Below, piece after piece: positions 1 through 64,000 of a DNA stretch of 64,000 nt (the first letter of the stretch is position 1; the number at the start of each line of letters is the position of its first letter). Origin of the DNA: Acidilutibacter cellobiosedens (GTDB lineage: Bacteria > Bacillota > Clostridia > Tissierellales > Acidilutibacteraceae). Where the stretch lies: assembly GCF_004103715.1 (NCBI RefSeq), contig NZ_CP035282.1:1044673-1108672 (forward strand). Direction: 5' to 3'. Under the pieces are notes generated by a model. That model was not told the DNA's origin. It saw only the letters and a program-made list of their open reading frames with translations, and searched no databases. Position numbers and translations under genes: made by a program.

Positions 1-531
1 CCAGTAGATATGCAGAAAAGACTTCCTGAGTTAGCAACACTTGATTTTATCGAAAAAGGCAAAAATATCATAATGACCGGTAACCCGGGAACCGGAAAAA
101 CTATGGTTAGTATTGCTTTAGCATTAAAGGCTTGCATGGCAGGTTATAAGGTTCTGTTCACGACAATTCCACTACTGGTTACTACATTGAAGGAAAGCAA
201 TAGCGCTAAGACCTTGAGATATTTTGAGAATAGATTTGAAAAATATGACCTTGTAGTGGCAGATGAACTTGGGTACACCTCGTTTGACCGGGAAGGGACA
301 GATCTGCTGTTTAATAATCTTTCTTTAAGGGCAGCAAGGAAATCAACAATAATTACTTCTAACCTTTCATTTGAGCGTTGGATTGAGGTTTTCGGTGATC
401 CGACAGTTACAAGTGCGATGATAGATAGACTTACTTACAAGGCAATTCTTGTCGACATGGAGGGTGATTCTTATCGGCTAAGAGAAACATTAAGAGAAAA
501 TGGTGCATCTATTAAATCTTTAACAGCTTAA
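1..531 (+). CDS. istB: IS21-family helper ATPase IstB, 5' end outside window
   Basis: The reading frame is open from the first base, so the start lies upstream of the window; an internal ATG at 10 is unlikely to be the true start. It encodes an AAA+ ATPase of the IstB/DnaC type: Walker A GNPGTGKT near residue 26 of the visible part, Walker B-like VVADELGY near 83, and the late arginine-rich region SAMIDRL. IstB assists the IstA transposase of IS21-family elements in target selection. The gene ends about 100 bp before the apparent element end, as expected for IS21 right ends. Known IstB proteins are about 250 residues, so roughly one third is missing here only because the window starts inside the gene. 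Confidence 0.9.
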   Translation, partial: PVDMQKRLPELATLDFIEKGKNIIMTGNPGTGKTMVSIALALKACMAGYKVLFTTIPLLVTTLKESNSAKTLRYFENRFEKYDLVVADELGYTSFDREGTDLLFNNLSLRAARKSTIITSNLSFERWIEVFGDPTVTSAMIDRLTYKAILVDMEGDSYRLRETLRENGASIKSLTA

Positions 532-630
532 AGTATTTGTGCCTTTGTACACAAATTTTAGAGGCACATTTATTTACAAGAAAGTGACCTAAAATTAAAT
601 GGTCTTTTGACCTAATTTTCGGTTGACAAA
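1..630 (+). mobile_element. Right part of an IS21-family insertion sequence
   Basis: Contains the 3' part of istB and about 100 bp of non-coding sequence that ends in a TTGACA-type terminus at 623-628 (IS21-family elements characteristically end in CA). Immediately after it, from about 634, sequence closely matching the intact cupin gene at 13138 onward begins, which fixes the insertion boundary to within a few bases. The last bases before 634 (GACAAATAC) also partly resemble the intact gene, so the junction is uncertain by about 8 bp. The left half, with istA, is outside the window. Confidence 0.75.
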
Positions 631-633
631 TAC

Positions 634-844
634 AGAAGGATTGCCAGAGCATTTTTCAAATTCTAATGTTTATATGACCGTAGTAAGAGGTACACTTTCT
701 ATTGGCCTTAATGACCAGGAAATTCATAAGTATTCCAATGGTACTTTACTAAAAATACCTGTAAATACAAAGATGAACGTTAAAAATTTGAATGATGACA
801 CGTTGGAATTGATTGTTGTAAAAGCACCAGCCCCAACAAAATAA
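634..844 (+). pseudogene. 5'-truncated cupin-domain protein cut by the IS21 element
   Basis: The encoded stretch from [10 protein letters not shown] to the end is almost identical to residues about 36-104 of the intact cupin at 13034-13348, with only a few substitutions (for example EIHKYSN for DIHEYSK). The first third, including the start codon, has been replaced by the IS21 end. A frame can be opened from a TTG/ATG-like codon near 623 inside the IS terminus, but there is no ribosome site, so translation is doubtful. A strong terminator follows 12 bp after the stop. Confidence 0.8.
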
Positions 845-856
845 AATAAAGCGTTG

Positions 857-896
857 ACCGTCACTTGAGGAATTTCCTTGATTGACGGTTTTTTTT
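857..896 (+). terminator. Rho-independent terminator after the cupin remnant
   Basis: Stem ACCGTCA (857-863) pairs with TGACGGT (883-889), with an additional inner GGAA/TTCC pairing, followed by eight T residues. It separates the cupin remnant from the next operon. Confidence 0.85.
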
Positions 897-926
897 GAAT
901 TTTCTATTAAATTTACTCGAAAGTTA

Positions 927-975
927 TTGACATATGCCATAAACAGAGTATAATAAGAATAGATGGCATATGTCA
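927..975 (+). promoter_or_regulatory. Sigma-A promoter inside a perfect 13-bp inverted repeat
   Basis: TTGACA (927-932) and TATAAT (949-954) are spaced by 16 bp, a near-consensus vegetative promoter for the operon starting at 998. TGACATATGCCAT (928-940) is exactly mirrored by ATGGCATATGTCA (963-975), one arm covering the -35 and the other lying just after the -10. Each arm is itself an imperfect palindrome around CATATG. This is the layout of a repressor operator; the DUF134 protein encoded in the operon is the obvious candidate regulator, which is inference. Confidence 0.85.
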
Positions 976-997
976 TAAATTATAAGAAGGTGAAAAG

Positions 998-1282
998 ATG
1001 CCAAGAAGGGATGGAACCGGCCCAATGGGTGCGGGATCAATGACTGGAAGAGGTTTAGGGCTTTGCACAGGTGCTAATGCAGTAAAGTATGGAGCTGGTC
1101 TCGGAATGGGAATAGGTCTTGGACTTGCTTGCAGACGCGGTTTCGGTTTCGGTCGCGGTTTTGGTAGAGGTTCTGCGATTAACCAGGCCTCCTCAAAAAC
1201 ACAAAAAGAGCTGCTGAATGAACAGAAAACCATGTTGCAAGATCGACTTGAAGTTATTGATAAGCAATTGGAGAACCTATAA
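998..1282 (+). CDS. DUF5320-type glycine-rich small protein
   Basis: First gene of the operon, 94 residues, with a well-placed AAGAAGG ribosome site. The N-terminal half is a run of Met/Gly/Arg-rich repeats beginning MPRRDGTGPMG and continuing with GRGLGLC and GFGFGRGFGRG segments; the C-terminal 35 residues form a charged, probably helical region (KELLNEQKTMLQDRLEVIDK), a heptad-like coiled coil. This is the signature of DUF5320 proteins, which sit beside MinD/NifX-type genes in many anaerobes and have no established function. The three-part arrangement suggests a scaffold or metal/cluster-associated factor but nothing here proves it. Confidence 0.8.
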   Translation: MPRRDGTGPMGAGSMTGRGLGLCTGANAVKYGAGLGMGIGLGLACRRGFGFGRGFGRGSAINQASSKTQKELLNEQKTMLQDRLEVIDKQLENL

Positions 1283-1345
1283 TGGGCATCAGGGATAACC
1301 GGAGGACGCTCTGGTTATTTCTGATTAGGATGGAGGTGATGAATT

Positions 1346-1723
1346 ATGGCGAGACCAGTAAAGTGGAGAAAAGTTTGCTGTTTGCCTGAGAGCAATAAAT
1401 TCGGGCCTCTTGATTCGTCTGCCGACGCAGAAAACCATGTAAACATGACAGTAGATGAGTATGAAACTATAAGACTTATCGATTTGGAAGGCTTCACTCA
1501 AGAAGAGTGCGCCAAGCAAATGAATATTGCTCGTAGCACCGTTCAAGGCATTTATATCGAAGCCAGAAAAAAGCTGGCTGAATCATTAGTAAATGGAAAG
1601 GTATTACTGATTGAGGGCGGTGAATACCGGCTTTGTGAAGGGTTAGGGAATGGTTGTGGCCGTGGTTGCCACAGGCATAGGCGTGGTAGATGTTTTACAG
1701 ATGATGCGGATCGAGGTGGTTGA
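1346..1723 (+). CDS. DUF134-family helix-turn-helix regulator
   Basis: 125 residues. Starts [15 protein letters not shown], the standard opening of DUF134 proteins, followed by a sigma-70 region 4-like helix-turn-helix ([20 protein letters not shown] then [20 protein letters not shown], about residues 36-75). The C-terminus is rich in Cys and His ([20 protein letters not shown], residues about 98-117), suggesting metal or redox sensing. A GGAGGTGATGAAT ribosome site precedes the ATG. It is the only DNA-binding protein in the operon, so it is the likely reader of the inverted repeat at 928-975. The stop overlaps the TTG start of the next gene. Confidence 0.85.
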
Positions 1724-2130
1724 TTATATATTCAGAAAGAGTAATTGAGCATTTTATGTGCCCACAAAATGCCCATAGTATGCCGGATGCAAATGCTGAA
1801 GGAAGCTACGGTGATCCTTCCTGTGGAGATTATTTGACCGTTTATTTAAAGGTAAAAGATAATCGTGTTGAGGAAATCAGCTATCTTGTGTTTGGGTGTT
1901 GTGCTTCAATTGCAACATCCAGTATGACGTCGGTATTAGCAAAGGGCAAAACCTTAGACGAAGCATTGAATATTACGGAAGAAGATATTATCCAGGCTTT
2001 AGATGGACTTACTGAAAATAAGGTTCATTGCTCAAATTTAGGTGTGAGTGCGCTACGCAACGCAATTGAGAATTATTTAAACAAAAATAGAACGGAGGAT
2101 TCTTATGAAAATAGCAATTCCAGTAGATGA
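1720..2130 (+). CDS. NifU/IscU-like iron-sulfur cluster scaffold
   Basis: 136 residues. Starts with TTG at 1720 overlapping the previous TGA, with GAGGTGG just upstream, so translation is coupled. The fold signature of IscU/NifU N-terminal domains is visible: a Cys in SCGDYL (about residue 35), a Cys pair in [11 protein letters not shown] (about 59) and HCSNLG (about 113), the three cluster-ligand positions. The 3' end overlaps the next gene by 26 bp. Presumed role: assembling or carrying a cluster for the MinD/NifX proteins of this operon rather than general Isc metabolism, since no iscS is nearby. Confidence 0.85.
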
Positions 2131-2473
2131 GAAAACCTTGGAGTCGAATGTATGTGTATCATTTGGACGTACTCCCTATTTTCTTATTTATGATGTAGAA
2201 ACCAAGGAAAGTATATTTATTGACAACAGTGCGGCGGCAAGCACAGGAGGTGCAGGGATTAAAGCTGCACAAATAATAGTGGATAACAAAGCAAATGCTT
2301 TACTAACTCCCCGCTTAGGAGAAAATGCTGCTGACGTGTTAAAACCCGCTGAAATCAAAATTTATAAAACGGCAACTACTTCAGCCAAAGATAATATTGA
2401 TGCTTTTATTGCCGGCAAACTTCATTTGCTTGATGAAATTCATGCCGGATTTCATGGACACGGGGGCAATTAA
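2105..2473 (+). CDS. NifX/NifB C-terminal-like (dinitrogenase cofactor family) protein
   Basis: 122 residues beginning [17 protein letters not shown] and containing FGRTPYFLIYDVE and the glycine-rich GGAGIKAAQ turn near residue 48, all typical of the NifX/NafY/orange-protein family that binds Fe-Mo or Mo-Cu sulfide clusters. The C-terminus ends in His/Gly (HAGFHGHGGN), a plausible extra metal site. There are no nitrogenase genes in the window, so the role is more likely that of the Desulfovibrio orange protein (a Mo-Cu cluster carrier) than of nitrogenase cofactor assembly. A second paralogue is at 5875. Confidence 0.85.
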   Translation: MKIAIPVDEKTLESNVCVSFGRTPYFLIYDVETKESIFIDNSAAASTGGAGIKAAQIIVDNKANALLTPRLGENAADVLKPAEIKIYKTATTSAKDNIDAFIAGKLHLLDEIHAGFHGHGGN

Positions 2474-2474
2474 T

Positions 2475-3338
2475 ATGAGAATAGCTGTGCTTAGCGGCAA
2501 GGGCGGCACAGGAAAGACACTGGTATCAGTGAATTTAGCTGCGGCATCGAAGGAATCCACATATATAGACTGTGATGTAGAAGAGCCGAATGGACATCTG
2601 TTTTTTAAGCCTGAAGGAGTCAGGGAGGAAGAAATATCAGTAAAGATTCCAAAAGTGGATGAAGAATTATGCAATGGGTGTCGAAAATGCGTTGATTTTT
2701 GCAACTTTAACGCCCTCGCCTATATTAAAAACAAACTGATTGTCTTTGACGATGTGTGCCACTCCTGCGGTGGCTGTATCTTGGTTTGTCCTGAAAAGGC
2801 ACTAACAGAGAAAGCAAAGGTTATTGGCAAAGTACAAAAAGGGATTTCCGACGAAGTAACGGTATGGACAGGAATACTGAACACCGGTGAAGCTACGGGC
2901 ATTCCTATCATAAAAAAGCTGCTTACCGAGAAAAATTTGGAAGCAAATAAACAGACATTTATTGACTGCCCTCCAGGAAGCGCTTGTATCGTAATGGAGA
3001 GCATCAAAGATGCGGACCATTGTGTATTGGTAGCTGAGCCGACATTGTTTGGTGTTCATAACCTCAATATGGTATACGATCTGGTCAAGTTATTTAATAA
3101 GCCATTTGGGGTGATTCTTAACAAATGCTTGGATGAAGAAAACCCAGCAGAGAAGTTTTGTTTTGAAAATAATATAAAGATATTAGGGCGGATTCCATTT
3201 GACAATGAACTTGGAACCTTGAACTCGAATGCGGAAATTGCCGTTAATAAAAATGAAAAGTACCGAGAACTGTTTTCTTCTCTGCTGAAAACAGTGGCAA
3301 AGGAGGTGCAGTGTAATGAAACAACTACTAATCCTTAG
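2475..3338 (+). CDS. MinD-superfamily P-loop ATPase with inserted 2[4Fe-4S] ferredoxin domain (first copy)
   Basis: 287 residues. The start at 2475 places the ATG directly before the Walker A motif (SGKGGTGKT, residues 7-15); longer upstream frames overlap the previous gene and add an unrelated N-terminus. Two ferredoxin cysteine clusters, CNGCRKCVDFC near residue 65 and CHSCGGCILVC near 94, are inserted between the deviant Walker A and the Walker B/switch regions (DCPPG near 160). This domain order matches the Orp3/Orp4-type ATPases of the anaerobe-specific orange protein complex. It forms a pair with the next gene, overlapping it by 23 bp, so a heterodimer is likely. Confidence 0.9.
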   Translation: MRIAVLSGKGGTGKTLVSVNLAAASKESTYIDCDVEEPNGHLFFKPEGVREEEISVKIPKVDEELCNGCRKCVDFCNFNALAYIKNKLIVFDDVCHSCGGCILVCPEKALTEKAKVIGKVQKGISDEVTVWTGILNTGEATGIPIIKKLLTEKNLEANKQTFIDCPPGSACIVMESIKDADHCVLVAEPTLFGVHNLNMVYDLVKLFNKPFGVILNKCLDEENPAEKFCFENNIKILGRIPFDNELGTLNSNAEIAVNKNEKYRELFSSLLKTVAKEVQCNETTTNP

Positions 3339-4191
3339 TGGAAAAGGCGGCACTGGAAAGACCACAATAGCAAGTGCATTTATAAAGCTTGCTGACGCCA
3401 AAGCATATGCGGATTGTGATGTAGATGCACCTAACCTGCACCTAATAACCGGATGGAATGTTGAACCGGAAAAAACAGACTATTATGGGTTGCCAAAAGC
3501 GGAGATAAATCTGGAACTGTGTACCCAATGCGATCAGTGCAGGCAAAACTGCCGATTTGACGCGATCAAAGCAGAGTCGCACTATAAGGTTGATCCTTTT
3601 GCATGTGAAGGCTGCGGCGTTTGCGCATATGTTTGTCCTGCGGAAGCGATAACTTTGGTACCGGCAGTGGCCGGAGAGCTGATGCTGTATTCTGATCGGG
3701 AAAAAGTGTTTTCAACGGCACAGCTTAAAATGGGCAGTGGTACCTCTGGAATGCTTGTCACTGAGGTGAAAAAACAAATGAAGTCGGCAGCAGTTGATAC
3801 TGGGCTGGCCATTATTGATGGATCTCCCGGAATAGGCTGTCCTGTCATTGCATCACTTAGTGGCGTGGATATGGTTTTGATAGTCGCAGAACCTTCCATA
3901 TCAGGTATCAGCGATATGGAGCGCATTATAACAACAGCGGCGAAATTCGGAACCAAGACAGCAGTATGTATAAACAAATATGATACCAATATTGTAAACA
4001 CAGAGAAGATTGAAGAGTTTTGTAATAAACAAGGTCTTCCTTATATCGGCAGTATACCCTTTGACTCAAACGCAGTTAAAGCTATTAATAATGGTCAAAC
4101 CATTGTAGACATCGACTGCACATCGGGAACGGCGGTTAAAGAGGTTTACCACAAAACAATGAATCTACTCTTTGAACAAGGTGGAGGTTAA
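3316..4191 (+). CDS. MinD-superfamily P-loop ATPase with inserted 2[4Fe-4S] ferredoxin domain (second copy)
   Basis: 291 residues, paralogue of the preceding gene. Walker A is SGKGGTGKTT (residues 8-17); ferredoxin clusters are CTQCDQCRQNC near 69 and CEGCGVCAYVC near 97; DGSPGIGCPV near 170 corresponds to the Walker B/switch II region. Preceded by AAAGGAGG inside the first copy's 3' end. Predicted to couple ATP hydrolysis to cluster chemistry or to positioning of the NifX-like protein; biochemical role is unproven. Confidence 0.9.
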   Translation: MKQLLILSGKGGTGKTTIASAFIKLADAKAYADCDVDAPNLHLITGWNVEPEKTDYYGLPKAEINLELCTQCDQCRQNCRFDAIKAESHYKVDPFACEGCGVCAYVCPAEAITLVPAVAGELMLYSDREKVFSTAQLKMGSGTSGMLVTEVKKQMKSAAVDTGLAIIDGSPGIGCPVIASLSGVDMVLIVAEPSISGISDMERIITTAAKFGTKTAVCINKYDTNIVNTEKIEEFCNKQGLPYIGSIPFDSNAVKAINNGQTIVDIDCTSGTAVKEVYHKTMNLLFEQGGG

Positions 4192-4195
4192 AGTC

Positions 4196-5017
4196 ATGCT
4201 TATTAAAACTTTGGTTGAAAACACAGCGATATCAAAAGACTTTGGCAGCGAGCATGGCCTTAGCCTGTATATAGAAACAAAGAAACATAAAATATTGTTT
4301 GATGTTGGTGCAAGCGAGCTGTTTCTTCAAAATGCAAAAAAGCTTGATGTGAATATTGCTGATGTTGACTTTCTTGTGATTTCACATGGGCACTATGACC
4401 ACGGCGGAGGGCTAAAAACATTTTTGAAAGAAAACACAAAAGTCGAGGTATTTCTACATCGACTCGCTTTTGGAAAGCACTATGCGATCCGTCCAAACGA
4501 TGAATTGGATTTTATAGGTCTTGATGAAAATCTGAAACAAAACAAACAAATTGTCCTCACATCAGACTGTTTCTTTATTAACAGTGGAATCCAAGTATTC
4601 TCGAATATTGCCCAAAGAGAGCCGCGTCCAAAATCAAACGGTGGTTTGCTCATGGAGCATAAGGGGCAAACGATCGATGATACCTTTGCACATGAACAGA
4701 ACCTCGTGGTAGAGGAAGACGGGAAAACCCTATTAGTAACTGGCTGTGCCCATAATGGCATTATAAATATTCTTGAGCATTTTCACACACTTAAAGGGCG
4801 AATGCCCAACTATGTAATAGGCGGATTTCATCTTTCCAGCCGCTCTGGCGGCAATGAGGACTCTGAAATAATAGATAGAATTGGTAAATACCTAATGGGT
4901 ACAAAAGCAAAATTTTACACCTGTCATTGTACAGGTCTAGAGCCTTATAAAAGGCTAAAAGCTGCTATGGATGATAGCATCTATTACCTTTCAGCAGGCA
5001 GTGAAATTACAATCTAA
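4196..5017 (+). CDS. MBL-fold metallohydrolase, COG1237 type
   Basis: 273 residues from the ATG at 4196, 4 bp after the previous stop and with GGTGGAGG as ribosome site; a TTG at 4172 would add eight residues inside the upstream gene. The metallo-beta-lactamase signature HGHYDHGG gives His64, His66, Asp68 and His69; further metal ligands are probably in TGCAHNG (about residue 180) and the final GGFHLS/CHCTG stretch. Proteins of this type are related to the methanopterin-biosynthesis MptA-like/7,8-dihydropterin-ribofuranosylaminobenzene phosphate synthase family. Its link to the MinD/NifX operon is conserved position rather than known chemistry. Confidence 0.85.
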   Translation: MLIKTLVENTAISKDFGSEHGLSLYIETKKHKILFDVGASELFLQNAKKLDVNIADVDFLVISHGHYDHGGGLKTFLKENTKVEVFLHRLAFGKHYAIRPNDELDFIGLDENLKQNKQIVLTSDCFFINSGIQVFSNIAQREPRPKSNGGLLMEHKGQTIDDTFAHEQNLVVEEDGKTLLVTGCAHNGIINILEHFHTLKGRMPNYVIGGFHLSSRSGGNEDSEIIDRIGKYLMGTKAKFYTCHCTGLEPYKRLKAAMDDSIYYLSAGSEITI

Positions 5018-5034
5018 ATAAAAGGAGCAAGAAT

Positions 5035-5874
5035 ATGAGCGAAAATTGCAATCAAAGCTGCAGCAGTTGTTCGGAGGACTGTGCAGAAAGAAAAGAACAA
5101 AAAACGGACTTCTCCGAAAAACTGCACGAGATGAGCAGTGTAAAAAAGGTCATTGGTATTGTCAGTGGCAAAGGAGGAGTCGGCAAATCACTTGTTACCT
5201 CTATGCTTGCAGTCACCATGAACAGAATGGGTTATCATACAGCTATTCTGGATGCGGATGTTACAGGGCCTTCTATCCCAAAAGCCTTTGGTATCAGGGA
5301 GAAAGCCTCAGGCAGTGAATTTGGCCTATTCCCTGTTAAAACAAAGACCGGGATTGATGTTATGTCTGTCAATTTGCTTTTAGAAAACGACACTGACCCG
5401 GTTGTATGGAGAGGACCAATTATTGCCGGCACAGTAAAGCAGTTTTGGACAGATGTTATTTGGAGCGATGTGGATTTTATGTTCATCGATATGCCGCCGG
5501 GCACCGGCGATGTTCCCCTTACGGTATTTCAATCCATTGCTGTTGATGGAATTATCGTTGTGACGTCCCCACAGGAACTTGTTTCCATGATTGTTTCAAA
5601 AGCTGTTAAGATGGTCGAGATGATGAATATCCCTATTATCGGTCTGGTAGAAAACATGTCCTATTTTAAATGTCCTGATAACGGCAAGGACTATCAGATA
5701 TTTGGCGAAAGCCATATTGAAGAAGTTGCTGATAAACATAATTTAAAGGTTCTCGCTAAATTACCTATTGACCCGAAAATTTCAGCTGCATGTGACAAGG
5801 GTATGATAGAGCTTTTCGATGGCAATTGGCTTGAGCCGGTTGCAAAAATATTAGAAAAAATGGAGGAAAGTTAA
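5035..5874 (+). CDS. Mrp/NBP35-family ATPase
   Basis: 279 residues. Short N-terminal Cys cluster (Cys5, Cys9, Cys12, Cys16), then Walker A GKGGVGKS near residue 45, switch I near MSVNLLLEN, and Walker B-like FIDMPPGTGD near 150. In NBP35/ApbC proteins a CxxC near the C-terminus bridges the dimer; here the corresponding place reads CPDNGKDYQ, with only one Cys, so the N-terminal cluster may take over cluster binding. Belongs to the same operon (17 bp after the MBL gene). Likely a cluster carrier or loader for the NifX-like proteins. Confidence 0.9.
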   Translation: MSENCNQSCSSCSEDCAERKEQKTDFSEKLHEMSSVKKVIGIVSGKGGVGKSLVTSMLAVTMNRMGYHTAILDADVTGPSIPKAFGIREKASGSEFGLFPVKTKTGIDVMSVNLLLENDTDPVVWRGPIIAGTVKQFWTDVIWSDVDFMFIDMPPGTGDVPLTVFQSIAVDGIIVVTSPQELVSMIVSKAVKMVEMMNIPIIGLVENMSYFKCPDNGKDYQIFGESHIEEVADKHNLKVLAKLPIDPKISAACDKGMIELFDGNWLEPVAKILEKMEES

Positions 5875-6234
5875 ATGATGAAAATTGCAGTAGCAAGCGA
5901 AAACGGAATGGTGACCGAGCACTTTGGACATTGCGAAGGGTTTATGATTTTTGACACCGAAAATAATCAAATTCTCAAAAGCGAAACCATTGCTAACCCT
6001 GGACATAGACCTGGATTCTTGCCTAATTTTCTTGCCGATCGTGGTGTAAATGTCATTATCAGCGGTGGTATGGGCGGAGGTGCAGTCGAGATATTTAATG
6101 AAAGGAACATCGAGGTTATTGTCGGAGCAAAAGGTAACGCTAAGGATGTGGTAGAAGCGTACCTGCAGGGTTCCTTAAAATCGACTGGTTCCGTTTGTCA
6201 TGAACATCAGCATCATGATGAATGCGGCGAATAG
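5875..6234 (+). CDS. NifX/orange-protein-like family protein (second copy)
   Basis: 119 residues, starting immediately after the stop of the Mrp gene (ATG ATG; GGAGG ribosome site inside the Mrp end). MKIAVASENGMVTEHFGHC matches the N-terminus of orange protein and NifX-like proteins, and the sequence GGMGGGAVEIFNERNI near residue 64 matches the family loop. The tail contains HEHQHHDECGE, a likely metal-binding His/Cys end. The operon's terminator follows 23 bp after the stop. Confidence 0.88.
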   Translation: MMKIAVASENGMVTEHFGHCEGFMIFDTENNQILKSETIANPGHRPGFLPNFLADRGVNVIISGGMGGGAVEIFNERNIEVIVGAKGNAKDVVEAYLQGSLKSTGSVCHEHQHHDECGE

Positions 6235-6256
6235 AATAGCACATTTGTATTGTGAA

Positions 6257-6297
6257 ATAGTGCTTGCACGGTATAATTAGTGCAAGTACTATTTTTT
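6257..6297 (+). terminator. Rho-independent terminator of the MinD/NifX operon
   Basis: A 13-bp stem with one G-U wobble (ATAGTGCTTGCAC at 6257-6269 with GTGCAAGTACTAT at 6280-6292), a 10-nt loop and six T residues. It separates the CGGC gene at 6330 from the main operon, although read-through would keep them together. Confidence 0.85.
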
Positions 6298-6329
6298 ACT
6301 ACCGTACATATAGAATTGGAGGTTTATTA

Positions 6330-6662
6330 ATGAAAGTTGGATTAATTAGATGTATGCAAACTGAGGATATGTGCCCCGGAACAACTGATTTTAAAGTGAT
6401 GAAAGAGAAGAAATGCGCATTTGAAGGTATAGAAGAGGATATAGAAGTTATTGGAGTGAACACTTGTGGCGGTTGTCCTGGGAAAAAGGCAGTAACCAGA
6501 GCGGCTGAAATGGTAAAACGAGGTGCAGATACTATTGTTTTGGCTTCATGTATAACAAAAGGAAATCCTATTGGATTCGCATGCCCGTACGCACAACAGA
6601 TGAGGGCTGCAATTGAAAAGAAGGTTGGAGAAATAATAAAGATTATTGATTATACGCACTAA
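6330..6662 (+). CDS. CGGC-domain protein
   Basis: 110 residues from the ATG at 6330, which follows a TTGGAGG ribosome site; an upstream frame through the terminator hairpin is not credible. The CGGCPG motif (about residue 48) gives the family its name, and further Cys lie at positions near 9, 17, 31, 74 and 83 (CMQTEDMCPG, CAFEG, SCITKG, ACPYA). The family is proposed to bind metal or heme-like ligands in anaerobes. The 3' end has a decayed duplicate at 15131-15188. Confidence 0.8.
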   Translation: MKVGLIRCMQTEDMCPGTTDFKVMKEKKCAFEGIEEDIEVIGVNTCGGCPGKKAVTRAAEMVKRGADTIVLASCITKGNPIGFACPYAQQMRAAIEKKVGEIIKIIDYTH

Positions 6663-6704
6663 TGGTAAAGGTATTTGTAAAATAACCTTTCACCGTTAAC
6701 CGTT

Positions 6705-6797
6705 CTACCAAACGGACAATTGGGGTTGACTGCATCTACCGAACAGGTAAAAACTGTGGACTGTATCTACCGAACCAATAGATTGAAAATGTGCTAT
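6705..6797. repeat. Three degenerate tandem 31-bp units
   Basis: CTACC(A/G)AAC occurs at 6705, 6736 and 6767, exactly 31 bp apart each time, and the units end in ACTGCAT, ACTGTAT and TGCTAT. Units 2 and 3 share a 17-bp block (GACTG-C/T-ATCTACCGAAC at 6728-6744 and 6759-6775). A period of three helical turns suits protein binding on one face of DNA, but this is only a suggestion. Confidence 0.55.
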
Positions 6798-7098
6798 TGT
6801 TGTAATTAAAAAAGTCCAGTCGAGCCATGTTGATGTGTTGACTTGATGTCAAGAGTGAAAGAATAATTATACTAAAATCATTCATAAATAAAGGGTTTTC
6901 AAGGTTGGAGGATTTTCTGCCCAATATCTGGCAGTGCCGTTTAACCTTAAAAATCCTTATTTTTATTTATTAAGGAAATATGTCGACCGTAAAAATATGT
7001 GTAGGGTTGTGGAGATAGAATAGATGTGGAAATTAGTATCAATAGTTCTGCTTAAGACGCATATGTGAAAAAATTGTTACTATCGAAGTGTACTGATA
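6798..7098. other. Intergenic stretch, no gene seen
   Basis: About 300 bp of AT-rich sequence between the tandem units and the terminator of the reverse-strand gene. It contains only short unconvincing frames and a weak TCCTTA/TAAGGA hairpin near 6950-6975. Confidence 0.5.
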
Positions 7099-7128
7099 AA
7101 AATAGATACCAGTATTAGTATCTATTTT
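7099..7128 (-). terminator. Terminator of the reverse-strand membrane-protein gene
   Basis: Perfect 11-bp stem AAAATAGATAC (7099-7109) with GTATCTATTTT (7118-7128), 8-nt loop. Reading the minus strand the stem is followed by further T residues, 12 bp after the stop codon at 7140. The hairpin also has a T end on the plus strand. Confidence 0.75.
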
Positions 7129-7139
7129 GAAAATGAGAA

Positions 7140-7541
7140 TTAGGTTTCAAATTCTTTGTTATCATAATTTTTTATTATATAGGTTGCTATAATACCAAAT
7201 GATATGAAGGCAATTACACTTGATAGAATTGTTGAGAATCCTTGAGTCCAAGGTGCATTAACCTTACCAAGCGCGGAATTAGTAGTTAATAGGATAAACC
7301 AGGCAGTAATTCCTGTAATACTTCCAATTATCCAAACATTAGATGCGCTAAAGACTTCAAGCTTTCTCATAATAAATAGGAGTATATAGCCGACTACTTG
7401 ACCTGCTATTATATGAATTAAGAGCTGTACAGCAGTTAGTTTTGCTCCTAAAGTAGATAGACCAAGTGATTCTGTTGATAAAATTATTCCTGCTTGGATA
7501 AGTGATGCTATTAAGAACCCCGTTGAATATTTTAGATACAT
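7140..7541 (-). CDS. Small four-helix membrane protein, unknown function
   Basis: 133 residues when started at the ATG at 7541, which has AAAGGAGATG about ten bases upstream on the minus strand; a longer frame to 7577 adds 12 residues across the ribosome site and is rejected. Four hydrophobic segments are visible: about residues 8-26 (FLIASLIQAGIILS), 38-58 (QLLIHIIAGQVVGYILLF), 68-88 (VWIIGSITGITAWFILL) and 101-124 (GFSTILSSVIAFISFGIIAT). I do not recognise the family. It is alone on the reverse strand between terminators. Confidence 0.7.
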   Translation of the reverse strand: MYLKYSTGFLIASLIQAGIILSTESLGLSTLGAKLTAVQLLIHIIAGQVVGYILLFIMRKLEVFSASNVWIIGSITGITAWFILLTTNSALGKVNAPWTQGFSTILSSVIAFISFGIIATYIIKNYDNKEFET

Positions 7542-7878
7542 ATACAAACATCTCCTTTCACCAATTAGTATTCCCATAATTCCTAAACTATTTATATAGC
7601 TTGAATTTTTCGATTTACATGCAACGATCCAGAATTCTTTTAATCTGAATAAAAAAATAAATGGCTTACTTCAAAGGGTAAGCCATTTTATGAGTAATTA
7701 TAACTCATATAGTCCAGCAAAGCGAAACATAAAAGCAGGGCATCCTATGCATCCTTTGTTTTTTTACAGGAACATGTGCAGACCCATTATAAAAGTTCAA
7801 AATATTTTTGAAAAAGCGGACACGAGATATCCGTTATTTTTAAATGGAATAAAGTTAAAAAATTTATAGAAGAATTAC
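7542..7878. other. Intergenic region with two hairpins
   Basis: No gene seen. A 10-bp stem AATGGCTTAC (7660-7669) / GTAAGCCATT (7678-7687) is followed on the minus strand by a T-rich tract, so it would terminate reverse transcription, though no reverse gene lies to its right. A second weak stem lies near 7815-7833 (AGCGGA with TCCGTT) and ends in T residues on the plus strand. Confidence 0.5.
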
Positions 7879-7927
7879 TTGACAGTTAAAATAAAATATT
7901 GTAATGTAAGTAAGTAAGTACTTACAT
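7879..7927 (+). promoter_or_regulatory. TetR-type promoter/operator
   Basis: TTGACA (7879-7884), 17-bp spacer, TAATGT (7902-7907). Overlapping the -10 is ATGTAAGTA (7904-7912), mirrored perfectly by TACTTACAT (7919-7927) with a 6-bp centre; GTAA repeats fill the middle. A palindrome over the start site of a TetR gene implies autorepression and joint control of the MMPL exporter. Confidence 0.8.
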
Positions 7928-7947
7928 AATGAAAGGAGGATGTGCAA

Positions 7948-8511
7948 TTGGACGCAGACAAAAGATTGAGTAAAGAAGAACGAAGAGTTCAAATATTGGA
8001 TGCTGCTATGGATGTTTTTATAGCGAAGGGGTTTAGTAATAGTACGACATTGGAAATTGCTAAAGCTGCAGGTATATCTGAAGTAACATTGTTTCGTTAC
8101 TTTTCGTCTAAGAAGGAAATCTTTTTAGAAGGGATTGAGCCCATCTTGTTTGGTTCTCTAAAGAAGGCATTGGATACTTCTAAAAGTTATAGCATGGCAG
8201 AAAAAGTAGAATATATGTTAATTGAAAGAATAAGTTATATTTCTATGCATCGCGAGGTCATTAAGCTAATTTTAAAGGAGGCTGCATTGCTAAAAGAATT
8301 AGGTAGTGAAAGTTTCATTGAGAAGACAATTCAATTAATGAAAAGTATGTTAAGTCAAACTGGGATAAAGCTTGATAATGAAGACTTTACGTTAAGATTA
8401 TTAATGGGTTCCATACTATCTTTTTTGTATATGCCAGAGGACAATGAAACAAGTATAAAAAAATACGTGAGCAAGGTGACATCAATTCTATTAGATGAAA
8501 TAAAAAATTAG
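7948..8511 (+). CDS. TetR/AcrR-family repressor
   Basis: 187 residues using TTG at 7948, eight bases after AGGAGG; GTG at 7942 is only two bases from it. The N-terminal HTH is clear: RRVQILDAAMDVFIAKGFSN, then TLEIAKAAGISEVTLFRYFS with SKKEIF, residues about 12-58. The rest is a helical ligand domain with no recognisable specificity. It sits 19 bp before the MMPL transporter, so it presumably represses itself and the pump until a lipophilic or toxic ligand binds. Confidence 0.9.
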   Translation: MDADKRLSKEERRVQILDAAMDVFIAKGFSNSTTLEIAKAAGISEVTLFRYFSSKKEIFLEGIEPILFGSLKKALDTSKSYSMAEKVEYMLIERISYISMHREVIKLILKEAALLKELGSESFIEKTIQLMKSMLSQTGIKLDNEDFTLRLLMGSILSFLYMPEDNETSIKKYVSKVTSILLDEIKN

Positions 8512-8530
8512 AAAGGTTAGGTACATTTCC

Positions 8531-11401
8531 ATGAATAAAGTATTTAATTGGTTAGGCAGTATAATTGAAAGATATCCGTTCAAAGTATTACTTATTTCAA
8601 TTCTGCTATTTTCTATGTTAATATTTGGCGCAACAAAAATAGAAATGGCAACCGGTAATGAAACATTGGTTCAAGATGATAATCCAGTATATATATCGAA
8701 TCAAAAGATGGAGAATACATTTGGTGGGGAATCTATTCTAGTTCTTTTTACAGATAAAACAGAAGGCAATTTACTATCTGTTGAAAACATTAGAAGAATG
8801 TGGAATGTTGAAAAACGGTTCCAATATGACGAGAATATTTTCTCATTTATGAGCCCGGCTAGTATTGTACATCAAATGACGGAAACACAGGGTACTAAGA
8901 TAAAAGAGCAAGTACTTACTTTAAGCGATGGATTAGAAGAAATGGGAACCAAGATGAAAGATATCGGATCGGAATTGAGTGCTAAAGAACTGATGGATAC
9001 AGCTGAAATAGAAAATAAGTTAGAGAATCTTTCTAGTTCAACCGATGCTTTTAATAAACTTATCAATGGTCAGAAGAATATGGCTAATGGTGCAAAGGAA
9101 TTACAAGGTGGTCTATATTCAATCGCCAGTGGGCTAGAGGAGGTATCTGGTCAATTAACTCAATTAAGCAATATGATTGGAGAAAACCAAGAATTAAAAA
9201 TTAAATTAAGTACGATATCAGGGAATATCTATAAAAGCTCTCAGGGTATCAGTACTATGGCTGAAAAGACATCGAATATAAAAACAGGTGCAGACAATAC
9301 AGCCAATGCGCTGAATAATGTAAGTAGTAAGCTATCGAATGAAACTTCTTCAATGAAAGATACATTTGCCAACAGCAATAGCATTCGTCCAGATGAAATG
9401 AAGGAAATGGCAAACGGTTTTATTACCATGGGAGATAACCTTTTAAATATTTCAGAAGGTTTAAGTACATTTTATGCTAAAAGCGAAATGATGGTAGCAG
9501 ACATCCCAACAGACCAGGTAGAATTAGATAATATTTTATATGATGAAGATGGCAATTTAAGAAGTGTATTTTCTAATGTTGTCTTAGATGATAAAAATAG
9601 TTTAATGGTAGTGAAACTTCAGGGCAATTTAGATGACGAGTATAAGAAGCAAGTATCTGAAAATATTGCTGCGGCCTTAGAAGAGGAAGAATTTGAAACA
9701 CTATCTTATGTAGTCTCTGGTAAACCTGTACTTGATACAGCATTAAAAAATGAAATGAAAACAAATATGGTAATTATGGTAGGTCTAGCAGTTGTTATCA
9801 TGCTCATTGTTTTATTTATTGTATTTAAAGTAAAATGGAGAATGCTAAGTTTGGGTATTATCTTAGTGTCAGTAATTGCTACCTTAGGTCTAATGGGTCA
9901 TATAACTGTTCCTGTTACTATGGTGTCTATGGCCGTGTTCCCTATATTAATTGGGTTAGGAATTGACTATTCCATACAGTTTCATAATCGATATGAAGAG
10001 GAAAAATCAGTAAAAACAACATTAAGGAATATAGGTACAGCGGTAGCAATTGCTGTATTAGCAACAGTTTTGGGGTTTGTATCTCTTTATGCATCACCTG
10101 TACCAATGATTCAAGATTTTGGTAAAATGTTGACTATTGGTGTAATCATAAGCTTTATCGGAAGTATATTCTTATTAACGCCAATATTACACTTGAGAGA
10201 TCTATTCGGACTACAGAATAAAGACAATGTAAAATTAGATGTAAAAGAAGTAGAAGAAAAAGACACTTTCTTAAATAAAATACTAAAAGGATCTACAAAA
10301 ACTGTAGTAAAATTCTCAGTGCCAGTATTACTTATAGCTATTATTGCAGCAGGTTTCGGATTTTATCTCGATAATAAAGTAGGTGTCCAGACAGATATTG
10401 AATCCTTCATGCCACAAGATATGAATGCACTACAAGACATCCATACAGTCAGAGATGCCGTAGGATCTACAGACCAGATGGCAATCTATATCAGTGACGA
10501 TAATATATTGGAAAAAAATAATATAAACTGGATACAACAGATAACAAGACATATTCAAGAAAAGTATACGGACGTTGTGGTAGATATAAAATCCATAGAT
10601 ACGTTAGTAAGCAATTTAGGTGAAGATATAAGTGCCGATGAATATGCAGAATTTATTGATGACTTACCAGGGCAACAAGTTAATATGTTTTTGAATAGCG
10701 AACAAAATGAGTCAGTAATACTATTAAATATCGAACATTTGGATACGGAAAGATTACAAGATTTCGTTTCTGAATTAAAAGCAGATTTAAAAGATGCTCC
10801 TATGAATGTAGAAGTAACAGGTAAAAGTGTACTTGATGTAGAAATGGTAAATGGATTGACTTCTGGAAGAGTTTTAATGACTATTATAGGATTAGTACTT
10901 GTGTTCGTAGCTCTTTTAATTGTGTATAGAAATTTTATAAAAGCTTTAGTCCCAATCATACCAGTAATCTTGATTGTAGGAATGTCAAGTGGAATTATGT
11001 ATCTTCTAGGAGTAGATTACACTCCGATTACTACAACCCTTGGTGCTTTAGTTCTAGGTATGGGTACAGAAATGACAGTTATGTTAATGGAAAGATATAT
11101 TGAGGAGCGTAAAATAGGAAAAGATAAATCAGATGCGATAATTCATTCTACTATTATGATAGGCAAGGCTATCGTGGCATCAGGTCTTACTACAGTAGGC
11201 GGATTCTCAGTATTAATGCTATCTGAATTTGTAATTCTAAAAGATTTTGGATTGATGACAGTAATCAATATATCATTAGCATTACTAAGTACATTTATTA
11301 TACTACCACCAATCCTTTCAATTTGTGATCGATTCCTTTTAAGTAAAAAAGAAAAGGAGGAAGCTGAAAATGCTTCACAAGAAATTATTCATGAAATTTA
11401 G
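8531..11401 (+). CDS. MMPL/RND-family membrane transporter
   Basis: 956 residues with the two-fold RND layout: TM1 near residues 18-38, a large extracytoplasmic loop (40-395) with long helical, Ser/Asn-rich coiled segments, TM2-6 (about 405-555) containing GLGIDYSIQFHNRYEEE, a second TM7 near 595-615, second loop (620-770), and TM8-12 (about 775-935) containing GMGTEMTVMLMERY. The paired GxGxD/E-type motifs in TM4 and TM10 are proton-relay positions of this superfamily. Such HAE3/MMPL proteins export lipids, hopanoids or hydrophobic drugs. It forms a two-gene unit with the TetR gene. Confidence 0.9.
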   Translation: MNKVFNWLGSIIERYPFKVLLISILLFSMLIFGATKIEMATGNETLVQDDNPVYISNQKMENTFGGESILVLFTDKTEGNLLSVENIRRMWNVEKRFQYDENIFSFMSPASIVHQMTETQGTKIKEQVLTLSDGLEEMGTKMKDIGSELSAKELMDTAEIENKLENLSSSTDAFNKLINGQKNMANGAKELQGGLYSIASGLEEVSGQLTQLSNMIGENQELKIKLSTISGNIYKSSQGISTMAEKTSNIKTGADNTANALNNVSSKLSNETSSMKDTFANSNSIRPDEMKEMANGFITMGDNLLNISEGLSTFYAKSEMMVADIPTDQVELDNILYDEDGNLRSVFSNVVLDDKNSLMVVKLQGNLDDEYKKQVSENIAAALEEEEFETLSYVVSGKPVLDTALKNEMKTNMVIMVGLAVVIMLIVLFIVFKVKWRMLSLGIILVSVIATLGLMGHITVPVTMVSMAVFPILIGLGIDYSIQFHNRYEEEKSVKTTLRNIGTAVAIAVLATVLGFVSLYASPVPMIQDFGKMLTIGVIISFIGSIFLLTPILHLRDLFGLQNKDNVKLDVKEVEEKDTFLNKILKGSTKTVVKFSVPVLLIAIIAAGFGFYLDNKVGVQTDIESFMPQDMNALQDIHTVRDAVGSTDQMAIYISDDNILEKNNINWIQQITRHIQEKYTDVVVDIKSIDTLVSNLGEDISADEYAEFIDDLPGQQVNMFLNSEQNESVILLNIEHLDTERLQDFVSELKADLKDAPMNVEVTGKSVLDVEMVNGLTSGRVLMTIIGLVLVFVALLIVYRNFIKALVPIIPVILIVGMSSGIMYLLGVDYTPITTTLGALVLGMGTEMTVMLMERYIEERKIGKDKSDAIIHSTIMIGKAIVASGLTTVGGFSVLMLSEFVILKDFGLMTVINISLALLSTFIILPPILSICDRFLLSKKEKEEAENASQEIIHEI

Positions 11402-11492
11402 GAATGATTAACTTGGCAATAGAGCCTTCTATACATTCTATAAATTAGCTATTGGAAAATGGCTTACAAAATGAAAAAAAGTTTTTATAGCT

Positions 11493-11538
11493 GAGCCATA
11501 CATGAAGCCAATTGAGGTTTTGCGTATGGCTCTTTTTT
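11493..11538 (+). terminator. Terminator of the TetR-MMPL operon
   Basis: GAGCCATAC (11493-11501) pairs with GTATGGCTC (11524-11532), extended inward by GAAGCC/GGTTTT wobble pairs, followed by a T6 tract. It also separates this operon from the convergent Crp/Fnr gene. Confidence 0.85.
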
Positions 11539-11559
11539 ATTACTTATTTTTAGGTATTG

Positions 11560-12231
11560 CTATTGATTGGCGGCCTTTTTATATTTCAATAGAGTAATTG
11601 TATCTGAGTCAAATTGAATCAGCCCATCTTTTCTCATTTTTGCTAACTCTCGAGATAAAGATGTACGTTGAACCCCGATTTTTTCAGCAAGTGCCTTTTT
11701 GGTTATATTTAGTTTGATGTGATTAGAATTTTGTTTTTTACTTTCGTAATTAAGATAATTCATAATGCTTTCACGTATTGTTCTATTGATATAATGTTTT
11801 ATCTTATCTCCGAGAATGAATGTACGGTCAGAAATAAGTTCTAAGTATGTTCGTAAAAATATAGGATTATTACAGATCAATTCAAACAGCACTTCCCTAT
11901 CAATTTCTAAAATATCCGTGGGCAATTGTGTTAATACGGTCATAGGATAATAAGGATTTTTTGAAAACAGTAGATTTCCGCCTAAAATATCATCTTTGTA
12001 AAACTCTGAGATTGTAAGCAGATTTCCAGATTCGTCAATACGATCTACAACAACCTTGCCAAATAAGACTATTTCTAATTTATTACATAATTCCCCATCA
12101 AAATGGACAACGCTACTTTTCTTATAAGAAGTAACCTTAAACTTTCCACTATTAAGGTTAGTAAGTATATCCTCATCTGATAAAGATTTTATTAATGCTG
12201 TACTTCTGATTAAATTAATATTCTGAGTCAT
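11560..12231 (-). CDS. Crp/Fnr-family transcriptional regulator
   Basis: 223 residues. Cyclic-nucleotide-binding-like beta barrel in the first half (HFDGELCNKLEIVLFGKVVV, residues about 43-62), dimer helix, and a C-terminal winged HTH (ITKKALAEKIGVQRTSLSRELAKM, about 175-198). Only one Cys cluster candidate is present, so it is not a classical [4Fe-4S] Fnr; it resembles the Crp-like regulators placed beside Hcp and ferredoxin genes in clostridia, which respond to nitrosative or redox stress. It is divergent from the NapH-like gene with palindromes between them. Confidence 0.88.
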   Translation of the reverse strand: MTQNINLIRSTALIKSLSDEDILTNLNSGKFKVTSYKKSSVVHFDGELCNKLEIVLFGKVVVDRIDESGNLLTISEFYKDDILGGNLLFSKNPYYPMTVLTQLPTDILEIDREVLFELICNNPIFLRTYLELISDRTFILGDKIKHYINRTIRESIMNYLNYESKKQNSNHIKLNITKKALAEKIGVQRTSLSRELAKMRKDGLIQFDSDTITLLKYKKAANQ

Positions 12232-12248
12232 ATATAATCTCCTTATGT

Positions 12249-12298
12249 GTTACCAAGGTAACGCCCTTTTTAATATTATAGCGTTATAATATTAAAAA
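12249..12298. promoter_or_regulatory. Divergent promoter region with two nested palindromes
   Basis: GTTACC-AA-GGTAAC (12249-12262) is a 14-bp Crp/Fnr-like operator candidate close to the regulator's ribosome site. Next to it TTTTTAATATTATA (12267-12280) is mirrored exactly by TATAATATTAAAAA (12285-12298), giving a TATAAT-type -10 element in both directions. The arrangement suits a regulator controlling itself and the divergent ferredoxin gene. Confidence 0.7.
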
Positions 12299-12323
12299 AT
12301 CAATAAAATGATGGAGGTGTCAT

Positions 12324-12953
12324 ATGAAGTATATTATATCAGCAATACGAATATTGTTCTTAGCACTGTTTTTATTTTTAGTACTGAATGGAAAAATGAT
12401 GCTTTGGCTTGCTTTATTTGCGGTAAGTCTCATAGTAGCATTGCTGTTTGGTAGAGTATATTGTGGTTATGTCTGTCCGATGAATACGTTGATGATTCCG
12501 ACAGAATGGCTTTCAAAAAAGCTGAAGTTACAGACGGATAAGTCTCCCAAATGGCTTCGCTCGGGAAAATTTGCATGGTTTGCATTGATAGGAAGCATTG
12601 CAGTCATGCTACTTGCAAAAAAAGTATTACATAAAAATATTCCTATTTTGCTTATTTGGTTGGTTGTTTCAATACTCATAACACTCAGATACAAGCCAGC
12701 TGTATTTCACAATCTAATATGCCCATTTGGAGCAATTCAGAAAGTCTTTGGAAGATTTGCTAAGTTTTCAGAAAAGGTAAATAAAGAAAGTTGTATTGGA
12801 TGCAAGCTTTGTGAGAAGGTTTGTCCTTCCGAAGCAATAGAGGTTAAATCAATAGATAAAAAGGCTAAAATTGAAACTTCACTATGTTTGCAATGTACTA
12901 ATTGTCAACAAGTATGTCCGAAGAATGCCATTCACTACTCAAAACAAGTATAA
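12324..12953 (+). CDS. NapH/CcoG-like membrane 4Fe-4S protein
   Basis: 209 residues. About four membrane helices (residues 4-24, 28-47, 78-98, 103-122) with the cytoplasmic CGYVCPM motif near 51 and CPFGAIQ near 133, followed by a 2[4Fe-4S] ferredoxin domain: CIGCKLCEKVCP near 157 and CLQCTNCQQVCP near 189. This matches NapH-type proteins that pass electrons between the membrane and soluble partners. GGAGG precedes the ATG. Divergence from the Crp/Fnr gene implies redox or nitric-oxide control; the electron donor and acceptor are unknown. Confidence 0.85.
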   Translation: MKYIISAIRILFLALFLFLVLNGKMMLWLALFAVSLIVALLFGRVYCGYVCPMNTLMIPTEWLSKKLKLQTDKSPKWLRSGKFAWFALIGSIAVMLLAKKVLHKNIPILLIWLVVSILITLRYKPAVFHNLICPFGAIQKVFGRFAKFSEKVNKESCIGCKLCEKVCPSEAIEVKSIDKKAKIETSLCLQCTNCQQVCPKNAIHYSKQV

Positions 12954-13033
12954 GTTGTTTTTGTGTAGTGGCTAAGTTAAGTATTAATCTTTTTAATCTA
13001 AGTTATGATATTAAATATAAGGAGAATGATAAA

Positions 13034-13348
13034 ATGATTGAGCAAGTATATAAAATATCAACTGGCAACGAAAAAGCAGTAGAAAAGGTTATTTATGATG
13101 AGAACCTTCATTATCTACACATGGTTTTTAACAAAGGAGAAGGATTGCCAGAGCATTTTTCAAATTCTAATGTTTATATGACAGTAGTAAGAGGTACACT
13201 TTCTATCGGTCTTAACGATCAGGATATTCATGAATATTCAAAGGGTACTTTACTAAAGATTCCTGTAAAAACAAAAATGAACGTTAAAAACTTGAATGAT
13301 GACACGTTGGAATTGATTGTTGTAAAAGCGCCGGCTCCTAAAATATAA
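13034..13348 (+). CDS. Cupin-domain protein, intact copy
   Basis: 104 residues from the ATG at 13034 (AAGGAGAATG upstream); the longer frame starts inside the ferredoxin gene and is rejected. A single conserved-barrel cupin: [20 protein letters not shown] (about 35-54) is motif 1, with His41 and likely metal contacts, and [15 protein letters not shown] (about 75-89) is motif 2. Function unknown; such single cupins often follow redox genes in clostridia. It is nearly identical to the truncated copy at 634-844. Confidence 0.85.
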
Positions 13349-13368
13349 AACGTAAAGCGAGGCACGAA

Positions 13369-15060
13369 ATGAGTAAATTAAGCATTAAGATTTTAAAGAT
13401 AGTAATGATAATATCACTTTTATCAATGGTTATCTTAGGGGTAACCAATATTTATGTTTTTAAGTCTATATTTTCTAATCTTCAAACGGAGGCTGTAGAC
13501 ATCGTTAAAGACTCGGTTAATTCCATTTCTGAGGACGAATTGCAAAAAGTAATTCTTAATAAATCTATGGATAGCATTGAATATAAGAATCTACAAGAAT
13601 CTATGATGATATTTAAAAGTGACAAAGATATTAAGTACCTTTATACAATGATAAAGGGAGAAGATAATAAGGCGTACATGGTGGTTGATGCATCGTTAGA
13701 AAATGCATCTCCTTTTGGAGAAGAATATGAATTAGAAGATGCAATGAATAAAGCATTTAACGGTGAGGTATCATTTACAGAGAATCCAGTATCAGATGAG
13801 GATGGCACATTTATTTCTGCTTATGCACCAATAAAAGATTCCTCTGGAAAAGTAATCGCAATTGTAGGTGCTGATAAAGATGTTGCTACTTTCGCTTACA
13901 TACAAACAACAATGTTAAAAACCGCAGTTAAAATTATCGTAGCTATTATAGCATTGTCCGTTATATTGAGCATTATATTAACAAAAAAAATTACTGCAAG
14001 TGTGAATGAAGTAGTCATTGGCTTAAATAAAATGTCACAAGGGGATTTAACAGTATCTGTTAATGTAAATTCAAAGGATGAAATTCAAACAATTTCAAAA
14101 TCAATTGATCATGTTAGGAATAATATGGTAGAGATGCTTAGTAAGTCAAAGCAGTTATGTGAAGCAGTAATGGATGGAAGTATCAATCTATCAGCTGCAT
14201 CGGATCAAATGGCTGCATCTTCAGAGGAAGTATCATCAGCAATACAAGAAGTTGCAAAAGGAATGAATTCTCAGTCGAATGAAATGGCTAAGATTAATGA
14301 AATTATGAACACTTTTGGTCTGAAAATTGATGATACCGTAAAAGGCATTGGTGAAATAAATTCAAAAATAGAAATAATCAACTCAAAAGCCCAAAACAGC
14401 AATCATGATTTAGTAACGCTTGAAGATGGGATGAAGGAGTTGGATGATTCATTTACGGTAATGAATCAAGAGATAAAAGATTTAGGTGTTTATTTATCAC
14501 AAATTGGTGAAGTTACAAATCTTATCAATAGTATTGCAGAACAGACTAATCTACTTGCTTTAAATGCTGCAATTGAAGCGGCTAGAGCAGGTGAAACGGG
14601 AAAAGGCTTTGCCGTTGTAGCAGATGAAATCCGAAAACTTGCCGAACAATCTAAAAATTCAGCTTCTAATATAAGTAGTCTACTTGATAATGTGACTATT
14701 AAAAGCAATTTGGTAGTAAAAACATCAGAAAATATGAATGGAAAATTAATCGAACAGGATAAGGTAATTAATAACTCTATAAAATCTTTTAAGGATATTA
14801 TCGATAATGTAGAAGAGATAATTACAAGAATCAATGCCATAAACAATCATATGAATGATATCAATATAGAAAAAGTAAATATTATTCAAAGTGTTGAAGA
14901 AACAGCTTCCGTATCAGAGGAAGTTTCAGCTTCTTCAGAAGAGATCGCGGCATCCTCCCAAGAATTAAGTGCATCCTCTGAGGAGGTTGCAGCGGCAACG
15001 CAAGAATTAAGCGAGTTATCAAAAAATATGATGGAGACTATGGAACAATTTAAAATTTAG
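13369..15060 (+). CDS. Methyl-accepting chemotaxis protein
   Basis: 563 residues. TM1 at about 10-30, extracytoplasmic sensing region 31-185 (single Cache-like, with [15 protein letters not shown] and [27 protein letters not shown]), TM2 at about 187-207, HAMP linker, and a cytoplasmic signalling domain with the tip motif [20 protein letters not shown] near residue 387. Ser/Ala-rich heptads at both ends ([31 protein letters not shown]) are methylation helices. No che genes are nearby. It starts 20 bp after the cupin, so may share its transcript. Confidence 0.92.
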
Positions 15061-15130
15061 GCTTTTTAGGAGAATTAAAATTAATGTACAGGCTATCAAC
15101 TAAGGGATCTTCTTGGCTGACAGTGTGGCG

Positions 15131-15188
15131 AATAGCAATTGAAAAGAAAGTAGGAGAAACCATTAGGATTATTGATTATTCACATTAA
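15131..15188 (+). pseudogene. 3' scrap of a second CGGC-domain gene
   Basis: Translation from 15131 gives RIAIEKKVGETIRIIDYSH followed by stop, versus MRAAIEKKVGEIIKIIDYTH at the end of the intact CGGC gene (6603-6662). The match is at DNA level too. No upstream coding remains, so the rest of the gene has been lost, apparently where the chemoreceptor segment now ends. Confidence 0.75.
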
Positions 15189-15575
15189 TAGTGAAGTTAC
15201 ATATAAAACAAGCGCCATGGATATGTTTCCATCTGTACTTAGCACAAAAATACGGTAGATATGTTTCAGAGAATAGAAGGTTCCAAAGTTTCCCGTTCTG
15301 TTCTCTTGAGAAGCATGTCCAATTGAAAGAAACGGAATTTGTAGAAGTAGAAAAGATCGTATGATTATATTTTTGTATGTATTCTATTGACATACGATAA
15401 AATATATGAGGTCAGTAATTATAGAAATTGTTCGGTTATTTATTCTCCCCTATATGATACGTTTCTATTTTAAGCATGAAGCAAGGTGAGAGATTGCAAA
15501 TCCTTATCGGTAATTTTCTAACACCACACAGGACGCAGGTCTAAGTCGAAGTACAGAGGTAGGTGATAAAATAAT
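15189..15575 (+). other. Unassigned region with a 57-residue frame
   Basis: A frame from GTG at 15191 to 15364 encodes a protein-like but unrecognised peptide (contains HLYLAQKYGRYVSENRRF and ETEFVEVEKIV); it lacks a ribosome site and may be a gene tail. From 15365 to 15575 there is only AT-rich sequence; the left boundary of the mobile module probably lies here but no terminal repeat was found. Confidence 0.4.
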
Positions 15576-15764
15576 ATGAGTGATGAAAAATGGATAGGAT
15601 GCCCTGTTTGTGGTAATAAAACTCGAACAAAAGTAAGGTCTAATACAATCTTAATTAATTTTCCACTTTATTGCCCTAAATGCAAGCAGGAAAGGACAGT
15701 AAATGTACAGCAATTTAAAGTAAAAGTTATCAAAGAGCCAGACGCTAAGACGCAGAGCCGATAA
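15576..15764 (+). CDS. Cysteine-rich KTR-domain protein of conjugative elements
   Basis: 62 residues, two zinc-ribbon CxxC pairs (CPVCGNKTRTKVR near 9-21 and CPKCKQER near 34-41). The C-x2-C-GNKTR motif is the KTR signature found in short proteins carried on Tn916/Tn1549-type integrative elements, commonly next to resistance genes. AGAGGTAGGTGATAAA lies upstream. No function is established. Confidence 0.85.
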   Translation: MSDEKWIGCPVCGNKTRTKVRSNTILINFPLYCPKCKQERTVNVQQFKVKVIKEPDAKTQSR

Positions 15765-15800
15765 CCCGTGATTAATAAGGGTTGTTGGCTCTTTCTTTTT
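15754..15800 (+). terminator. Terminator overlapping the KTR stop codon
   Basis: AGAGCC-GATAACCC (15754-15767) pairs with GGGTT-GTT-GGCTCT (15779-15792), followed by TTTCTTTTT. It begins inside the last codons of the KTR gene. Confidence 0.8.
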
Positions 15801-16283
15801 GTAGTGATTTTGTTATATGTTTGTTGAAATTTTACAAAGGATACAAAACTGTTGTTTTAGAGATAGTTGTAGATATTCGTTCAGCGGCGGTTTTGAAATA
15901 TTATTCAAAGCTACCGTGTTTTTGTTGAAAATATGTTTTTATAAGGTGTATTAAAGTTACCCTTTTTTAAGGACAGGACACGGCGGAATCAAGGGAGGTA
16001 TCGTCGTGTCTATTTCTCATTATCTTGTTTCACCTAATTTTAACTTATTAAAAAAAATCTATATTCTATAATAGCATATTACTGCCATCAATATGAACAC
16101 ACACATCATTATATGCAATTTATTAGGCCATCTTATGCCCGGCTATATTTTCAGTCGGGCATTTTTGTGTCTTTTTTAAACTTTATTCAAAAAATTTCTG
16201 AAAAGTTTGGCAGTTTTGTAATTCTCACCGTAATAGTGGCGAAAGGGGAACAGCGGGGTCACCGCCCGAAAGGGGGTGAGAAT
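15801..16283. other. Non-coding stretch inside the mobile module
   Basis: About 480 bp with no gene. In Tn916-like elements an accessory or resistance gene with its leader usually sits between the KTR-type gene and orf7; here only hairpins remain, including GACACG/CGTGTC around 15977-16013 and a terminator at 16135. This looks like a cargo site that is empty or has been deleted. Confidence 0.5.
16135..16166 (+). terminator. Rho-independent terminator in the module leader
   Basis: ATGCCCG (16135-16141) pairs with CGGGCAT (16156-16162), followed by TTTTTGTGTC and T6. May act as an attenuator ahead of the sigma-factor gene. Confidence 0.75.
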
Positions 16284-16724
16284 GTGAAACCTAACAGCCA
16301 TGAGCAAAGCAAGCGACACGCCTTTGACAGCTTTTGCAAAAAGATACTAAAACATGAGGCAAGGGATTATTACGATGAGCTGAAAAGCCAGCGTAATCGA
16401 GAAGTATCCTTTTCCGATTTGTCTGCAAAGGAAATGGATGAGCTTTATACAGAGGATAGATACTTCGTTACCGAGCAGATTTTCAATGTTTTAGGTCTTG
16501 ATGTCATTGTTACAGATGATGTTATTGCAGGGGCATTACAAAGTTTGCCGGAACGCAAGCGTGATATTATCTTGCTTTCCTATTTCCTTGAGTTGTCTGA
16601 CCGAGAAATTGGGGACAAGCTGAATATGCTGCGTTCAACTGTCCAGTACCAAAGAACAAGCACGTTGCAACAGCTAAAAAATTTTATGGAGGGAGATACC
16701 TATGAGCGACAAGACAAGAAATAA
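16284..16724 (+). CDS. Sigma-70-like factor, Tn916 Orf7 type
   Basis: 146 residues starting at GTG 16284, with AAGGGGGTGAG just upstream; the longer frame would begin inside the terminator. The C-terminal sigma region 4 is clear: ALQSLPERKRDIILLSYFLE then LSDREIGDKLNMLRSTVQYQ (residues about 90-130). The N-terminal half matches the shorter sigma region 2-like segment of Orf7 proteins of Tn916/Tn1549 elements, where the factor helps switch on excision and transfer genes. It overlaps the next gene by 23 bp. Confidence 0.88.
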   Translation: MKPNSHEQSKRHAFDSFCKKILKHEARDYYDELKSQRNREVSFSDLSAKEMDELYTEDRYFVTEQIFNVLGLDVIVTDDVIAGALQSLPERKRDIILLSYFLELSDREIGDKLNMLRSTVQYQRTSTLQQLKNFMEGDTYERQDKK

Positions 16725-16941
16725 TCATCTGCTTTCCTACCCTGTTATTGTATTAGCCTCTGGTGGCGATGTGGATGCTATCAATGCTGTTCTGAAACAT
16801 TATGAAGGGTACATAGCAGCATTGTCTATGAGGACATTTTACGATGAAAGCGGCAATCCCCATCTGTGTGTAGATGAGGCATTACGCCGCAGGCTGGAAA
16901 CTAAGCTGATTACAAAAATCTTAACTTTTAATGCGGCTTAA
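16702..16941 (+). CDS. Tn916 Orf8-like helix-turn-helix protein
   Basis: 79 residues. Core PVIVLASGGDVDAINAVLKH and FYDESGNPHLCVDEALRRRL are shared with the Orf8 family of conjugative transposons, a short helix-turn-helix-like regulator translated with the sigma factor. Its ATG lies inside the upstream gene. Confidence 0.85.
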   Translation: MSDKTRNNHLLSYPVIVLASGGDVDAINAVLKHYEGYIAALSMRTFYDESGNPHLCVDEALRRRLETKLITKILTFNAA

Positions 16942-17424
16942 CGGATAAATCCATATGGGAAGTACGCTCCCCTTTCTGTACCTCCAGTTTATGGTTTCGT
17001 TGCCATTCAATAAAAGTTCATTGATGAAGTGAGCTTTTATTGCCTGATAACTTAGGCTGATGTTCCTTGACAAAGAAAGCAGGTCAGATAACGGCTTTGC
17101 AGTATAATGCAAATCGGATACATTCCATTTATATAGAGCCATGCGGTTGATACGCCATGACCTCTGTTTAGAGTGAGCGAATAATATCAGACCGTAAAAC
17201 AAATATGGCAGTTTGTAGGCGATGACATATAAATGGGACAATGATACTCCCTTATAGCCACAGTCCGAGCGTTGAAAGCGTCGCAGGCAATGGGTAGGGT
17301 TTCGGCAGAACGTCGAGAGGGTGAAATTCCCGTGGAGCTGTGCCAACAGCCGTCCGATTTTACTAAAAATTATATACATTTGCTAATACAGTTATTGCAC
17401 CTGATTTGAAAGGAGATGGAGTAT
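16942..17424. other. Unexplained spacer between orf8-like and toxin genes
   Basis: Nearly 480 bp with no forward gene. The reverse strand is open for about 150 codons (17379 to 16921) and has some protein-like sequence, but has no ribosome site and runs into the orf8 stop. An AATAAAAG/CTTTTATT stem lies near 17010-17042, and the segment at about 17270-17360 is noticeably more GC-rich and could be structured. Confidence 0.35.
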
Positions 17425-17781
17425 ATGAATGACTGCATTATGCGTGGAGATATTTTCTGTGCCAATCTAAACAATGGAATTGGAGCTGAACAAAGAGGAT
17501 ACCGACCAGTTCTGATTATCCAAAATAATATAGGAAATAAATTTAGTCCAACGGTTATTGTAGCAGTAATCACAGGACAAATTCATCACAAAGCAAGACT
17601 GCCCACTCATTGCCAACTAAGTTCTCATTCTGCATTATCCATTCCATCAATGGCATTGTTAGAGCAGATTACTACAATAGATAAAAGACGGTTGAAAAAA
17701 TATATAGGAAGAATAAGCGAGGAAGAAATTTCTTGTATCAATAAGGCTCTCTCAATCAGTGTAGGATTGGAGAGCCTATAA
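17425..17781 (+). CDS. PemK/MazF-family toxin or endoribonuclease
   Basis: 118 residues from the ATG at 17425, nine bases after AAAGGAG; an ATG at 17416 lies on the ribosome site itself. RGDIFCANLNNGIGAEQRGYR (near residue 7) followed by PVLIIQNN, and later LPTHCQLSSHSALSIPSMALLEQITTIDKRRL, match the MazF fold including the RP-type substrate loop. No upstream antitoxin gene is visible, so it may be solitary, or be neutralised by the 56-residue protein downstream. This gene next to a serine recombinase is common in Tn1549-like elements. Confidence 0.85.
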   Translation: MNDCIMRGDIFCANLNNGIGAEQRGYRPVLIIQNNIGNKFSPTVIVAVITGQIHHKARLPTHCQLSSHSALSIPSMALLEQITTIDKRRLKKYIGRISEEEISCINKALSISVGLESL

Positions 17782-17895
17782 TTATGTCTTTTTTGCTTTT
17801 CTAAAGATGTTGAGTTGAAATAGAAAATCGATACATTTCACATAAATTTAAAACCTATTTATAATGGAGGCATGTAATCACGGAGGTGTTTACAG

Positions 17896-18066
17896 ATGGA
17901 AAATATCAAGCACGAATCAGAACATTTAACGGAAAAAGAATTTATTCCAAAAGGAACAGCTTGCTCCTCTGGGTCAAAAGCATATAACACTTTCATAAAT
18001 ACCATAGTGAGTGTAGTAGAAAAGTATGGAGCTGAGATTTTAGAAGAAATAGATTGTGCTGTGTAA
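17896..18066 (+). CDS. 56-residue acidic protein between toxin and recombinase
   Basis: Short gene with GGAGG at 17882-17886. It encodes an acidic, helical protein (KHESEHLTEKEFIPKGTACS, then NTFINTIVSVVEKYGAEILE). Small proteins of this look occur in the same place in clostridial serine-recombinase elements. Candidate antitoxin or recombination accessory factor; not demonstrated. Confidence 0.6.
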   Translation: MENIKHESEHLTEKEFIPKGTACSSGSKAYNTFINTIVSVVEKYGAEILEEIDCAV

Positions 18067-18126
18067 TTCACAGCACGTTACATAGGATATTTTCCATTTG
18101 TTTAATCAGAAAAGGAGGTTTTATTT

Positions 18127-19815
18127 ATGAACAGAAGTGGCATGAAATGTGTTTTATATCCTCGTGTCAGCACAGAAATGCAGGTTGATGGATTTAGCTT
18201 AGATGGTCAGAGAAGTAGCTTAAAACGCTTTGCAGATAGAGAAGAAATGATAGTAGTAGACATCTATGAAGATGCAGGTAAATCCGGAAAATCCATTGAG
18301 GGCAGACCTGCCTTTAAAAAGATGTTATCAGATATAGAAAATGGCTTACAAATAGATTACATACTGGTGTATAAGCTATCCCGTTTCGGGAGAAATGCAG
18401 CAGATATTCTAAATTCTTTAGAGTTTATACAATCCTATGGGATAAATCTTATCTGTATTGAAGAAGGAATAGATTCATCACAGGCAAGTGGAAAACTCCT
18501 CATATCGGTGCTTTCAGCGGTTGCCGAGATTGAAAGAGAAAATATTATTGAGCAGACAATGAATGGTCGTAAGGAAAAAGCAAGACAAGGTGGCTGGAAT
18601 GGTGGTTTTGCTCCTTATGGTTATTATTTAAAAGATAAAAATTTATTCATTCAGGAAGAAGAAGCGGAGGTTATCCGCATAATATATGATAAGTTTGCTA
18701 ATACGGAAATGGGTTACGGCGGTGTTGCCCAATATCTTAACCTACAAGGTATTAAGAAAATTCAAAGGCAGAATGGGAAACTTAGCGAATGGAGTGGTCA
18801 TTTGGTTAGGCAGATTTTAGACAACCCTGTTTACTATGGAAAAATTGCTTTTGGCAGACGGGCAAGGGAAAAAGTGAAGGGTACAAAAAATCAATACCGG
18901 CAAGCGTGGCAAGAAGAGTATATTGTTGCGGATGGTAAGCATGAGGCTATCATCAGCGAGGAATTATGGAACAAGGTTCGTGAAAAAAGAATAGAAACTG
19001 GAATAAAGCAGCCATCAAAAGTGGGCAAGGATCGGTCACATTTACTCACAGGGCTTTTGAGATGCCCAGTTTGCGGTGGTCCGATGTATACCAATAAACA
19101 CGCATGGACAAATAAAGATGGTACATACAAAGAAGTATATTATTATGTATGTAGTCGTAATAGAATGGTCAGAGGAAAAAGCTGTACTTATAAAGCAATG
19201 CTTAAAAAAACAGAAATTGAGCCGCTTGTTATTGCCTCAATTAAAGAATTGGTTAGCAATAAAACCTTTGCTAAGGAAGTTAAATCAAGAATAGGCACTC
19301 AAATTGATACAACAACAATTGATAGGGAGATTAAGAATTACGAAAGCAAGCTCAGAGAGGTTGACTTGAACAAAGCACGTTTGGAGAATGAAATTGATAC
19401 CTTACCTGAAGATACCCGTTATAGGGAGAGAAAGCTGCATGATATGACTATTCGATTAGATGGGCTGTATGATATAATGGTGGAATTAGAAGAAAAAATT
19501 GAAGATGCAAAGCTAAAGCGACGTTCTGTGGAAATGAACGCTATCACATTAGACAATGTTTACAGATTGATGATTAACTTTGAAAAAATGTACGATAGAA
19601 TTAATGATGAAGAACGGAAAGCTCTTGTATCGTCCTTGATTAAAGAAATTCAGATATATCCTCGTGATGAAACAGAAGTACCATTAAAGTCGATTTTCTT
19701 TAACTTTCCTGTCTTTAAAGACGGAGAAGAAGTGCAGGAACTTTTGTGGGATAAAGATACGCACGTTGAGAGTATAATAATGATGACGCATTGTGGCGAT
19801 AAGGAGAAAAGGTAG
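18127..19815 (+). CDS. Large serine recombinase of an integrative element (TndX-like)
   Basis: 562 residues. The N-terminal resolvase domain contains YPRVSTEMQ (the nucleophile Ser near residue 16), LVYKLSRFGRNA and the AEIERENIIEQT helix E (about 140). A recombinase domain (GGFAPYGYYLKD, GVAQYLNLQGI) and a zinc ribbon (CPVCGGPM near 316 and CSRNRMVRGKSCTY near 344) follow, then a long coiled coil (about 395-490). This organisation is that of TndX/phiC31-type integrases and of Tn5397-like elements. The last gene of the module; the right boundary must lie shortly after it. Confidence 0.92.
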   Translation: MNRSGMKCVLYPRVSTEMQVDGFSLDGQRSSLKRFADREEMIVVDIYEDAGKSGKSIEGRPAFKKMLSDIENGLQIDYILVYKLSRFGRNAADILNSLEFIQSYGINLICIEEGIDSSQASGKLLISVLSAVAEIERENIIEQTMNGRKEKARQGGWNGGFAPYGYYLKDKNLFIQEEEAEVIRIIYDKFANTEMGYGGVAQYLNLQGIKKIQRQNGKLSEWSGHLVRQILDNPVYYGKIAFGRRAREKVKGTKNQYRQAWQEEYIVADGKHEAIISEELWNKVREKRIETGIKQPSKVGKDRSHLLTGLLRCPVCGGPMYTNKHAWTNKDGTYKEVYYYVCSRNRMVRGKSCTYKAMLKKTEIEPLVIASIKELVSNKTFAKEVKSRIGTQIDTTTIDREIKNYESKLREVDLNKARLENEIDTLPEDTRYRERKLHDMTIRLDGLYDIMVELEEKIEDAKLKRRSVEMNAITLDNVYRLMINFEKMYDRINDEERKALVSSLIKEIQIYPRDETEVPLKSIFFNFPVFKDGEEVQELLWDKDTHVESIIMMTHCGDKEKR

Positions 19816-20171
19816 GGTTCAACCACAACATATAGTGGTTTGAGGACAAAAATTGGGTCAAAAATCGGAGTAAAAACACCGTTTTTTGACCCTTAAAAAT
19901 AGGGTAAAATATAGATGACATAGGAAAAATGAAAATTTTAGTTGATAAATCGGTGGATGAATTATATTATATATTACAGAAAAGTAGAGTAGTGAAACAT
20001 GAATGATTTATAAGCTATTAGACAAATAGGAATTTGACTCTTCCTTTGATATGAAAAAACCGCAAAATTAAGCAATGTAAAGTCTAGTTGCGGTATTGTA
20101 AAGCTTATGTGGTAGTATTTTAGCATGATTTTAACTACAATAAAATTACCAAAACAAAGGAGGATTTTATT
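19816..20171. other. Spacer after the recombinase, likely element end
   Basis: No gene. It holds the inverted repeats at 19821-19840 (AACCAC/GTGGTT) and 19855-19892, and a stem ACCGCAA (20059-20065) / TTGCGGT (20088-20094) that is followed on the minus strand by T6. The attachment site was not resolved. Confidence 0.45.
19855..19892. repeat. 14-bp inverted repeat beyond the recombinase
   Basis: GGGTCAAAAATCGG (19855-19868) mirrors CCGTTTTTTGACCC (19879-19892) with one mismatch. No T tract follows, so it is more like a binding or junction structure near the right end of the module than a terminator. Confidence 0.6.
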
Positions 20172-20783
20172 GTGAAATTATCAGATAAGATTATAATTTT
20201 AAGGAAACAACATGGTATGTCTCAAGAGGATTTGGCCGAAAAACTGAATATATCTCGTCAAGCAATCTCTCGTTGGGAAAATGGGTCTGCCACACCTGAT
20301 GCATCAAATATTTTACAACTCAGCAAACTTTTTAATGTTACCACCGACTATTTGTTGAATGATGATTTTAAAAGTGATAATGACTTGCCAAAACTCAAGG
20401 AGACGAAAGAAAATAACCTAAAGCAAATAATGATATATTTGATTACGCTTGAGGTCATGGTTTTGCTGATGCAAATTATGGCTACTATCATCCTACAAAA
20501 TGTTTTCTTTGTTGTTTTAAGTATCATACCATTTGTGGCGTTGGTCGGTGGTTTTGAATATGCATATCAAAAAAACGGGAATGAAACATCTGCTATTTTC
20601 AGAAAGAGTTTCTATAAAATATCTGTATGGCTTGGATTATATTTCCCTACAAGGTTTCTGGTAACTTTAGCAATGCATTTTTACCCTCACCCCTATTCGA
20701 CCATTATTTTTGAAATTATGGTAGTGAGTGTGTACCTGATGCTTTCCATGATAGTGATGCTATCCATTGATGAAAAAGCATAA
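20172..20783 (+). CDS. XRE-family regulator with C-terminal membrane domain
   Basis: 203 residues starting at GTG 20172 behind AAAGGAGG. HTH at residues about 10-32 (HGMSQEDLAEKLNISRQAIS, then RWENGSATPD); linker; then four hydrophobic segments (about 80-102, 105-123, 150-170, 178-198). Membrane-anchored XRE proteins of this type are transcription factors tied to cell-envelope sensing in Firmicutes. No obvious target next to it. Confidence 0.85.
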   Translation: MKLSDKIIILRKQHGMSQEDLAEKLNISRQAISRWENGSATPDASNILQLSKLFNVTTDYLLNDDFKSDNDLPKLKETKENNLKQIMIYLITLEVMVLLMQIMATIILQNVFFVVLSIIPFVALVGGFEYAYQKNGNETSAIFRKSFYKISVWLGLYFPTRFLVTLAMHFYPHPYSTIIFEIMVVSVYLMLSMIVMLSIDEKA

Positions 20784-20792
20784 ATTGAAGCA

Positions 20793-20804
20793 AAGGGGAC
20801 GGTT
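20793..20804 (+). repeat. Dispersed AAGGGGACGGTT element, copy 1
   Basis: Other copies lie at 40335-40345 and 51254-51266, with a degraded relative at 57178-57191. This copy is 65 bp before a Y1 transposase remnant; AAGGGGACGGTT-type motifs flank REP-associated (Y1) transposases in clostridia. Confidence 0.6.
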
Positions 20805-20869
20805 CTTTTTGTTTGATAAGTTTTAAGGAATGTGATATGTTTATGATATATTTGTATGGGGATGATTGT

Positions 20870-20959
20870 GTGCCAAGACAAGCAAGAGTTATAAGCAGTA
20901 CCGGAATTATCATGTCTTTAGTTCCCTTATTATCGCAGTATATAAGAAATTCAGGATAG
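20870..20959 (+). pseudogene. N-terminal scrap of a Y1/REP-associated transposase
   Basis: From GTG at 20870 the frame reads MPRQARVISSTGIIMS, the near-universal start of REP-associated tyrosine transposases (MPRQARxxSSTGIYHVM), and then collapses to unrelated sequence and a stop. The C-terminal HUH catalytic domain is missing. Confidence 0.7.
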
Positions 20960-21157
20960 TATTAATATTATCTGTAATCTATATAATATCTAACTGTCTG
21001 AGATATTTAAACCAATAGATATATTATTAGATTTAAACTATCTATTTATTTTAGTTTATATTTTAATAATATATATTTTTATTTCAAATATATGTAATAG
21101 TATAAGAAAAAAATTATATAAAAGTAGTTTATGCAGTGTTCATAGGTGGGGGGACGA

Positions 21158-21850
21158 ATGTTGTTTAGGAAAAAGAGAGTAGTATTTTTGACCATTTTAC
21201 TGGGTTTAGTTATATTGATTATTATAAAGGGCATTCCCTTTATAGATAGAAATTTTAAATCTTCGAAGAGAGTAATAGTAGTTGATCCCGGGCATGGAGG
21301 TAAAGATCCGGGAACTATCGGGTTTAGCGGTAATTATGAAAAAGAAGTCAATTTAGAGATTTCTAAAAAGCTAAAGAAAAAATTAAAGTCAAATGGCTAT
21401 AAAGTTATTTTAACCAGAGATAGTGATGAATATGTGGACAATCTGTTAAGAGCGAAGACAGCAAATAAAAAGAGGGCTAGGGTATTTATTAGTATTCATT
21501 GCAATTCTATGGAAAATAATAGTTCTGTAGATGGGGTTCAGGTACTTTATTATCCAAATAGAGAAAGTACAATTGGGGATTTAAACAATAATGAATTGGC
21601 ACAAATTATGATGAATTCAATGGTTAATGGAACCGGAGCTAAGGATAAGGGAATAATAGAAAGAAAAAATTTAATTGTACTGAATCAGACAAAAATGCCG
21701 GCAATAATAATTGAGTGTGGATTTTTATCTAATAAAAACGAAGAAAAACTTTTGCTAACAGAGGATTATCAAAATAAGATAGTGGATTCAATAATAGATG
21801 GATTGGAAGAGTATCTTAGTCTGAATACTGGTAGTGAAATGAGGAAGTAG
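21158..21850 (+). CDS. cwlD: N-acetylmuramoyl-L-alanine amidase, CwlD-like
   Basis: 230 residues from the ATG at 21158 (GTGGGGGG ribosome site; a GTG at 21146 would precede it). N-terminal membrane anchor at about 8-24, then an Amidase_3 catalytic domain: His46 in DPGHGGKD, Glu in NYEKEVNLEIS (about 60), His in SIHCNS (about 116) and catalytic Glu in IECGFLSN (about 190). CwlD of Bacillus makes spore-cortex muramic lactam; a short membrane-anchored enzyme of this length suits that role, but a vegetative amidase is possible. Confidence 0.85.
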   Translation: MLFRKKRVVFLTILLGLVILIIIKGIPFIDRNFKSSKRVIVVDPGHGGKDPGTIGFSGNYEKEVNLEISKKLKKKLKSNGYKVILTRDSDEYVDNLLRAKTANKKRARVFISIHCNSMENNSSVDGVQVLYYPNRESTIGDLNNNELAQIMMNSMVNGTGAKDKGIIERKNLIVLNQTKMPAIIIECGFLSNKNEEKLLLTEDYQNKIVDSIIDGLEEYLSLNTGSEMRK

Positions 21851-21978
21851 AGCTTTATTAAGATGGTAATTGTTATTATGTACAGGATATGCTATGATTA
21901 CATTAATTTGATTCAAAATTATAATTTATTATGTAACAAAAATTTATATTGTATTTATATATAGGAGGTAAAATTAAT

Positions 21979-22521
21979 ATGAGCCTGACGGGTGATAAAA
22001 TTTTTATTCGCTTTTTTGAAGATACAGATGCAGAAGCTTTACTTGATTTACATTTAAGGAACAGTGAGTTTTTTCAGAAGTATTCGCCAACTTTTGACGA
22101 TGACTTTTACACAATTGATTCAACACGTAAATATATCAGTGATTCAGTAAAGCAGAGAGAAGAAGATAAAGCCTATTCTTTTGGTATATGCTTAAAAGAT
22201 AACGGAAAATTGGTAGGTGATATATCCATTTTTCATATATTTCGAGGTTCACTCCAGAAATGTTTGATTGGTTATTCATTGGATAAACAATATAATGGTA
22301 ATGGATATACCACGGAAGCGGTCTCTTTGGTAGTAGAATTTGCGTTTAATGAATTACACCTACATCGTGTTGAGGCAGGCGTAATGTTAAGCAATATAGG
22401 TTCAATGCGAGTATTAGAAAAGGCAGGTTTTCATAGAGAAGGTATAGAACAAAAAGGTGTAAAAATTAATGGCCAATGGCAAGATCATCAGATATTTGCT
22501 ATAATATCAGATAATAACTAA
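21979..22521 (+). CDS. GNAT N-acetyltransferase, RimJ/RimL type
   Basis: 180 residues from the ATG at 21979 (AGGAGG upstream). Motifs: IRFFEDTDAEALLDLHL near residue 8, the acetyl-CoA loop GYSLDKQYNGNGYTTEAV near 97, and LHRVEAGVMLSNIGSMRVLEKAGF near 130-153. This family acetylates ribosomal proteins or small amines; specificity cannot be read here. Confidence 0.85.
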   Translation: MSLTGDKIFIRFFEDTDAEALLDLHLRNSEFFQKYSPTFDDDFYTIDSTRKYISDSVKQREEDKAYSFGICLKDNGKLVGDISIFHIFRGSLQKCLIGYSLDKQYNGNGYTTEAVSLVVEFAFNELHLHRVEAGVMLSNIGSMRVLEKAGFHREGIEQKGVKINGQWQDHQIFAIISDNN

Positions 22522-22606
22522 ACTTTATTTAGTTAAGTGCATAAAATTTTATTATATTTAGGAGTAGTATAAAATAATCTGTGTTTTTGTGAAAACAAAT
22601 TCTCTT

Positions 22607-22638
22607 TCCTGTTGCTAATATTTACAGGAGATTTTTTT
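22607..22638 (+). terminator. Weak terminator between convergent genes
   Basis: TCCTGT (22607-22612) pairs with ACAGGA (22624-22629), followed by seven T residues; upstream bases add partial pairing. Serves the acetyltransferase gene. Confidence 0.6.
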
Positions 22639-22657
22639 GTATATAAATAATGCGTAA

Positions 22658-24355
22658 CTACATTTTTAATTTTCTATAAAGAGTTCTTAGACTTAAACCA
22701 AGCTCCTTTGCAGCTTTTTCTTTCCCTTTGACATCCCATCCATTCTTATCTAAGGCATTTATTATTAATTGATACTCGGTTTCTGAAACCCTATCTTTTA
22801 TATTTGAGTTAGAATTAACATAGTGTGTAATTCTAGTAGGCAGACTACTAACCTGTATTATTTTTGTTTCCTCCATATTTAAGGCATATTCAATACAATT
22901 TTCCAGTTCTCTAATGTTTCCCGGCCAGCTATATGATTTTAATGTTTCTAAAGCCTCATCCGATAAAGAGCTAATTTTTTTATTAAGTCTCTTATTATAT
23001 ACATTTATAAAATGATTTGATAATAACTCTATATCACCTATTCTTTTGATTAGAGGAGGTAAGTGTATTTGAATCACGTTTAAGCGATAAAATAGGTCTT
23101 CACGAAATTTATTTTCTTCAATCATTTCTTCTAAATCTCTGTTAGTTGCAGCAATAACTCTGATGTCAATAGGTATAGGTGTTATACTTCCAAGTCTTTG
23201 TATTGTATGGTTTTGAAGGACTCTAAGTAGTTTTGCCTGCAGATATAGGGGCAATTCTCCGATTTCGTCAAGAAATATTGTTCCGCTATTGGCCAGTTCA
23301 AATATTCCCTGTTTACCGCCTTTTTTAGCTCCCGTAAAAGCTCCTTCCTCATATCCAAATAACTCTGATTCGAATAAAGAATCTGGGATATTTGCACAAT
23401 TTATTGGTATAAATGGATTATCTTTCCGATTGCTTGTATAATGGATGGCCTCGGCAATCATTTCTTTACCGGTGCCGGTTTTTCCGGTTATAAGGACCGA
23501 TGATGATGAGGTAGACAATTTTATAATCTTTCTTTTAATTTCATTAATAATATTATCATTTGATATTATTTTTTCAAGATAATTAAAATTTGTAGATACA
23601 GATAATACCTTATCTTTTTCGAATTTTAAAGAGTAGCCGATTACCTCATCATAAGATGTTAATGGTGATACGTATATTAATCCGTTAAATGTGTTGAGAC
23701 TAAAATATCTTTTTATAGGCTTTTTAACGGATAAAATCCAATCCGAAACATCTTTTGGTAATATTTGATATATAGATTGAGCAAATAGATCACAATATGG
23801 AAGCAGTTCATTAGTTCCTTTATTACAATAAATCAACATCCCATTTGCGTCTATTAGCAAAAAATATTCATATTCATTTGTAATTAATTCATCTATGGCA
23901 TTATGTAATATTTGAGAATCTTTTTTTGAAGATTCATTTGAAGCGAACATAGATATTAAATTAGAAATGTAGTCTATAATTTCCACATAATTACTGATGT
24001 TCTTTTCTATCGTGACATGTCTTTCTTGAGAAAAAGAAGTCATACTGACTACACCTATTGGAATGCTATTTATTTTTATACAAGATAATATTTCAATAGT
24101 AGAAGGACAATTATTCACAAATCTGCATCCAATACATGATTTCATATGGCCGGGCTTATTAACTACAATGTTGCCTTGAGTCAAAACCTCTTCAATAGAA
24201 GCCGAATGAACAGTTCGGCCTTTCCTTTTAAGATAGGTCCTTGTACTCGTAATTAAATGTGAATCGGCATCAAAAATTGCATATTCTAAATTTGTTAGAT
24301 TTGACATTGTTGAAACGATATTATCCAGGCTCGGCCTGATGTCTTTTAAAATCAT
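22658..24355 (-). CDS. Sigma-54-dependent enhancer-binding regulator with cysteine-rich sensor
   Basis: 565 residues from the ATG at 24355 (AGGAGGG upstream); a longer frame starts before that site. N-terminal sensor region: Cys cluster CIGCRFVNNC at about 73-82 with another Cys near 93, then a PAS-like stretch (about 155-245). AAA+ domain with Walker A TGKTGTGKE near 285, GAFTGA near 337 (the sigma-54 contact, intact) and DEIGELP near 360. C-terminal Fis-type HTH VKGKEKAAKELGLSLRTLYR near 545. Sigma-54 contact and HTH are both complete, so it should activate the divergent eight-gene set. The Cys cluster could bind a metal or Fe-S cluster or sense redox state. The inducer is unknown. Confidence 0.92.
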   Translation of the reverse strand: MILKDIRPSLDNIVSTMSNLTNLEYAIFDADSHLITSTRTYLKRKGRTVHSASIEEVLTQGNIVVNKPGHMKSCIGCRFVNNCPSTIEILSCIKINSIPIGVVSMTSFSQERHVTIEKNISNYVEIIDYISNLISMFASNESSKKDSQILHNAIDELITNEYEYFLLIDANGMLIYCNKGTNELLPYCDLFAQSIYQILPKDVSDWILSVKKPIKRYFSLNTFNGLIYVSPLTSYDEVIGYSLKFEKDKVLSVSTNFNYLEKIISNDNIINEIKRKIIKLSTSSSSVLITGKTGTGKEMIAEAIHYTSNRKDNPFIPINCANIPDSLFESELFGYEEGAFTGAKKGGKQGIFELANSGTIFLDEIGELPLYLQAKLLRVLQNHTIQRLGSITPIPIDIRVIAATNRDLEEMIEENKFREDLFYRLNVIQIHLPPLIKRIGDIELLSNHFINVYNKRLNKKISSLSDEALETLKSYSWPGNIRELENCIEYALNMEETKIIQVSSLPTRITHYVNSNSNIKDRVSETEYQLIINALDKNGWDVKGKEKAAKELGLSLRTLYRKLKM

Positions 24356-24367
24356 GATATCCCTCCT

Positions 24368-24409
24368 ATTTGACAAATATGACAATTAATTTGACTTAAA
24401 TGGCAATTA
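24368..24409. promoter_or_regulatory. Two abutting 21-bp direct repeats: probable enhancer sites
   Basis: ATTTGACAAATATGACAATT-type copy 1 (24368-24388) and copy 2 (24389-24409) have the same frame ATTTGAC-N4-ATGRCAATTA and directly abut. Each is an imperfect palindrome (ATTTGAC versus ATTGYCAT). They lie just upstream of the regulator's ribosome site and 110-150 bp before the -24/-12 element, the usual distance for sigma-54 enhancers. Confidence 0.75.
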
Positions 24410-24516
24410 TATATGATTATTTTATCACATTACCGGAAAAGAAAATTAAAAATTTTCAAAAAACATTGGAATATAGCATATAAAAATTTTTAATAAAAAA
24501 AGTATAAACTAAAATA

Positions 24517-24532
24517 TTGGTATAAAAAATGC
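24517..24532 (+). promoter_or_regulatory. Sigma-54 (-24/-12) promoter
   Basis: TTGGTATAAAAAATGC: the GG at 24519-24520 and GC at 24531-24532 have the required 12-bp register. It is weaker than consensus at the CAC core but the TTGG-N10-GC skeleton is intact. Positioned to start transcription around 24543-24546, ahead of the GcvPA-like gene. Confidence 0.75.
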
Positions 24533-24546
24533 GACGTAATATTATA

Positions 24547-24569
24547 GTCAAAGATAAATTATCTTTGAC
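24547..24569. repeat. 23-bp perfect palindrome at the predicted start site
   Basis: GTCAAAGATAA (24547-24557) and TTATCTTTGAC (24559-24569) are exact inverted copies around one A. In RNA it would form an 11-bp hairpin at the very 5' end of the operon transcript; in DNA it could be a repressor operator. Confidence 0.75.
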
Positions 24570-24781
24570 AGGTAAAATGACAGTTATATCTGAATATGTT
24601 TCAGGAATCGGACTGGAAGCCCGGGGAACTAAAAAGTGGTGATAAAGCTGATACACATTGTACTGTGAAGGGAGGAAGTGTAAAAATTGCTTATATAATG
24701 ATTTAGCATTATGAATAGCAGGCGCCGCACTTGTTGTTGAAAGTGAAGGAATTGCATAAATTTTAATAGGAGGTACCAAGT
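24570..24781 (+). other. Leader of the sigma-54 operon, with decayed coding sequence
   Basis: A 36-residue frame (24596-24706) has protein-like composition (WKPGELKSGDKADTHCTVKG) but no ribosome site, and another frame ends in AGAALVVESEGIA at about 24720-24760. I did not recognise a family; a vague resemblance to GrdB/PrdB-type selenoprotein segments (an in-frame TGA precedes AGAAL) is not strong enough to call. The region may be the scar of a lost first gene. Confidence 0.35.
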
Positions 24782-26185
24782 ATGACAAATCATGGATTTA
24801 GAAATCATCCGTATATTCCTAACTCAGATGAGGATGTACAAAAGAAGATGTTAAGGGAAATAGGTTTAAAAAATTTAGAGGATTTACATAGTGAGATTCC
24901 TGAAGAATTAAGGTTTAAAAGAAAATTAAACTTACCTGAACCATATACTTCAGAATATGAATTGAAAAGAGAAGTTGAGAAACTGTTACGAAAAAATATA
25001 TCTTCCAATGAATATATAAATTTTTTAGGGGCAGGCTGCTGGCAGCATTATGTTCCGGCTATTTGCGATGAGATAGCTAATAGAGCAGAATTCCTTTCGG
25101 GATATGCCGGAGAACCTTATAATGACCATGGAAGGTTTCAAGCCTTGTTTGAATATGAGTCATTGGTTGCCGAGCTTGTAGATATGGATGTGGTGAATGT
25201 TCCTACTTTTGACTGGGCGCAGGCTGCGGCAACTGCGTTGAGAATGTCATCAAGAATAACTTCCAGGGAAGATGCTTTAGTAGTCCGAACTATTAGCAGG
25301 GATAAGCTGGATATAATTAAGAATTATTGTGATCCCGGAGTAAATATTATTTTAGTTGACTATGATACAAAAACCGGAATGATTAATATGAATGATTTAA
25401 AAAATAAGATATCTGATGAAACTGCCGCAGTTTACTTTGAAAATCCTTCATATTTAGGGTTCATTGAAGAACAAGGAAATGAAATTTCCAAGGTTGCCCG
25501 CGATGCCGGAGCACTTTCAGTTGTAGGAGTTGATCCAAGCAGCTTAGGTGTAATGGAGACTCCGTCAGCATATGGAGCAGATATAATTTGTGGAGATTTA
25601 CAGCCTTTAGGAATGCATATGAATTATGGGGGAGGGCAATCTGGATTTATTGCTACAAGAGATGAAAAGAAATTTGTACTTGAGTTTCCTTCCAGATTAT
25701 TTGGCATCGCGCCAACTATAAAAGAAGGAGAATACGGATTTGGGGATATAGCATATGAAAGGACTTCCTTTGGAAATTTAAGAGAAAAAGGAAAGGAGTA
25801 TGTAGGTACTCAAACAGCATTATACGGTATTACTGCAGGGGTTTATCTTTCATTAATGGGTCCCCATGGAATGTTTGATTTAGGGAAAAATATTATGCAG
25901 AAATCTCAATATGCCATAGAAGAATTAACTAAGATAGAAGGTGTAAAAGGTTCTAAATTCAGTAATGTAAGCTTTAAGGAATTTGTAGTTGATTTCAATG
26001 ATACGAATAAGACCGTTAAAGAAATAAATGAAAAATTATTAGCAAAAGGCATATTCGGTGGAAAAGATCTTTCTGAAGAATTCCCTGAATTAGGACAAGC
26101 GGCGCTATATTGCGTAACAGAGGTTCATTTAAAAGAGGATATTGATACCTTAGTCAATGAAATAAAAAAAATAGTCAGAGGATAG
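24782..26185 (+). CDS. GcvPA-like PLP enzyme subunit, diverged
   Basis: 467 residues, AGGAGG upstream. Overall sequence follows glycine dehydrogenase (decarboxylating) subunit 1: NHPYIPNSDEDVQKKMLREI, FLGAGCWQHYVPAICDEI, and later ENPSYLGFIEEQ and NYGGGQSGFIATRDEKK. Key canonical motifs differ: AYDHYVP is CWQHYVP, YTPYQPEVSQG is replaced by AGEPYNDHGRF, and YDGATAAAE is FDWAQAAAT. The catalytic lysine is in subunit 2. This subunit should form the partner half of the dimer. No gcvH or gcvT is found in the window, so classical glycine cleavage is doubtful; a different amino-acid substrate is likely. Confidence 0.88.
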   Translation: MTNHGFRNHPYIPNSDEDVQKKMLREIGLKNLEDLHSEIPEELRFKRKLNLPEPYTSEYELKREVEKLLRKNISSNEYINFLGAGCWQHYVPAICDEIANRAEFLSGYAGEPYNDHGRFQALFEYESLVAELVDMDVVNVPTFDWAQAAATALRMSSRITSREDALVVRTISRDKLDIIKNYCDPGVNIILVDYDTKTGMINMNDLKNKISDETAAVYFENPSYLGFIEEQGNEISKVARDAGALSVVGVDPSSLGVMETPSAYGADIICGDLQPLGMHMNYGGGQSGFIATRDEKKFVLEFPSRLFGIAPTIKEGEYGFGDIAYERTSFGNLREKGKEYVGTQTALYGITAGVYLSLMGPHGMFDLGKNIMQKSQYAIEELTKIEGVKGSKFSNVSFKEFVVDFNDTNKTVKEINEKLLAKGIFGGKDLSEEFPELGQAALYCVTEVHLKEDIDTLVNEIKKIVRG

Positions 26186-26203
26186 ACAGCAGAAAGGGAT
26201 GAT

Positions 26204-27769
26204 ATGATGAAGCGAATTATTAGAAATTCTAAAATCAGAGATTTCCATCAGGCCAGGTGGAATGAACCAATTATAAATGAGCTAGGGCATAAAGGCGAAA
26301 GGGGGATAATAGTTCCTCAAACCGAGGAAGCCATTGAAAGACAGGTAGGAGATGGGATATCTAAACTTCCCCAATCTGTGAGAAGAAAGAAACTGCCTAA
26401 TTTGCCTGAGATAAATCAAAAGAGAGTTCTCATGCATTATTTGAGGCTTTCACAGGAAACTTTGGGAGGTGATATAAATATTGAAATCGGACAAGGCACA
26501 TGTACTGTTAAATATAATCCGACAATAAATAACAAAATTGCCGATTCCGAAAAGATGACTGAATTGCACCCCCTACAGGATGAGAGTACTGTCCAGGGGA
26601 TATTGGAAATCATGTATAAAACCGATTTAATGATGAGAGAGATTTCCGGTATGGATTATTTCAGTTTTCAGCCGGGAGGAGGTTCTCAAGCTACTATGAC
26701 TATGGCTTCAATAGTCAGGATGTATCATAGGTTACGCGGTGAAGAGGAGCAAAGGGATGAAATCATAACGACTATATATTCTCATCCGTCAGACGCGGCG
26801 GCTCCTGCGTTAAAAGGTTATAAGATTATTAAGATTATGACGGATGAGAAGGGTCATCCTGATTATGAGGCATTTAAGGCTGCGGTGAACAATAGAACGG
26901 CTGCATTTGTCGCAGCCAATCCGGAAGATACCGGAATATTTAACCCAAGGATAAAGGAATTTACTGATTTAGTTACTAAAGCCGGTGGTCTGAATTGCTA
27001 TGATCAAGCTAATGCAAATGGTTTGTTTGGAGTGGCGAGAGCTAAAGAAGCAGGTTTTCAAATGTGTTATTTTAACCTTCACAAATCTTTTGGAACTCCT
27101 CATGGCTGCGGAGGGCCCGGTTCAGGTGCTGTCGGAGTCATTAAGGAATTGAAAGATCTTTTGCCGAAACCGTTGGTTGATTTTGACGGGAAGAAATATT
27201 ATTTAAACTATAATATTAAAAACAGCATTGGAAAAGTTAAGTCTTTTATTGGAACACCCCAGGTAGTGTTAAAAGCATATTCTTGGATTATGAGCATGGG
27301 CGCTGAAGGATTGTATGAGGTTGCAAAGATTGCAGTTTTGAATAATGTTTATTTAATTAAAAAGTTATTGAAGTATAAAGGCCTTACAGTTCCATATGAT
27401 GTAAATATTCAAAGAATCGAGCAAGCCAGATATTCAATGGAACAGATAACTAAGGATACCGGAATAGGTATTGAAGATATTACAAGAAGAGTAATGGACT
27501 TCGGAACGCATATTTGGTCAAGCCATCATCCCTTTTATATTCCCGAACCTATAACACTGGAACCAACAGAATCTCCGTCTAAGGAAGATTTGGACGAGTA
27601 TATAGAGACAATACATCACATATTGGATGAAGCCTATAATAATCCCGAGATAATTCATAGTGCTCCAAACAATAGTACAATTCATCAGGTTGATGAATCG
27701 AGCCTCGATGATCCTGATGAGTGGTGTCCGACGTGGAGAGTATATCTAAGAAAAACTAAGACTGATTAG
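26204..27769 (+). CDS. GcvPB-like PLP decarboxylase subunit, diverged
   Basis: 521 residues (ATG ATG at 26204/26207; AAAGGG upstream), longer than canonical GcvPB by about 35. PLP lysine in NLHKSFGTPHGCGGPGSG near residue 293. Differences from GcvPB: PLGSCTMKYNP is IGQGTCTVKYNP (about 100), QPAAGAHGE is QPGGGSQAT (about 160), and DSAHGTNPAS is YSHPSDAAAPA. The His that stacks on PLP is kept, but the surrounding carrier-facing loops changed. With the upstream subunit this looks like a free-substrate decarboxylase or aldolase-like enzyme rather than the P-protein of a lipoyl-carrier system. Confidence 0.88.
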   Translation: MMKRIIRNSKIRDFHQARWNEPIINELGHKGERGIIVPQTEEAIERQVGDGISKLPQSVRRKKLPNLPEINQKRVLMHYLRLSQETLGGDINIEIGQGTCTVKYNPTINNKIADSEKMTELHPLQDESTVQGILEIMYKTDLMMREISGMDYFSFQPGGGSQATMTMASIVRMYHRLRGEEEQRDEIITTIYSHPSDAAAPALKGYKIIKIMTDEKGHPDYEAFKAAVNNRTAAFVAANPEDTGIFNPRIKEFTDLVTKAGGLNCYDQANANGLFGVARAKEAGFQMCYFNLHKSFGTPHGCGGPGSGAVGVIKELKDLLPKPLVDFDGKKYYLNYNIKNSIGKVKSFIGTPQVVLKAYSWIMSMGAEGLYEVAKIAVLNNVYLIKKLLKYKGLTVPYDVNIQRIEQARYSMEQITKDTGIGIEDITRRVMDFGTHIWSSHHPFYIPEPITLEPTESPSKEDLDEYIETIHHILDEAYNNPEIIHSAPNNSTIHQVDESSLDDPDEWCPTWRVYLRKTKTD

Positions 27770-27782
27770 CCAGGTATGTAAT

Positions 27783-28919
27783 ATGAAAACTATTGGCTTA
27801 ATTATAAATCCGATATCCGGTATGGGTGGAAAGGTAGGGCTGAAAGGAACAGACGGAGCGATTACTTTAAATAAGGCTGTTAAACTTGGAGCTGTTAGGG
27901 AGGCTCCATGCAAAGCCTTGAAAGCATTAGAAAAGTTAATTCCGTTGAAAGATGATTTACTGATACTGACTTCATCAAATGATATGGGAGAAATTCAATG
28001 TAAATCTTTGGGATTTAACTATAAGATTGTGTACAAGACCGGAAATTTTACAAATTACCGTGATACTATAAATGCCGCAAGGATTTTTGAGAAATTAGGC
28101 GTTGAATTGATACTCTTCGCAGGTGGTGACGGTACTGCAAGAGATATTTATAAGGCCGTGGAAATTAGAATTCCTGCTTTAGGAATTCCCACAGGGGTGA
28201 AAATCCATTCTCCTGTTTATGCCAACACTCCGGAATTAGCGGGTGATTTGGCTCTTATGTATTTAAAAAACGGTAATTTATGCTTGAAAGATGAAGAGGT
28301 CATTGATATTGACGAAAAAGAATTCAGAAATAATAGGGTGGTAACGCGTCTGTTCGGATATTTGAAGGTTCCGTATAAAAAGAGACTGCTGCAGAATAAA
28401 AAATCTCCGACTCCTTTAGGAGATGAAGAAAGCCAGAAAGCGATTGCCCTTGATATTATAGATAATATGCTGGAAGGTGTTTATTATGTTATAGGACCGG
28501 GGACTACAACGAGAGCAATAATGGAGGAATTGAACTTACCCAACAGCCTTCTCGGAGTAGATATAATTAGAGATAGAAAAATAGTGAAACTGGATTGCAA
28601 TGAAAGCGATATTTTAGACATTGATTTAGAACGTGTTTGTAAACTGGTTATTGCGCCAACAGGCGGTCAGGGATATCTGCTGGGGAGGGGCAATCAGCAG
28701 ATCAGCTCTCGAGTAATATCTAGAATTAAAAAAGAAAATATAATAATTATATCATCAAATAGCAAGATTATCGAGTTAAGAGGAAATCCGCTTTTTGTAT
28801 ATACAGGTGACCCTGCAGTCGATAAATACTTAGAGGGCTATTACAGGATTAAAGTTGGTTATGGGAATGATCTTATATATAAAGTTTCAGGAGGTGAGGA
28901 TGGTAAGACTTTGCTCTAA
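27783..28919 (+). CDS. ATP-NAD kinase/AcoX-family protein
   Basis: 378 residues. GLIINPISGMGGKVGLKGTD at the N-terminus and FAGGDGTARD near 120 are the NAD-kinase/diacylglycerol-kinase-like nucleotide motifs; PALGIPTGVKIHSPVYA near 140 and IAPTGGQGYLLGRGNQQIS near 300 match the AcoX/COG3199 subfamily. AcoX partners acetoin and other catabolic operons, with unknown chemistry. It follows the GcvPB-like gene by 13 bp. Possible roles: supplying NADP for the two dehydrogenases downstream, or phosphorylating a pathway intermediate. Confidence 0.85.
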   Translation: MKTIGLIINPISGMGGKVGLKGTDGAITLNKAVKLGAVREAPCKALKALEKLIPLKDDLLILTSSNDMGEIQCKSLGFNYKIVYKTGNFTNYRDTINAARIFEKLGVELILFAGGDGTARDIYKAVEIRIPALGIPTGVKIHSPVYANTPELAGDLALMYLKNGNLCLKDEEVIDIDEKEFRNNRVVTRLFGYLKVPYKKRLLQNKKSPTPLGDEESQKAIALDIIDNMLEGVYYVIGPGTTTRAIMEELNLPNSLLGVDIIRDRKIVKLDCNESDILDIDLERVCKLVIAPTGGQGYLLGRGNQQISSRVISRIKKENIIIISSNSKIIELRGNPLFVYTGDPAVDKYLEGYYRIKVGYGNDLIYKVSGGEDGKTLL

Positions 28920-28972
28920 AATTTCAAAATATTTTGCATAATATTATTTATTTAATGAACAGGAGGATGAGT

Positions 28973-29716
28973 ATGGCTAAATACGAAGATTTAAAAGGCA
29001 AAAGAGTAATTGTAACAGGAGGGGCAAGCGGTATAGGTTTTGCTACCGCTAAACGGTTTGCGCAAGAGGGAGCAAAAGTTGTAATTTTTGATGTAAACAA
29101 AATTGCTTTAAAAGAAGTTCTTTTAAGTAACCCGGAACTAATCGGAGGGGAAGAGGTAGATGTTTCAAATGAAGAAAGTGTAAGAAATGGTTTTTTAGGA
29201 TCTGATGAACTTATAGGAGGTATTGATGTTCTTGTTTCCAATGCGGGAATTAGCATAAGAAATTTATTTAAAGATACAACTTATGAACAATGGAAAAGAG
29301 TGTTGGATATAAACTTGGGCGGGATGTACTTATGTGCAAAGGAAGCATTGAAGAGAATGGCGGATCAAAAATCAGGAGTAATACTTTTCACAGCTTCAAC
29401 GAATGGAATGGAAGGACATCCTTTCTATGCAGATTATAATGCTTCCAAAGCCGGTGTTATATTGCTTGGAAGAACTTTGGCCTTGGAATACGCTCCTTAT
29501 ATTCGAGTAAATTCTGTTTGTCCGGGATATGTATTGACTCCAATGCAAAGAGCAGAATATACAGAAGAAATGTTACAAAAAGTAAATGAGGGCATACCTA
29601 TGAAAAGGCACGCAAAGCCTGAGGAGGTAGCTGGATTATATGTATTTTTGGCATCTGATGAAGCTCAATATATTACTGGACAGCATATTCCATTAGATGG
29701 CGGAGAAACAGCTTAA
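28973..29716 (+). CDS. Short-chain dehydrogenase/reductase
   Basis: 247 residues from the ATG at 28973 (AGGAGG upstream); an earlier ATG at 28934 lacks a site. TGGASGIG (15-22) binds the cofactor; catalytic Ser near 142 (TASTNG) and YNASK near 155 are intact; DVNKIA near 43 suggests NAD preference by an acidic residue after beta-2. Classical SDR; probably oxidises or reduces the hydroxyl or keto intermediate in this pathway. Confidence 0.9.
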   Translation: MAKYEDLKGKRVIVTGGASGIGFATAKRFAQEGAKVVIFDVNKIALKEVLLSNPELIGGEEVDVSNEESVRNGFLGSDELIGGIDVLVSNAGISIRNLFKDTTYEQWKRVLDINLGGMYLCAKEALKRMADQKSGVILFTASTNGMEGHPFYADYNASKAGVILLGRTLALEYAPYIRVNSVCPGYVLTPMQRAEYTEEMLQKVNEGIPMKRHAKPEEVAGLYVFLASDEAQYITGQHIPLDGGETA

Positions 29717-29738
29717 TAATTAAAAAAGGAGGCATGTC

Positions 29739-30704
29739 ATGAAATCATTAATTGCAATTTTCAGTTATATGAAACAAGATGAAATAGATATAGAGAAGGA
29801 AATTTTAAAAGGAACTGATACGGTTGTTGAGTTTTTCAATTCAGAAGAAGAAATAGAAAAAAGATTTAAGGAAATTAGTGTCCTAATCTTAGCTAATCCT
29901 GAAATTAAGCGAGATACAATAAACAGATTGAGCAATTGTAAAGCAATTATCAGACGTGGCGTTGGGGCTGATAACATAGATATAAAATCGGCAACAGAAA
30001 ACAAAATTATTGTATGTAATGTACCTGATTATTGTTCTTCTGAGGTCTCGGATTTAGCTCTTGGATTAATTCTCAGTTTGGTAAAAAGAATTCCGAATTA
30101 TATCTCAGATGTGAAAAATGGTATTTGGCATATAGATAGTCCGAAAGTATTGCCTCTGTCAAGGGGATTGCAAAATATGACTCTGGGCTTAGCAGGATTT
30201 GGCGGTATTTCAAGAGCTCTTGCTAAGAAAACCAAGAGTTTATTCAGAAATATTATTTCTTCTGACCCATATGTTTCATCTGATATAGCAAAGGAATATG
30301 GTGTAGAACTTGTTTCCATGGATAAATTATTTAAATTATCCGATGTTATCTCTTTGCATATGCCAAATACTAAAGAAACTTATCACTTTGTTAATGATGA
30401 ATTATTGTCTTCTATGAAGGAATCTGCATATTTAGTAAATACTGCCAGAGGACAACTGATTGATGAAATAGCATTGTATAAGGCTTTAAAGAATAGAAAG
30501 ATTGCAGGGGCTGCATTAGATGTAACAGAGATAGAACCCCCAGAAGTAGATAATCAGCTTTTAGAGTTAGATAACCTATTTATTACTCCACATATTGGAT
30601 TCTATTCTTTAGATTCCTTTAAAGAATTAAGAATAAAGGCAGCAGAAGAAGCGAGGAGAATCATTATGTCAGAAAAACCACTTCATCAAATAAACCATTT
30701 TTAA
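29739..30704 (+). CDS. NAD-dependent D-2-hydroxyacid dehydrogenase
   Basis: 321 residues. Rossmann GFGGISRALAKK near 150, and the catalytic Arg (NTARGQLIDE near 236), Glu (EIEPPEVDN near 265) and His (ITPHIGFYS near 287) are all present. Similar to phosphoglycerate/hydroxypyruvate reductase-like enzymes. Pairs naturally with the aminotransferase 17 bp downstream: 2-oxo acid from transamination, then reduction to a D-2-hydroxy acid, or the reverse. Confidence 0.9.
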   Translation: MKSLIAIFSYMKQDEIDIEKEILKGTDTVVEFFNSEEEIEKRFKEISVLILANPEIKRDTINRLSNCKAIIRRGVGADNIDIKSATENKIIVCNVPDYCSSEVSDLALGLILSLVKRIPNYISDVKNGIWHIDSPKVLPLSRGLQNMTLGLAGFGGISRALAKKTKSLFRNIISSDPYVSSDIAKEYGVELVSMDKLFKLSDVISLHMPNTKETYHFVNDELLSSMKESAYLVNTARGQLIDEIALYKALKNRKIAGAALDVTEIEPPEVDNQLLELDNLFITPHIGFYSLDSFKELRIKAAEEARRIIMSEKPLHQINHF

Positions 30705-30723
30705 ATATGAAGGAGGTCATGTG

Positions 30724-31899
30724 ATGAAATTACCAACCAAAAGAATGAGTAATATTCCATTTACTGGAGGAATACGAGAAATTTTAAGCAAAGCCGATAA
30801 AATGGAGAAAGAAGGTAAAAAGATAATCCACTTGGAAATTGGAAGGCCTGATTTTGGTTCTCCAGAAGTTGCAATACAAGCTTTAATTAAATCAATTAAG
30901 GCTGGCCAAATGCATTATAGCGATATTTCAGGAGTTGAAGAGCTTAGAGCTGCAATCGCAGACAATATTAAAAGAACAATCGGAATTGAAGTAAATCCTT
31001 ATAATGAAATAGTTGTAGGAGTTGGAGCAGTAGAAGGATTAATAAATTCTATGATATCATTACTTGATGTTGGAGATGAAATCATATTTTTGACGCCGTG
31101 CTTTCCAGCATACTTTGATGAAGCTTTTTTAGCAGGGGTTATACCTGTAGAGGTGCCTCTTAAGTTTTCAGATAACTATTCACTAGATATTAATGAATTG
31201 AAAAGAAAAGTAACAAATAAAACAAAAATGATATTAATTAATAGTCCAAATAATCCTACCGGTGCTATATTGTCAAGAGAAGACTTGGAGAAAATAGCTC
31301 AAATTGCTATTGAGAATGACTTATTCGTTGTATCTGATGATGCTTATAGTGAATTCTATTTTGATCAGAAGTGGACAAGCATAGCTACTATACCCGGAAT
31401 GAGAGAAAGAACTATAATAGTAAATACTACTTCAAAAGCATTTTCAATGACCGGTTGGAGAGTTGGTTATACGATTGCTCGGCCTGAGATAACAAGGTAT
31501 TTATGCAAGACTCACCAGAACATGACTACGCAACCAAGCACCTTTGCCCAATATGGCGCTGTTGCGGCATATGAGAGTGGTAAATCTTGGACTGAAATGA
31601 TGGTTAAAGAATTTAAGAGAAGACGGGATTTAGTTATAAGATATTTAGATCAGATACATGGAATAGATTACATCAAGCCTGAAGGAGCATTCTACTTTTT
31701 TTTATGTATTGATAAATTAAATATGAGTTCAGATGAATTTTGTGATTATATTATAAGAGAAGCAGGGGTTGCCTTAGTTCCCGGAGATGCATTCAAAGGC
31801 GAGAAAGGCCGCCATTTTGTCAGACTAGCGTATGCAAATTCTTACGAAAACATTGAAGAAGGTATGAAAAGAATAAAGAAAGCTATAGAAAAATTATAA
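30724..31899 (+). CDS. Class I/II PLP aminotransferase, AspC type
   Basis: 391 residues from the ATG at 30724, seven bases after AGGAGG. Signature NSPNNPTGAILSRED near 173, SDDAYSEFYFD near 205, PLP Lys238 in TSKAFSMTGWRVGY, and FVRLAYANSYENIEEGM near the end. Fold-type I, aspartate-aminotransferase-like. Likely provides or removes the amino group from the pathway's amino acid. Confidence 0.9.
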   Translation: MKLPTKRMSNIPFTGGIREILSKADKMEKEGKKIIHLEIGRPDFGSPEVAIQALIKSIKAGQMHYSDISGVEELRAAIADNIKRTIGIEVNPYNEIVVGVGAVEGLINSMISLLDVGDEIIFLTPCFPAYFDEAFLAGVIPVEVPLKFSDNYSLDINELKRKVTNKTKMILINSPNNPTGAILSREDLEKIAQIAIENDLFVVSDDAYSEFYFDQKWTSIATIPGMRERTIIVNTTSKAFSMTGWRVGYTIARPEITRYLCKTHQNMTTQPSTFAQYGAVAAYESGKSWTEMMVKEFKRRRDLVIRYLDQIHGIDYIKPEGAFYFFLCIDKLNMSSDEFCDYIIREAGVALVPGDAFKGEKGRHFVRLAYANSYENIEEGMKRIKKAIEKL

Positions 31900-32050
31900 T
31901 TTATTATATTGCATTTGAAACAATTACTCTGTTCATAAACGATGAGCTTAAGTAATTAGTGGATTTAGGAACAATTTAATACGTCAAAAGGGAATTAAGC
32001 AAAAAGTATATAAAACTTATTAGAGCTAAAAACAAGAAAGAAGGGAGATT

Positions 32051-33460
32051 ATGGAACATACTAAAATAAAGAAAAAGAGATTTGAAATGCCACATGTATA
32101 TATAATATTAATGTCAATGATGTTATTGGTAATAATTATGTCATTTATCGTGCCAAGTGGAGAATATGTAAGAACTGTTGATCCTGTGACAGAAAATACA
32201 ATTGTGGACCCTGATAGTTATCATACAGTTGAAAAACCGACACCAACTTCCCCATTAGGTTTCGGGGTAGCAATTTATAACGGTGCTATGAATGCAGCGT
32301 CAATATTTTTTCAAATAATAATGGTTTGTGGTACGTTGGAATTTCTCCAGACAACAGGTGCATTTGAGGCTGGTGTAGGAAAATTAGTTAATACGTTCTC
32401 TAATCATATTAGTTTACTTCCGGCTGTAATTTTATTAATTTTTACAATTTTAGGGAATATAGGAATGCAGGATGGATGTCTTCCGTTATATCCAATAGCC
32501 GCAGGTATAATGATTAGAGCTGGATATGATAAAGTATCTGCAGTGGGAGCAGGTATCTTGGGAGAGGCTATAGGTTTTAGCGGTGGTGCATTAAACATGT
32601 TTACTGTGGGAATATCACAGGAAATATTAGGAATACCGATATTTTCAGGTTTTTCGTTTAGATTGATGGCTTCGACATTATTTTATATAGTAACCGTTTC
32701 ATACTTATTATGGTATTGCAAAAGAATTAGAAAAGACCCCACAAAAAGTGTAATTGCTGATGAATATATTAATCAATTGTCAACACAAAAAGAATCCGAA
32801 TCATTACCCTTAACTTGGCAGAGGTCTGTTGCATTAATAGGATTGCTTATTGCAGTGATATTACAGGGGTATGGTCCTCTTAAATTAGGTTGGGGGATTG
32901 CTGAAATAACATCTTTATATGTGATTCTAACGTTTGTTATTGTAATTATATTCAAAATCAATCCTAATAAAGCATGCGAAATTTACATGGAAGGTGCAAA
33001 AAATATTCTTCCTGCAGCCTTTGTTTTGGCATTTTCAAATGCAATTTTAGTATTAATGAATAATGCTAAAATCATAGATACCGCTATCCATACGTTAGTT
33101 CAGGCACTTGAAGGAAAAGAAGAAATTGGGATTTTAATAATCCTATTCTTCGCAATTATGGCTTTTGAATTTTTAGTTTCATCCGGCACTGGAAAGGCCA
33201 TGCTGATTATGCCAATTTTAAAACCGATTGGTCAGATAATAAATATGAGCAGGCAGCTTATAGTCGTTGTATATCAGTACGCAGAGGGCGCTACACAATA
33301 TATTTGGCCCACATCCGGTACTCTTTTAGCTGCACTTGGGCTGTGTAAAGTTAGATATCAGGATTGGGTTAAATTTGCATGGAAACCGATTTTGTTGATA
33401 ACTCTTACAAACATTGTGATGGTTATATTGGCATATAAATTACAAATAGGACCTTTTTAA
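32051..33460 (+). CDS. YfcC-family membrane transporter
   Basis: 469 residues, about 12 hydrophobic segments. The N-terminus (KKKRFEMPHVYIILMSMMLL), IVPSGEYVRTVDPVT, and AEGATQYIWPTSGTLLAALG near the C-terminus are family signatures of YfcC/C4-dicarboxylate anaerobic carrier-like proteins that also include arginine/ornithine antiporters. It is the import or exchange step of the operon, placed 150 bp after the aminotransferase, with GAAAGAAGGGAGATT upstream; the gap could hold an additional promoter. Confidence 0.88.
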   Translation: MEHTKIKKKRFEMPHVYIILMSMMLLVIIMSFIVPSGEYVRTVDPVTENTIVDPDSYHTVEKPTPTSPLGFGVAIYNGAMNAASIFFQIIMVCGTLEFLQTTGAFEAGVGKLVNTFSNHISLLPAVILLIFTILGNIGMQDGCLPLYPIAAGIMIRAGYDKVSAVGAGILGEAIGFSGGALNMFTVGISQEILGIPIFSGFSFRLMASTLFYIVTVSYLLWYCKRIRKDPTKSVIADEYINQLSTQKESESLPLTWQRSVALIGLLIAVILQGYGPLKLGWGIAEITSLYVILTFVIVIIFKINPNKACEIYMEGAKNILPAAFVLAFSNAILVLMNNAKIIDTAIHTLVQALEGKEEIGILIILFFAIMAFEFLVSSGTGKAMLIMPILKPIGQIINMSRQLIVVVYQYAEGATQYIWPTSGTLLAALGLCKVRYQDWVKFAWKPILLITLTNIVMVILAYKLQIGPF

Positions 33461-33502
33461 CTACTATTCAAGATTAAGAAAATAGATGCTAAAATTAAAA
33501 TG

Positions 33503-33558
33503 TTAGAATAGCTTAATCTATTTTTAAAAGCTAAGACAATCAGATTAAGCTATTCTAA
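33503..33558. repeat. Perfect 17-bp inverted repeat before the amidohydrolase gene
   Basis: TTAGAATAGCTTAATCT (33503-33519) and its exact mirror AGATTAAGCTATTCTAA (33542-33558), 22-bp loop. No T tract follows, so it is not a typical terminator. It may be an RNA stabiliser or processing site within the operon. Confidence 0.75.
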
Positions 33559-33586
33559 GTAAATATAAAATAAAAGGTGAGTGTAT

Positions 33587-35215
33587 ATGAATTTAATTAT
33601 ATTAAACGGAAATATTTATACAATGAATAAAAGAAATCCAAAAGCAGAAGCATTATTTATTGAAGATGGAATATTTAAGAATATAGGATCTAATAAAGAG
33701 ATTTCAGAATTAATAAATAAAAGCAGCCTTGTAATTGATGCAGATGGGAAAACCATATTACCGGGTTTTATAGATAGCCACATGCATTTAGCCATGTTTG
33801 GTTCAAATCTGTATGAATGTAATTTAGTAGGGACAAAATCAATAGAGGAATTAATTAATAAAGTTAAGGATTATATTTCTTCAAAGAAAATTCCGAAAGG
33901 AGACTGGGTAATCGGAAAGGGATGGAATGAAGACTATTTTAATGTTAAAAGACTTCCTAACAGATATGACTTAGATAAAATTTCAAAAGAACATAATATT
34001 TGTTTAACCAGAGGATGTTATCATATGTGTGTCGTAAACAGTAATGTTTTGGATGAAATTGGGATCAACAAGGAAAATCATGAGATAAATAATGGAATTT
34101 TTGATATAGACCAGAATAGTGTTCCAACAGGTATTTGCAGAGAGAGTGCAATGAAGTTGGTATACTCTAAGCTGCCTAAGGTATCTAAAGATAGGTTTAA
34201 AGAATATATAAAGCTTGCATCAAACTATGTATTATCAAGAGGTATTACTTCTTTATGCACTGATGATTTTATGCTACCGGGAATAGAGTGGCAGAATGTT
34301 ATTGATTCGTATACTGAAATGAACAGAGACGGTGAACTAAAAATCAGAGTCTATGAACAATGCCTGCTTCCAACCTTAGAATATATTAAGGAATTTGCTT
34401 CTAAAGGATATAAGACCGGGATTGGCGATGATCATTTTAAAATCGGACAGCTAAAAATATTAACTGATGGGAATTTAGGAACCAGAACGGCTTATTTATC
34501 GGAACCGTACAGCGATGACAATTCTACTTTCGGGATACCGCAATACACACAAAATGAACTGGATAATTTGATTTTAACTGCAACTGAATCCGGATTGCAA
34601 ATTGCTTCCCATGCTATAGGAGATAAATCCATAAATATGGTTATTGATGCTTTGGAAAAATTACCGGAAGAATATAAGAAAAGAGATTTAAGAAGCAATA
34701 TTGTGCATTGTCAGGTTACCAATGACAGGCTGCTGAAAAAATTTAAGAAATTGAACATTGTTGCTAATGTGCAACCTATATTCTTAAACTATGATATTCA
34801 TATGGCTGAATCTAGGCTTGGGCCAAGCAGAATTACTAATTCATACAATTGGAAGACATTATTGAACGAAGGCATAAAAGTGGCATTGGGTTCGGATAGT
34901 CCCGTTGAGCTGCCTGATACAATGCTTGGTATATATTCGGCAGTAACCAGAAAGGATTTAAATGGCTTCCCAAATGGAGGATGGTTTCCGGAAGAAAAAT
35001 TGACAGTTGATGAAGCACTTCATGGATTTACTATTGATGCTGCATATTCTTCTTTCAGCGAAGATATTAAAGGTTCAATAGAAATTGGGAAATTAGCCGA
35101 TTTTGTTGTATTATCAGAAAATATATATGAAATTGAACCTGAAAATATTAAGAATGTTAAGGTCTTGAAAACTTTTATTGATGGTAAGTTAGTATTCGAT
35201 ATCGAAAAGATTTAG
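33587..35215 (+). CDS. Amidohydrolase, YtcJ/exoenzyme type
   Basis: 542 residues from the ATG at 33587 (GTG at 33581 is nearer the AAAGGTGAG site). Opening MNLIILNGNIYTMNKRNPKA is typical. HxH metal pair in SHMHLAMFG near 66, KIGQLKILTDGNLGTRTAYL near 287, ASHAIGD near 345, and LGSDSPVELP near 435 (the conserved Asp) are all intact. Members hydrolyse amide or formamide bonds of N-substituted amines. It may liberate the amino acid that the rest of the operon degrades. Confidence 0.88.
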   Translation: MNLIILNGNIYTMNKRNPKAEALFIEDGIFKNIGSNKEISELINKSSLVIDADGKTILPGFIDSHMHLAMFGSNLYECNLVGTKSIEELINKVKDYISSKKIPKGDWVIGKGWNEDYFNVKRLPNRYDLDKISKEHNICLTRGCYHMCVVNSNVLDEIGINKENHEINNGIFDIDQNSVPTGICRESAMKLVYSKLPKVSKDRFKEYIKLASNYVLSRGITSLCTDDFMLPGIEWQNVIDSYTEMNRDGELKIRVYEQCLLPTLEYIKEFASKGYKTGIGDDHFKIGQLKILTDGNLGTRTAYLSEPYSDDNSTFGIPQYTQNELDNLILTATESGLQIASHAIGDKSINMVIDALEKLPEEYKKRDLRSNIVHCQVTNDRLLKKFKKLNIVANVQPIFLNYDIHMAESRLGPSRITNSYNWKTLLNEGIKVALGSDSPVELPDTMLGIYSAVTRKDLNGFPNGGWFPEEKLTVDEALHGFTIDAAYSSFSEDIKGSIEIGKLADFVVLSENIYEIEPENIKNVKVLKTFIDGKLVFDIEKI

Positions 35216-35384
35216 GTATATTAGGATAATAAGAAATGCTTCGGATGGATTCAATAAATCCATCTACAAAAATATCGATACACAGGGCAAAACAGTAGGA
35301 AAAGCTGAGGATTATAAATTAAAGGAAGATAATTGCTGTAAAAGCTATATATATAATAAATATACCTGGTACTGTAAAATATTA
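35216..35384. other. Spacer between convergent genes
   Basis: GATGGATT (35244-35251) pairs with AATCCATC (35257-35264) without T tract; otherwise AT-rich with nothing recognisable. Confidence 0.5.
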
Positions 35385-37175
35385 TTATATTTTTAGGTTC
35401 TCGATAATAAGGCTTTCTAAGGATTCAACTCCTTTGGAATTTAAATGTACACCATCTTGGTCAAAGTACTCAGGATGTTTAGAAGCCGTAGAATACCAGT
35501 CAATTAATGTCACATTTTCCCGTTCTTCAGCTTTTTCTTTTAAGATTTTGTTGACCTTGCTTTCCCAGGAACGTGGCACACGAATATTTATTAAAAAGAT
35601 ATGTGATTTTGAGAAAGAATCAAGCAATTTATCAATTTGTTTATTTGTAAAATAGCCATTTGTTCCTAATTCAATGATAACCGCTTTATCAGAATCATTA
35701 AATGTGGTATACTTAGCAGCTAAGGTTGCTGCTTCCGACATTTGCCTTCCAATTTTTCCGTCGATTGTAATGTTATTATATTTTTCGTTAAGGCTTGGAG
35801 CAATATCTAATATAATAGAATCTCCAATAGCTAATATATCCTTATAAGTTCCATTTTCTGCTGATGAGGTTTTTTCATCATTTTCAGTAGATACTTTTAT
35901 ATCCTTTTTATTGAGGTTTTTATTAGAAGCTTTTTTTTCGGGAGTTTGAGCTGTATTTATTTCGGATGAATATGCTTCGGCCTTTTCTAAGTTTGATTTT
36001 ATTTTTGCCATACTGGTAATACCAATAGCAAGGGACATGATCACTAAAAATGATATTATAGTGGTAGTTTTTTTTGCTGAGATTAAGTAATGGCAATATT
36101 CTCGAAACCCAAATTTTCGTATTGGCAGCTCTATAAAACGATATGAGAATTCTGCAATAATACATGTAATAATTAGTTGAAAAAAGACACGTAAGTATGA
36201 TGGGTTTCCTATTTCATAAATAGGGGTACTTAAGACCATAATAGGATAATGCCAAAGGTATATTTCATAGGATCTTGTACCAATCCAGCGCATAGGTTTC
36301 CACGAAAGTATAGGACCTAAAATTCCTTGTGGATGACAAACACATGCTATAAGTAAAGCCGTGTTTAAACTAAACAGAAATAATCCGCCTCTGTATAAAA
36401 AGGAATTATATTCATCTATAAATATGACACTAAAAATAAAGATAGAAAAAGAAATAATGCTTATGAGTTTTAACTCATTTTTTTGTTTCGGAGAAACTTC
36501 CTTAGTGAAATGTTTCTTGTTTGCCAAAACAGTTGCTAAAAAGCTTCCTATTAATAATTCAAAAGCACGAGTATCTGTGCCATAATATACACGGCTTGGG
36601 TCGGCAGTTGGATCATAAAGTATACCCATCAAAGTTGCTGAAAGCAAAGCTCCAATAAAAACTATACGTGAAAACTTGCCGATTTTTTTAGTGATTTTTA
36701 GTCCTATTATAAGTATAAATGGCCATAAAATATAGAATTGCTCCTGTACTGCCAAAAACCACATATGTTTCAAGGGAGATGGTGAGCCAAAGCTATCAAA
36801 GTAAGAAATCTTGTGAAAAATAAACCACCAATTAGTTGTATATGAAATAGAAGACATTGCATCTCCTAAGAGGCTTGTCAAAAGTCTATGGTTAAAAAGT
36901 ATTACCCATAAGACAGTGACTATAATCATTAAATAAGCAGATGGTAATATTCTGCAAAGACGATCTTTCCAAAAAGTTTTTACTTTAAAATTTTCTCCTG
37001 TTAATAAAATTTTAGAGGTTACTAAATAACCAGATAGGACAAAAAAGATATCAACTCCTAAAAAACCACCTTTAGCCCAACTAAAGGTGAAGTGATAAAA
37101 AACTACAGATAAAATTGCAAAGGCGCGAAGTCCATCTAATCCTGTTATGTAACGACGATTGTGTATAGTGTTCAA
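35385..37175 (-). CDS. OatA/OafA-like O-acyltransferase with SGNH domain
   Basis: 596 residues starting at TTG 37175, eight bases after AGGAG. N-terminal ten-helix acyltransferase-3 domain (TGLDGLRAFAILSVVFYHF, FLGVDIFFVLSGYLVTS, and RIEL-like FIELPIRKFG near 345); one more helix near 375; linker (about 395-440) rich in Lys/Asn; C-terminal SGNH hydrolase with AIGDSI near 452, LGTNGY near 503 and QDGVHLNSKG near 573. This is the arrangement of peptidoglycan O-acetyltransferase OatA, which confers lysozyme resistance; other cell-wall glycan acylation is possible. Confidence 0.9.
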   Translation of the reverse strand: MNTIHNRRYITGLDGLRAFAILSVVFYHFTFSWAKGGFLGVDIFFVLSGYLVTSKILLTGENFKVKTFWKDRLCRILPSAYLMIIVTVLWVILFNHRLLTSLLGDAMSSISYTTNWWFIFHKISYFDSFGSPSPLKHMWFLAVQEQFYILWPFILIIGLKITKKIGKFSRIVFIGALLSATLMGILYDPTADPSRVYYGTDTRAFELLIGSFLATVLANKKHFTKEVSPKQKNELKLISIISFSIFIFSVIFIDEYNSFLYRGGLFLFSLNTALLIACVCHPQGILGPILSWKPMRWIGTRSYEIYLWHYPIMVLSTPIYEIGNPSYLRVFFQLIITCIIAEFSYRFIELPIRKFGFREYCHYLISAKKTTTIISFLVIMSLAIGITSMAKIKSNLEKAEAYSSEINTAQTPEKKASNKNLNKKDIKVSTENDEKTSSAENGTYKDILAIGDSIILDIAPSLNEKYNNITIDGKIGRQMSEAATLAAKYTTFNDSDKAVIIELGTNGYFTNKQIDKLLDSFSKSHIFLINIRVPRSWESKVNKILKEKAEERENVTLIDWYSTASKHPEYFDQDGVHLNSKGVESLESLIIENLKI

Positions 37176-37876
37176 TATGAAATCTCCTCTACTTCCTATA
37201 ATATTAATTATAACCTCTAACTTAAGTATATTAGTCTATGGTTTAAAAAAGGTTTCAAATAAGTTATATAAAGATTACAATATAGTTACAAATATTATTG
37301 CTTCATCTGTAAACATGGATGAGATAACAAAAAAATGTGGAATATCTAAAGAATTACAGCAGTTTACTACTGAGATACCGAATATGTTCTTCGAAAATTC
37401 AGAAGAAATTAAAGCCAAGATAAAGAAATATAATGTATATTTATATATTATCAGTTTATATATTTAATTTCATTGGTAATTAGCGGATGGTTTTCCAAAG
37501 TCATATAGATGGAAGAGGGCTGAGAAAATGTTTAACAAAATGGTTTGTGAAAACGGCGTTTATGATGAAAATATCATTAGAAATAATGTTGATAAAATTA
37601 TAATTTTTTATAAGATATATTTTGAGATAAATAAAAGTAATTGAGGAATTATTTTCGATGGATATTGATTATATAAAAGTAAATAAGTTATAATTGAATT
37701 TAAATCAATGATATCAAACTTTGTAACATTTTGTAATAAATGATTTTAATAAAAAATTAGTAGCATTTATTACTTTAGCACTTTTAATTTATAATTCGGA
37801 GAAAAAAGTTATCTTTTAATTATGAGGTTATAAACTTATATTGTTTGATATTAATGGGAGAGGAGTTCGGTATAAG
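37176..37876. other. Gene-poor stretch with short orphan frames
   Basis: About 700 bp. A forward frame (37177-37467, from ATG) overlaps the start region of the acyltransferase gene, has no ribosome site and is only weakly protein-like. A second short frame at 37528-37644 (MFNKMVCENGVYDENIIRN) may be a remnant. Otherwise AT-rich sequence; no intact gene is supported. Confidence 0.4.
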
Positions 37877-38166
37877 ATGAAGAAAGTTGTTATTGGAGGG
37901 GTTTTATCATTAATCGGAACATTAGGCTTATTAACTGTTTGTATCATAGTTGCAAATGATGTGGTGTCGGGATGGAGTACACCGCCTGGGCGTTTTATGA
38001 CTACGGTATTTTCTTTAGGAATGACTCCTATATTGGTGTTTTAAGGCGAGAAGTCCTGCCTGAAATAAACAATCGTATTTCGTTGATGGCATTATATGGA
38101 GCAACATCGGATTGTAAGGATATATTAATAAATTTCATAGAAGAAGTTTATAAAGGTGAAGAATAA
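37877..38166 (+). pseudogene. Fused scraps: small membrane protein and an unknown C-terminus
   Basis: ATG at 37877 starts a 55-residue membrane peptide (MKKVVIGGVLSLIGTLGLL) that stops at 38044. In another frame, from about 38044 to 38166, a distinct tail encodes EINNRISLMALYGATSDCKD and ends EEVYKGEE. Both look like pieces of different proteins brought together by a deletion. Confidence 0.45.
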
Positions 38167-38204
38167 GAAGAAAGATTAAAATAATTATTTAAAGAGGTAG
38201 AGAA

Positions 38205-39374
38205 ATGAGTAAAATTGTATTTTTTTGTATACCAGCCTATGGACACACCAATCCAACAATAGAAGTGGTCCGTGAACTTACAAAAAGAGGGCATGAAGTA
38301 TGGTACTATTCCTTTAGTATGTTCCGTAAAAAGATAGAAGGAGCAGGTGCTAAATATATTGAATGTGATAAGTATGTACCTGAACTGAAGGCTGAAGATG
38401 AAAAAAAAGTAGGAAAGGATTTTGCAGCGCTTATTGAAATGACAGTGGATACTACTATAGCCTTAGACGAGAAAGTTTGCAAAGAACTAAATGAATTTCA
38501 TCCTGATTGTATTGTTTCAGATTCTTTGTGTTTTTGGGGAAAATTATTTGCAGCTAAACTGAATATAAAATATGTTTGCTCTACCACTTCCTTTGCTTTT
38601 AACCAATATACCGCAAAGATGATGAAACAAAATTTAATGGAAATGGTACGGATGATTAAAGGAATGCATCGTATCAAGAAAAAAATTAAACAATTGAATG
38701 ACTATGGATATGCTGTTGATAATTTTATTTCTCTCATCCAAAATGACAATGAAACATACACTATTGTGTATACTTCAAAGGAGTTTCAACCGTTAGCGAA
38801 CACATTTTCAAATAAATATTTTTTTGTGGGTCCTTCTGTTTCCGATATATTGGCGGGACCACGAAATAGTGATAAGAAACTTATCTATATTTCCCTTGGG
38901 ACCGTAAACAATAAAAATAATGAATTTTATAAAAAATGTTTGATGGCATTTGGTGATGGCGAATTTGATGTTATCATGTCCGTAGGCGAAAGCACGGATA
39001 TTTCATCGTTGGGAGAAATACCTGAGAATTTTGAAATAAAGAACAAGGTTGAACAAATAAAAGTATTACAAAATACAGATGTTTTTATAACACATAGCGG
39101 AATGAACAGCGTTAACGAAAGCTTATATTATGGCGTACCGATGGTATTATTTCCCCAGCATCAAGAACAACGCATGGTAGCTGAAAGAGTTGTGACTTTA
39201 GGTGCCGGAGTTTATTTAAAAAATGATAACCCCAAAGATATGAAAGAAGCGGTGCAGACGATTCTAGAATATGATTCTTATCAGGAAAATGCCGTAAAAT
39301 TATCAGAAAGCCTTAAACTATCCGGGGGTGCAAAAAAAGCAGCGGAGGTTATCGGCAGGATTGCAGAAGAATAG
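38205..39374 (+). CDS. MGT-family macrolide-type glycosyltransferase
   Basis: 389 residues with AAAGAGGTAGAG upstream. GT-B fold: CIPAYGHTNPTIEVVREL at the start, YISLGTVNNKNNEFY near 230, and the nucleotide-sugar motif THSGMNSVNESLYYGVPMV near 295 with PQHQEQRMVAERV. Similar enzymes inactivate macrolides or glycosylate lipids and small molecules. It is alone; the start of the next remnant lies in its 3' flank. Confidence 0.88.
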   Translation: MSKIVFFCIPAYGHTNPTIEVVRELTKRGHEVWYYSFSMFRKKIEGAGAKYIECDKYVPELKAEDEKKVGKDFAALIEMTVDTTIALDEKVCKELNEFHPDCIVSDSLCFWGKLFAAKLNIKYVCSTTSFAFNQYTAKMMKQNLMEMVRMIKGMHRIKKKIKQLNDYGYAVDNFISLIQNDNETYTIVYTSKEFQPLANTFSNKYFFVGPSVSDILAGPRNSDKKLIYISLGTVNNKNNEFYKKCLMAFGDGEFDVIMSVGESTDISSLGEIPENFEIKNKVEQIKVLQNTDVFITHSGMNSVNESLYYGVPMVLFPQHQEQRMVAERVVTLGAGVYLKNDNPKDMKEAVQTILEYDSYQENAVKLSESLKLSGGAKKAAEVIGRIAEE

Positions 39375-39389
39375 ATGTGGCTGAAATAG

Positions 39390-39482
39390 GATAATTTAGA
39401 TATTAATGACTATATCCTTGGATTATCAACAGATGAATTTATTAATGGACTGCTGGATATAAATTTAAATACGGAGGAATAA
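39390..39482 (+). pseudogene. C-terminal remnant immediately before lipA
   Basis: Frame encodes DNLDINDYILGLSTDEFING then LLDINLNTEE and stops 4 bp before the lipA ATG; there is no start. Its look and position suggest the tail of a lipoate-protein ligase-type gene, which often neighbours lipA, but this is a guess from a short segment. Confidence 0.4.
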
Positions 39483-39485
39483 CAA

Positions 39486-40328
39486 ATGCATTTAGAAAAA
39501 CCGGAATGGATTAAAGTAAAAATACAAGGTGGAAATGTATCAGGTAAGGTAAACTCTTTGATTTCAGAACTTTCTTTAAATACCGTATGCAATGAAGCCA
39601 ATTGTCCTAATAGGATGGAGTGCTATGAAAGAGGAACTGCCACATTTATGATATTAGGTAGAAATTGTACCAGAAACTGTACCTTTTGCAATGTAACTAA
39701 GAAAAAGCCCGAAAAAATAAACCCCATGGAACCGGAAAACGTAGCTAAGGCTGTAGCTAAGCTTGGTTTAAAACATGCCGTTATTACATCTGTTACTAGG
39801 GATGATTTGGAAGATCAAGGAGCTAATCAGTTTGCAAGAGTTGTAGAGAAAATAAGAAAGACTGCCCCAAAGGTAACAATTGAACTGCTTATACCTGATA
39901 TGCAAGGAAATAAGGAATTAATAGATATTATCATAAATTCAGAACCAAACATACTGAATCATAATGTAGAAACAGTACCGGAATTATATTATAAGATTAG
40001 ACCTATGGCGGTATTCGATAGATCTATAGAATTACTTGGTTATGTAAAGAAGACAAAACCAAATATGAGGACTAAATCGGGTATGATGTTAGGCTTGGGT
40101 GAAACTAAAGAACAGATAATAAATGTATTTAGAAGATTAAGAGAAGTTGATTGTGACATGCTGACATTGGGGCAATATTTGCAGCCCAGCAAATCCCATA
40201 TTCCGGTAGTGGAATATGTTACTCCTGAAACATTTTACGAATATAAAGAAATCGCGTTATCCATGGGTTTTAAGAGAGTGGCATCGGCACCTCTCGTTAG
40301 AAGTTCTTACTATGCAGAGAATTTTTAA
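39486..40328 (+). CDS. lipA: Lipoyl synthase
   Basis: 280 residues; GGAGG upstream. Auxiliary cluster Cys35, Cys40, Cys46 (CNEANCPNRMEC), radical-SAM cluster Cys61, Cys65, Cys68 (CTRNCTFC), and the C-terminal RSSY at 272-275 are all present, so this is a complete enzyme that inserts two sulfurs into octanoyl domains. Its acceptor proteins (GcvH, E2 domains) and the octanoyl/lipoate ligase are not in the window. Confidence 0.95.
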   Translation: MHLEKPEWIKVKIQGGNVSGKVNSLISELSLNTVCNEANCPNRMECYERGTATFMILGRNCTRNCTFCNVTKKKPEKINPMEPENVAKAVAKLGLKHAVITSVTRDDLEDQGANQFARVVEKIRKTAPKVTIELLIPDMQGNKELIDIIINSEPNILNHNVETVPELYYKIRPMAVFDRSIELLGYVKKTKPNMRTKSGMMLGLGETKEQIINVFRRLREVDCDMLTLGQYLQPSKSHIPVVEYVTPETFYEYKEIALSMGFKRVASAPLVRSSYYAENF

Positions 40329-40334
40329 GACATG

Positions 40335-40345
40335 AAGGGGACGGT
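40335..40345 (+). repeat. Dispersed AAGGGGACGGT element, copy 2
   Basis: Same core as the element at 20793; here it lies 6 bp after lipA. Confidence 0.55.
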
Positions 40346-40456
40346 AAGACTGCAGAAATATTTCTCTCCGCTTTTGTTCAAAATATTTTTTCCCTCTGTA
40401 ACGAAACATTCGTTTTTGGGATATATAAGCAGAATCAATTAAAAGGAGGCGAGGTA

Positions 40457-40531
40457 GTGGGTGCCCGCATTGAAGAAATATACAAAGAATACGCCCAAAG
40501 CGTGTACAAATGGAGGTCGAACAGCATTTAA
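40457..40531 (+). pseudogene. Start of an ECF sigma factor, truncated by deletion
   Basis: GTG with AAGGAGG upstream; encodes GARIEEIYKEYAQSVYK then runs into RSNSI and stops. The N-terminus matches ECF sigma factors; everything after residue 18 has been lost in a deletion joining it to the anti-sigma gene. Confidence 0.7.
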
Positions 40532-40809
40532 AGGAATGTGACGATTGCCGCTCGGACTATGAAAAGATGAAATCTCCTGTCAATATACCGCTGCCGCCAA
40601 CGACGGATAAAGAGGTAGACTTTTTGAAGAAAGTTAGGCGCAAGGCCTGGTGTATCGCTGCCTGTCTCTTTGTCATCGGGATATTGATTGGCATTGCCGG
40701 CATTTACATTGGGGAAACCGATGACGCACCCGGCGCTGCGCTAATTGGTATCCTGGTGATGATAGGATTAGTGGTGTTTGGCGTAAGAGCTGCTTGGCGC
40801 AGACGTTGA
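40510..40809 (+). pseudogene. Anti-sigma factor (zf-HC2 type) lacking its N-terminus
   Basis: The frame from 40510 reads VEQHLKECDDCRSDYEKMKS, the second half of the zf-HC2 zinc-binding domain (HxxxCxxC), followed by two membrane helices (about 50-70 and 75-95). The first Cys and start of the domain are gone. Since the sigma remnant and this frame are joined in different frames at about 40510, the deletion removed most of the sigma gene and the anti-sigma start. Confidence 0.7.
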
Positions 40810-40828
40810 TGGCAAAGTAAAATTTGTC

Positions 40829-40860
40829 TTGACAATTGATATCACTATATTTAATATAAT
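40829..40860 (+). promoter_or_regulatory. Promoter of the cobalamin-riboswitch operon
   Basis: TTGACA (40829-40834) with a TATAAT-like element at 40855-40860 (20-bp spacing) or TTAATA at 40851-40856 (16-bp spacing). Directly upstream of the riboswitch. Confidence 0.55.
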
Positions 40861-40874
40861 AGATGAGAATTGAA

Positions 40875-41040
40875 TATAAGAATGAATAGGGCTAGGGAAG
40901 CAGGGTGAAAATCCCTCACGGTCCCGCCGCTGTAAAGGAAGAGTCTTTTCTAAATGTCACTGGGAAACTGGGAAGACAGAAAAGATGATGAATCTTAAGT
41001 CAGAAAACCTACCTATTTATTAGCAGAAATAACTCTACGG
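40875..41040 (+). promoter_or_regulatory. Cobalamin (AdoCbl) riboswitch
   Basis: Typical conserved sequence: GGGAAGCAGGGTGAAAATCC then CTCACGGTCCCGCCGCTGTA (the core receptor), followed by GTCACTGGGAAACTGGGAAG and ending GAATCTTAAGTCAGAAAACC-type sequence. Closing helix GAATAGG with CCTATTTATT. The terminator at 41122-41173 supplies an off-state, so the downstream operon should be repressed by cobalamin. Confidence 0.92.
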
Positions 41041-41121
41041 TGGATGGAGAAAGCTGATTATTATTTTAGAAGAATTTTTGCTTTATTGAATTTTATATAA
41101 TAAAGATTATTTAATAAGCTT

Positions 41122-41173
41122 ATAAGAACTTCATTAGCCATGATTATTGCTTTAATGAAGTTCTTATTTTTTT
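41122..41173 (+). terminator. Riboswitch-controlled terminator
   Basis: Perfect 15-bp stem ATAAGAACTTCATTA (41122-41136) with TAATGAAGTTCTTAT (41153-41167) and T7. Lies 20 bp before the first gene of the operon. Confidence 0.85.
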
Positions 41174-41195
41174 ATAAAAAGAGAGGATGAAAAAG

Positions 41196-42227
41196 GTGAA
41201 GTTCTATAAAAGGATATTGTTGCCATTAGTTGTGATTATGTTGATATTTAGCGTTTCGGGGTGTACTAAAACTACTGAGACAGGCGGGTTGAGCAATACT
41301 CAAGACCTTCCCATAACTGTAGAGGGAAATAATTATCCGTTAAAGATAAAGGATTTTCTCAAGAAAGAAACTATCTTAGAAAAGAAACCGGAAAAGGTAG
41401 CTGTTTTATCAGGCACCCCCTTAAATATATGGTACGATTTGGGGGGAAAATCCATATGTACGTCTAATATAACAGATAATTTAAAATTGATATCCGAATA
41501 TAAGAAGGAAATAAACGATCTTCCACAGATAGGGCCTGTATATTCCATAGATATGGAATCCGTAGTATCCCTTAAACCGGATTTAATTATAGCTCAGGCC
41601 GGCACTCAAGGGACACAGGCGGATAAATTAAGGGATATTGGGTTTAAGGTGATTACTACTAATATAAGAAGCTATGATGATGTAATAGCAACTTATAATG
41701 CCTTCGGCAAGATACTGGGAAATGAAAAATCAGCTGAAGCAAAGATAGAAGCTCTAAAGAATAAGAAAGAAGAAATAGTATCTAAACTGCCCAAAGACAA
41801 TAAATCCGTGGTCATATTATATATAACAGCCAAAACTATTGCTGTTAAGTTGGACAATAGTATAGCAGGAGATGTAGCTAAAATTTTAAAACTTGACAAT
41901 ATTGCATCCGATTTGCCTCCCGATACTATAGGCTCGGAAACTACTCCGTTGGATGTGGAATACATAGTGAAAAAGAATCCTGATTATGTTCTGGTTACAA
42001 GTATGATATCTGATGACGAAGAGGCCAAAAAGACTATGGAAGAGGAATTTAAGAGTAACCCCGTATGGAAGGGAGTAAAAGCCGTTCAAGAGGGACGAGT
42101 TATTTATCTTCCCCAACAGTATTTCTTATATAATGCAGGTCCTTATTATAGTGAAGCAATAGAATATATGGCAAAGAGTATATATCCGGAAATATATGGA
42201 GAGGTGACTCATCAGGATGGAAAATGA
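41196..42227 (+). CDS. ABC importer substrate-binding lipoprotein, BtuF/FepB type
   Basis: 343 residues if started at GTG 41196, nine bases after GAGAGG; an ATG at 41187 abuts the ribosome site and would give 346. Signal sequence and lipobox LIFSVSGC near 20 make it an anchored lipoprotein. Type III binding-protein fold: KVAVLSGTPLN, YSIDMESVVSLKPDLI near 115 and KNPDYVLVTSMISDDE near 255, typical of helical siderophore/B12-binding proteins. With the riboswitch this suggests corrinoid, or cobalt-chelate, uptake. Confidence 0.88.
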   Translation: MKFYKRILLPLVVIMLIFSVSGCTKTTETGGLSNTQDLPITVEGNNYPLKIKDFLKKETILEKKPEKVAVLSGTPLNIWYDLGGKSICTSNITDNLKLISEYKKEINDLPQIGPVYSIDMESVVSLKPDLIIAQAGTQGTQADKLRDIGFKVITTNIRSYDDVIATYNAFGKILGNEKSAEAKIEALKNKKEEIVSKLPKDNKSVVILYITAKTIAVKLDNSIAGDVAKILKLDNIASDLPPDTIGSETTPLDVEYIVKKNPDYVLVTSMISDDEEAKKTMEEEFKSNPVWKGVKAVQEGRVIYLPQQYFLYNAGPYYSEAIEYMAKSIYPEIYGEVTHQDGK

Positions 42228-43215
42228 TATTTCTCTCAGGGACAAAAAGGGATTTAAAATAACTGTTATTGCTATCTTAGCGATGCTCTTCTTTATATCT
42301 TTTATATTAGGGCTTACAAAAGGAACTCTTGAGGTAGAGGTGAAGCGGATATTTGAAGTTATTTCTAAGGATGACGGAAGTCCAGAGAGAATGGTAATTT
42401 GGAATATCAGGCTTCCAAGAATGATATTGGCAGCTTTGGTAGGAATAAATCTTGCTCTGTCAGGTGCTATTTTACAAGGGGTAATGAAGAATCCCTTAGC
42501 TGATCCCAGCATAATCGGTATAAGCAGCGGAGCAGGACTATTTGGAATTATTGTATTGGTCGTTTTTCCCCAGTATATAAAAATGGTGACTATTGCAGCT
42601 TTTATGGGAGCCATGTTGGCTGCCTCCATAATATATCTTTTATCCTGGAAAGGCGGCATAAAAACTATAAGGGTAGTATTAGCAGGAGTAGCTGTATCGT
42701 CTCTTTTTGCCGCAGGGATTTCAGGAATATTGGTCTTTTATAGTGATCGGGTCCATGGAGCATTGAATTTTATGAATGGAAGTTTATCATCAAGAAGCTG
42801 GCCGGAAGTTTGGACTATTTTACCTTACACTATAATTGGTTTTGTTTTAGCAAATATATTTGCGGACAAACTTAATATTTTGATATTGGGGGACGATGTT
42901 GCACGGGGTATTGGCTTAAATGTTGAAGCAACAAGATTTGGATTTACGGCTTTAGCCGCTTTTCTTGCGGCAAGTGCAGTAAGTGTTGTGGGACTTTTAG
43001 GATTTGTAGGGCTTATAGTGCCTCACAGTATAAGGTTAGTTATTGGGAACGATTATAGATACATGTTTCCTGCAACTGCTTTATTTGGCTCTGTACTCCT
43101 AATGCTAAGCGATACTTTTGCAAGAACTGTTTTAAGCCCCATGGAGATACCGGTAGGAATTGTAATGGCGGTACTGGGAGTTCCTTTCTTTTTATTCTTG
43201 CTAAGAAGGGAGTAA
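42217..43215 (+). CDS. FecCD-type ABC permease
   Basis: 332 residues, start overlapping the previous stop by 11 bp (GGAGAGGTGAC upstream). About ten helices; family motifs RLPRMILAALVGINLALSGA near 65-84, DPSIIGISSGAGLFG near 98, and GLLGFVGLIVPHSIRL near 255 are intact. This is the BtuC/FecCD membrane part for the lipoprotein above. Confidence 0.92.
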   Translation: MENDISLRDKKGFKITVIAILAMLFFISFILGLTKGTLEVEVKRIFEVISKDDGSPERMVIWNIRLPRMILAALVGINLALSGAILQGVMKNPLADPSIIGISSGAGLFGIIVLVVFPQYIKMVTIAAFMGAMLAASIIYLLSWKGGIKTIRVVLAGVAVSSLFAAGISGILVFYSDRVHGALNFMNGSLSSRSWPEVWTILPYTIIGFVLANIFADKLNILILGDDVARGIGLNVEATRFGFTALAAFLAASAVSVVGLLGFVGLIVPHSIRLVIGNDYRYMFPATALFGSVLLMLSDTFARTVLSPMEIPVGIVMAVLGVPFFLFLLRRE

Positions 43216-43225
43216 AAGGCTAAAG

Positions 43226-43918
43226 ATGAATAAGAATATTATATTATCAATTGAGGGTTTAAGCGTAAGCTATAAAAATAAAGATGTTTTAACGGATATA
43301 AATTTACAGATAGAAAAAGGGAAGGTCTATTCTATTATTGGTCCAAATGGCTGTGGAAAGACTACTTTAATACGGACCATTAACAGAAGTATAAAACCTA
43401 AAAAGGGAAAGATTTTTTTAAATGGAGAGAATATATTCAAAATGAAAAACAAAGATGTAGCTAAAAAGATAGCCATATTAAATCAAAATAATAATACGAT
43501 GAACGATGTAACTGTAAAAAGATTAGTTCAATATGGGCGATATGCTTATAAAAATTGGTGGGAGACCGTTGACGGAAAAGATAGTGAAATAGTTCAATGG
43601 GCAATGGAGAAGACGGGAGTGATAAAGCTTCAGAACAGAAGAATTAATACCCTTTCAGGAGGAGAAATGCAAAGGGTGTGGATTGCTATGTCTGTTGCAC
43701 AAAAGCCGGAGATACTTCTGCTGGATGAACCTACTACTTATCTTGATATATGTAACCAATTAGAGATAATGGATCTCATAACGAAGCTAAATAAGGAAGA
43801 AGAAATAACTATAGTCATGGTACTCCATGATATAAATCATGCGGTCAGATATTCAAACGAACTCATTATAATTGACGATCACCAATATACGCAAAAGGAG
43901 ATCCCTGGATTATATTAA
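43226..43918 (+). CDS. ABC importer ATPase, 3' end frameshifted
   Basis: 230 residues in the open frame: Walker A GPNGCGKTT near 40, signature LSGGEMQR near 142, and Walker B LLLDEPTTYLD near 165 are intact. The frame diverges after IIIDDH (about residue 220); with one base removed near 43880 it continues in another frame as IYAKGDPWIILKSGAIEEVF and on to a stop at 44014-44016, the normal C-terminus of FecE/BtuD-type ATPases. The catalytic core survives, so the pump might still work, or this may be a sequencing error. Confidence 0.85.
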   Translation: MNKNIILSIEGLSVSYKNKDVLTDINLQIEKGKVYSIIGPNGCGKTTLIRTINRSIKPKKGKIFLNGENIFKMKNKDVAKKIAILNQNNNTMNDVTVKRLVQYGRYAYKNWWETVDGKDSEIVQWAMEKTGVIKLQNRRINTLSGGEMQRVWIAMSVAQKPEILLLDEPTTYLDICNQLEIMDLITKLNKEEEITIVMVLHDINHAVRYSNELIIIDDHQYTQKEIPGLY

Positions 43919-44034
43919 AAAGCGGAGCAATTGAAGAAGTCTTTAAAGTTAAAGCCGAAATAACAATGGATGAAGATACGAAAAAACCGAGATTTTATGC
44001 GAAAGAATGCATTTAGAAAGTATAGGGAGGTCCT

Positions 44035-47000
44035 ATGGTGAAGATTACTTTTATAACTGTATCAACCCCTGGAATTAAATCCTTAATTGAAGCAGGGAAG
44101 GAGATAAACCGACAATATCCTAATATTCTTGATTTAAATCTTTATTACGGAAAAGAAGAGATGAATGATGAAAAATCCAAAAAAATGGCAGAAGATATTA
44201 AAAACAGCCATTTGGTTTTTGTAGATTTAATGGGAAGCCCTTCAAGTATAGCGAAAAGCGTATATATAGGTCTTGAAAGCTGCAATGGGAATATAGTTCC
44301 TTACGGAAGTTCCGCAAGAGAGTATATGCGTCTCGGAAGTTTTACTATGAAGGGCATGACAGACGGGAAAAACAAAAAGAAAATGAATATGGCTGCCATT
44401 GAAAAGATGAAGAGTACGGCGGAAACGCTCGGCAAAATAATGCCGGGCAAGATGAGGGATATGAAAAATTATTTTAGTATACTGAAATATTTTAAGGTAG
44501 CGGATAAGTCAAATATTCTCAATATGCTTTACCTCATGTTGAGGGATTATGGAAATATAAATGAAATACCGAGACTGCTGGAACCGAGGGAAGTAGAAGA
44601 AGTTGGTATATGTAATCCTGAGACTATGAGATTTTATAAAAATTATGAAGAGTATGAAAAGGACTTTCCCTTTGATATTAAAAAACCCACAGTAGCGATT
44701 CTTTTCTACGGCCATAAATATCCTGTAGATACATCGTCCTGTGTCGGAGAAATCAAAAAAAGAATTGAGAAATTTGCAAATGTCATTCCTATTGCAATTT
44801 CAGGAGCATTTACAAAGAATGAAAAGAAGATTAAAGATGTGATATTAAAATCCACCAAAACATCTGTGGATATAATACTGAACTTCATGTCCTTCAGGCT
44901 TGGAGCAGGTCCCATGGGCGGAGAACCTCAAGCAGGTATAGATCTGCTAAAAAAAGCAGATGTCCCGTATTTTCATCCTTATTTTATGTCAAGAAGAAGG
45001 ATTAAGGAATGGGAAGAATCAATACAGGGCTGCAGCACATCAGAAATGATGATTTCCGTTATGCTGCCGGAATTAGACGGATGTATCGAAACATATCCTG
45101 TCGGGGCTATGACAGAGCCAAGATATGACATGGAATTTGATATTAGAACCGATGAACTTGTGATAATAGAAGAAAGAGTAGACAAATTGATATCCAGAAT
45201 CAGGTCATATATCAATCTTAGAAAAAAAGAAAATAAAGATAAAAGGATAGCTATTATATGCTATAATTATCCTCCTGGAGAAAGTAATATATTCGGAGGA
45301 GCATTTTTAGATACATTTTCATCTGTTGAAAATATATTGAAAAATCTAAAAGATAAAGGTTATAAAGTAAATCCTCTCACTAAAGAAGAACTCATGGGGA
45401 TATTTACTGCCGGGGGTATAGTTAATTCAGGGAAATACAGTGATAGTTGGGAAAAAATGATTAAATATCCGGATAAAAAATATAGAGAAGAATTAAAGAA
45501 AAGTTCTGATTATGAAGACATAATAAAGGAATGGGGACCGTCACCCGGCAGTATAATGGTCAACGATAATAATGAGTTTTTGATTCCCGGGATAATTGAA
45601 GGGAATATATTTATAGGATTGCAGCCCACGAGAGGAGTACATGAAGAAATTGAAAAAGTATATCATGATAAAACCTTGCCTCCCCATCATCAGTATTCGG
45701 GTTTCTATAAATGGATTAAAGACGAATTCAAAGCAGATGCAATCATTCATGTGGGAACCCACGGCACCTTGGAATTTTTAAAAGGAAAGGAATGCGGTAT
45801 GAGCGGAAATTGTTATCCGGACAAGCTTCTATCGGATATTCCTCATATATATTTATATTATTGCGGTAATCCCTCTGAGTCGACCATTGCTAAAAGAAGA
45901 TCCTATGCAAATATAATAAGTTATCAGCCGCCGGTATTTGTACAAGGGGAACTTTACGGAGAATTTGCGGGATTAATATCAATGATAGACAATTATCATC
46001 AGTCTTTATCATTAGCTCCCCAAAGCAGCGATGATATATTATCAAGTATATGGGAGCTGGCTGAAAAACTTAATATGCCGAAGAACCTCGATAATATAGA
46101 AGGAGAATTATACAGAATGAAGAAAAGCCTCATACCGAAGGGACTCCATATATTCGGGAAAGGGTATACCCCTGAAGAAGCGAGGGAATATGCAAAAGGT
46201 CTGCTGAGGTACAACAGAAACGGCATTTTAAGCATCAGGGAATTAATTACAAGAGCTAACGGATGTAGTTTAGATGCTCTCTTAGATAATGATCAGTATG
46301 AGACTATAAGAGAGATTGATGAAGAAGCAGAAAAAATTATTGATTATTATTTTGAAAATAGAAAGCTGAAAAAGTCAAAATATATAAATGAAAATAATAA
46401 AGATGAATTTATAAAATCCTTGGAATACGGGTGTACAATTATTGAATCATCTCAAAAAAATTATGAAATGGAAGGCTTGATGAGGGTATTGGAGGGAAAG
46501 TATAATCCTGCAAAGTTGGCGGGAGATATATACAGGCATCCTGAAATATTGCCTTCAGGATATAATCTGTATCAATTTGATCCCAGGCTTATACCCACTA
46601 AAATTGCATATAAGAGAGGGGAAAAGATATGTTTGAATACTCTCGATGCTTATAAAAAAGAAGAGAATTCCTATCCCTTATCTACTGCCGTGGTGCTGTG
46701 GGGGCTCGAAACTTCGAGGACCCAGGGAGAAACTTTTTCCCAGATTTTAGCCTATCTGGGGGTCAGGGTTTCGGAGAGCAGCAATGAATGGGATCCAAAA
46801 TATGACATTATTCCCATTGAAGAACTGGAAAGGCCCAGAATAGATGTAACAATAAATATATGCGGTTTTTTCAGAGACATGTTTCCGAATTTGATAGTAA
46901 GCCTTAATGAGATATTTGAAAGGCTTTGGAAATCGGACGAAAGTGATGAGGAAAATTATTTCAAAAGGAATTCAAAAAGAATATACAAAAAGCTTCTTGA

Positions 47001-47757
47001 TAAAGGCTATGATGAAGAGGAAGCAAAAGAACTGGCTATTTCCAGGGTATTCGGCCCTAAGGAAGGAAGCTACGGTACGGGAATAACCAAGATAATAGAA
47101 ACAAAAAATTGGGAAAAAGAAGAACAGTTGGGGAAAGCTTATATAGACAGTCTGCAACATGTGTATAACGGAAAGGTTCATGGTAAAAGAGTAGAAGGGC
47201 TTTATGAAGAAAACCTGAAAACCGTAGAGATTATTTCTCAAATAAGAAGCAATCATGAATATGAAATTACGGATTTGGATCATTATTACGAATACTTCGG
47301 AGGATTATCGAAATCAGTGGAAATGGTAAAGGGGCAAAAAGCCAAAATGTATATAACCGATACGACAGGGGACAGGGTTCTCAGCGAAAGTGTGGAGAAA
47401 TCCATAGAAAGAGGAATAAGGACAAGGGTATTAAACCCAAAATGGATTGACGGAATGCTCGAGCACAAATATCACGGCGTTCAGAAAATTGCCGACAGAT
47501 TTGAAAATGTTTTAGGCCTTGCGGCAACTACAAATAGTGTGGAAGAGTGGATTTATGAGGATATGTATGATTCCTATGTGGATAATGAAGAACTTAGGAA
47601 AAGGCTTATTGAGAATAATCCCTTCGCTTATATGGATATACTTGAGCAGATGACGGAGTATTACAACAGAGGATATTGGAAGGCGGATAAAGAAAAGATA
47701 GACAAGATTAAAGAGCTCTATTTGGAACTTGAGGGCAATATTGAAGAGAATTTATAA
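44035..47757 (+). CDS. cobN: CobN-like metallochelatase large subunit
   Basis: 1240 residues, of the CobN/BchH family. [20 protein letters not shown] at the N-terminus, [20 protein letters not shown] near 287, [19 protein letters not shown] near 525, [20 protein letters not shown] near 580, and the C-terminal [20 protein letters not shown] are intact. These enzymes insert Co or Mg into tetrapyrroles using two AAA+ partners, encoded next here. Anaerobes usually use CbiK/CbiX instead, so a CobN in this setting may process an imported corrinoid ring, heme-like macrocycle or nickel/cobalt chelate rather than standard de novo synthesis. Confidence 0.92.
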
Positions 47758-47776
47758 AGAAAGGATGCAAATATAT

Positions 47777-48811
47777 ATGGAAAACAACGGGTTGATATAT
47801 CCTTTTTCTGCTATAGTGGGACAAGAAGATATGAAGAAGGCTTTGATATTAAATATTATAAATCCTCGTTTAAATGGGGTTCTGATAAGAGGGGAGAAAG
47901 GAACAGCAAAATCTACGGCAGTAAGAGCACTGGCGGATATTCTTCCTGAGAGGGAACAAATAGCAGACTGTATTTTTTCCTGTGACCCTAATGATGATAG
48001 CTTTTGGTGCGAAAACTGCAGGGCTAATTTCAACAAAGAAACCGGAAAAATCAAAAAAGGGAAAATGAGAGTGATTAACCTCCCCGTCAGTGCCACGGAA
48101 GACAGGGTTGTGGGGACATTGGATATAGAGCAGGCAATAAAAAAAGGAGAGAAAAGATTTGAACCGGGAATCTTGGCGGAAGCCAACAGAAATATTTTAT
48201 ATGTAGATGAGGTAAATCTTTTGGATGACCATGTGGTTGATGTACTGTTAGACGCAGCAGCTATGGGGGTTAACTCCATTGAAAGAGAAGGAATCTCCTA
48301 TACTCACCCCTCAAGATTTGTCCTGATAGGAACCATGAATCCTGAAGAAGGGGATTTGCGGCCTCAGCTCATAGACAGGTTTGGACTTGTGGTGGATGTA
48401 CGGGGTGAAAGAGATGTTGATTCACGGGTTGAAGTAATTAAACGAAGACTTAGTTTCGAGGCAGATCCCAAAAAATTCGTAAAAGAATATGAAAATGAAC
48501 AGAAAGAATTGGCCGGTCGGATGGAAAATGCGAAGAAAATATTAAATGATGTGGTTTATTCGGAAGGATGCTTAAGTGTTGCAGCAGAAATTGCCATAGC
48601 CATGAAAGTAGACGGTCATAGGGCGGATATAACTTTTATGAAGGCAGCAGTAACCAATACTGCTTACAGAGGAGATACAAAGGTAGATAAAGAAGATCTT
48701 TTTATAGCCGCAAAGCTGTCCCTTCCCCATAGAATGAGAAAAAAACCATTCGAGGAGGGAGTCATTGATTTTGACAGAATCAATGATATTATTGAAAAAT
48801 CGGTGTTGTAA
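47777..48811 (+). CDS. ChlI/CobS-like AAA+ subunit of chelatase
   Basis: 344 residues from the ATG at 47777 (earlier ATG codons at 47765 abut AAAGG). Magnesium-chelatase I fold: Walker [10 protein letters not shown] near 38, a Cys-containing insertion [17 protein letters not shown] at about 65-81 with four Cys that could bind zinc, Walker [13 protein letters not shown] near 138, and [12 protein letters not shown] near 208. Provides ATP-driven assembly with the CobN subunit and the next gene. Confidence 0.9.
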
Positions 48812-48834
48812 ACGGAAAGGAATGAGGTTTAACT

Positions 48835-50688
48835 ATGTTTAGCAATTGTTTTCCTTTTTCGGCGGTATTGGGTCAGGATAGGATTAAAAGGGCTTTGATA
48901 CTGAATATAATTAATCCGAACATAGGCGGGGTTCTTATAAGCGGAGAAAAGGGGACAGCTAAGTCTACATTGGTAAGAGGATTTTCAAATATAATTGATT
49001 CTATGGATGTAGTGGAGCTGCCTTTAAATATTACCGAAGATAGGCTTGTGGGAAGTATAGACATAAAAAAGGCCGTAAATGATGGGCAAAAAACATTTGA
49101 AAAGGGAATTCTATATAAAGCCCATAATCAGATATTGTATGTTGACGAAATAAACTTATTAAGCGAGCATATCGTAAATATACTTTTAGAAGTTTTATCC
49201 ACCGGAATTAATGTAGTAGAACGGGAGGGAATATCATATAGCCATCCTTCAAAATTTATATTGGTAGGTTCCATGAACCCAGAAGAAGGTCTTTTAAGAC
49301 CTCAGTTGTTGGACAAGTTCGGTTTGTATGTGGAAGCTAAAGGAGAAACAAATGTAGAGAATAGAACAGAAATTATTAGAAGGCGGTTGGAATATGAAAA
49401 GAACCCTAAGAAATTTTGTTTAAAATGGGAAAAGAAAGATATAAAGATAAAAGAAATAATTGATATGGGCAAAGAAATAATAAAGAGGATTAAAGTAGAG
49501 GATGAGGATTACGGATTTGCAGTGGGCCTGGCAAAGCAGGGGAATTGTTTGGGACACAGGGCAGATATAATATTAATTGAAACCGCCAAAGCTATAGCGG
49601 CTTTTAATCAAAGAAATAGAATAATGGAAGATGATATTAAAGAAGCAGCATCTTATGTACTGCCTCATAGAATAAGAGAATTGACACCTCTTGAAGAGTC
49701 AGAAACATCTATGGATGATAATAGAATGGAAAGAAACAATACCGAAAATTCTCCGAGGGAGGATAGCGATACAGTTCAGAAACCTTTACCTGAAGAAGAA
49801 AATATGACTTCAGATACTAAAAAAGAAGGAATAAAAGAAAGTATAGAGGACATTGTAGGCGGAAAGCAAAAGATAAATATTAATATGGACTTCGGAAAAA
49901 AATTCAGCAATAAAGGTTCGGGAAAGAGAGCCAAAGTAAAGACGGATAGCAGTAAAGGAAGATATGTAAAGTACAAGATGCCTAAGGGAAAAGTAAAGGA
50001 TATAGCTTTTGATGCCACTCTTAGGGTAGCGGCCTGTAATCAGAGAAACAGGGATAAAAAGGGGATGGCTATATGCATAAAGTCTCAGGATATACGAGAA
50101 AAGGTCAGAGAGAAACATACAGGGGCAACGATTTTATTTACGGTAGATGCAAGCGGCTCTATGGGAGCAAAGAGAAGGATGGGAGCTGTAAAGGGAGCGG
50201 TGCTTTCATTATTAAAAGATGCGTATCAGAAGAGGGACAATATTGGCGTTATTGCCTTCAGAAAAGATAAGGCAGAAGTACTATTGAATATTACAAGAAG
50301 TGTGGACTTAGCCGAAAAATGCCTCAAAAAATTGCCTACGGGAGGGAAAACACCCTTAGCCGCAGGGCTTTACAGCGCATATCAGGTTCTTAAAGCAGAT
50401 AAGATAAAAAATCCCGATTCTTTGCAATATCTTATTATAGTTTCCGACGGGAAGGCAAATGTTCCTCTGAAATCGGAAAATGCTTTGGAAGATGCCTTTA
50501 TCATGGGAGAAAAAATAAGGAATGAAGGCATTAAAACTATGGTAATCGATACGGAAAGAAACTATATTGAATATGGGTTTGCAAAGGAATTAGCAAAAAA
50601 GATGGACAGCGAATATATAAAAATCAGTCAAATATCAAAGACGGATATTAATGCAAGTATAAAAAGTTTGCTTGATATAAATAGATAA
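48835..50688 (+). CDS. ChlD-like AAA+/VWA subunit of chelatase
   Basis: 617 residues. N-terminal AAA+ like the previous protein (Walker [10 protein letters not shown] near 35, LYVDEINLLSEH near 102, SMNPEEGLLRPQLLDKFG near 142), an acidic/Lys-rich low-complexity linker (about 285-390), and a C-terminal von Willebrand A domain with the MIDAS motif DASGSMG near 438 and TPLAAGLYSAYQVL near 505. ChlD-type subunit; it completes the CobN-ChlI-ChlD set. Some genomes make a separate small subunit from chlD by programmed frameshifting, which could not be confirmed here. Confidence 0.9.
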   Translation: MFSNCFPFSAVLGQDRIKRALILNIINPNIGGVLISGEKGTAKSTLVRGFSNIIDSMDVVELPLNITEDRLVGSIDIKKAVNDGQKTFEKGILYKAHNQILYVDEINLLSEHIVNILLEVLSTGINVVEREGISYSHPSKFILVGSMNPEEGLLRPQLLDKFGLYVEAKGETNVENRTEIIRRRLEYEKNPKKFCLKWEKKDIKIKEIIDMGKEIIKRIKVEDEDYGFAVGLAKQGNCLGHRADIILIETAKAIAAFNQRNRIMEDDIKEAASYVLPHRIRELTPLEESETSMDDNRMERNNTENSPREDSDTVQKPLPEEENMTSDTKKEGIKESIEDIVGGKQKININMDFGKKFSNKGSGKRAKVKTDSSKGRYVKYKMPKGKVKDIAFDATLRVAACNQRNRDKKGMAICIKSQDIREKVREKHTGATILFTVDASGSMGAKRRMGAVKGAVLSLLKDAYQKRDNIGVIAFRKDKAEVLLNITRSVDLAEKCLKKLPTGGKTPLAAGLYSAYQVLKADKIKNPDSLQYLIIVSDGKANVPLKSENALEDAFIMGEKIRNEGIKTMVIDTERNYIEYGFAKELAKKMDSEYIKISQISKTDINASIKSLLDINR

Positions 50689-50704
50689 AAAGGAGGAAAA
50701 TGGT

Positions 50705-51241
50705 ATGAAAAAAAGTATATTATTATTGATAGTTGTATTAGCAATGGGTATAATGTCAGGCTGCGGGAATAAAAATGAGAATGAGCAGAGTAATGTACCT
50801 GCAGATAATACCCCAAAGGAATCAAAGTTTGAGGAGAAAGACGGTCTTTTAGTGTACTTGGACTTGAAAAACAGTCCTTTTGAAGAATCAGGCCTAAATA
50901 TATCGATTAAAAAGGGTGAAGACGGTTATGCCGATTTTGTAAAGACCGATTTAAAGGGAAATGAAACTAAAGATTATTACAAATTTGATTATTCAACAAA
51001 TACTGTAGAAAAATATTATTATGTTTCCGCAATGGGAACGGCATATTACTACTATTATGATTTAGAAAAAGATGAGCTATCAAAAGTGGAAGACGGGGAC
51101 CATAATGATGTTACCGAAAAAATGAAGAGTTCGGGCAGATGGGACTCTGCCGCAGAAAAAGCAGCAGAAGAGATAAAATCTCTTCAGGATTATTTCAAGG
51201 AAAAATACGGTTCGACAATAGAAGAAGCTGTTTTACAATAA
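50705..51241 (+). CDS. Tyr-rich lipoprotein ending the riboswitch operon
   Basis: 178 residues, AGGAGG upstream. Signal peptide and lipobox IMSGC near 19; then an acidic domain rich in Tyr (GTAYYYYYDLEKDE near 119) and charged helices at the end (EKAAEEIKSLQDYFKEKYG). No known family recognised. Its position, 16 bp after the ChlD-like gene, suggests surface capture or handling of the metal or tetrapyrrole. Confidence 0.75.
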   Translation: MKKSILLLIVVLAMGIMSGCGNKNENEQSNVPADNTPKESKFEEKDGLLVYLDLKNSPFEESGLNISIKKGEDGYADFVKTDLKGNETKDYYKFDYSTNTVEKYYYVSAMGTAYYYYYDLEKDELSKVEDGDHNDVTEKMKSSGRWDSAAEKAAEEIKSLQDYFKEKYGSTIEEAVLQ

Positions 51242-51253
51242 CATGGGCAGCAC

Positions 51254-51266
51254 AAGGGGACGGTTT
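51254..51266 (+). repeat. Dispersed AAGGGGACGGTTT element, copy 3
   Basis: Third good copy of the element noted at 20793, 13 bp after the lipoprotein gene. A degraded relative is at 57178. Confidence 0.55.
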
Positions 51267-51324
51267 GAGATCACTGAAAAACGATGTAATAATATGTAAG
51301 ATAGTTAGAATCAATTAAATATGA

Positions 51325-51603
51325 AAAGCAAAATCCTCCTTAATTTAGTATAATGGAATTGATAAGAAACCATACCAAAAAGGAGGATTTACTATGCTTA
51401 AAGACAAAAATAATCAGTTAAGCATCTACTCAATATTATATAATAAAATACCTCAAAATCATATACTAAAATTAATAAATAATTCCATAGATTTAAGTTT
51501 TATAACAAAATTACTTGAACTACGGATAAGTATTATGGAAGGAAGATCGGCCAAAAATTCTGAGCTTATCATAAAACTGCTGGTTTTAATCTACATTCTT
51601 TAA
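51325..51603 (+). mobile_element. IS1182-type transposase remnant (first)
   Basis: Short inverted ends AAATCCTCCTT (from 51331) and AAGGAGGATTT (before 51393) precede an ATG at 51394 that encodes LKDKNNQLSIYSILYNKIPQ, the N-terminus of IS1182-type transposases, then an internal deletion and RSAKNSELIIKLLVLIYIL before the stop. The catalytic part is lost. Closely related to the scar at 53131. Confidence 0.75.
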
Positions 51604-51683
51604 AACGAAAAGCATGGCTGGGCACCGGCAGTTTTCAACCGCTAATGCGACAGCCTCTTATTATGGTTTCTAACTTCTTAATT

Positions 51684-52211
51684 TTATTCATCTAACTTCC
51701 AATTATCTCTCGTAATAGCCATTAAGTAAAAGTCTCTGTAATCACCTTGTACAAATTCATACTTCTTTAATATTGCCTCCTGCTGAAATCCGATTTTTTC
51801 ACCAATCTTTTTCATCCCTATATTGTCAACTCTGGTTTTATATTGAATTCTCATAATGTTTTGAGTCTTAAAAAGATAATTCACAAAAAGTCTTAAAGAT
51901 TCTGTACCAATTCCTTTTCCTCTTGCCGATTTTTCTGCAATGAGTAAACCAATTTCAAGGGTTGTACTACTGCCCAAAACTCTTATAAAATTGATTTCGC
52001 CTAATGGCTTGCCTTCTTTATCTTCAATGATTGCATAAAACCTGGAAGGATTCCCTATACTTTTATTGAATAATTCGAAAAACTGTTCTTTATACACCAT
52101 TTGCATATCCATAAATTCTCCGAGATGTGTTTGGTCCTGTAACCACAAATAAAAACAATCAAGATCCTCTTTTTCTAATGGCCTTATTCTTATATTAGTT
52201 CCTTTTAACAT
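51684..52211 (-). CDS. GNAT N-acetyltransferase
   Basis: 175 residues. IRIRPLEKEDLDCFYLWLQD at the start, acetyl-CoA loop SARGKGIGTESLRLFVNYLF near 96, and VDNIGMKKIGEKIGFQQEAI near 128. Similar to SpeG/spermidine-type and RimJ-like acetyltransferases. Downstream of an IS1182 scar and transcribed toward it. Confidence 0.85.
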   Translation of the reverse strand: MLKGTNIRIRPLEKEDLDCFYLWLQDQTHLGEFMDMQMVYKEQFFELFNKSIGNPSRFYAIIEDKEGKPLGEINFIRVLGSSTTLEIGLLIAEKSARGKGIGTESLRLFVNYLFKTQNIMRIQYKTRVDNIGMKKIGEKIGFQQEAILKKYEFVQGDYRDFYLMAITRDNWKLDE

Positions 52212-52500
52212 AATTAAGCCTCCGTCTTATTTATTAATTTTTTGTTGATACTGAGATAACAGGTCTGTGCATTACTTACCATATTATACTATGTAGTACT
52301 GAAGTCATCAATTAATTTTTGATTAAATCTTCAATTCGGCAATCTATACTTTGCGTAAATGGGTCTCAAAAAAGGTTTCCTTAGTTTATTAGTATTTTAA
52401 TAGAAATTTTTTTATATATAAGTTTACTTAAATTTAATATTTTATTAAAAATATCTTTATATTCATAGTGTATAATCAAAAAATAAAAGGAGGTGAATTA
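52212..52500. other. AT-rich region upstream of the HAD gene
   Basis: Contains a TATAAT-type element at about 52470-52476 and a strong AAAGGAGGTG ribosome site at 52486-52495 for the next gene; nothing else recognisable. Confidence 0.5.
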
Positions 52501-53088
52501 ATGAAAGAGTTAAATTTATGCATTGATATTGATGGGACTGTTACTGAAGCATATGATTGGATTCCTATAGTAAATCGATATTTCAATACTACAATCACTC
52601 CTAATGATGTAACTGTATATGATATATATAAAATTTTAGGAGTAGATAAAGCTGATTATGATTTATTTTATGATTTATATGGGGAAGCATTACATTTGGA
52701 ATGCAGAATCAGAAAAGGTGCAAAAAATGTTATAGATAGCTTATACCAAAAACACAATATTCACTTTGTCAGTGCCAGAGAAAAAAGAATGAAATATGTA
52801 ACTCATATATGGTTTGACCACTATAAAATACCAATGGATTCATTGACATTATTGGGAAGCCATAACAAAGTTAGTACTGCAAAGGCTTTAAACTGTGATA
52901 TATTTATAGAAGACAGATATGAAAATGCAATTCAACTTGCTCAATCCGGATTTGAAGTGCTCCTTGTGGACTGTAACTATAACAAAGGACCTTTGCTCCA
53001 TAATATTACCCGTGTATCAGACTGGTTTGAAATAAGAAATATAATAGAAAATAAAAATTATGAATTTAAAAACAGCATAGCTCTATAA
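52501..53088 (+). CDS. HAD-family 5' nucleotidase-like phosphatase
   Basis: 195 residues from the ATG at 52501; a longer frame runs across the ribosome site. DIDGT motif gives the nucleophile Asp9 and acid Asp11, with VSAREKR near 90 (motif II Ser) and CDIFIEDRYENAI near 130 (motif IV). Resembles the 5'(3')-deoxyribonucleotidase/NT5C-like or YqfW-like HAD proteins; substrate unknown. Confidence 0.85.
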   Translation: MKELNLCIDIDGTVTEAYDWIPIVNRYFNTTITPNDVTVYDIYKILGVDKADYDLFYDLYGEALHLECRIRKGAKNVIDSLYQKHNIHFVSAREKRMKYVTHIWFDHYKIPMDSLTLLGSHNKVSTAKALNCDIFIEDRYENAIQLAQSGFEVLLVDCNYNKGPLLHNITRVSDWFEIRNIIENKNYEFKNSIAL

Positions 53089-53130
53089 AATCCGGAACAA
53101 CACAAAGGTTGTTCCATACATAATAGTGGT

Positions 53131-53360
53131 ATGAGCAAAGCCCTCCTTAATTTGGTATAATATGATTAATATAAAACCATACAAAGGAGGATTTATAATT
53201 TTTAAAAATAATAATAAGTTAATCATCTGTTTAATATTGTCCGATAAAATATCACAAAATCATATAAATGAAGCTATTATTTTTTTTATGTAAATATTAC
53301 AGTAAATTTACTGAAAATTCTGAACTTATGGCAAAATTGAAGATTGTTAAAAAGAGGTGA
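53131..53360 (+). mobile_element. IS1182-type transposase remnant (second)
   Basis: Shares the layout of the first scar: CCTCCTTAATTTGGTATAA followed by AAAGGAGGATTT (53181-53192), then FKNNNKLIICLILSDKISQN and stops. A later segment at 53300-53335 (TENSELMAKLKIVKK) matches the GRPAK-side region of the first copy. No intact frame. Confidence 0.65.
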
Positions 53361-53504
53361 AACTAAGACTGTGGAATTAATTTTAGAATATAATTTTATC
53401 AATAATTAGGGTAGAAAGAGTCCGCGGATATGATAGAATAAAATAAGAATTTCAAAAGTTGCTTTAAAAAACATAATATAAGGGAAATCAAAATTTAACG
53501 GAAG

Positions 53505-54299
53505 ATGGTAGGGGGAATAGTTACGACTAAGATTGATTTATATTGTTGGTCTGATCAGTGTCCGCATAATAGTTTAGCAAGAAATTTGTTATATAAACTG
53601 ATGTGTAAGGGAAAATACGATATTAGTTTCTATGATGTTTCAAAAGAATACGATATAGCTAAAAGAATGAATATGTATTCTCCGACATTGGTTGTATTTG
53701 ATAATAAAATTAGGTGGAACGGGCCTATTTCTTTAAGTACAATTCAATCTATAGCTGAAGGTAATATCCCAGAAAATAAGCCTTATAAGGTTGATTTAGG
53801 TAAACATATAATAAAAGGAAATGTTGAGATGCTTACAGAAAAAAATATTTTTGACACATGTATTTGCTGTGCTCCATCTCAAAAAACAAGTTGCTGTTAT
53901 AGTAAGGCTGAATGGATTAAGCAGATAAGAAAAGAGTTCAACTTGCCATATTTAGGAGTGCTGCATTATTACAATAATAAATGTGTAGGCGGGGCAGAAT
54001 TTGTACCGTCATTGGCTGTTCCATACCCGATAATTAAAGGCAAAGATATTGCATTTTTAACTTGTTCTTATCTTTCGGGAGAAGAGCATGATTTTAGAAG
54101 TTATCCATTAAAAAAATTGGAAGAAAAGTTATCATCTTTAAACTATAAATCGTTAGTTGCAATAGTGTCGGAATATGTTGTTTTTCCCAATGGAACTCTT
54201 AACTGGTTCAAAGAAAAGGGCTATATTGACTTAGGTGAAGTTTATTATGAAGAAAGAGATTTTGCAAGGATGCATTTAATAAAGAAAGATTTATATTAG
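53505..54299 (+). CDS. Thioredoxin-like plus GNAT-like two-domain protein
   Basis: 264 residues. The N-terminal part (residues about 8-85) has a thioredoxin/glutaredoxin-like flow: DLYCWSDQCPHNSLARNLLY with a Cys near 18, and TLVVFDNKIRWNGPISL near 63. The C-terminal part resembles GNAT acetyltransferases (GGAEFVPSLAVPYPI, KLEEKLSSLNYKSLVAIVSE, RDFARMHLIKKDLY). Several Cys (CICCAPSQKTSCC near 124-136) lie between. Similar in outline to YoaP-type proteins. The ribosome site is weak. Confidence 0.65.
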   Translation: MVGGIVTTKIDLYCWSDQCPHNSLARNLLYKLMCKGKYDISFYDVSKEYDIAKRMNMYSPTLVVFDNKIRWNGPISLSTIQSIAEGNIPENKPYKVDLGKHIIKGNVEMLTEKNIFDTCICCAPSQKTSCCYSKAEWIKQIRKEFNLPYLGVLHYYNNKCVGGAEFVPSLAVPYPIIKGKDIAFLTCSYLSGEEHDFRSYPLKKLEEKLSSLNYKSLVAIVSEYVVFPNGTLNWFKEKGYIDLGEVYYEERDFARMHLIKKDLY

Positions 54300-54509
54300 G
54301 GCTTAGAAAAACTCAGCAAGTTAGCATTATTGACCTCAAGAAATATCAGGCATTAATTTAACAAAATATTTCAGACAGTGGATTTACGGTACGGAATCTT
54401 CGAAGTTTTTATATGAAAGAGTTGAGGTATCAGATATTGTTAATAATTATAAAATACATACCGATAGAGTCAGGAAAAATTGACATATATTGATGAAAGG
54501 GTGATATTT
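54300..54509. other. Short decayed intergenic region
   Basis: Fragments of reading frame only; nothing identifiable. Confidence 0.4.
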
Positions 54510-54992
54510 ATGGATATAATATTAAAAAGAAGAACAAGGGATCATGTTATTACTTTTTGGGAGAAAACCCAAGACGAAGAAATAAGAAGATTGTTTCCAT
54601 TTAGTATTGAATCTTTAGAAAAAGCATTGATATTGTTTAAAGAGTCTTTGAGAGAAGATGCTCTGAGCTACGGCAAAGTAATTTATTTTAAAGGAAAATA
54701 TATCGGAGATATCTGGTGTTATAACATAGATGAAAGCGATGAGAAATCAGCTATGATAAGTGTTGTCATCTTTGAAAAAGAACTCTGGGGCAAAGGCATA
54801 GCAACAGAAGCTGCAAACACTTTTTTAAAAGAAATATTTGATAAGTTTGACATAGAAAAAATTGGAGCATTTACATATTCTAATAATTATGGTTCAATAG
54901 GTTTGTTAAAGAAAGTCGGATTTTCTGAAATTGAAACATTTGTTGAAGACGGTATTGAATCAAAATATTTTGAAATACAAGGGATAGATTAG
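54510..54992 (+). CDS. GNAT N-acetyltransferase
   Basis: 160 residues from the ATG at 54510 (GAAAGGGTG upstream). IILKRRTRDHVITFWEKTQD at the start, FEKELWGKGIATEAANTFLK near 94, and FTYSNNYGSIGLLKKVGFSE near 123. Typical GNAT; function unknown. Confidence 0.85.
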   Translation: MDIILKRRTRDHVITFWEKTQDEEIRRLFPFSIESLEKALILFKESLREDALSYGKVIYFKGKYIGDIWCYNIDESDEKSAMISVVIFEKELWGKGIATEAANTFLKEIFDKFDIEKIGAFTYSNNYGSIGLLKKVGFSEIETFVEDGIESKYFEIQGID

Positions 54993-55045
54993 AAAGATAC
55001 CGAAAAATGAAATAATATTTTATGGAGAAAGGAGCCATCGGTGAA

Positions 55046-55585
55046 GTGAAAAACAACAAAAAAAAGTATTTACTCATGATACTATGTATTATAACAGTCT
55101 TTATACTATCTTCATGTAGTAAGGATATTGGACAAAAGGAGAGCATAGATGATAGTCCTATAGATAATACTACGGAGAGTAAAAACACAAAAAGTGCTTC
55201 TTATAAAAAAATAGAAGATTATCTATGGAAAGAAGCAAAAGATACATTTTCACCCTACTATGAATTAATCTCCTATGAAATTACGGATTACAAAGAAGAT
55301 GCTAAAGATGATACGGTGGAAGGGGTATTAAATTATAAAATTATATATAAGAATTATGATAAAGATCCTGATACTGTAGGTTATATTAAGGAAGCCAAAG
55401 AAAAGAATGATCCCAATTATAAAACATACTATGATGAATATTTGCAACAAAAGGAAATGAATATGGAAATAAAAGCTGTTATAGATAAAGAAGGCAATAT
55501 AACACTTTATGGAGATAATGACCCTACTGAAAAGAGAGAATGGACAGAGCTTAAAATGTCAGATTTTATAATAGGCAATAAATAA
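55046..55585 (+). CDS. Putative lipoprotein, unknown
   Basis: 179 residues if started at GTG 55046; ATG at 55022 would add eight residues but precedes AAAGGAG. Signal peptide KKKYLLMILCIITVFILSSC with lipobox ILSSC. The body is acidic and Lys-rich (KIEDYLWKEAKDTFSPYYEL, YIKEAKEKNDPNYKTYYDEY) with no recognised domain. Confidence 0.7.
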   Translation: MKNNKKKYLLMILCIITVFILSSCSKDIGQKESIDDSPIDNTTESKNTKSASYKKIEDYLWKEAKDTFSPYYELISYEITDYKEDAKDDTVEGVLNYKIIYKNYDKDPDTVGYIKEAKEKNDPNYKTYYDEYLQQKEMNMEIKAVIDKEGNITLYGDNDPTEKREWTELKMSDFIIGNK

Positions 55586-55734
55586 AATTTGGTGCCGGTA
55601 TTCAGACTCCTGCTGTGAATGCTATATATCCCCAGCTTGTTCTCCAAGAATATCTATCACAGCAACAAAAAAATATCAGTTAACGACTAAATTCAGAGAG
55701 CCTTTTTATTGGGTCTCTCTACTGGAGGTATCGT

Positions 55735-56310
55735 ATGAAAAGTAAAGACGTTTTACTTGTATTAACGGATTTATGGGCAGATTGGGAAGCAGCTTATGCA
55801 ATTGCGGAAATTAATTCTTCCGAAAAATATACTGTTAAAACAATTGCAATTGATAATAAACCTAAGCAATCTATTGGTGGAATTAAGGCAGAAGTGGATC
55901 TTTTAATTGGAGAATATTTTGATTTTTCACATTGTGCCCTTATCATCCTTCCGGGAGGACTGAGATGGAAAGAAAATGATTATCATCAGATTATAGATTT
56001 TGTAAAAAGCGGTTATGAAATGAATGTTCCCATTGCCGCTATATGTGGTGCTACTCAATTTTTAGCTAAAAACGGTTTTTTAGATGAAGTATATCATACA
56101 GGTGATACCTTTGATTATTTCAAGGTACTTGAGGGATACAAAGGACATGATAAGTTTCAAACCAAACAGGTTGTTATGGATAACAATATTATTACAGCTA
56201 ATGAAACAGCAGCGGTTGAATTTGCTGCCCAGATATTTTCACTTCTTAAGATTGACAATAATTCTGAAATTGATAAATGGAAAAATTATTACCAATGCGG
56301 TCTATTTTAA
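55735..56310 (+). CDS. DJ-1/PfpI-family protein
   Basis: 191 residues, GGAGG upstream. Class I glutamine-amidotransferase-like fold; nucleophile Cys104 in AAICGATQFLAKNGF, with HTGDTFDYF near 125. LPGGLRWKEND near 77. Family members are proteases, deglycases or chaperones; specific activity cannot be read here. Confidence 0.88.
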   Translation: MKSKDVLLVLTDLWADWEAAYAIAEINSSEKYTVKTIAIDNKPKQSIGGIKAEVDLLIGEYFDFSHCALIILPGGLRWKENDYHQIIDFVKSGYEMNVPIAAICGATQFLAKNGFLDEVYHTGDTFDYFKVLEGYKGHDKFQTKQVVMDNNIITANETAAVEFAAQIFSLLKIDNNSEIDKWKNYYQCGLF

Positions 56311-56380
56311 AATAGTTTAAGCCGAAAGAAACATAAGACCAAGAGAATGGCTGAAAAAGGATAAGTCAAATACCGATATT

Positions 56381-56421
56381 CAAAGAGGTGTTTCATCTGT
56401 TACCGATAAAACACCTCTTTG
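56381..56421 (+). terminator. Strong bidirectional terminator between convergent genes
   Basis: Perfect 13-bp stem CAAAGAGGTGTTT (56381-56393) and AAACACCTCTTTG (56409-56421) followed on the plus strand by GTTTATTTTATTTTT. Confidence 0.8.
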
Positions 56422-56437
56422 GTTTATTTTATTTTTA

Positions 56438-57118
56438 TCAGCATTTTGGATACCACCCTATTGTTTTGTAAGGAATTGTAAATTCAACAATGCCGGTAGA
56501 ATAAGGAGCAATATCATATTGTTGATAGTAGATAACCAATCCTTGAGGGGTAAGATAAAAATTTTGCTGATTAAAATTTTTTAATATTAAATTTTTATAG
56601 TCATCAAAATATATGCCCGGATTCTGTTTCATGTTATATTCTGCCTGTTTTATTATTTCTTCGGTAAGCAGACGTTCATAATCTGTACCTCGTTTGAAGA
56701 AAGTATAAAGAGGTATATTCGTGCCGCTGGATAGCTCCCATGTATCCGAGCTTCTCACCGTACTTCCATGGGCACCTCCCGTGAACTCATACTTGTCAAT
56801 ATATACACTTAAAAAACAATTCTCATTATAAGCTATGTTATATTTCATATAAGCTTCGTAAGGATGAAATGGAAAACCGTCAGTCTGTGAGTCAATATAA
56901 GTTTTAATGGCCTGTTCATGCAAATAATCGGTATATTTTACATATCCGTTGACATTCATAGTTATTTGATTGTTGATAAGATGCTCTGAATATGAATTAT
57001 GTTCTATGCTTACTTTCGGATATTTGATATTAAGTGTCATCACTTTAACATCGTCATGTTTAAATGTTTTATTAATTTCTTTCATTGTAATGTTTGCTTT
57101 ATAAGAGTTTTTACTCAT
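56438..57118 (-). CDS. DUF3298/DUF4163-type protein
   Basis: 226 residues. The order matches the DUF4163/DUF3298 (RsiV-like) lysozyme-inhibitor/sensor family: KVMTLNIKYPKVSIEHN near 25, IDKYEFTGGAHGSTVRSSDTW-like segment near 107 (the GGAHG motif), and GLVIYYQQYDIAPYSTG near 190. The N-terminus here lacks a clear signal peptide, unlike many members, so it may be intracellular or the start may be misread. Confidence 0.8.
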   Translation of the reverse strand: MSKNSYKANITMKEINKTFKHDDVKVMTLNIKYPKVSIEHNSYSEHLINNQITMNVNGYVKYTDYLHEQAIKTYIDSQTDGFPFHPYEAYMKYNIAYNENCFLSVYIDKYEFTGGAHGSTVRSSDTWELSSGTNIPLYTFFKRGTDYERLLTEEIIKQAEYNMKQNPGIYFDDYKNLILKNFNQQNFYLTPQGLVIYYQQYDIAPYSTGIVEFTIPYKTIGWYPKC

Positions 57119-57313
57119 TTATATCCCTCCAATTTTATATATAATATGTTCAATATATAAGAAAGGCTACTAAACACAAGGGGAGATGGTTTAAAGAGAC
57201 GATATTTTGATAGCAAAATAGATACTATAGAATGATTTTATAAATTTGAATGAAAATTAAATGTAATTATGATAGGATAGTAAGAAAGAGAGAAAAAGAA
57301 AAATTTATATTTA

Positions 57314-57631
57314 GTGAGGGTTAAAGTTTATGGAATGTATAGAATGTTACAGCGAGAACAGTCGCATCACACCTTTACTGGAAGCAAGAAAGTGTTTGGA
57401 AAATCACAAACAATATATCTTTTAGGTGTAATTGTTGTTGACTTTTCAAAGGTAGAAGAAGACATGATAACAGTAAAAGTTCCGGAAGCCGAATATGCCG
57501 TTTTTACGACGACTCCCGTTGATACTACAAAGGATAAAGAACAAAAGGAGTTTGCGGAAATTATTGCAGGCACATGGAAATATATTTTTGAAGATTGGTT
57601 TAAAGAAAGTGGATATATTTATAATAGATAA
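57314..57631 (+). pseudogene. GyrI-like/AraC effector-binding-domain remnant
   Basis: The C-terminal part FSKVEEDMITVKVPEAEYAV then FAEIIAGTWKYIFEDWFKESGY is typical of GyrI-like small-molecule-binding domains of AraC-type regulators, but the N-terminal DNA-binding region is missing, the start (GTG) has no ribosome site, and the protein ends early at SGYIYNR. Confidence 0.6.
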
Positions 57632-57780
57632 TAAAACGTCGAATATATTTTCCAATCTTAAAAATATAGTATATACCTTTAGTTTTTCCCAAGGAAGATA
57701 TGTATAAATTAGGCTGTAATATGAAAAGAAGTCTATTTTGGATTTAAAATTAAAATCTTATAAAATTTATAAAAAATATA

Positions 57781-57919
57781 TTGACTGGTCTGTAAATTAT
57801 ATGGTATTTTTACAATATAGTTAGTTTCATCTAACCTTTTAAATAGAAAAATTCTTGTAGAGATATCATAATTAAATAATATGTTGCACAATTATATACA
57901 CAGGTTAGTTTAAACTAAC
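57781..57919. promoter_or_regulatory. Promoter with two GTTAG-N6-CTAAC operators
   Basis: TTGACT (57781-57786) and TATTTT (57805-57810) with 18-bp spacing. GTTAG-TTTCAT-CTAAC lies at 57820-57835 just after it and GTTAG-TTTAAA-CTAAC at 57904-57919; the second is a perfect 16-bp palindrome. The same spacing in two copies upstream of the ABC genes implies a repressor; the TetR gene at 63511 is one candidate. Confidence 0.7.
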
Positions 57920-57971
57920 TTATTATTCGATTTCAGATAATAACAATATCAAGAAGAAAAGGGGATATGTC

Positions 57972-59795
57972 ATGAAACAGAAAAACAATGTAACTGCAAA
58001 ACCCAAAACAGGTATGCCAAGGCTGCTTGAGCTGGCAGCTACGAAAAAGTCACTGATGATTTCCTCGGTAATTTTTTCTGCACTGGCCGCTGTGGTTTCG
58101 TTTATCCCGTACATTGCCATTTACTATATTGTACGGGAGATCATGGGAACTTATCCAGACTTCGGAGAGCTTGACATGCAGAGGGTTATCGGTTTTGGAT
58201 GGATGGCCTTCAGAGGAATCATTCTCAATATTCTCTTATATTTTGCTGCATTGATGTGTTCACATTTAGCTGCCTTTGGTACGCTGTATGAGCTAAAAGT
58301 AAATTTTGCGTCCCATCTTGCCAAAGTACCCTTAGGGTTTCACGTACTTGTAGGCAGCGGTAAGCTGCGTAAAATTATGGATGAGAATATTGAAAAGATT
58401 GAGGGGTTTATTGCCCACCAGCTTCCGGATATTGTAGCATCTTTTGTGGCGCCGGCGGTGATGATTGTTATTTTACTTTCCGTAGACTGGCATTTTGGAT
58501 TGTCGGTCATATTAGGTGTTGTCATTGCCTTTGTAATTGAAATGAAAGCATATGGCAACGAAGGAGCTAAGGCTATGATGGAAAAATATCAGGATTCGAT
58601 GGAAGATATGAACAACGCTGCGGTGGAATATATTCGAGGTATTACTGTGGTTAAAGCTTTCAGACAGACAGTGTATTCCTTTCGCAGGATGCATAGCGCT
58701 ATTAAGGAATACACCAATATGGTCATTCCCTATACGTTGAGCTGGGAAAATTACATGTCAGCCTTTACTACTATCGTCAACAATATTTATCTATTTCTAA
58801 TACCCGTTGGTATCTTAATCGGAATTCATACAACAGATTATGTGCTTTTTGCCAGTAAGTTTATTTTTTATCTGATATTTGTACCATCTATTGCTACGGT
58901 GATGTTGAAGATCATGTATGTTTCAAGCAACGGAATGCAGATAATGGGGGGCGTAGAACGTATGGACAAAATTTTAAGCGAACCGCATCTACCACAGCCG
59001 ATAAATCCTAAAACAATCGATCAATATGAAATTGTTTTTGAAAATGTGTTTTTTTCATATACAGGACAGGAAGCCGCAGCCTTGTCCGATGTCTCATTTC
59101 GGGCAGAAGAAAATCAAATTACGGCTATTGTCGGTCCGTCAGGTGGAGGAAAAAGTACCGTTGCACATCTTATCCCTCGCTTTTTTGACGTATTAGGAGG
59201 AAGCATTAAAATCGGAGGGGTGGATATAAAGGACATGAAGAGTGAATACCTGATGGAGAAAGTCAGCTTTGTATTTCAGGATGTATTCCTTTTTAAACAA
59301 AGTATACTTGATAATATTCGAATTGGGAATCAAAATGCTACGGATGAACAGGTAGTGGCTGCTGCCAGGGCGGCTCAATGTCACGAGTTCATTGAAAAAT
59401 TGCCTGACAAGTATCATACTGTTATAGGTACAAGAGGAGTGCATCTTTCAGGAGGAGAACAACAGCGTATTGCCATTGCAAGAGCTATAGTGAAGGATGC
59501 ACCCATTGTCGTACTGGACGAGGCCACTGCATTTTCTGATCCCGAGAACGAATATCTGATTCAACGGGCTTTTGAAAAACTGATGCAGGGCAAGACGGTA
59601 ATCATGATAGCCCATCGATTGTCAACAATACGCAGTGCCAATAAAATAATAGTAATGGATAAGGGCCGACTTATTGAACAGGGAAGCCATGACGAACTCA
59701 TTGCAATAGAGGGCAAGTATTTTCACATGTGGAATATGTATACCCAATCACTTAATTGGAAAATAAACAAAAGGGGGGATAGGGTTCATGCATAA
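57972..59795 (+). CDS. ABC exporter-type ATPase/permease, first of pair
   Basis: 607 residues: five to six membrane helices (about 35-60, 75-95, 155-190, 255-300), then an ATP-binding domain with Walker A GPSGGGKST near 382, signature LSGGEQQR near 494 and Walker B VVLDEATAFSD near 515. DEATAFSD instead of DEATASLD recurs in the IrtA/YbtP-type, siderophore-import branch of exporters. Forms a heterodimer with the next gene, which begins inside its last codons. Confidence 0.9.
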   Translation: MKQKNNVTAKPKTGMPRLLELAATKKSLMISSVIFSALAAVVSFIPYIAIYYIVREIMGTYPDFGELDMQRVIGFGWMAFRGIILNILLYFAALMCSHLAAFGTLYELKVNFASHLAKVPLGFHVLVGSGKLRKIMDENIEKIEGFIAHQLPDIVASFVAPAVMIVILLSVDWHFGLSVILGVVIAFVIEMKAYGNEGAKAMMEKYQDSMEDMNNAAVEYIRGITVVKAFRQTVYSFRRMHSAIKEYTNMVIPYTLSWENYMSAFTTIVNNIYLFLIPVGILIGIHTTDYVLFASKFIFYLIFVPSIATVMLKIMYVSSNGMQIMGGVERMDKILSEPHLPQPINPKTIDQYEIVFENVFFSYTGQEAAALSDVSFRAEENQITAIVGPSGGGKSTVAHLIPRFFDVLGGSIKIGGVDIKDMKSEYLMEKVSFVFQDVFLFKQSILDNIRIGNQNATDEQVVAAARAAQCHEFIEKLPDKYHTVIGTRGVHLSGGEQQRIAIARAIVKDAPIVVLDEATAFSDPENEYLIQRAFEKLMQGKTVIMIAHRLSTIRSANKIIVMDKGRLIEQGSHDELIAIEGKYFHMWNMYTQSLNWKINKRGDRVHA

Positions 59796-61539
59796 ACTTA
59801 AGGACTTTTTAATGCTGACAGATAAAGGATACTCGGATTTAAAGAGGGCGATTACTGCCTGCACCATTACAAATCTTGCATTAATGCTGCCTTTTGCCGT
59901 AACTATTCAGATTTTTACCGAGCTGTTAAAGCCTCTTATGGGGCAGGAAATTTCCTGGACACGGATGTGGTTTTTTTTAGGGTGCGGTATCGTTGCCGGA
60001 ATTTTAGTGTTTATCGCCAACAAAAATGACTATAAAAAAACATATGTGACATCATACTTAGAAGCCGAAAATTCAAGAATCAGTGTTGCGGAACGTATAC
60101 GGAAATTGCCCATGAATTTTTTTAATTCTAAAGATCTCACGGAACTTACCACAAACATCATGGCCGACTGTTCTACCACCGAACATGTATTGAGCCATAT
60201 TATACCTCAATTGTGTGCTAATGCAGTTTCCATTACGCTTATTTGCGCCATGCTTGCTATTTTTGATTGGAGAATGGCACTTGCCGTTTTTTGTACCGTT
60301 CCTATATCCTTTTTTATCATTTTAGGCAGTAAAAAAATTCAGAACATGTTAAGTGAAAAGCATGTGGAAGCAAAGCTGAAGGCCTCCGGTCAGGTGCAGG
60401 AATATTTGGAAGGAATTAAGGTCATTAAAGCCTGCGGATTGGATGGCTCCAAATTTTCGGCATTGGATAACGCACTGCGTCTGATGAAAAAAATGGCTAT
60501 TAAAATGGAATTTGGTACAGGGATATTTGTCACCGGGGCTCAGATGATTCTGCAGGCCGGAGTAGGACTTACTGTTTTTGTAGGTGTTCACTTATTGACG
60601 AATGGGGAAATTGAATTGATTCCCCTGCTGATGTTTTTTGTTATCGTCGTCCGAATTTACGGTCCGGTTATCGTTGAGCTTACTCTTCTTCCGGAGCTTT
60701 TTTATCATCGTGCCGCCACAAAACGTATGCGCGCATTGATGACTACTCCTATAATGGAAGGGGATACGGAAAAGCAGATTACGAGATGGAATATTGATTT
60801 CGAAAATGTGTCTTTCAGCTACAATACCAGAAATCCTCGGGAAGATGCGGTAATCAAAAATCTGACGGTGTCCATTCCATCCGATGCTATTACAGCGTTA
60901 GTAGGACCTTCAGGTTGCGGAAAAAGTACTATTTCAAGGCTGATTGCACGGTTTTGGGATGTCAATCAAGGATGTGTTAAAATCGGCGGTGTCGATGTGA
61001 AAACTCTCGATCCCGAACATTTGATGAGTTATATGTCCTTCGTATTTCAGGATGTTATTCTTTTTAATGATACGGTTTATAACAACATCCGTATCGGAAA
61101 TATGGATGCGACGGAAGAACAGGTTATGGCTGCTGCACGGGCAGCACGCTGTGATGAATTTGTAAATGAATTGCCGGACGGTTATCAGACTATGCTCGGC
61201 GAGAATGGCAGTACTCTTTCCGGAGGTGAACGGCAACGAATTTCAATTGCCCGTGCACTTCTGAAAAATGCACCTATTATTCTTTTGGATGAAGCTACGG
61301 CGTCTCTTGATCCGGAAAATGAGGTATTGATTCAGCAGGCTATCTCTAAGGTGATTGAAGGGAAGACAGTGATTGTCATTGCCCATAGGTTAAGAACCAT
61401 TGCTGGTGCCGATAAAATTATTGTATTAGACGAGGGTATGCTGGTGGAAGAAGGTAACCATGATACTTTGATGAAAAACAAAGGTTTGTATGAAAAAATG
61501 TATCGTATTCAGCAGGAAAGCTTGGGCTGGAGTGTATAG
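59788..61539 (+). CDS. ABC exporter-type ATPase/permease, second of pair
   Basis: 583 residues, overlapping the first gene by 8 bp (GGGGGG ribosome site). Same fold; Walker A GPSGCGKST near 372, LSGGERQR near 477, DEATASLD near 505. Together the two resemble the YbtP-YbtQ/IrtA-IrtB metal-siderophore importers or heterodimeric drug/lipid exporters. Confidence 0.9.
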   Translation: MHKLKDFLMLTDKGYSDLKRAITACTITNLALMLPFAVTIQIFTELLKPLMGQEISWTRMWFFLGCGIVAGILVFIANKNDYKKTYVTSYLEAENSRISVAERIRKLPMNFFNSKDLTELTTNIMADCSTTEHVLSHIIPQLCANAVSITLICAMLAIFDWRMALAVFCTVPISFFIILGSKKIQNMLSEKHVEAKLKASGQVQEYLEGIKVIKACGLDGSKFSALDNALRLMKKMAIKMEFGTGIFVTGAQMILQAGVGLTVFVGVHLLTNGEIELIPLLMFFVIVVRIYGPVIVELTLLPELFYHRAATKRMRALMTTPIMEGDTEKQITRWNIDFENVSFSYNTRNPREDAVIKNLTVSIPSDAITALVGPSGCGKSTISRLIARFWDVNQGCVKIGGVDVKTLDPEHLMSYMSFVFQDVILFNDTVYNNIRIGNMDATEEQVMAAARAARCDEFVNELPDGYQTMLGENGSTLSGGERQRISIARALLKNAPIILLDEATASLDPENEVLIQQAISKVIEGKTVIVIAHRLRTIAGADKIIVLDEGMLVEEGNHDTLMKNKGLYEKMYRIQQESLGWSV

Positions 61540-61555
61540 GTTATAAAAAAAGTAA

Positions 61556-61614
61556 GGTCCGTAATGGATCCAGTTTGTAATATATCTATTATCTATATGG
61601 ATCCATTACGGACC
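61556..61614. terminator. 16-bp perfect inverted repeat after the ABC pair
   Basis: GGTCCGTAATGGATCC (61556-61571) and its exact mirror (61599-61614), 27-nt loop. T residues flank it on the minus strand only (AAAAAAAGT before it on the plus strand). Acts as terminator or transcript end. Confidence 0.65.
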
Positions 61615-61976
61615 ATATAAAATATTGGAGATATATTATTTTCATCAAAGAAGCATCAAATCAATCAGATTAAACACTATCTCTGATTATCTTTATAGGG
61701 TACTCATTAAAGAGCCGCCTAAAAGATTTACCGGATGCTTTTTACGAACCTTACATAGCTTATAATCTCCAAAATAAGAAATTATATTCATAAAATTTTT
61801 TGATTATAATCATAAAAAAATCATATTTTTTCGATGTATACTTGATTTAAATGGGTTTTAATGAAAAATTCCTTAATATACTAAAACAGGGAATTTTTTA
61901 ATTCCTATAAAAATCGAATGTATTTAATATTATTTGGCAACAGTTTTTTATTTATTTTTTCTTATAATACTTAAAT
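61615..61976. other. Intergenic region, no gene seen
   Basis: About 360 bp, AT-rich, with short unrelated frames and a GGAATTTTTTAATTCC-type palindrome near 61885-61905. Nothing recognisable. Confidence 0.5.
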
Positions 61977-62399
61977 TTAATCTTTTTTTATTTTGCTGAA
62001 ATCCCAACCTTGTGTTTTTCTTAAATTTTTCTTTCTTTCACTTTGAATGTTTGCATACTGCAAATAGGCAACTGCCGAGAGAATATAGCAAATGATTGTG
62101 CTTTTGGGTATTTTAGCTGAAATTCTGTCTAAATCCATTTGGTAGGTTTTCTCTTCCTCTTTTGTCAAATTGAAGCCTTCCGGGTTGTTTAAGGCATTTA
62201 TAATATCTATGCCTCTTTTTCCTTCAAGAACATAGGTCGCCGACAATATTATACTAATAACAAGCAGAACAATGAATATTATATTCTTATAAGATTTCGC
62301 ACTTCCCTTATAACTTATAAAAAAATTTTTTAATATAAAAATAAAATTGAATAGGACTAATATAAAGTTTAACGGAACTAATATTTTAAGCTTAGTCAC
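61977..62399 (-). CDS. Two- or three-helix membrane protein, unknown
   Basis: 140 residues starting at GTG 62399 with GGGAGGGGAT upstream on the minus strand. Hydrophobic segments at about 8-28 (PLNFILVLFNFIFILKNFF), 40-58 and 100-115. A Lys-rich C-terminus ends KKNLRKTQGWDFSKIKKD. I do not recognise the family. Confidence 0.65.
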   Translation of the reverse strand: MTKLKILVPLNFILVLFNFIFILKNFFISYKGSAKSYKNIIFIVLLVISIILSATYVLEGKRGIDIINALNNPEGFNLTKEEEKTYQMDLDRISAKIPKSTIICYILSAVAYLQYANIQSERKKNLRKTQGWDFSKIKKD

Positions 62400-62634
62400 T
62401 ATATCCCCTCCCTTTTACATAAAAAATATATAAATATACTTCTATATATTTTTAATATTTCCTCTTTAATTTATTGCTTTATTTACCAGAATAAAAGGGA
62501 ACGTTCCAAAATAGTTCTGAAATTAGGGATTATATTACATTAAAAAATATTGTTTTTATATTAACGCCATTTTTTGTTAAAATATTAAGTGGAGATGTCC
62601 AAATACATAAGAATATGAAGGAGGTATAAAAGAC

Positions 62635-63405
62635 ATGAATGGGTTATTTTTACAAGGGGGAGGAGCTAAAGGAGCTTTTCAGGCAGGAGTGATATACGGT
62701 TTATATGAGAAGGGATATAAATTTGATATAATATCCGGGACATCAATAGGTGCTATCAACAGCTATTTTATTTATAAAAATCAAATAGAAGAATTGAAAA
62801 ATTTTTGGTTAAAAAACAGATTTAAGAATTTCAACGAAGGTATGACGTCTGATAAAGTAATTGATAATCAGGGTATTATCGATTATTTAAGTAAATTAGA
62901 AGGTTTAAATGAAACGGTAAAAAACATATATGTGAACTATGTTCATGTCCAAAACAAAGAGTTTAAAGAAATGGTTGTAGATATAACTAAAGTTTCAGAT
63001 GAATGTAAGCTTAAGGCTGTAAAATATAGTTCACTGCTTCCATATCGGATGAAAGAATATAATTCTATTGAAGATGTTAAGAATAACTTTGATTCTTCGG
63101 TCATGCGAAAGAATTTTTATGAAGATTTAAAGTTGAATGTATATGAAGGATATAATTTAGATGGGGGAATTGCAAATAATGATTTTCTCAATCCGTTTAT
63201 AAAAAATAATGTAGATAAATTATATCTTATCGTTTTTCACAAAAATTATCGGGTACCGGATTATATAAAAACCATATATTCAATGGATGATATTATAATC
63301 ATTGAGCCCAAAACAGATTTTAAACCCAATGATACATTAAGACTTGAACGTGATTTTCTAAATGATATATTTGAAGAAGGATACAGCATAAGCAAGAAAA
63401 TATAA
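62635..63405 (+). CDS. Patatin-like phospholipase
   Basis: 256 residues; AAGGAGG upstream. GGGAKG oxyanion loop (8-13), nucleophile Ser37 in GTSIG, and the catalytic Asp176 in DGG are intact; shorter than many patatins but complete. Hydrolyses lipid acyl chains; physiological role unknown. Confidence 0.9.
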   Translation: MNGLFLQGGGAKGAFQAGVIYGLYEKGYKFDIISGTSIGAINSYFIYKNQIEELKNFWLKNRFKNFNEGMTSDKVIDNQGIIDYLSKLEGLNETVKNIYVNYVHVQNKEFKEMVVDITKVSDECKLKAVKYSSLLPYRMKEYNSIEDVKNNFDSSVMRKNFYEDLKLNVYEGYNLDGGIANNDFLNPFIKNNVDKLYLIVFHKNYRVPDYIKTIYSMDDIIIIEPKTDFKPNDTLRLERDFLNDIFEEGYSISKKI

Positions 63406-63454
63406 AACAGAAGGTTTAACCTTAATATGAAACGATTTTAGAAAAAATCCGTAC

Positions 63455-63498
63455 TTGACGGAAATAGTTGAATAATATATAATATAACAGTGTTATAT
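63455..63498 (+). promoter_or_regulatory. Promoter/operator of the TetR gene
   Basis: TTGACG (63455-63460), 17-bp spacing, TATAAT (63478-63483). Just after it ATATAACA-G-TGTTATAT (63482-63498) is a perfect 8-bp inverted repeat overlapping the -10 and ribosome region, a probable autoregulatory operator. Confidence 0.75.
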
Positions 63499-63510
63499 AG
63501 AGGTGAGATT

Positions 63511-64000
63511 TTGAGTCAGGATGAATTGTTTACGAAACAAAATATTTTAGAAGCCGGAAAGAAGGAATTCCTTACAAAAGGCTTTAAGTCAGCATCCCTT
63601 CGTAAGATTGTGAAGGAGGCCGGAGTAACGACGGGGGCATTTTATGGTTATTATCCCAATAAAGAAGCATTGTTTTCTGATTTGGTAGAAGAACCGGCAA
63701 AGACAGTTATGGACAAATTTATGGAAGCTCAGATTGCCTTTTCTGAATTGTCTGCGGAGAAACAATGTGAACAAATGGGTAAGATGTCTGGAAATGCAAT
63801 GAAATGGATGGCAGAATATATCTATGATCATTTTGACGCATTTAAATTGATTATCTGTTGTGCGGAAGGAACGAAATATGAAAATTATATTCACAGAATG
63901 GTAGAAGTCGAAGTAAAATCAACTTATCAGTTTATATCCACATTGCAATCGTTGGGATATTCCGTTCGGAAGATTGATAAACAGTTATGTCATATACTTG
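63511..64000 (+). CDS. TetR/AcrR-family regulator, 3' end outside window
   Basis: Starts at TTG 63511 behind AGAGGTGAG. The visible 163 residues begin with a clear TetR HTH: NILEAGKKEFLTKGFKSASL, then RKIVKEAGVTTGAFYGYYPN and KEALF (residues about 10-54), followed by a helical ligand domain that continues past the window end. A palindrome overlaps its start. Its targets are probably downstream genes or the ABC pair; the GTTAG sites at 57820-57919 differ from its own palindrome, so the link is uncertain. Confidence 0.85.
   Translation, partial: MSQDELFTKQNILEAGKKEFLTKGFKSASLRKIVKEAGVTTGAFYGYYPNKEALFSDLVEEPAKTVMDKFMEAQIAFSELSAEKQCEQMGKMSGNAMKWMAEYIYDHFDAFKLIICCAEGTKYENYIHRMVEVEVKSTYQFISTLQSLGYSVRKIDKQLCHIL

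What the first reader, a model, noticed from the sequence alone, without database searches (positions are those of the whole stretch)
24782..27769. GcvP-like subunits have altered active-site loops
Seen: the PLP-lysine motif is kept (NLHKSFGTPHG) but loops conserved in glycine decarboxylase are replaced: AYDHYVP to CWQHYVP, PYQPEVSQG to GEPYNDHGRF, YDGATAAAE to FDWAQAAAT, PLGSCTMKYNP to IGQGTCTVKYNP, QPAAGAHGE to QPGGGSQAT, and SAHGTNPAS to YSHPSDAAAP. Canonical motifs are from my knowledge of the family. The clustered change suggests a new substrate or carrier-free reaction.
Basis: partly seen in the sequence, partly recalled or inferred. Interest (0 to 1): 0.65.

Follow-up and report, generated by a model that had tools for sequence, protein, structure and literature searches.

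The report
Glycine-enzyme look-alike that needs no carrier
Many microbes, from soil bacilli to archaea, carry a pair of proteins that databases label as glycine-degrading but whose active site is rebuilt and which sometimes live in cells lacking the partner protein that glycine breakdown needs, so they probably break a different carbon bond, perhaps to digest the collagen amino acid hydroxylysine.

Summary
Window 24782-26185 and 26204-27769 encode GcvPA- and GcvPB-like subunits that keep the PLP residues while loops conserved in glycine decarboxylases are replaced. The replacements are fixed in a monophyletic family (100/100 support) found in Bacillota, Actinomycetota, Pseudomonadota, Desulfobacterales and archaea; Thr99, Asp242, Arg409 and His441 are invariant in 136 of 136 family rows. 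Of 48 family-bearing genomes, 9 (5 at least 90% complete) have no H-protein, T-protein or canonical GcvP, so H-protein cannot be required there. The same genome's ordinary gcv locus has a tandem glycine riboswitch; the window operon has none.

Neighbours: dehydrogenases and an AcoX-like kinase (absent in Bacillales). Of 38 Bacillales loci, 25 hold beta-galactosidase and/or GH63-type glycosidase and 6 others an amino-acid transporter set; the window's nearest relative also has beta-galactosidase. A few loci carry acyl-CoA synthetase, CoA-transferase or amine oxidase. I propose a PLP enzyme that hydrolyses oxidised 1,2-amino alcohols (R-CO-CH2-NH2 to R-COOH plus methylamine) without a lipoyl carrier; for the window-plus-Bacillales clade the likeliest substrate is collagen 5-hydroxylysine (giving glutamate). 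That it is not an H-protein-dependent glycine decarboxylase is well supported; reaction and substrate are inference.

The parts
24782..26185 (+). GcvPA-like subunit (PA'), 467 aa
   Evidence: NCBIfam GcvPA 481.9 bits; PF02347 202 bits, against 428-535 bits for the canonical GcvPA of 39 genomes
26204..27769 (+). GcvPB-like, PLP-binding subunit (PB'), 521 aa, PLP lysine K294
   Evidence: NCBIfam GcvPB 525.1 bits; own clade 100/100; family-specific invariant residues
27783..28919 (+). AcoX-like protein of the NAD-kinase fold family (PF01513 + PF20143)
   Evidence: in the survey of 398 genomes 23 of the 25 genomes with this protein also have PB' (27 genomes); within 4 genes of PB' in 37 of 76 named loci
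28934..29716 (+). short-chain dehydrogenase, orthogroup 'SDR-2'
   Evidence: SDR-2 in 20 of 131 PB' loci; the commoner SDR-1 (80 of 131) is absent from this genome (best 40%)
29739..30704 (+). D-2-hydroxyacid dehydrogenase family
30721..31899 (+). class I aminotransferase
   Evidence: similar gene in L039
32051..33460 (+). YfcC/DcuC-type transporter
   Evidence: PF03606 264 bits; NCBIfam YfcC 224 bits, below cut-off 500
33581..35215 (+). amidohydrolase (Amidohydro_3)
   Evidence: PF07969 351 bits; similar gene in L039
22658..24385 (-). divergent sigma-54-dependent regulator (PrdR-like, below its cut-off)
   Evidence: this regulator cluster lies within 4 genes of PB' in 29 of 76 named loci

Best explanation
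PA'PB' is a two-subunit PLP enzyme descended from glycine decarboxylase that works without H- and T-protein. An alcohol dehydrogenase of the operon (SDR-1, SDR-2 or a threonine-dehydrogenase-like MDR) first oxidises a 1,2-amino alcohol, R-CH(OH)-CH2-NH2, to the aminomethyl ketone R-CO-CH2-NH2. PA'PB' binds the aminomethyl group on PLP as GcvP binds glycine, but the leaving group is an acyl group instead of CO2: water (placed by family-specific residues such as Asp242, Glu241 or His441) attacks the ketone, the C-C bond breaks, R-COOH leaves and the PLP carbanion is protonated to methylamine. For the clade of the window and the Bacillales, the likeliest substrate is 5-hydroxylysine, the glycosylated amino acid of collagen, which would give glutamate plus methylamine in two steps; in Bacillales (and in L035, the window's nearest relative, for the galactose) a GH63-type alpha-glycosidase and a LacZ-type beta-galactosidase would first strip Glc-Gal from it. 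Other clades would treat other amino alcohols. Shown: family, fixed residue changes, absence of H/T/canonical P in nine genomes, gene company. Inferred: substrate, retro-Claisen chemistry, products. The AcoX-like protein's role is unknown.
For: No carrier: 9 of 48 genomes with PB' have no GcvH, no GcvT and only paralogue-level GDC-P hits; five of the nine also show no lipoate-ligase-family gene and no lipA above cut-off. Distinct family. No riboswitch at the window operon against a tandem glycine riboswitch at the same genome's gcv locus. Dehydrogenase: SDR within 4 genes of PB' in 67 of 76 named loci; a threonine-dehydrogenase-like MDR cluster in L057, L058, L060, L061 (one member tested). 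Glycoside feeding: of 38 Bacillales loci, beta-galactosidase in 19, GH63-type in 13, either in 25, both in 7 (families from one tested member each); beta-galactosidase-cluster gene directly behind PA'-PB'-AcoX' in L035, whose PB' is 86% identical to the window's. Amino-acid feeding: 6 other Bacillales loci have an amino-acid ABC set plus M20 hydrolase, none of the six with GH2 or GH63; one SBP matches the Lys/Arg/Orn model best, below cut-off; ornithine-racemase-like gene near PB' in 5 loci, two of them on contigs of the same length and so probably one genome. Acid and amine products: acyl-CoA synthetase behind PB' in two Rhodococcus and near it in Gemmobacter, primary-amine oxidase in Gemmobacter; CoA-transferase cluster in L058, L059, L061. 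Window clade sister to Bacillales clade, 100/99. Glc-alpha-1,2-Gal on collagen hydroxylysine: PMC8626586, passages.
Against: No enzyme assay or substrate-bound structure. The window operon has no glycosidase and lacks SDR-1; only SDR-2 is there, and 46 of 131 PB' loci show neither SDR (some masked by my ORF calling or at contig ends, but many belong to other clades). Four loci (L101, L106, L108, L116) sit beside canonical gcvP and lipoate-type genes, some with gcvH, and in G467 the AcoX-like gene lies beside the canonical gcv and lipoate-type genes, away from PB' (L151): this would fit a link to lipoyl chemistry or to glycine. 39 of 48 genomes do have GcvH, and four of the nine without it keep a lipoate-ligase-family gene or lipA, so another lipoyl protein is not excluded there. 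A lipoyl synthase match lies in the window itself at about 39468-40328. No methylamine-handling gene is seen in the window operon. Basic-amino-acid transporter and ornithine-racemase matches are below NCBIfam cut-offs. Acyl-CoA synthetase loci make little sense if the acid is glutamate, so other clades must use other substrates. The GH63-type match is to a domain family and partial in PDB. Three of 38 Bacillales loci have neither feeding set. The AcoX-like kinase is unexplained.
Confidence: 0.38

Rival explanations
1. The dehydrogenase oxidises a beta-hydroxy-alpha-amino acid and PA'PB' hydrolyses the 2-amino-3-oxo acid to glycine and a carboxylic acid (a CoA-free counterpart of 2-amino-3-ketobutyrate CoA ligase); the glycine then feeds the ordinary glycine cleavage system.
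For: Tdh-like MDR cluster beside PB' in four loci; a Kbl/BioF-family gene directly behind PB'-AcoX' in L160; canonical gcv genes beside PB' in L101, L106, L108, L116; acyl-CoA synthetase or CoA-transferase to use the acid.
Against: Nine genomes with PB' show no glycine cleavage system; glycosidases and ornithine-racemase-like neighbours fit hydroxylysine better; the primary-amine oxidase in Gemmobacter is unexplained.
Confidence: 0.2
2. PA'PB' is a carrier-free alpha-decarboxylase of a hydroxylated or cationic amino acid, protonating the quinonoid to an amine that the dehydrogenase or an amine oxidase then uses.
For: Decarboxylation is the ancestral chemistry; the best fold matches after GcvP are group II PLP decarboxylases; amine oxidase in Gemmobacter.
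Against: Does not explain the acyl-CoA synthetase and CoA-transferase neighbours; no aldehyde- or amine-handling gene was recognised in the window operon.
Confidence: 0.2
3. The AcoX-like protein phosphorylates the hydroxyl group of an amino alcohol and PA'PB' acts as a PLP phospho-lyase, as in animal hydroxylysine breakdown (kinase plus phospho-lyase, recalled).
For: AcoX-like has the NAD-kinase fold domains and is in the fetched stretch of 39 of 42 non-Bacillales named loci; alone it also sits beside a HisC/CobD-like PLP enzyme in L148 and L149.
Against: 0 of 38 Bacillales loci have it although PA' and PB' are kept and an SDR is seen in 35 of the 38; the dehydrogenase would be superfluous.
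Confidence: 0.1
4. It is simply a second, diverged glycine decarboxylase that uses the cell's H-protein.
For: Passes the GcvPA/GcvPB cut-offs; PLP residues kept; 39 of 48 genomes have GcvH.
Against: Family present in genomes without detectable H, T or canonical P; fixed active-site changes; no glycine riboswitch.
Confidence: 0.05

Closest known systems
Glycine decarboxylase P-protein, two-subunit form (GcvPA/GcvPB; Thermus 1wyt/1wyu; integrative model 9a73)
   Same: Fold, subunit split, PLP lysine and His, Asp and Asn of the cofactor site
2-amino-3-ketobutyrate CoA ligase (Kbl) with threonine dehydrogenase (Tdh)
   Same: Works like: dehydrogenase plus PLP enzyme that cleaves the resulting amino ketone (proposed here)
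   Different: Different PLP subfamily; no evidence of CoA use; a Kbl-family gene occurs separately beside the operon in L160
Kynureninase (recalled)
   Same: Would share hydrolytic PLP-dependent C-C cleavage next to a ketone
   Different: Different subfamily, substrate and bond position
AcoX of acetoin operons
   Same: Kinase-family protein without an established role; counterparts next to PA'PB' are labelled 'ATP-NAD kinase family' or 'NAD(+)/NADH kinase' in plasmid records
   Different: Partnered here with PA'PB' instead of the acetoin dehydrogenase complex; no close solved relative by sequence

Membership tests
Aminomethyl-transferring glycine dehydrogenase (GcvPA/GcvPB) | Sequence and fold of the P-protein with the PLP lysine | tested here: met
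   Above NCBIfam cut-offs; K294 and cofactor residues invariant; model matches GcvP structures at Z 30.1-35.4, next family 27.6
Aminomethyl-transferring glycine dehydrogenase (GcvPA/GcvPB) | Conserved active-site loops of glycine decarboxylases | tested here: not met
   Fixed replacements in 52-54 rows and 136 rows
Aminomethyl-transferring glycine dehydrogenase (GcvPA/GcvPB) | Works with lipoyl H-protein and T-protein, so these must be in the genome | tested here: not met
   9 of 48 family-bearing genomes lack detectable GcvH, GcvT and canonical GcvP; 5 of the 9 are at least 90% complete. The window's own genome has all of them, so this is by family only
Aminomethyl-transferring glycine dehydrogenase (GcvPA/GcvPB) | Glycine riboswitch as at the same genome's gcv locus | tested here: not met
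   No Rfam match in window 20000-38000; no glycine riboswitch in six other PB' loci; tandem one at L062
Aminomethyl-transferring glycine dehydrogenase (GcvPA/GcvPB) | Glycine decarboxylation activity | not testable with these tools
   needs enzyme assay
Hydroxylysine degradation enzymes (works-like proposal) | Turnover of 5-hydroxylysine or its oxidised form | not testable with these tools
   only gene company:
Hydroxylysine degradation enzymes (works-like proposal) | Glycosidases for Glc-alpha-1,2-Gal-beta in the same locus | tested here: inconclusive
   GH2 and/or GH63-type in 25 of 38 Bacillales loci and 0 of 42 other named loci; GH2-cluster gene also in the unnamed loci L035 and L096; specificity of the GH63-type enzyme unproven; none in the window

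The most novel reading that the evidence does not exclude
A new PLP-enzyme activity, carrier-free hydrolytic cleavage of aminomethyl ketones, evolved from glycine decarboxylase by swapping CO2 for an acyl leaving group; it lets bacteria and archaea turn collagen's (glycosyl-)hydroxylysine into glutamate and methylamine in two steps, and many database 'GcvPA/GcvPB' entries are this enzyme.
Probability: 0.3. Interest if true: 0.82.

Novelty: new variant of a known kind. Interest (0 to 1): 0.64.

Why it matters
If right, a large, deep-branching family that passes the glycine dehydrogenase models and is so named in plasmid records is misnamed, which distorts metabolic models that infer glycine cleavage from these genes. 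It would add a new reaction to PLP enzymology and name genes for bacterial hydroxylysine breakdown, for which the listings of my paper searches showed no gene cluster. It also offers a handle on AcoX-like proteins.

Tried and rejected
Plain second glycine decarboxylase: rejected as main reading because of genomes without H, T and canonical P. Sigma-54 promoter upstream of PA': the consensus scan gave no site in 24386-24781 and chance-level counts overall; sigma-70 promoter and terminator scans were also at chance level. Mapping the replaced loops on an AlphaFold model: the fused model is only pLDDT 69.9, pTM 0.73; PA' 84-122 (most) and 303-344 (most), PB' 81-102 and 441-447 are under 50 and the stretches around PB' 190-200 and 239-244 average 62-66, so no statement on distances to PLP is made. 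H-protein interface loss: a docking-based human site (Arg373/Lys376; PMC7259800, passages) was aligned by eye to a PA' segment, but the source is a docking model, so I did not use it. AcoX as an anaerobe-specific module: dropped after it turned up in Rhodococcus, Sphingomonas, Gemmobacter, Antarctobacter, Paracoccus and Roseicitreum plasmids. GcvP making free methylamine: passages of PMC7227101 speak only of the methylamine-loaded H-protein, so they do not support or refute it. Literature: I looked at the listings (titles and starts of abstracts) and saw no paper on this family; the library holds only open-licence PMC papers. Passages only were read of PMC7259800, PMC8626586, PMC8537180, PMC9676059 and PMC7227101. 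The Thermus P-protein structure paper was not held. Recalled, from no call: PRK10836 as the lysine permease LysP, PRK10340 as EbgA, the RocB likeness of the M20 protein, canonical roles of fold-type-I residues, the animal hydroxylysine kinase route, kynureninase chemistry.
Full report
What is there. Window 24782-26185 and 26204-27769 (+) encode GcvPA-like (PA', 467 aa) and GcvPB-like (PB', 521 aa) proteins. They pass NCBIfam's GcvPA/GcvPB cut-offs, so automatic annotation will call them glycine dehydrogenase. Downstream, in the same direction, come an AcoX-like NAD-kinase-fold protein, a short-chain dehydrogenase, a D-2-hydroxyacid dehydrogenase, a class I aminotransferase, a YfcC/DcuC-type transporter and an amidohydrolase; a sigma-54-type regulator diverges upstream. 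The 3.74-Mb genome also has an ordinary glycine cleavage locus (canonical GcvPA at C1:507883, 480 bits against 202 bits for PA') with GcvH and GcvT nearby and a tandem glycine riboswitch.

The altered loops are real and fixed. In 136 PB' rows (130 distinct) against 15 canonical rows, Thr99, Asp242, Arg409 and His441 are invariant and Pro195 is 135/136, where canonical rows have Ser, Thr, an alignment-dependent residue, Tyr and Gly; the cofactor residues His194, Asn239, Asp267 and Lys294 are invariant in both. A maximum-likelihood tree of 67 rows (52 family, 15 canonical) splits the two with 100/100 support, and the window's clade (15 rows) is sister (100/99) to the Bacillales clade (11 rows).

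Distribution. Among 120 relatives, 22 genomes hold 28 PB' copies (52-100% identity; one further fragment not counted), and no listed protein lies between 41% and 52%. In an even draw of 398 Bacillota genomes, 27 have PB' and 25 have the AcoX-like protein, 23 of them shared (a few of the 25 are partial matches). Eight plasmid records add Rhodococcus, Sphingomonas, Gemmobacter, Paracoccus, Antarctobacter, Roseicitreum and a haloarchaeon.

No carrier protein. Of 48 genomes with PB', 39 have an H-protein and 9 do not. The same 9 have only paralogue-level GDC-P matches and no T-protein, while the two genomes added as positive controls do. Five of the nine are at least 90% complete (100, 99, 94, 94, 92%; the 94% genome G143 has 7% contamination). 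Checking for lipoate itself: of the nine, three have a lipoate-ligase-family gene (G090, G093, G436) and one a lipoyl synthase above cut-off (G360); five (G070, G143, G185, G401, G437) have neither. That search is not complete (the ligase model rang in only 9 of 14 control genomes; other lipoate genes and other lipoyl-domain proteins were not sought), so 'no H-protein' is shown and 'no lipoyl carrier at all' is likely only for part. The window's own genome has H-protein, T-protein, lipoate ligase and a lipA match, so the argument is by family. The window operon has no riboswitch match, nor do six other PB' loci show a glycine riboswitch, with L062 as positive control (13 further loci offered were not scanned).

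Gene company. PA' lies within 4 genes of PB' in 75 of 76 named loci with a callable PB' (76 of the 80 fetched), an SDR in 67, the AcoX-like protein in 37, the sigma-54 regulator in 29. The SDRs form two orthogroups: of 131 PB' loci, 80 have SDR-1 (usually directly upstream of PA'), 20 SDR-2 (including the window) and 46 neither. The window's genome lacks SDR-1 (best 40%), which I cannot explain beyond assuming that SDR-2 replaces it. In some other loci an L-threonine-dehydrogenase-like MDR takes the SDR's place.

Clues to the substrate. Of 38 Bacillales loci, 25 hold a LacZ-type beta-galactosidase and/or a GH63-type glycosidase, 26 a sugar-ABC permease; 6 others hold instead an amino-acid ABC set with an M20 hydrolase, none of the six with GH2 or GH63; 3 have neither set (families judged from single members). 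L035, whose PB' is 86% identical to the window's, has a gene of the beta-galactosidase cluster directly behind the AcoX-like gene, then what look by eye like solute-binding and permease genes. The SBP of an amino-acid set matches the Lys/Arg/Orn model best, below its cut-off, and two of the six loci have a large amino-acid permease. An ornithine-racemase-like gene (below cut-off) lies near PB' in five loci and an amino-acid racemase (cysteate-racemase model, above cut-off) in L046. One core fed either by a glycoside or by a free, perhaps cationic, amino acid points to 5-hydroxylysine, which collagen carries as Glc-alpha-1,2-Gal (stated in PMC8626586, passages read). Elsewhere PB' is followed by acyl-CoA synthetase (two Rhodococcus; Gemmobacter; families; an AMP-binding gene also near PB' in L183), CoA-transferase with methylmalonyl-CoA mutase (L058 tested, L061 by cluster), and in Gemmobacter a primary-amine oxidase above its cut-off. 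An acid and an amine as products are what hydrolysis of R-CO-CH2-NH2 would give.

Mechanism. GcvP binds H2N-CH2-COO- on PLP and expels CO2. If COO- is replaced by an acyl group, attack of water on the ketone expels R-COOH from the same carbanion, which, without lipoyl acceptor, is protonated to methylamine. The family-specific acidic and histidine residues are candidates for placing that water. This is inference; the predicted fused PA'-PB' model matches GcvP structures (Z 30.1-35.4 with 429-841 residues; next family 27.6) but is too weak in the loops to test it.

Evidence against my reading. No assay; no glycosidase in the window operon; loci beside canonical gcv and lipoate-type genes (L101, L106, L108, L116), and in G467 the AcoX-like gene beside the canonical gcv genes while PB' lies elsewhere (L151); a Kbl-family gene behind the operon in L160, which fits the glycine-producing rival; acyl-CoA synthetase loci that cannot concern glutamate; a lipA match inside the window, some 4 kb beyond the amidohydrolase; and an unexplained AcoX-like partner, in 39 of 42 non-Bacillales but 0 of 38 Bacillales named loci. 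I therefore give 0.38 to the full proposal, but regard the negative statement, that this is not an H-protein-dependent glycine decarboxylase, as about 0.9 likely.

Novelty. The listings of my searches showed no description of this family or of a bacterial hydroxylysine gene cluster; the library is partial. It is a new variant of a known enzyme kind, with a possibly new reaction.

Noticed in passing
L148:8668-10724 and L149:9177-11242: A stand-alone AcoX-like gene is directly followed by a HisC/CobD-like PLP enzyme (L149 tested, below cut-offs), suggesting a kinase/PLP-enzyme pair outside the PB' context.
   Followed up: partly
L152:176-3463: An AcoX-like gene lies between deoC and pyrimidine-nucleoside phosphorylase; with acetoin operons this is a second acetaldehyde-producing context for AcoX-like proteins.
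   Followed up: no
L151: In G467 an AcoX-like gene lies beside canonical gcvPA/gcvPB and lipoate-type genes, while PB' is about 85-90 kb away on the same contig.
   Followed up: no
L160:6449-8624: A Kbl/BioF-family gene and an extended SDR (threonine-dehydrogenase-like by eye) follow PA'-PB'-AcoX'.
   Followed up: partly
L188, L196 and similar Neobacillus loci: LacZ-type enzyme (tested member matches PRK10340 best, EbgA as recalled) plus a GH63-type protein distantly like E. coli YgjK; if the hydroxylysine idea holds, the natural substrate of E. coli ebg/ygjK might be related.
   Followed up: no
L101, L106, L108, L116: PA'PB' adjacent to canonical gcvPA/PB with two radical-SAM-like genes, a lipoate-ligase-like and an Lpd-like gene; PdxS-like and GcvH-like genes in some (identified by eye; GcvH places).
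   Followed up: partly
window:39468-40328: Lipoyl synthase (lipA) match, 373 bits, above cut-off, with two TAA within the match region; ORF 39486-40328.
   Followed up: no
window:18127-19815: Large serine recombinase (resolvase, recombinase and zinc-ribbon domains), about 5 kb before the operon.
   Followed up: no
L240, L241, L242: Rhodobacterales plasmids share a distant kinase-PA'-PB' trio near an IclR regulator, sugar ABC transporter, DHDPS-family and FAD oxidoreductase genes, a different catabolic context.
   Followed up: partly
L044:1429-1525: THF riboswitch match about 6 kb from PA' of this locus.
   Followed up: no
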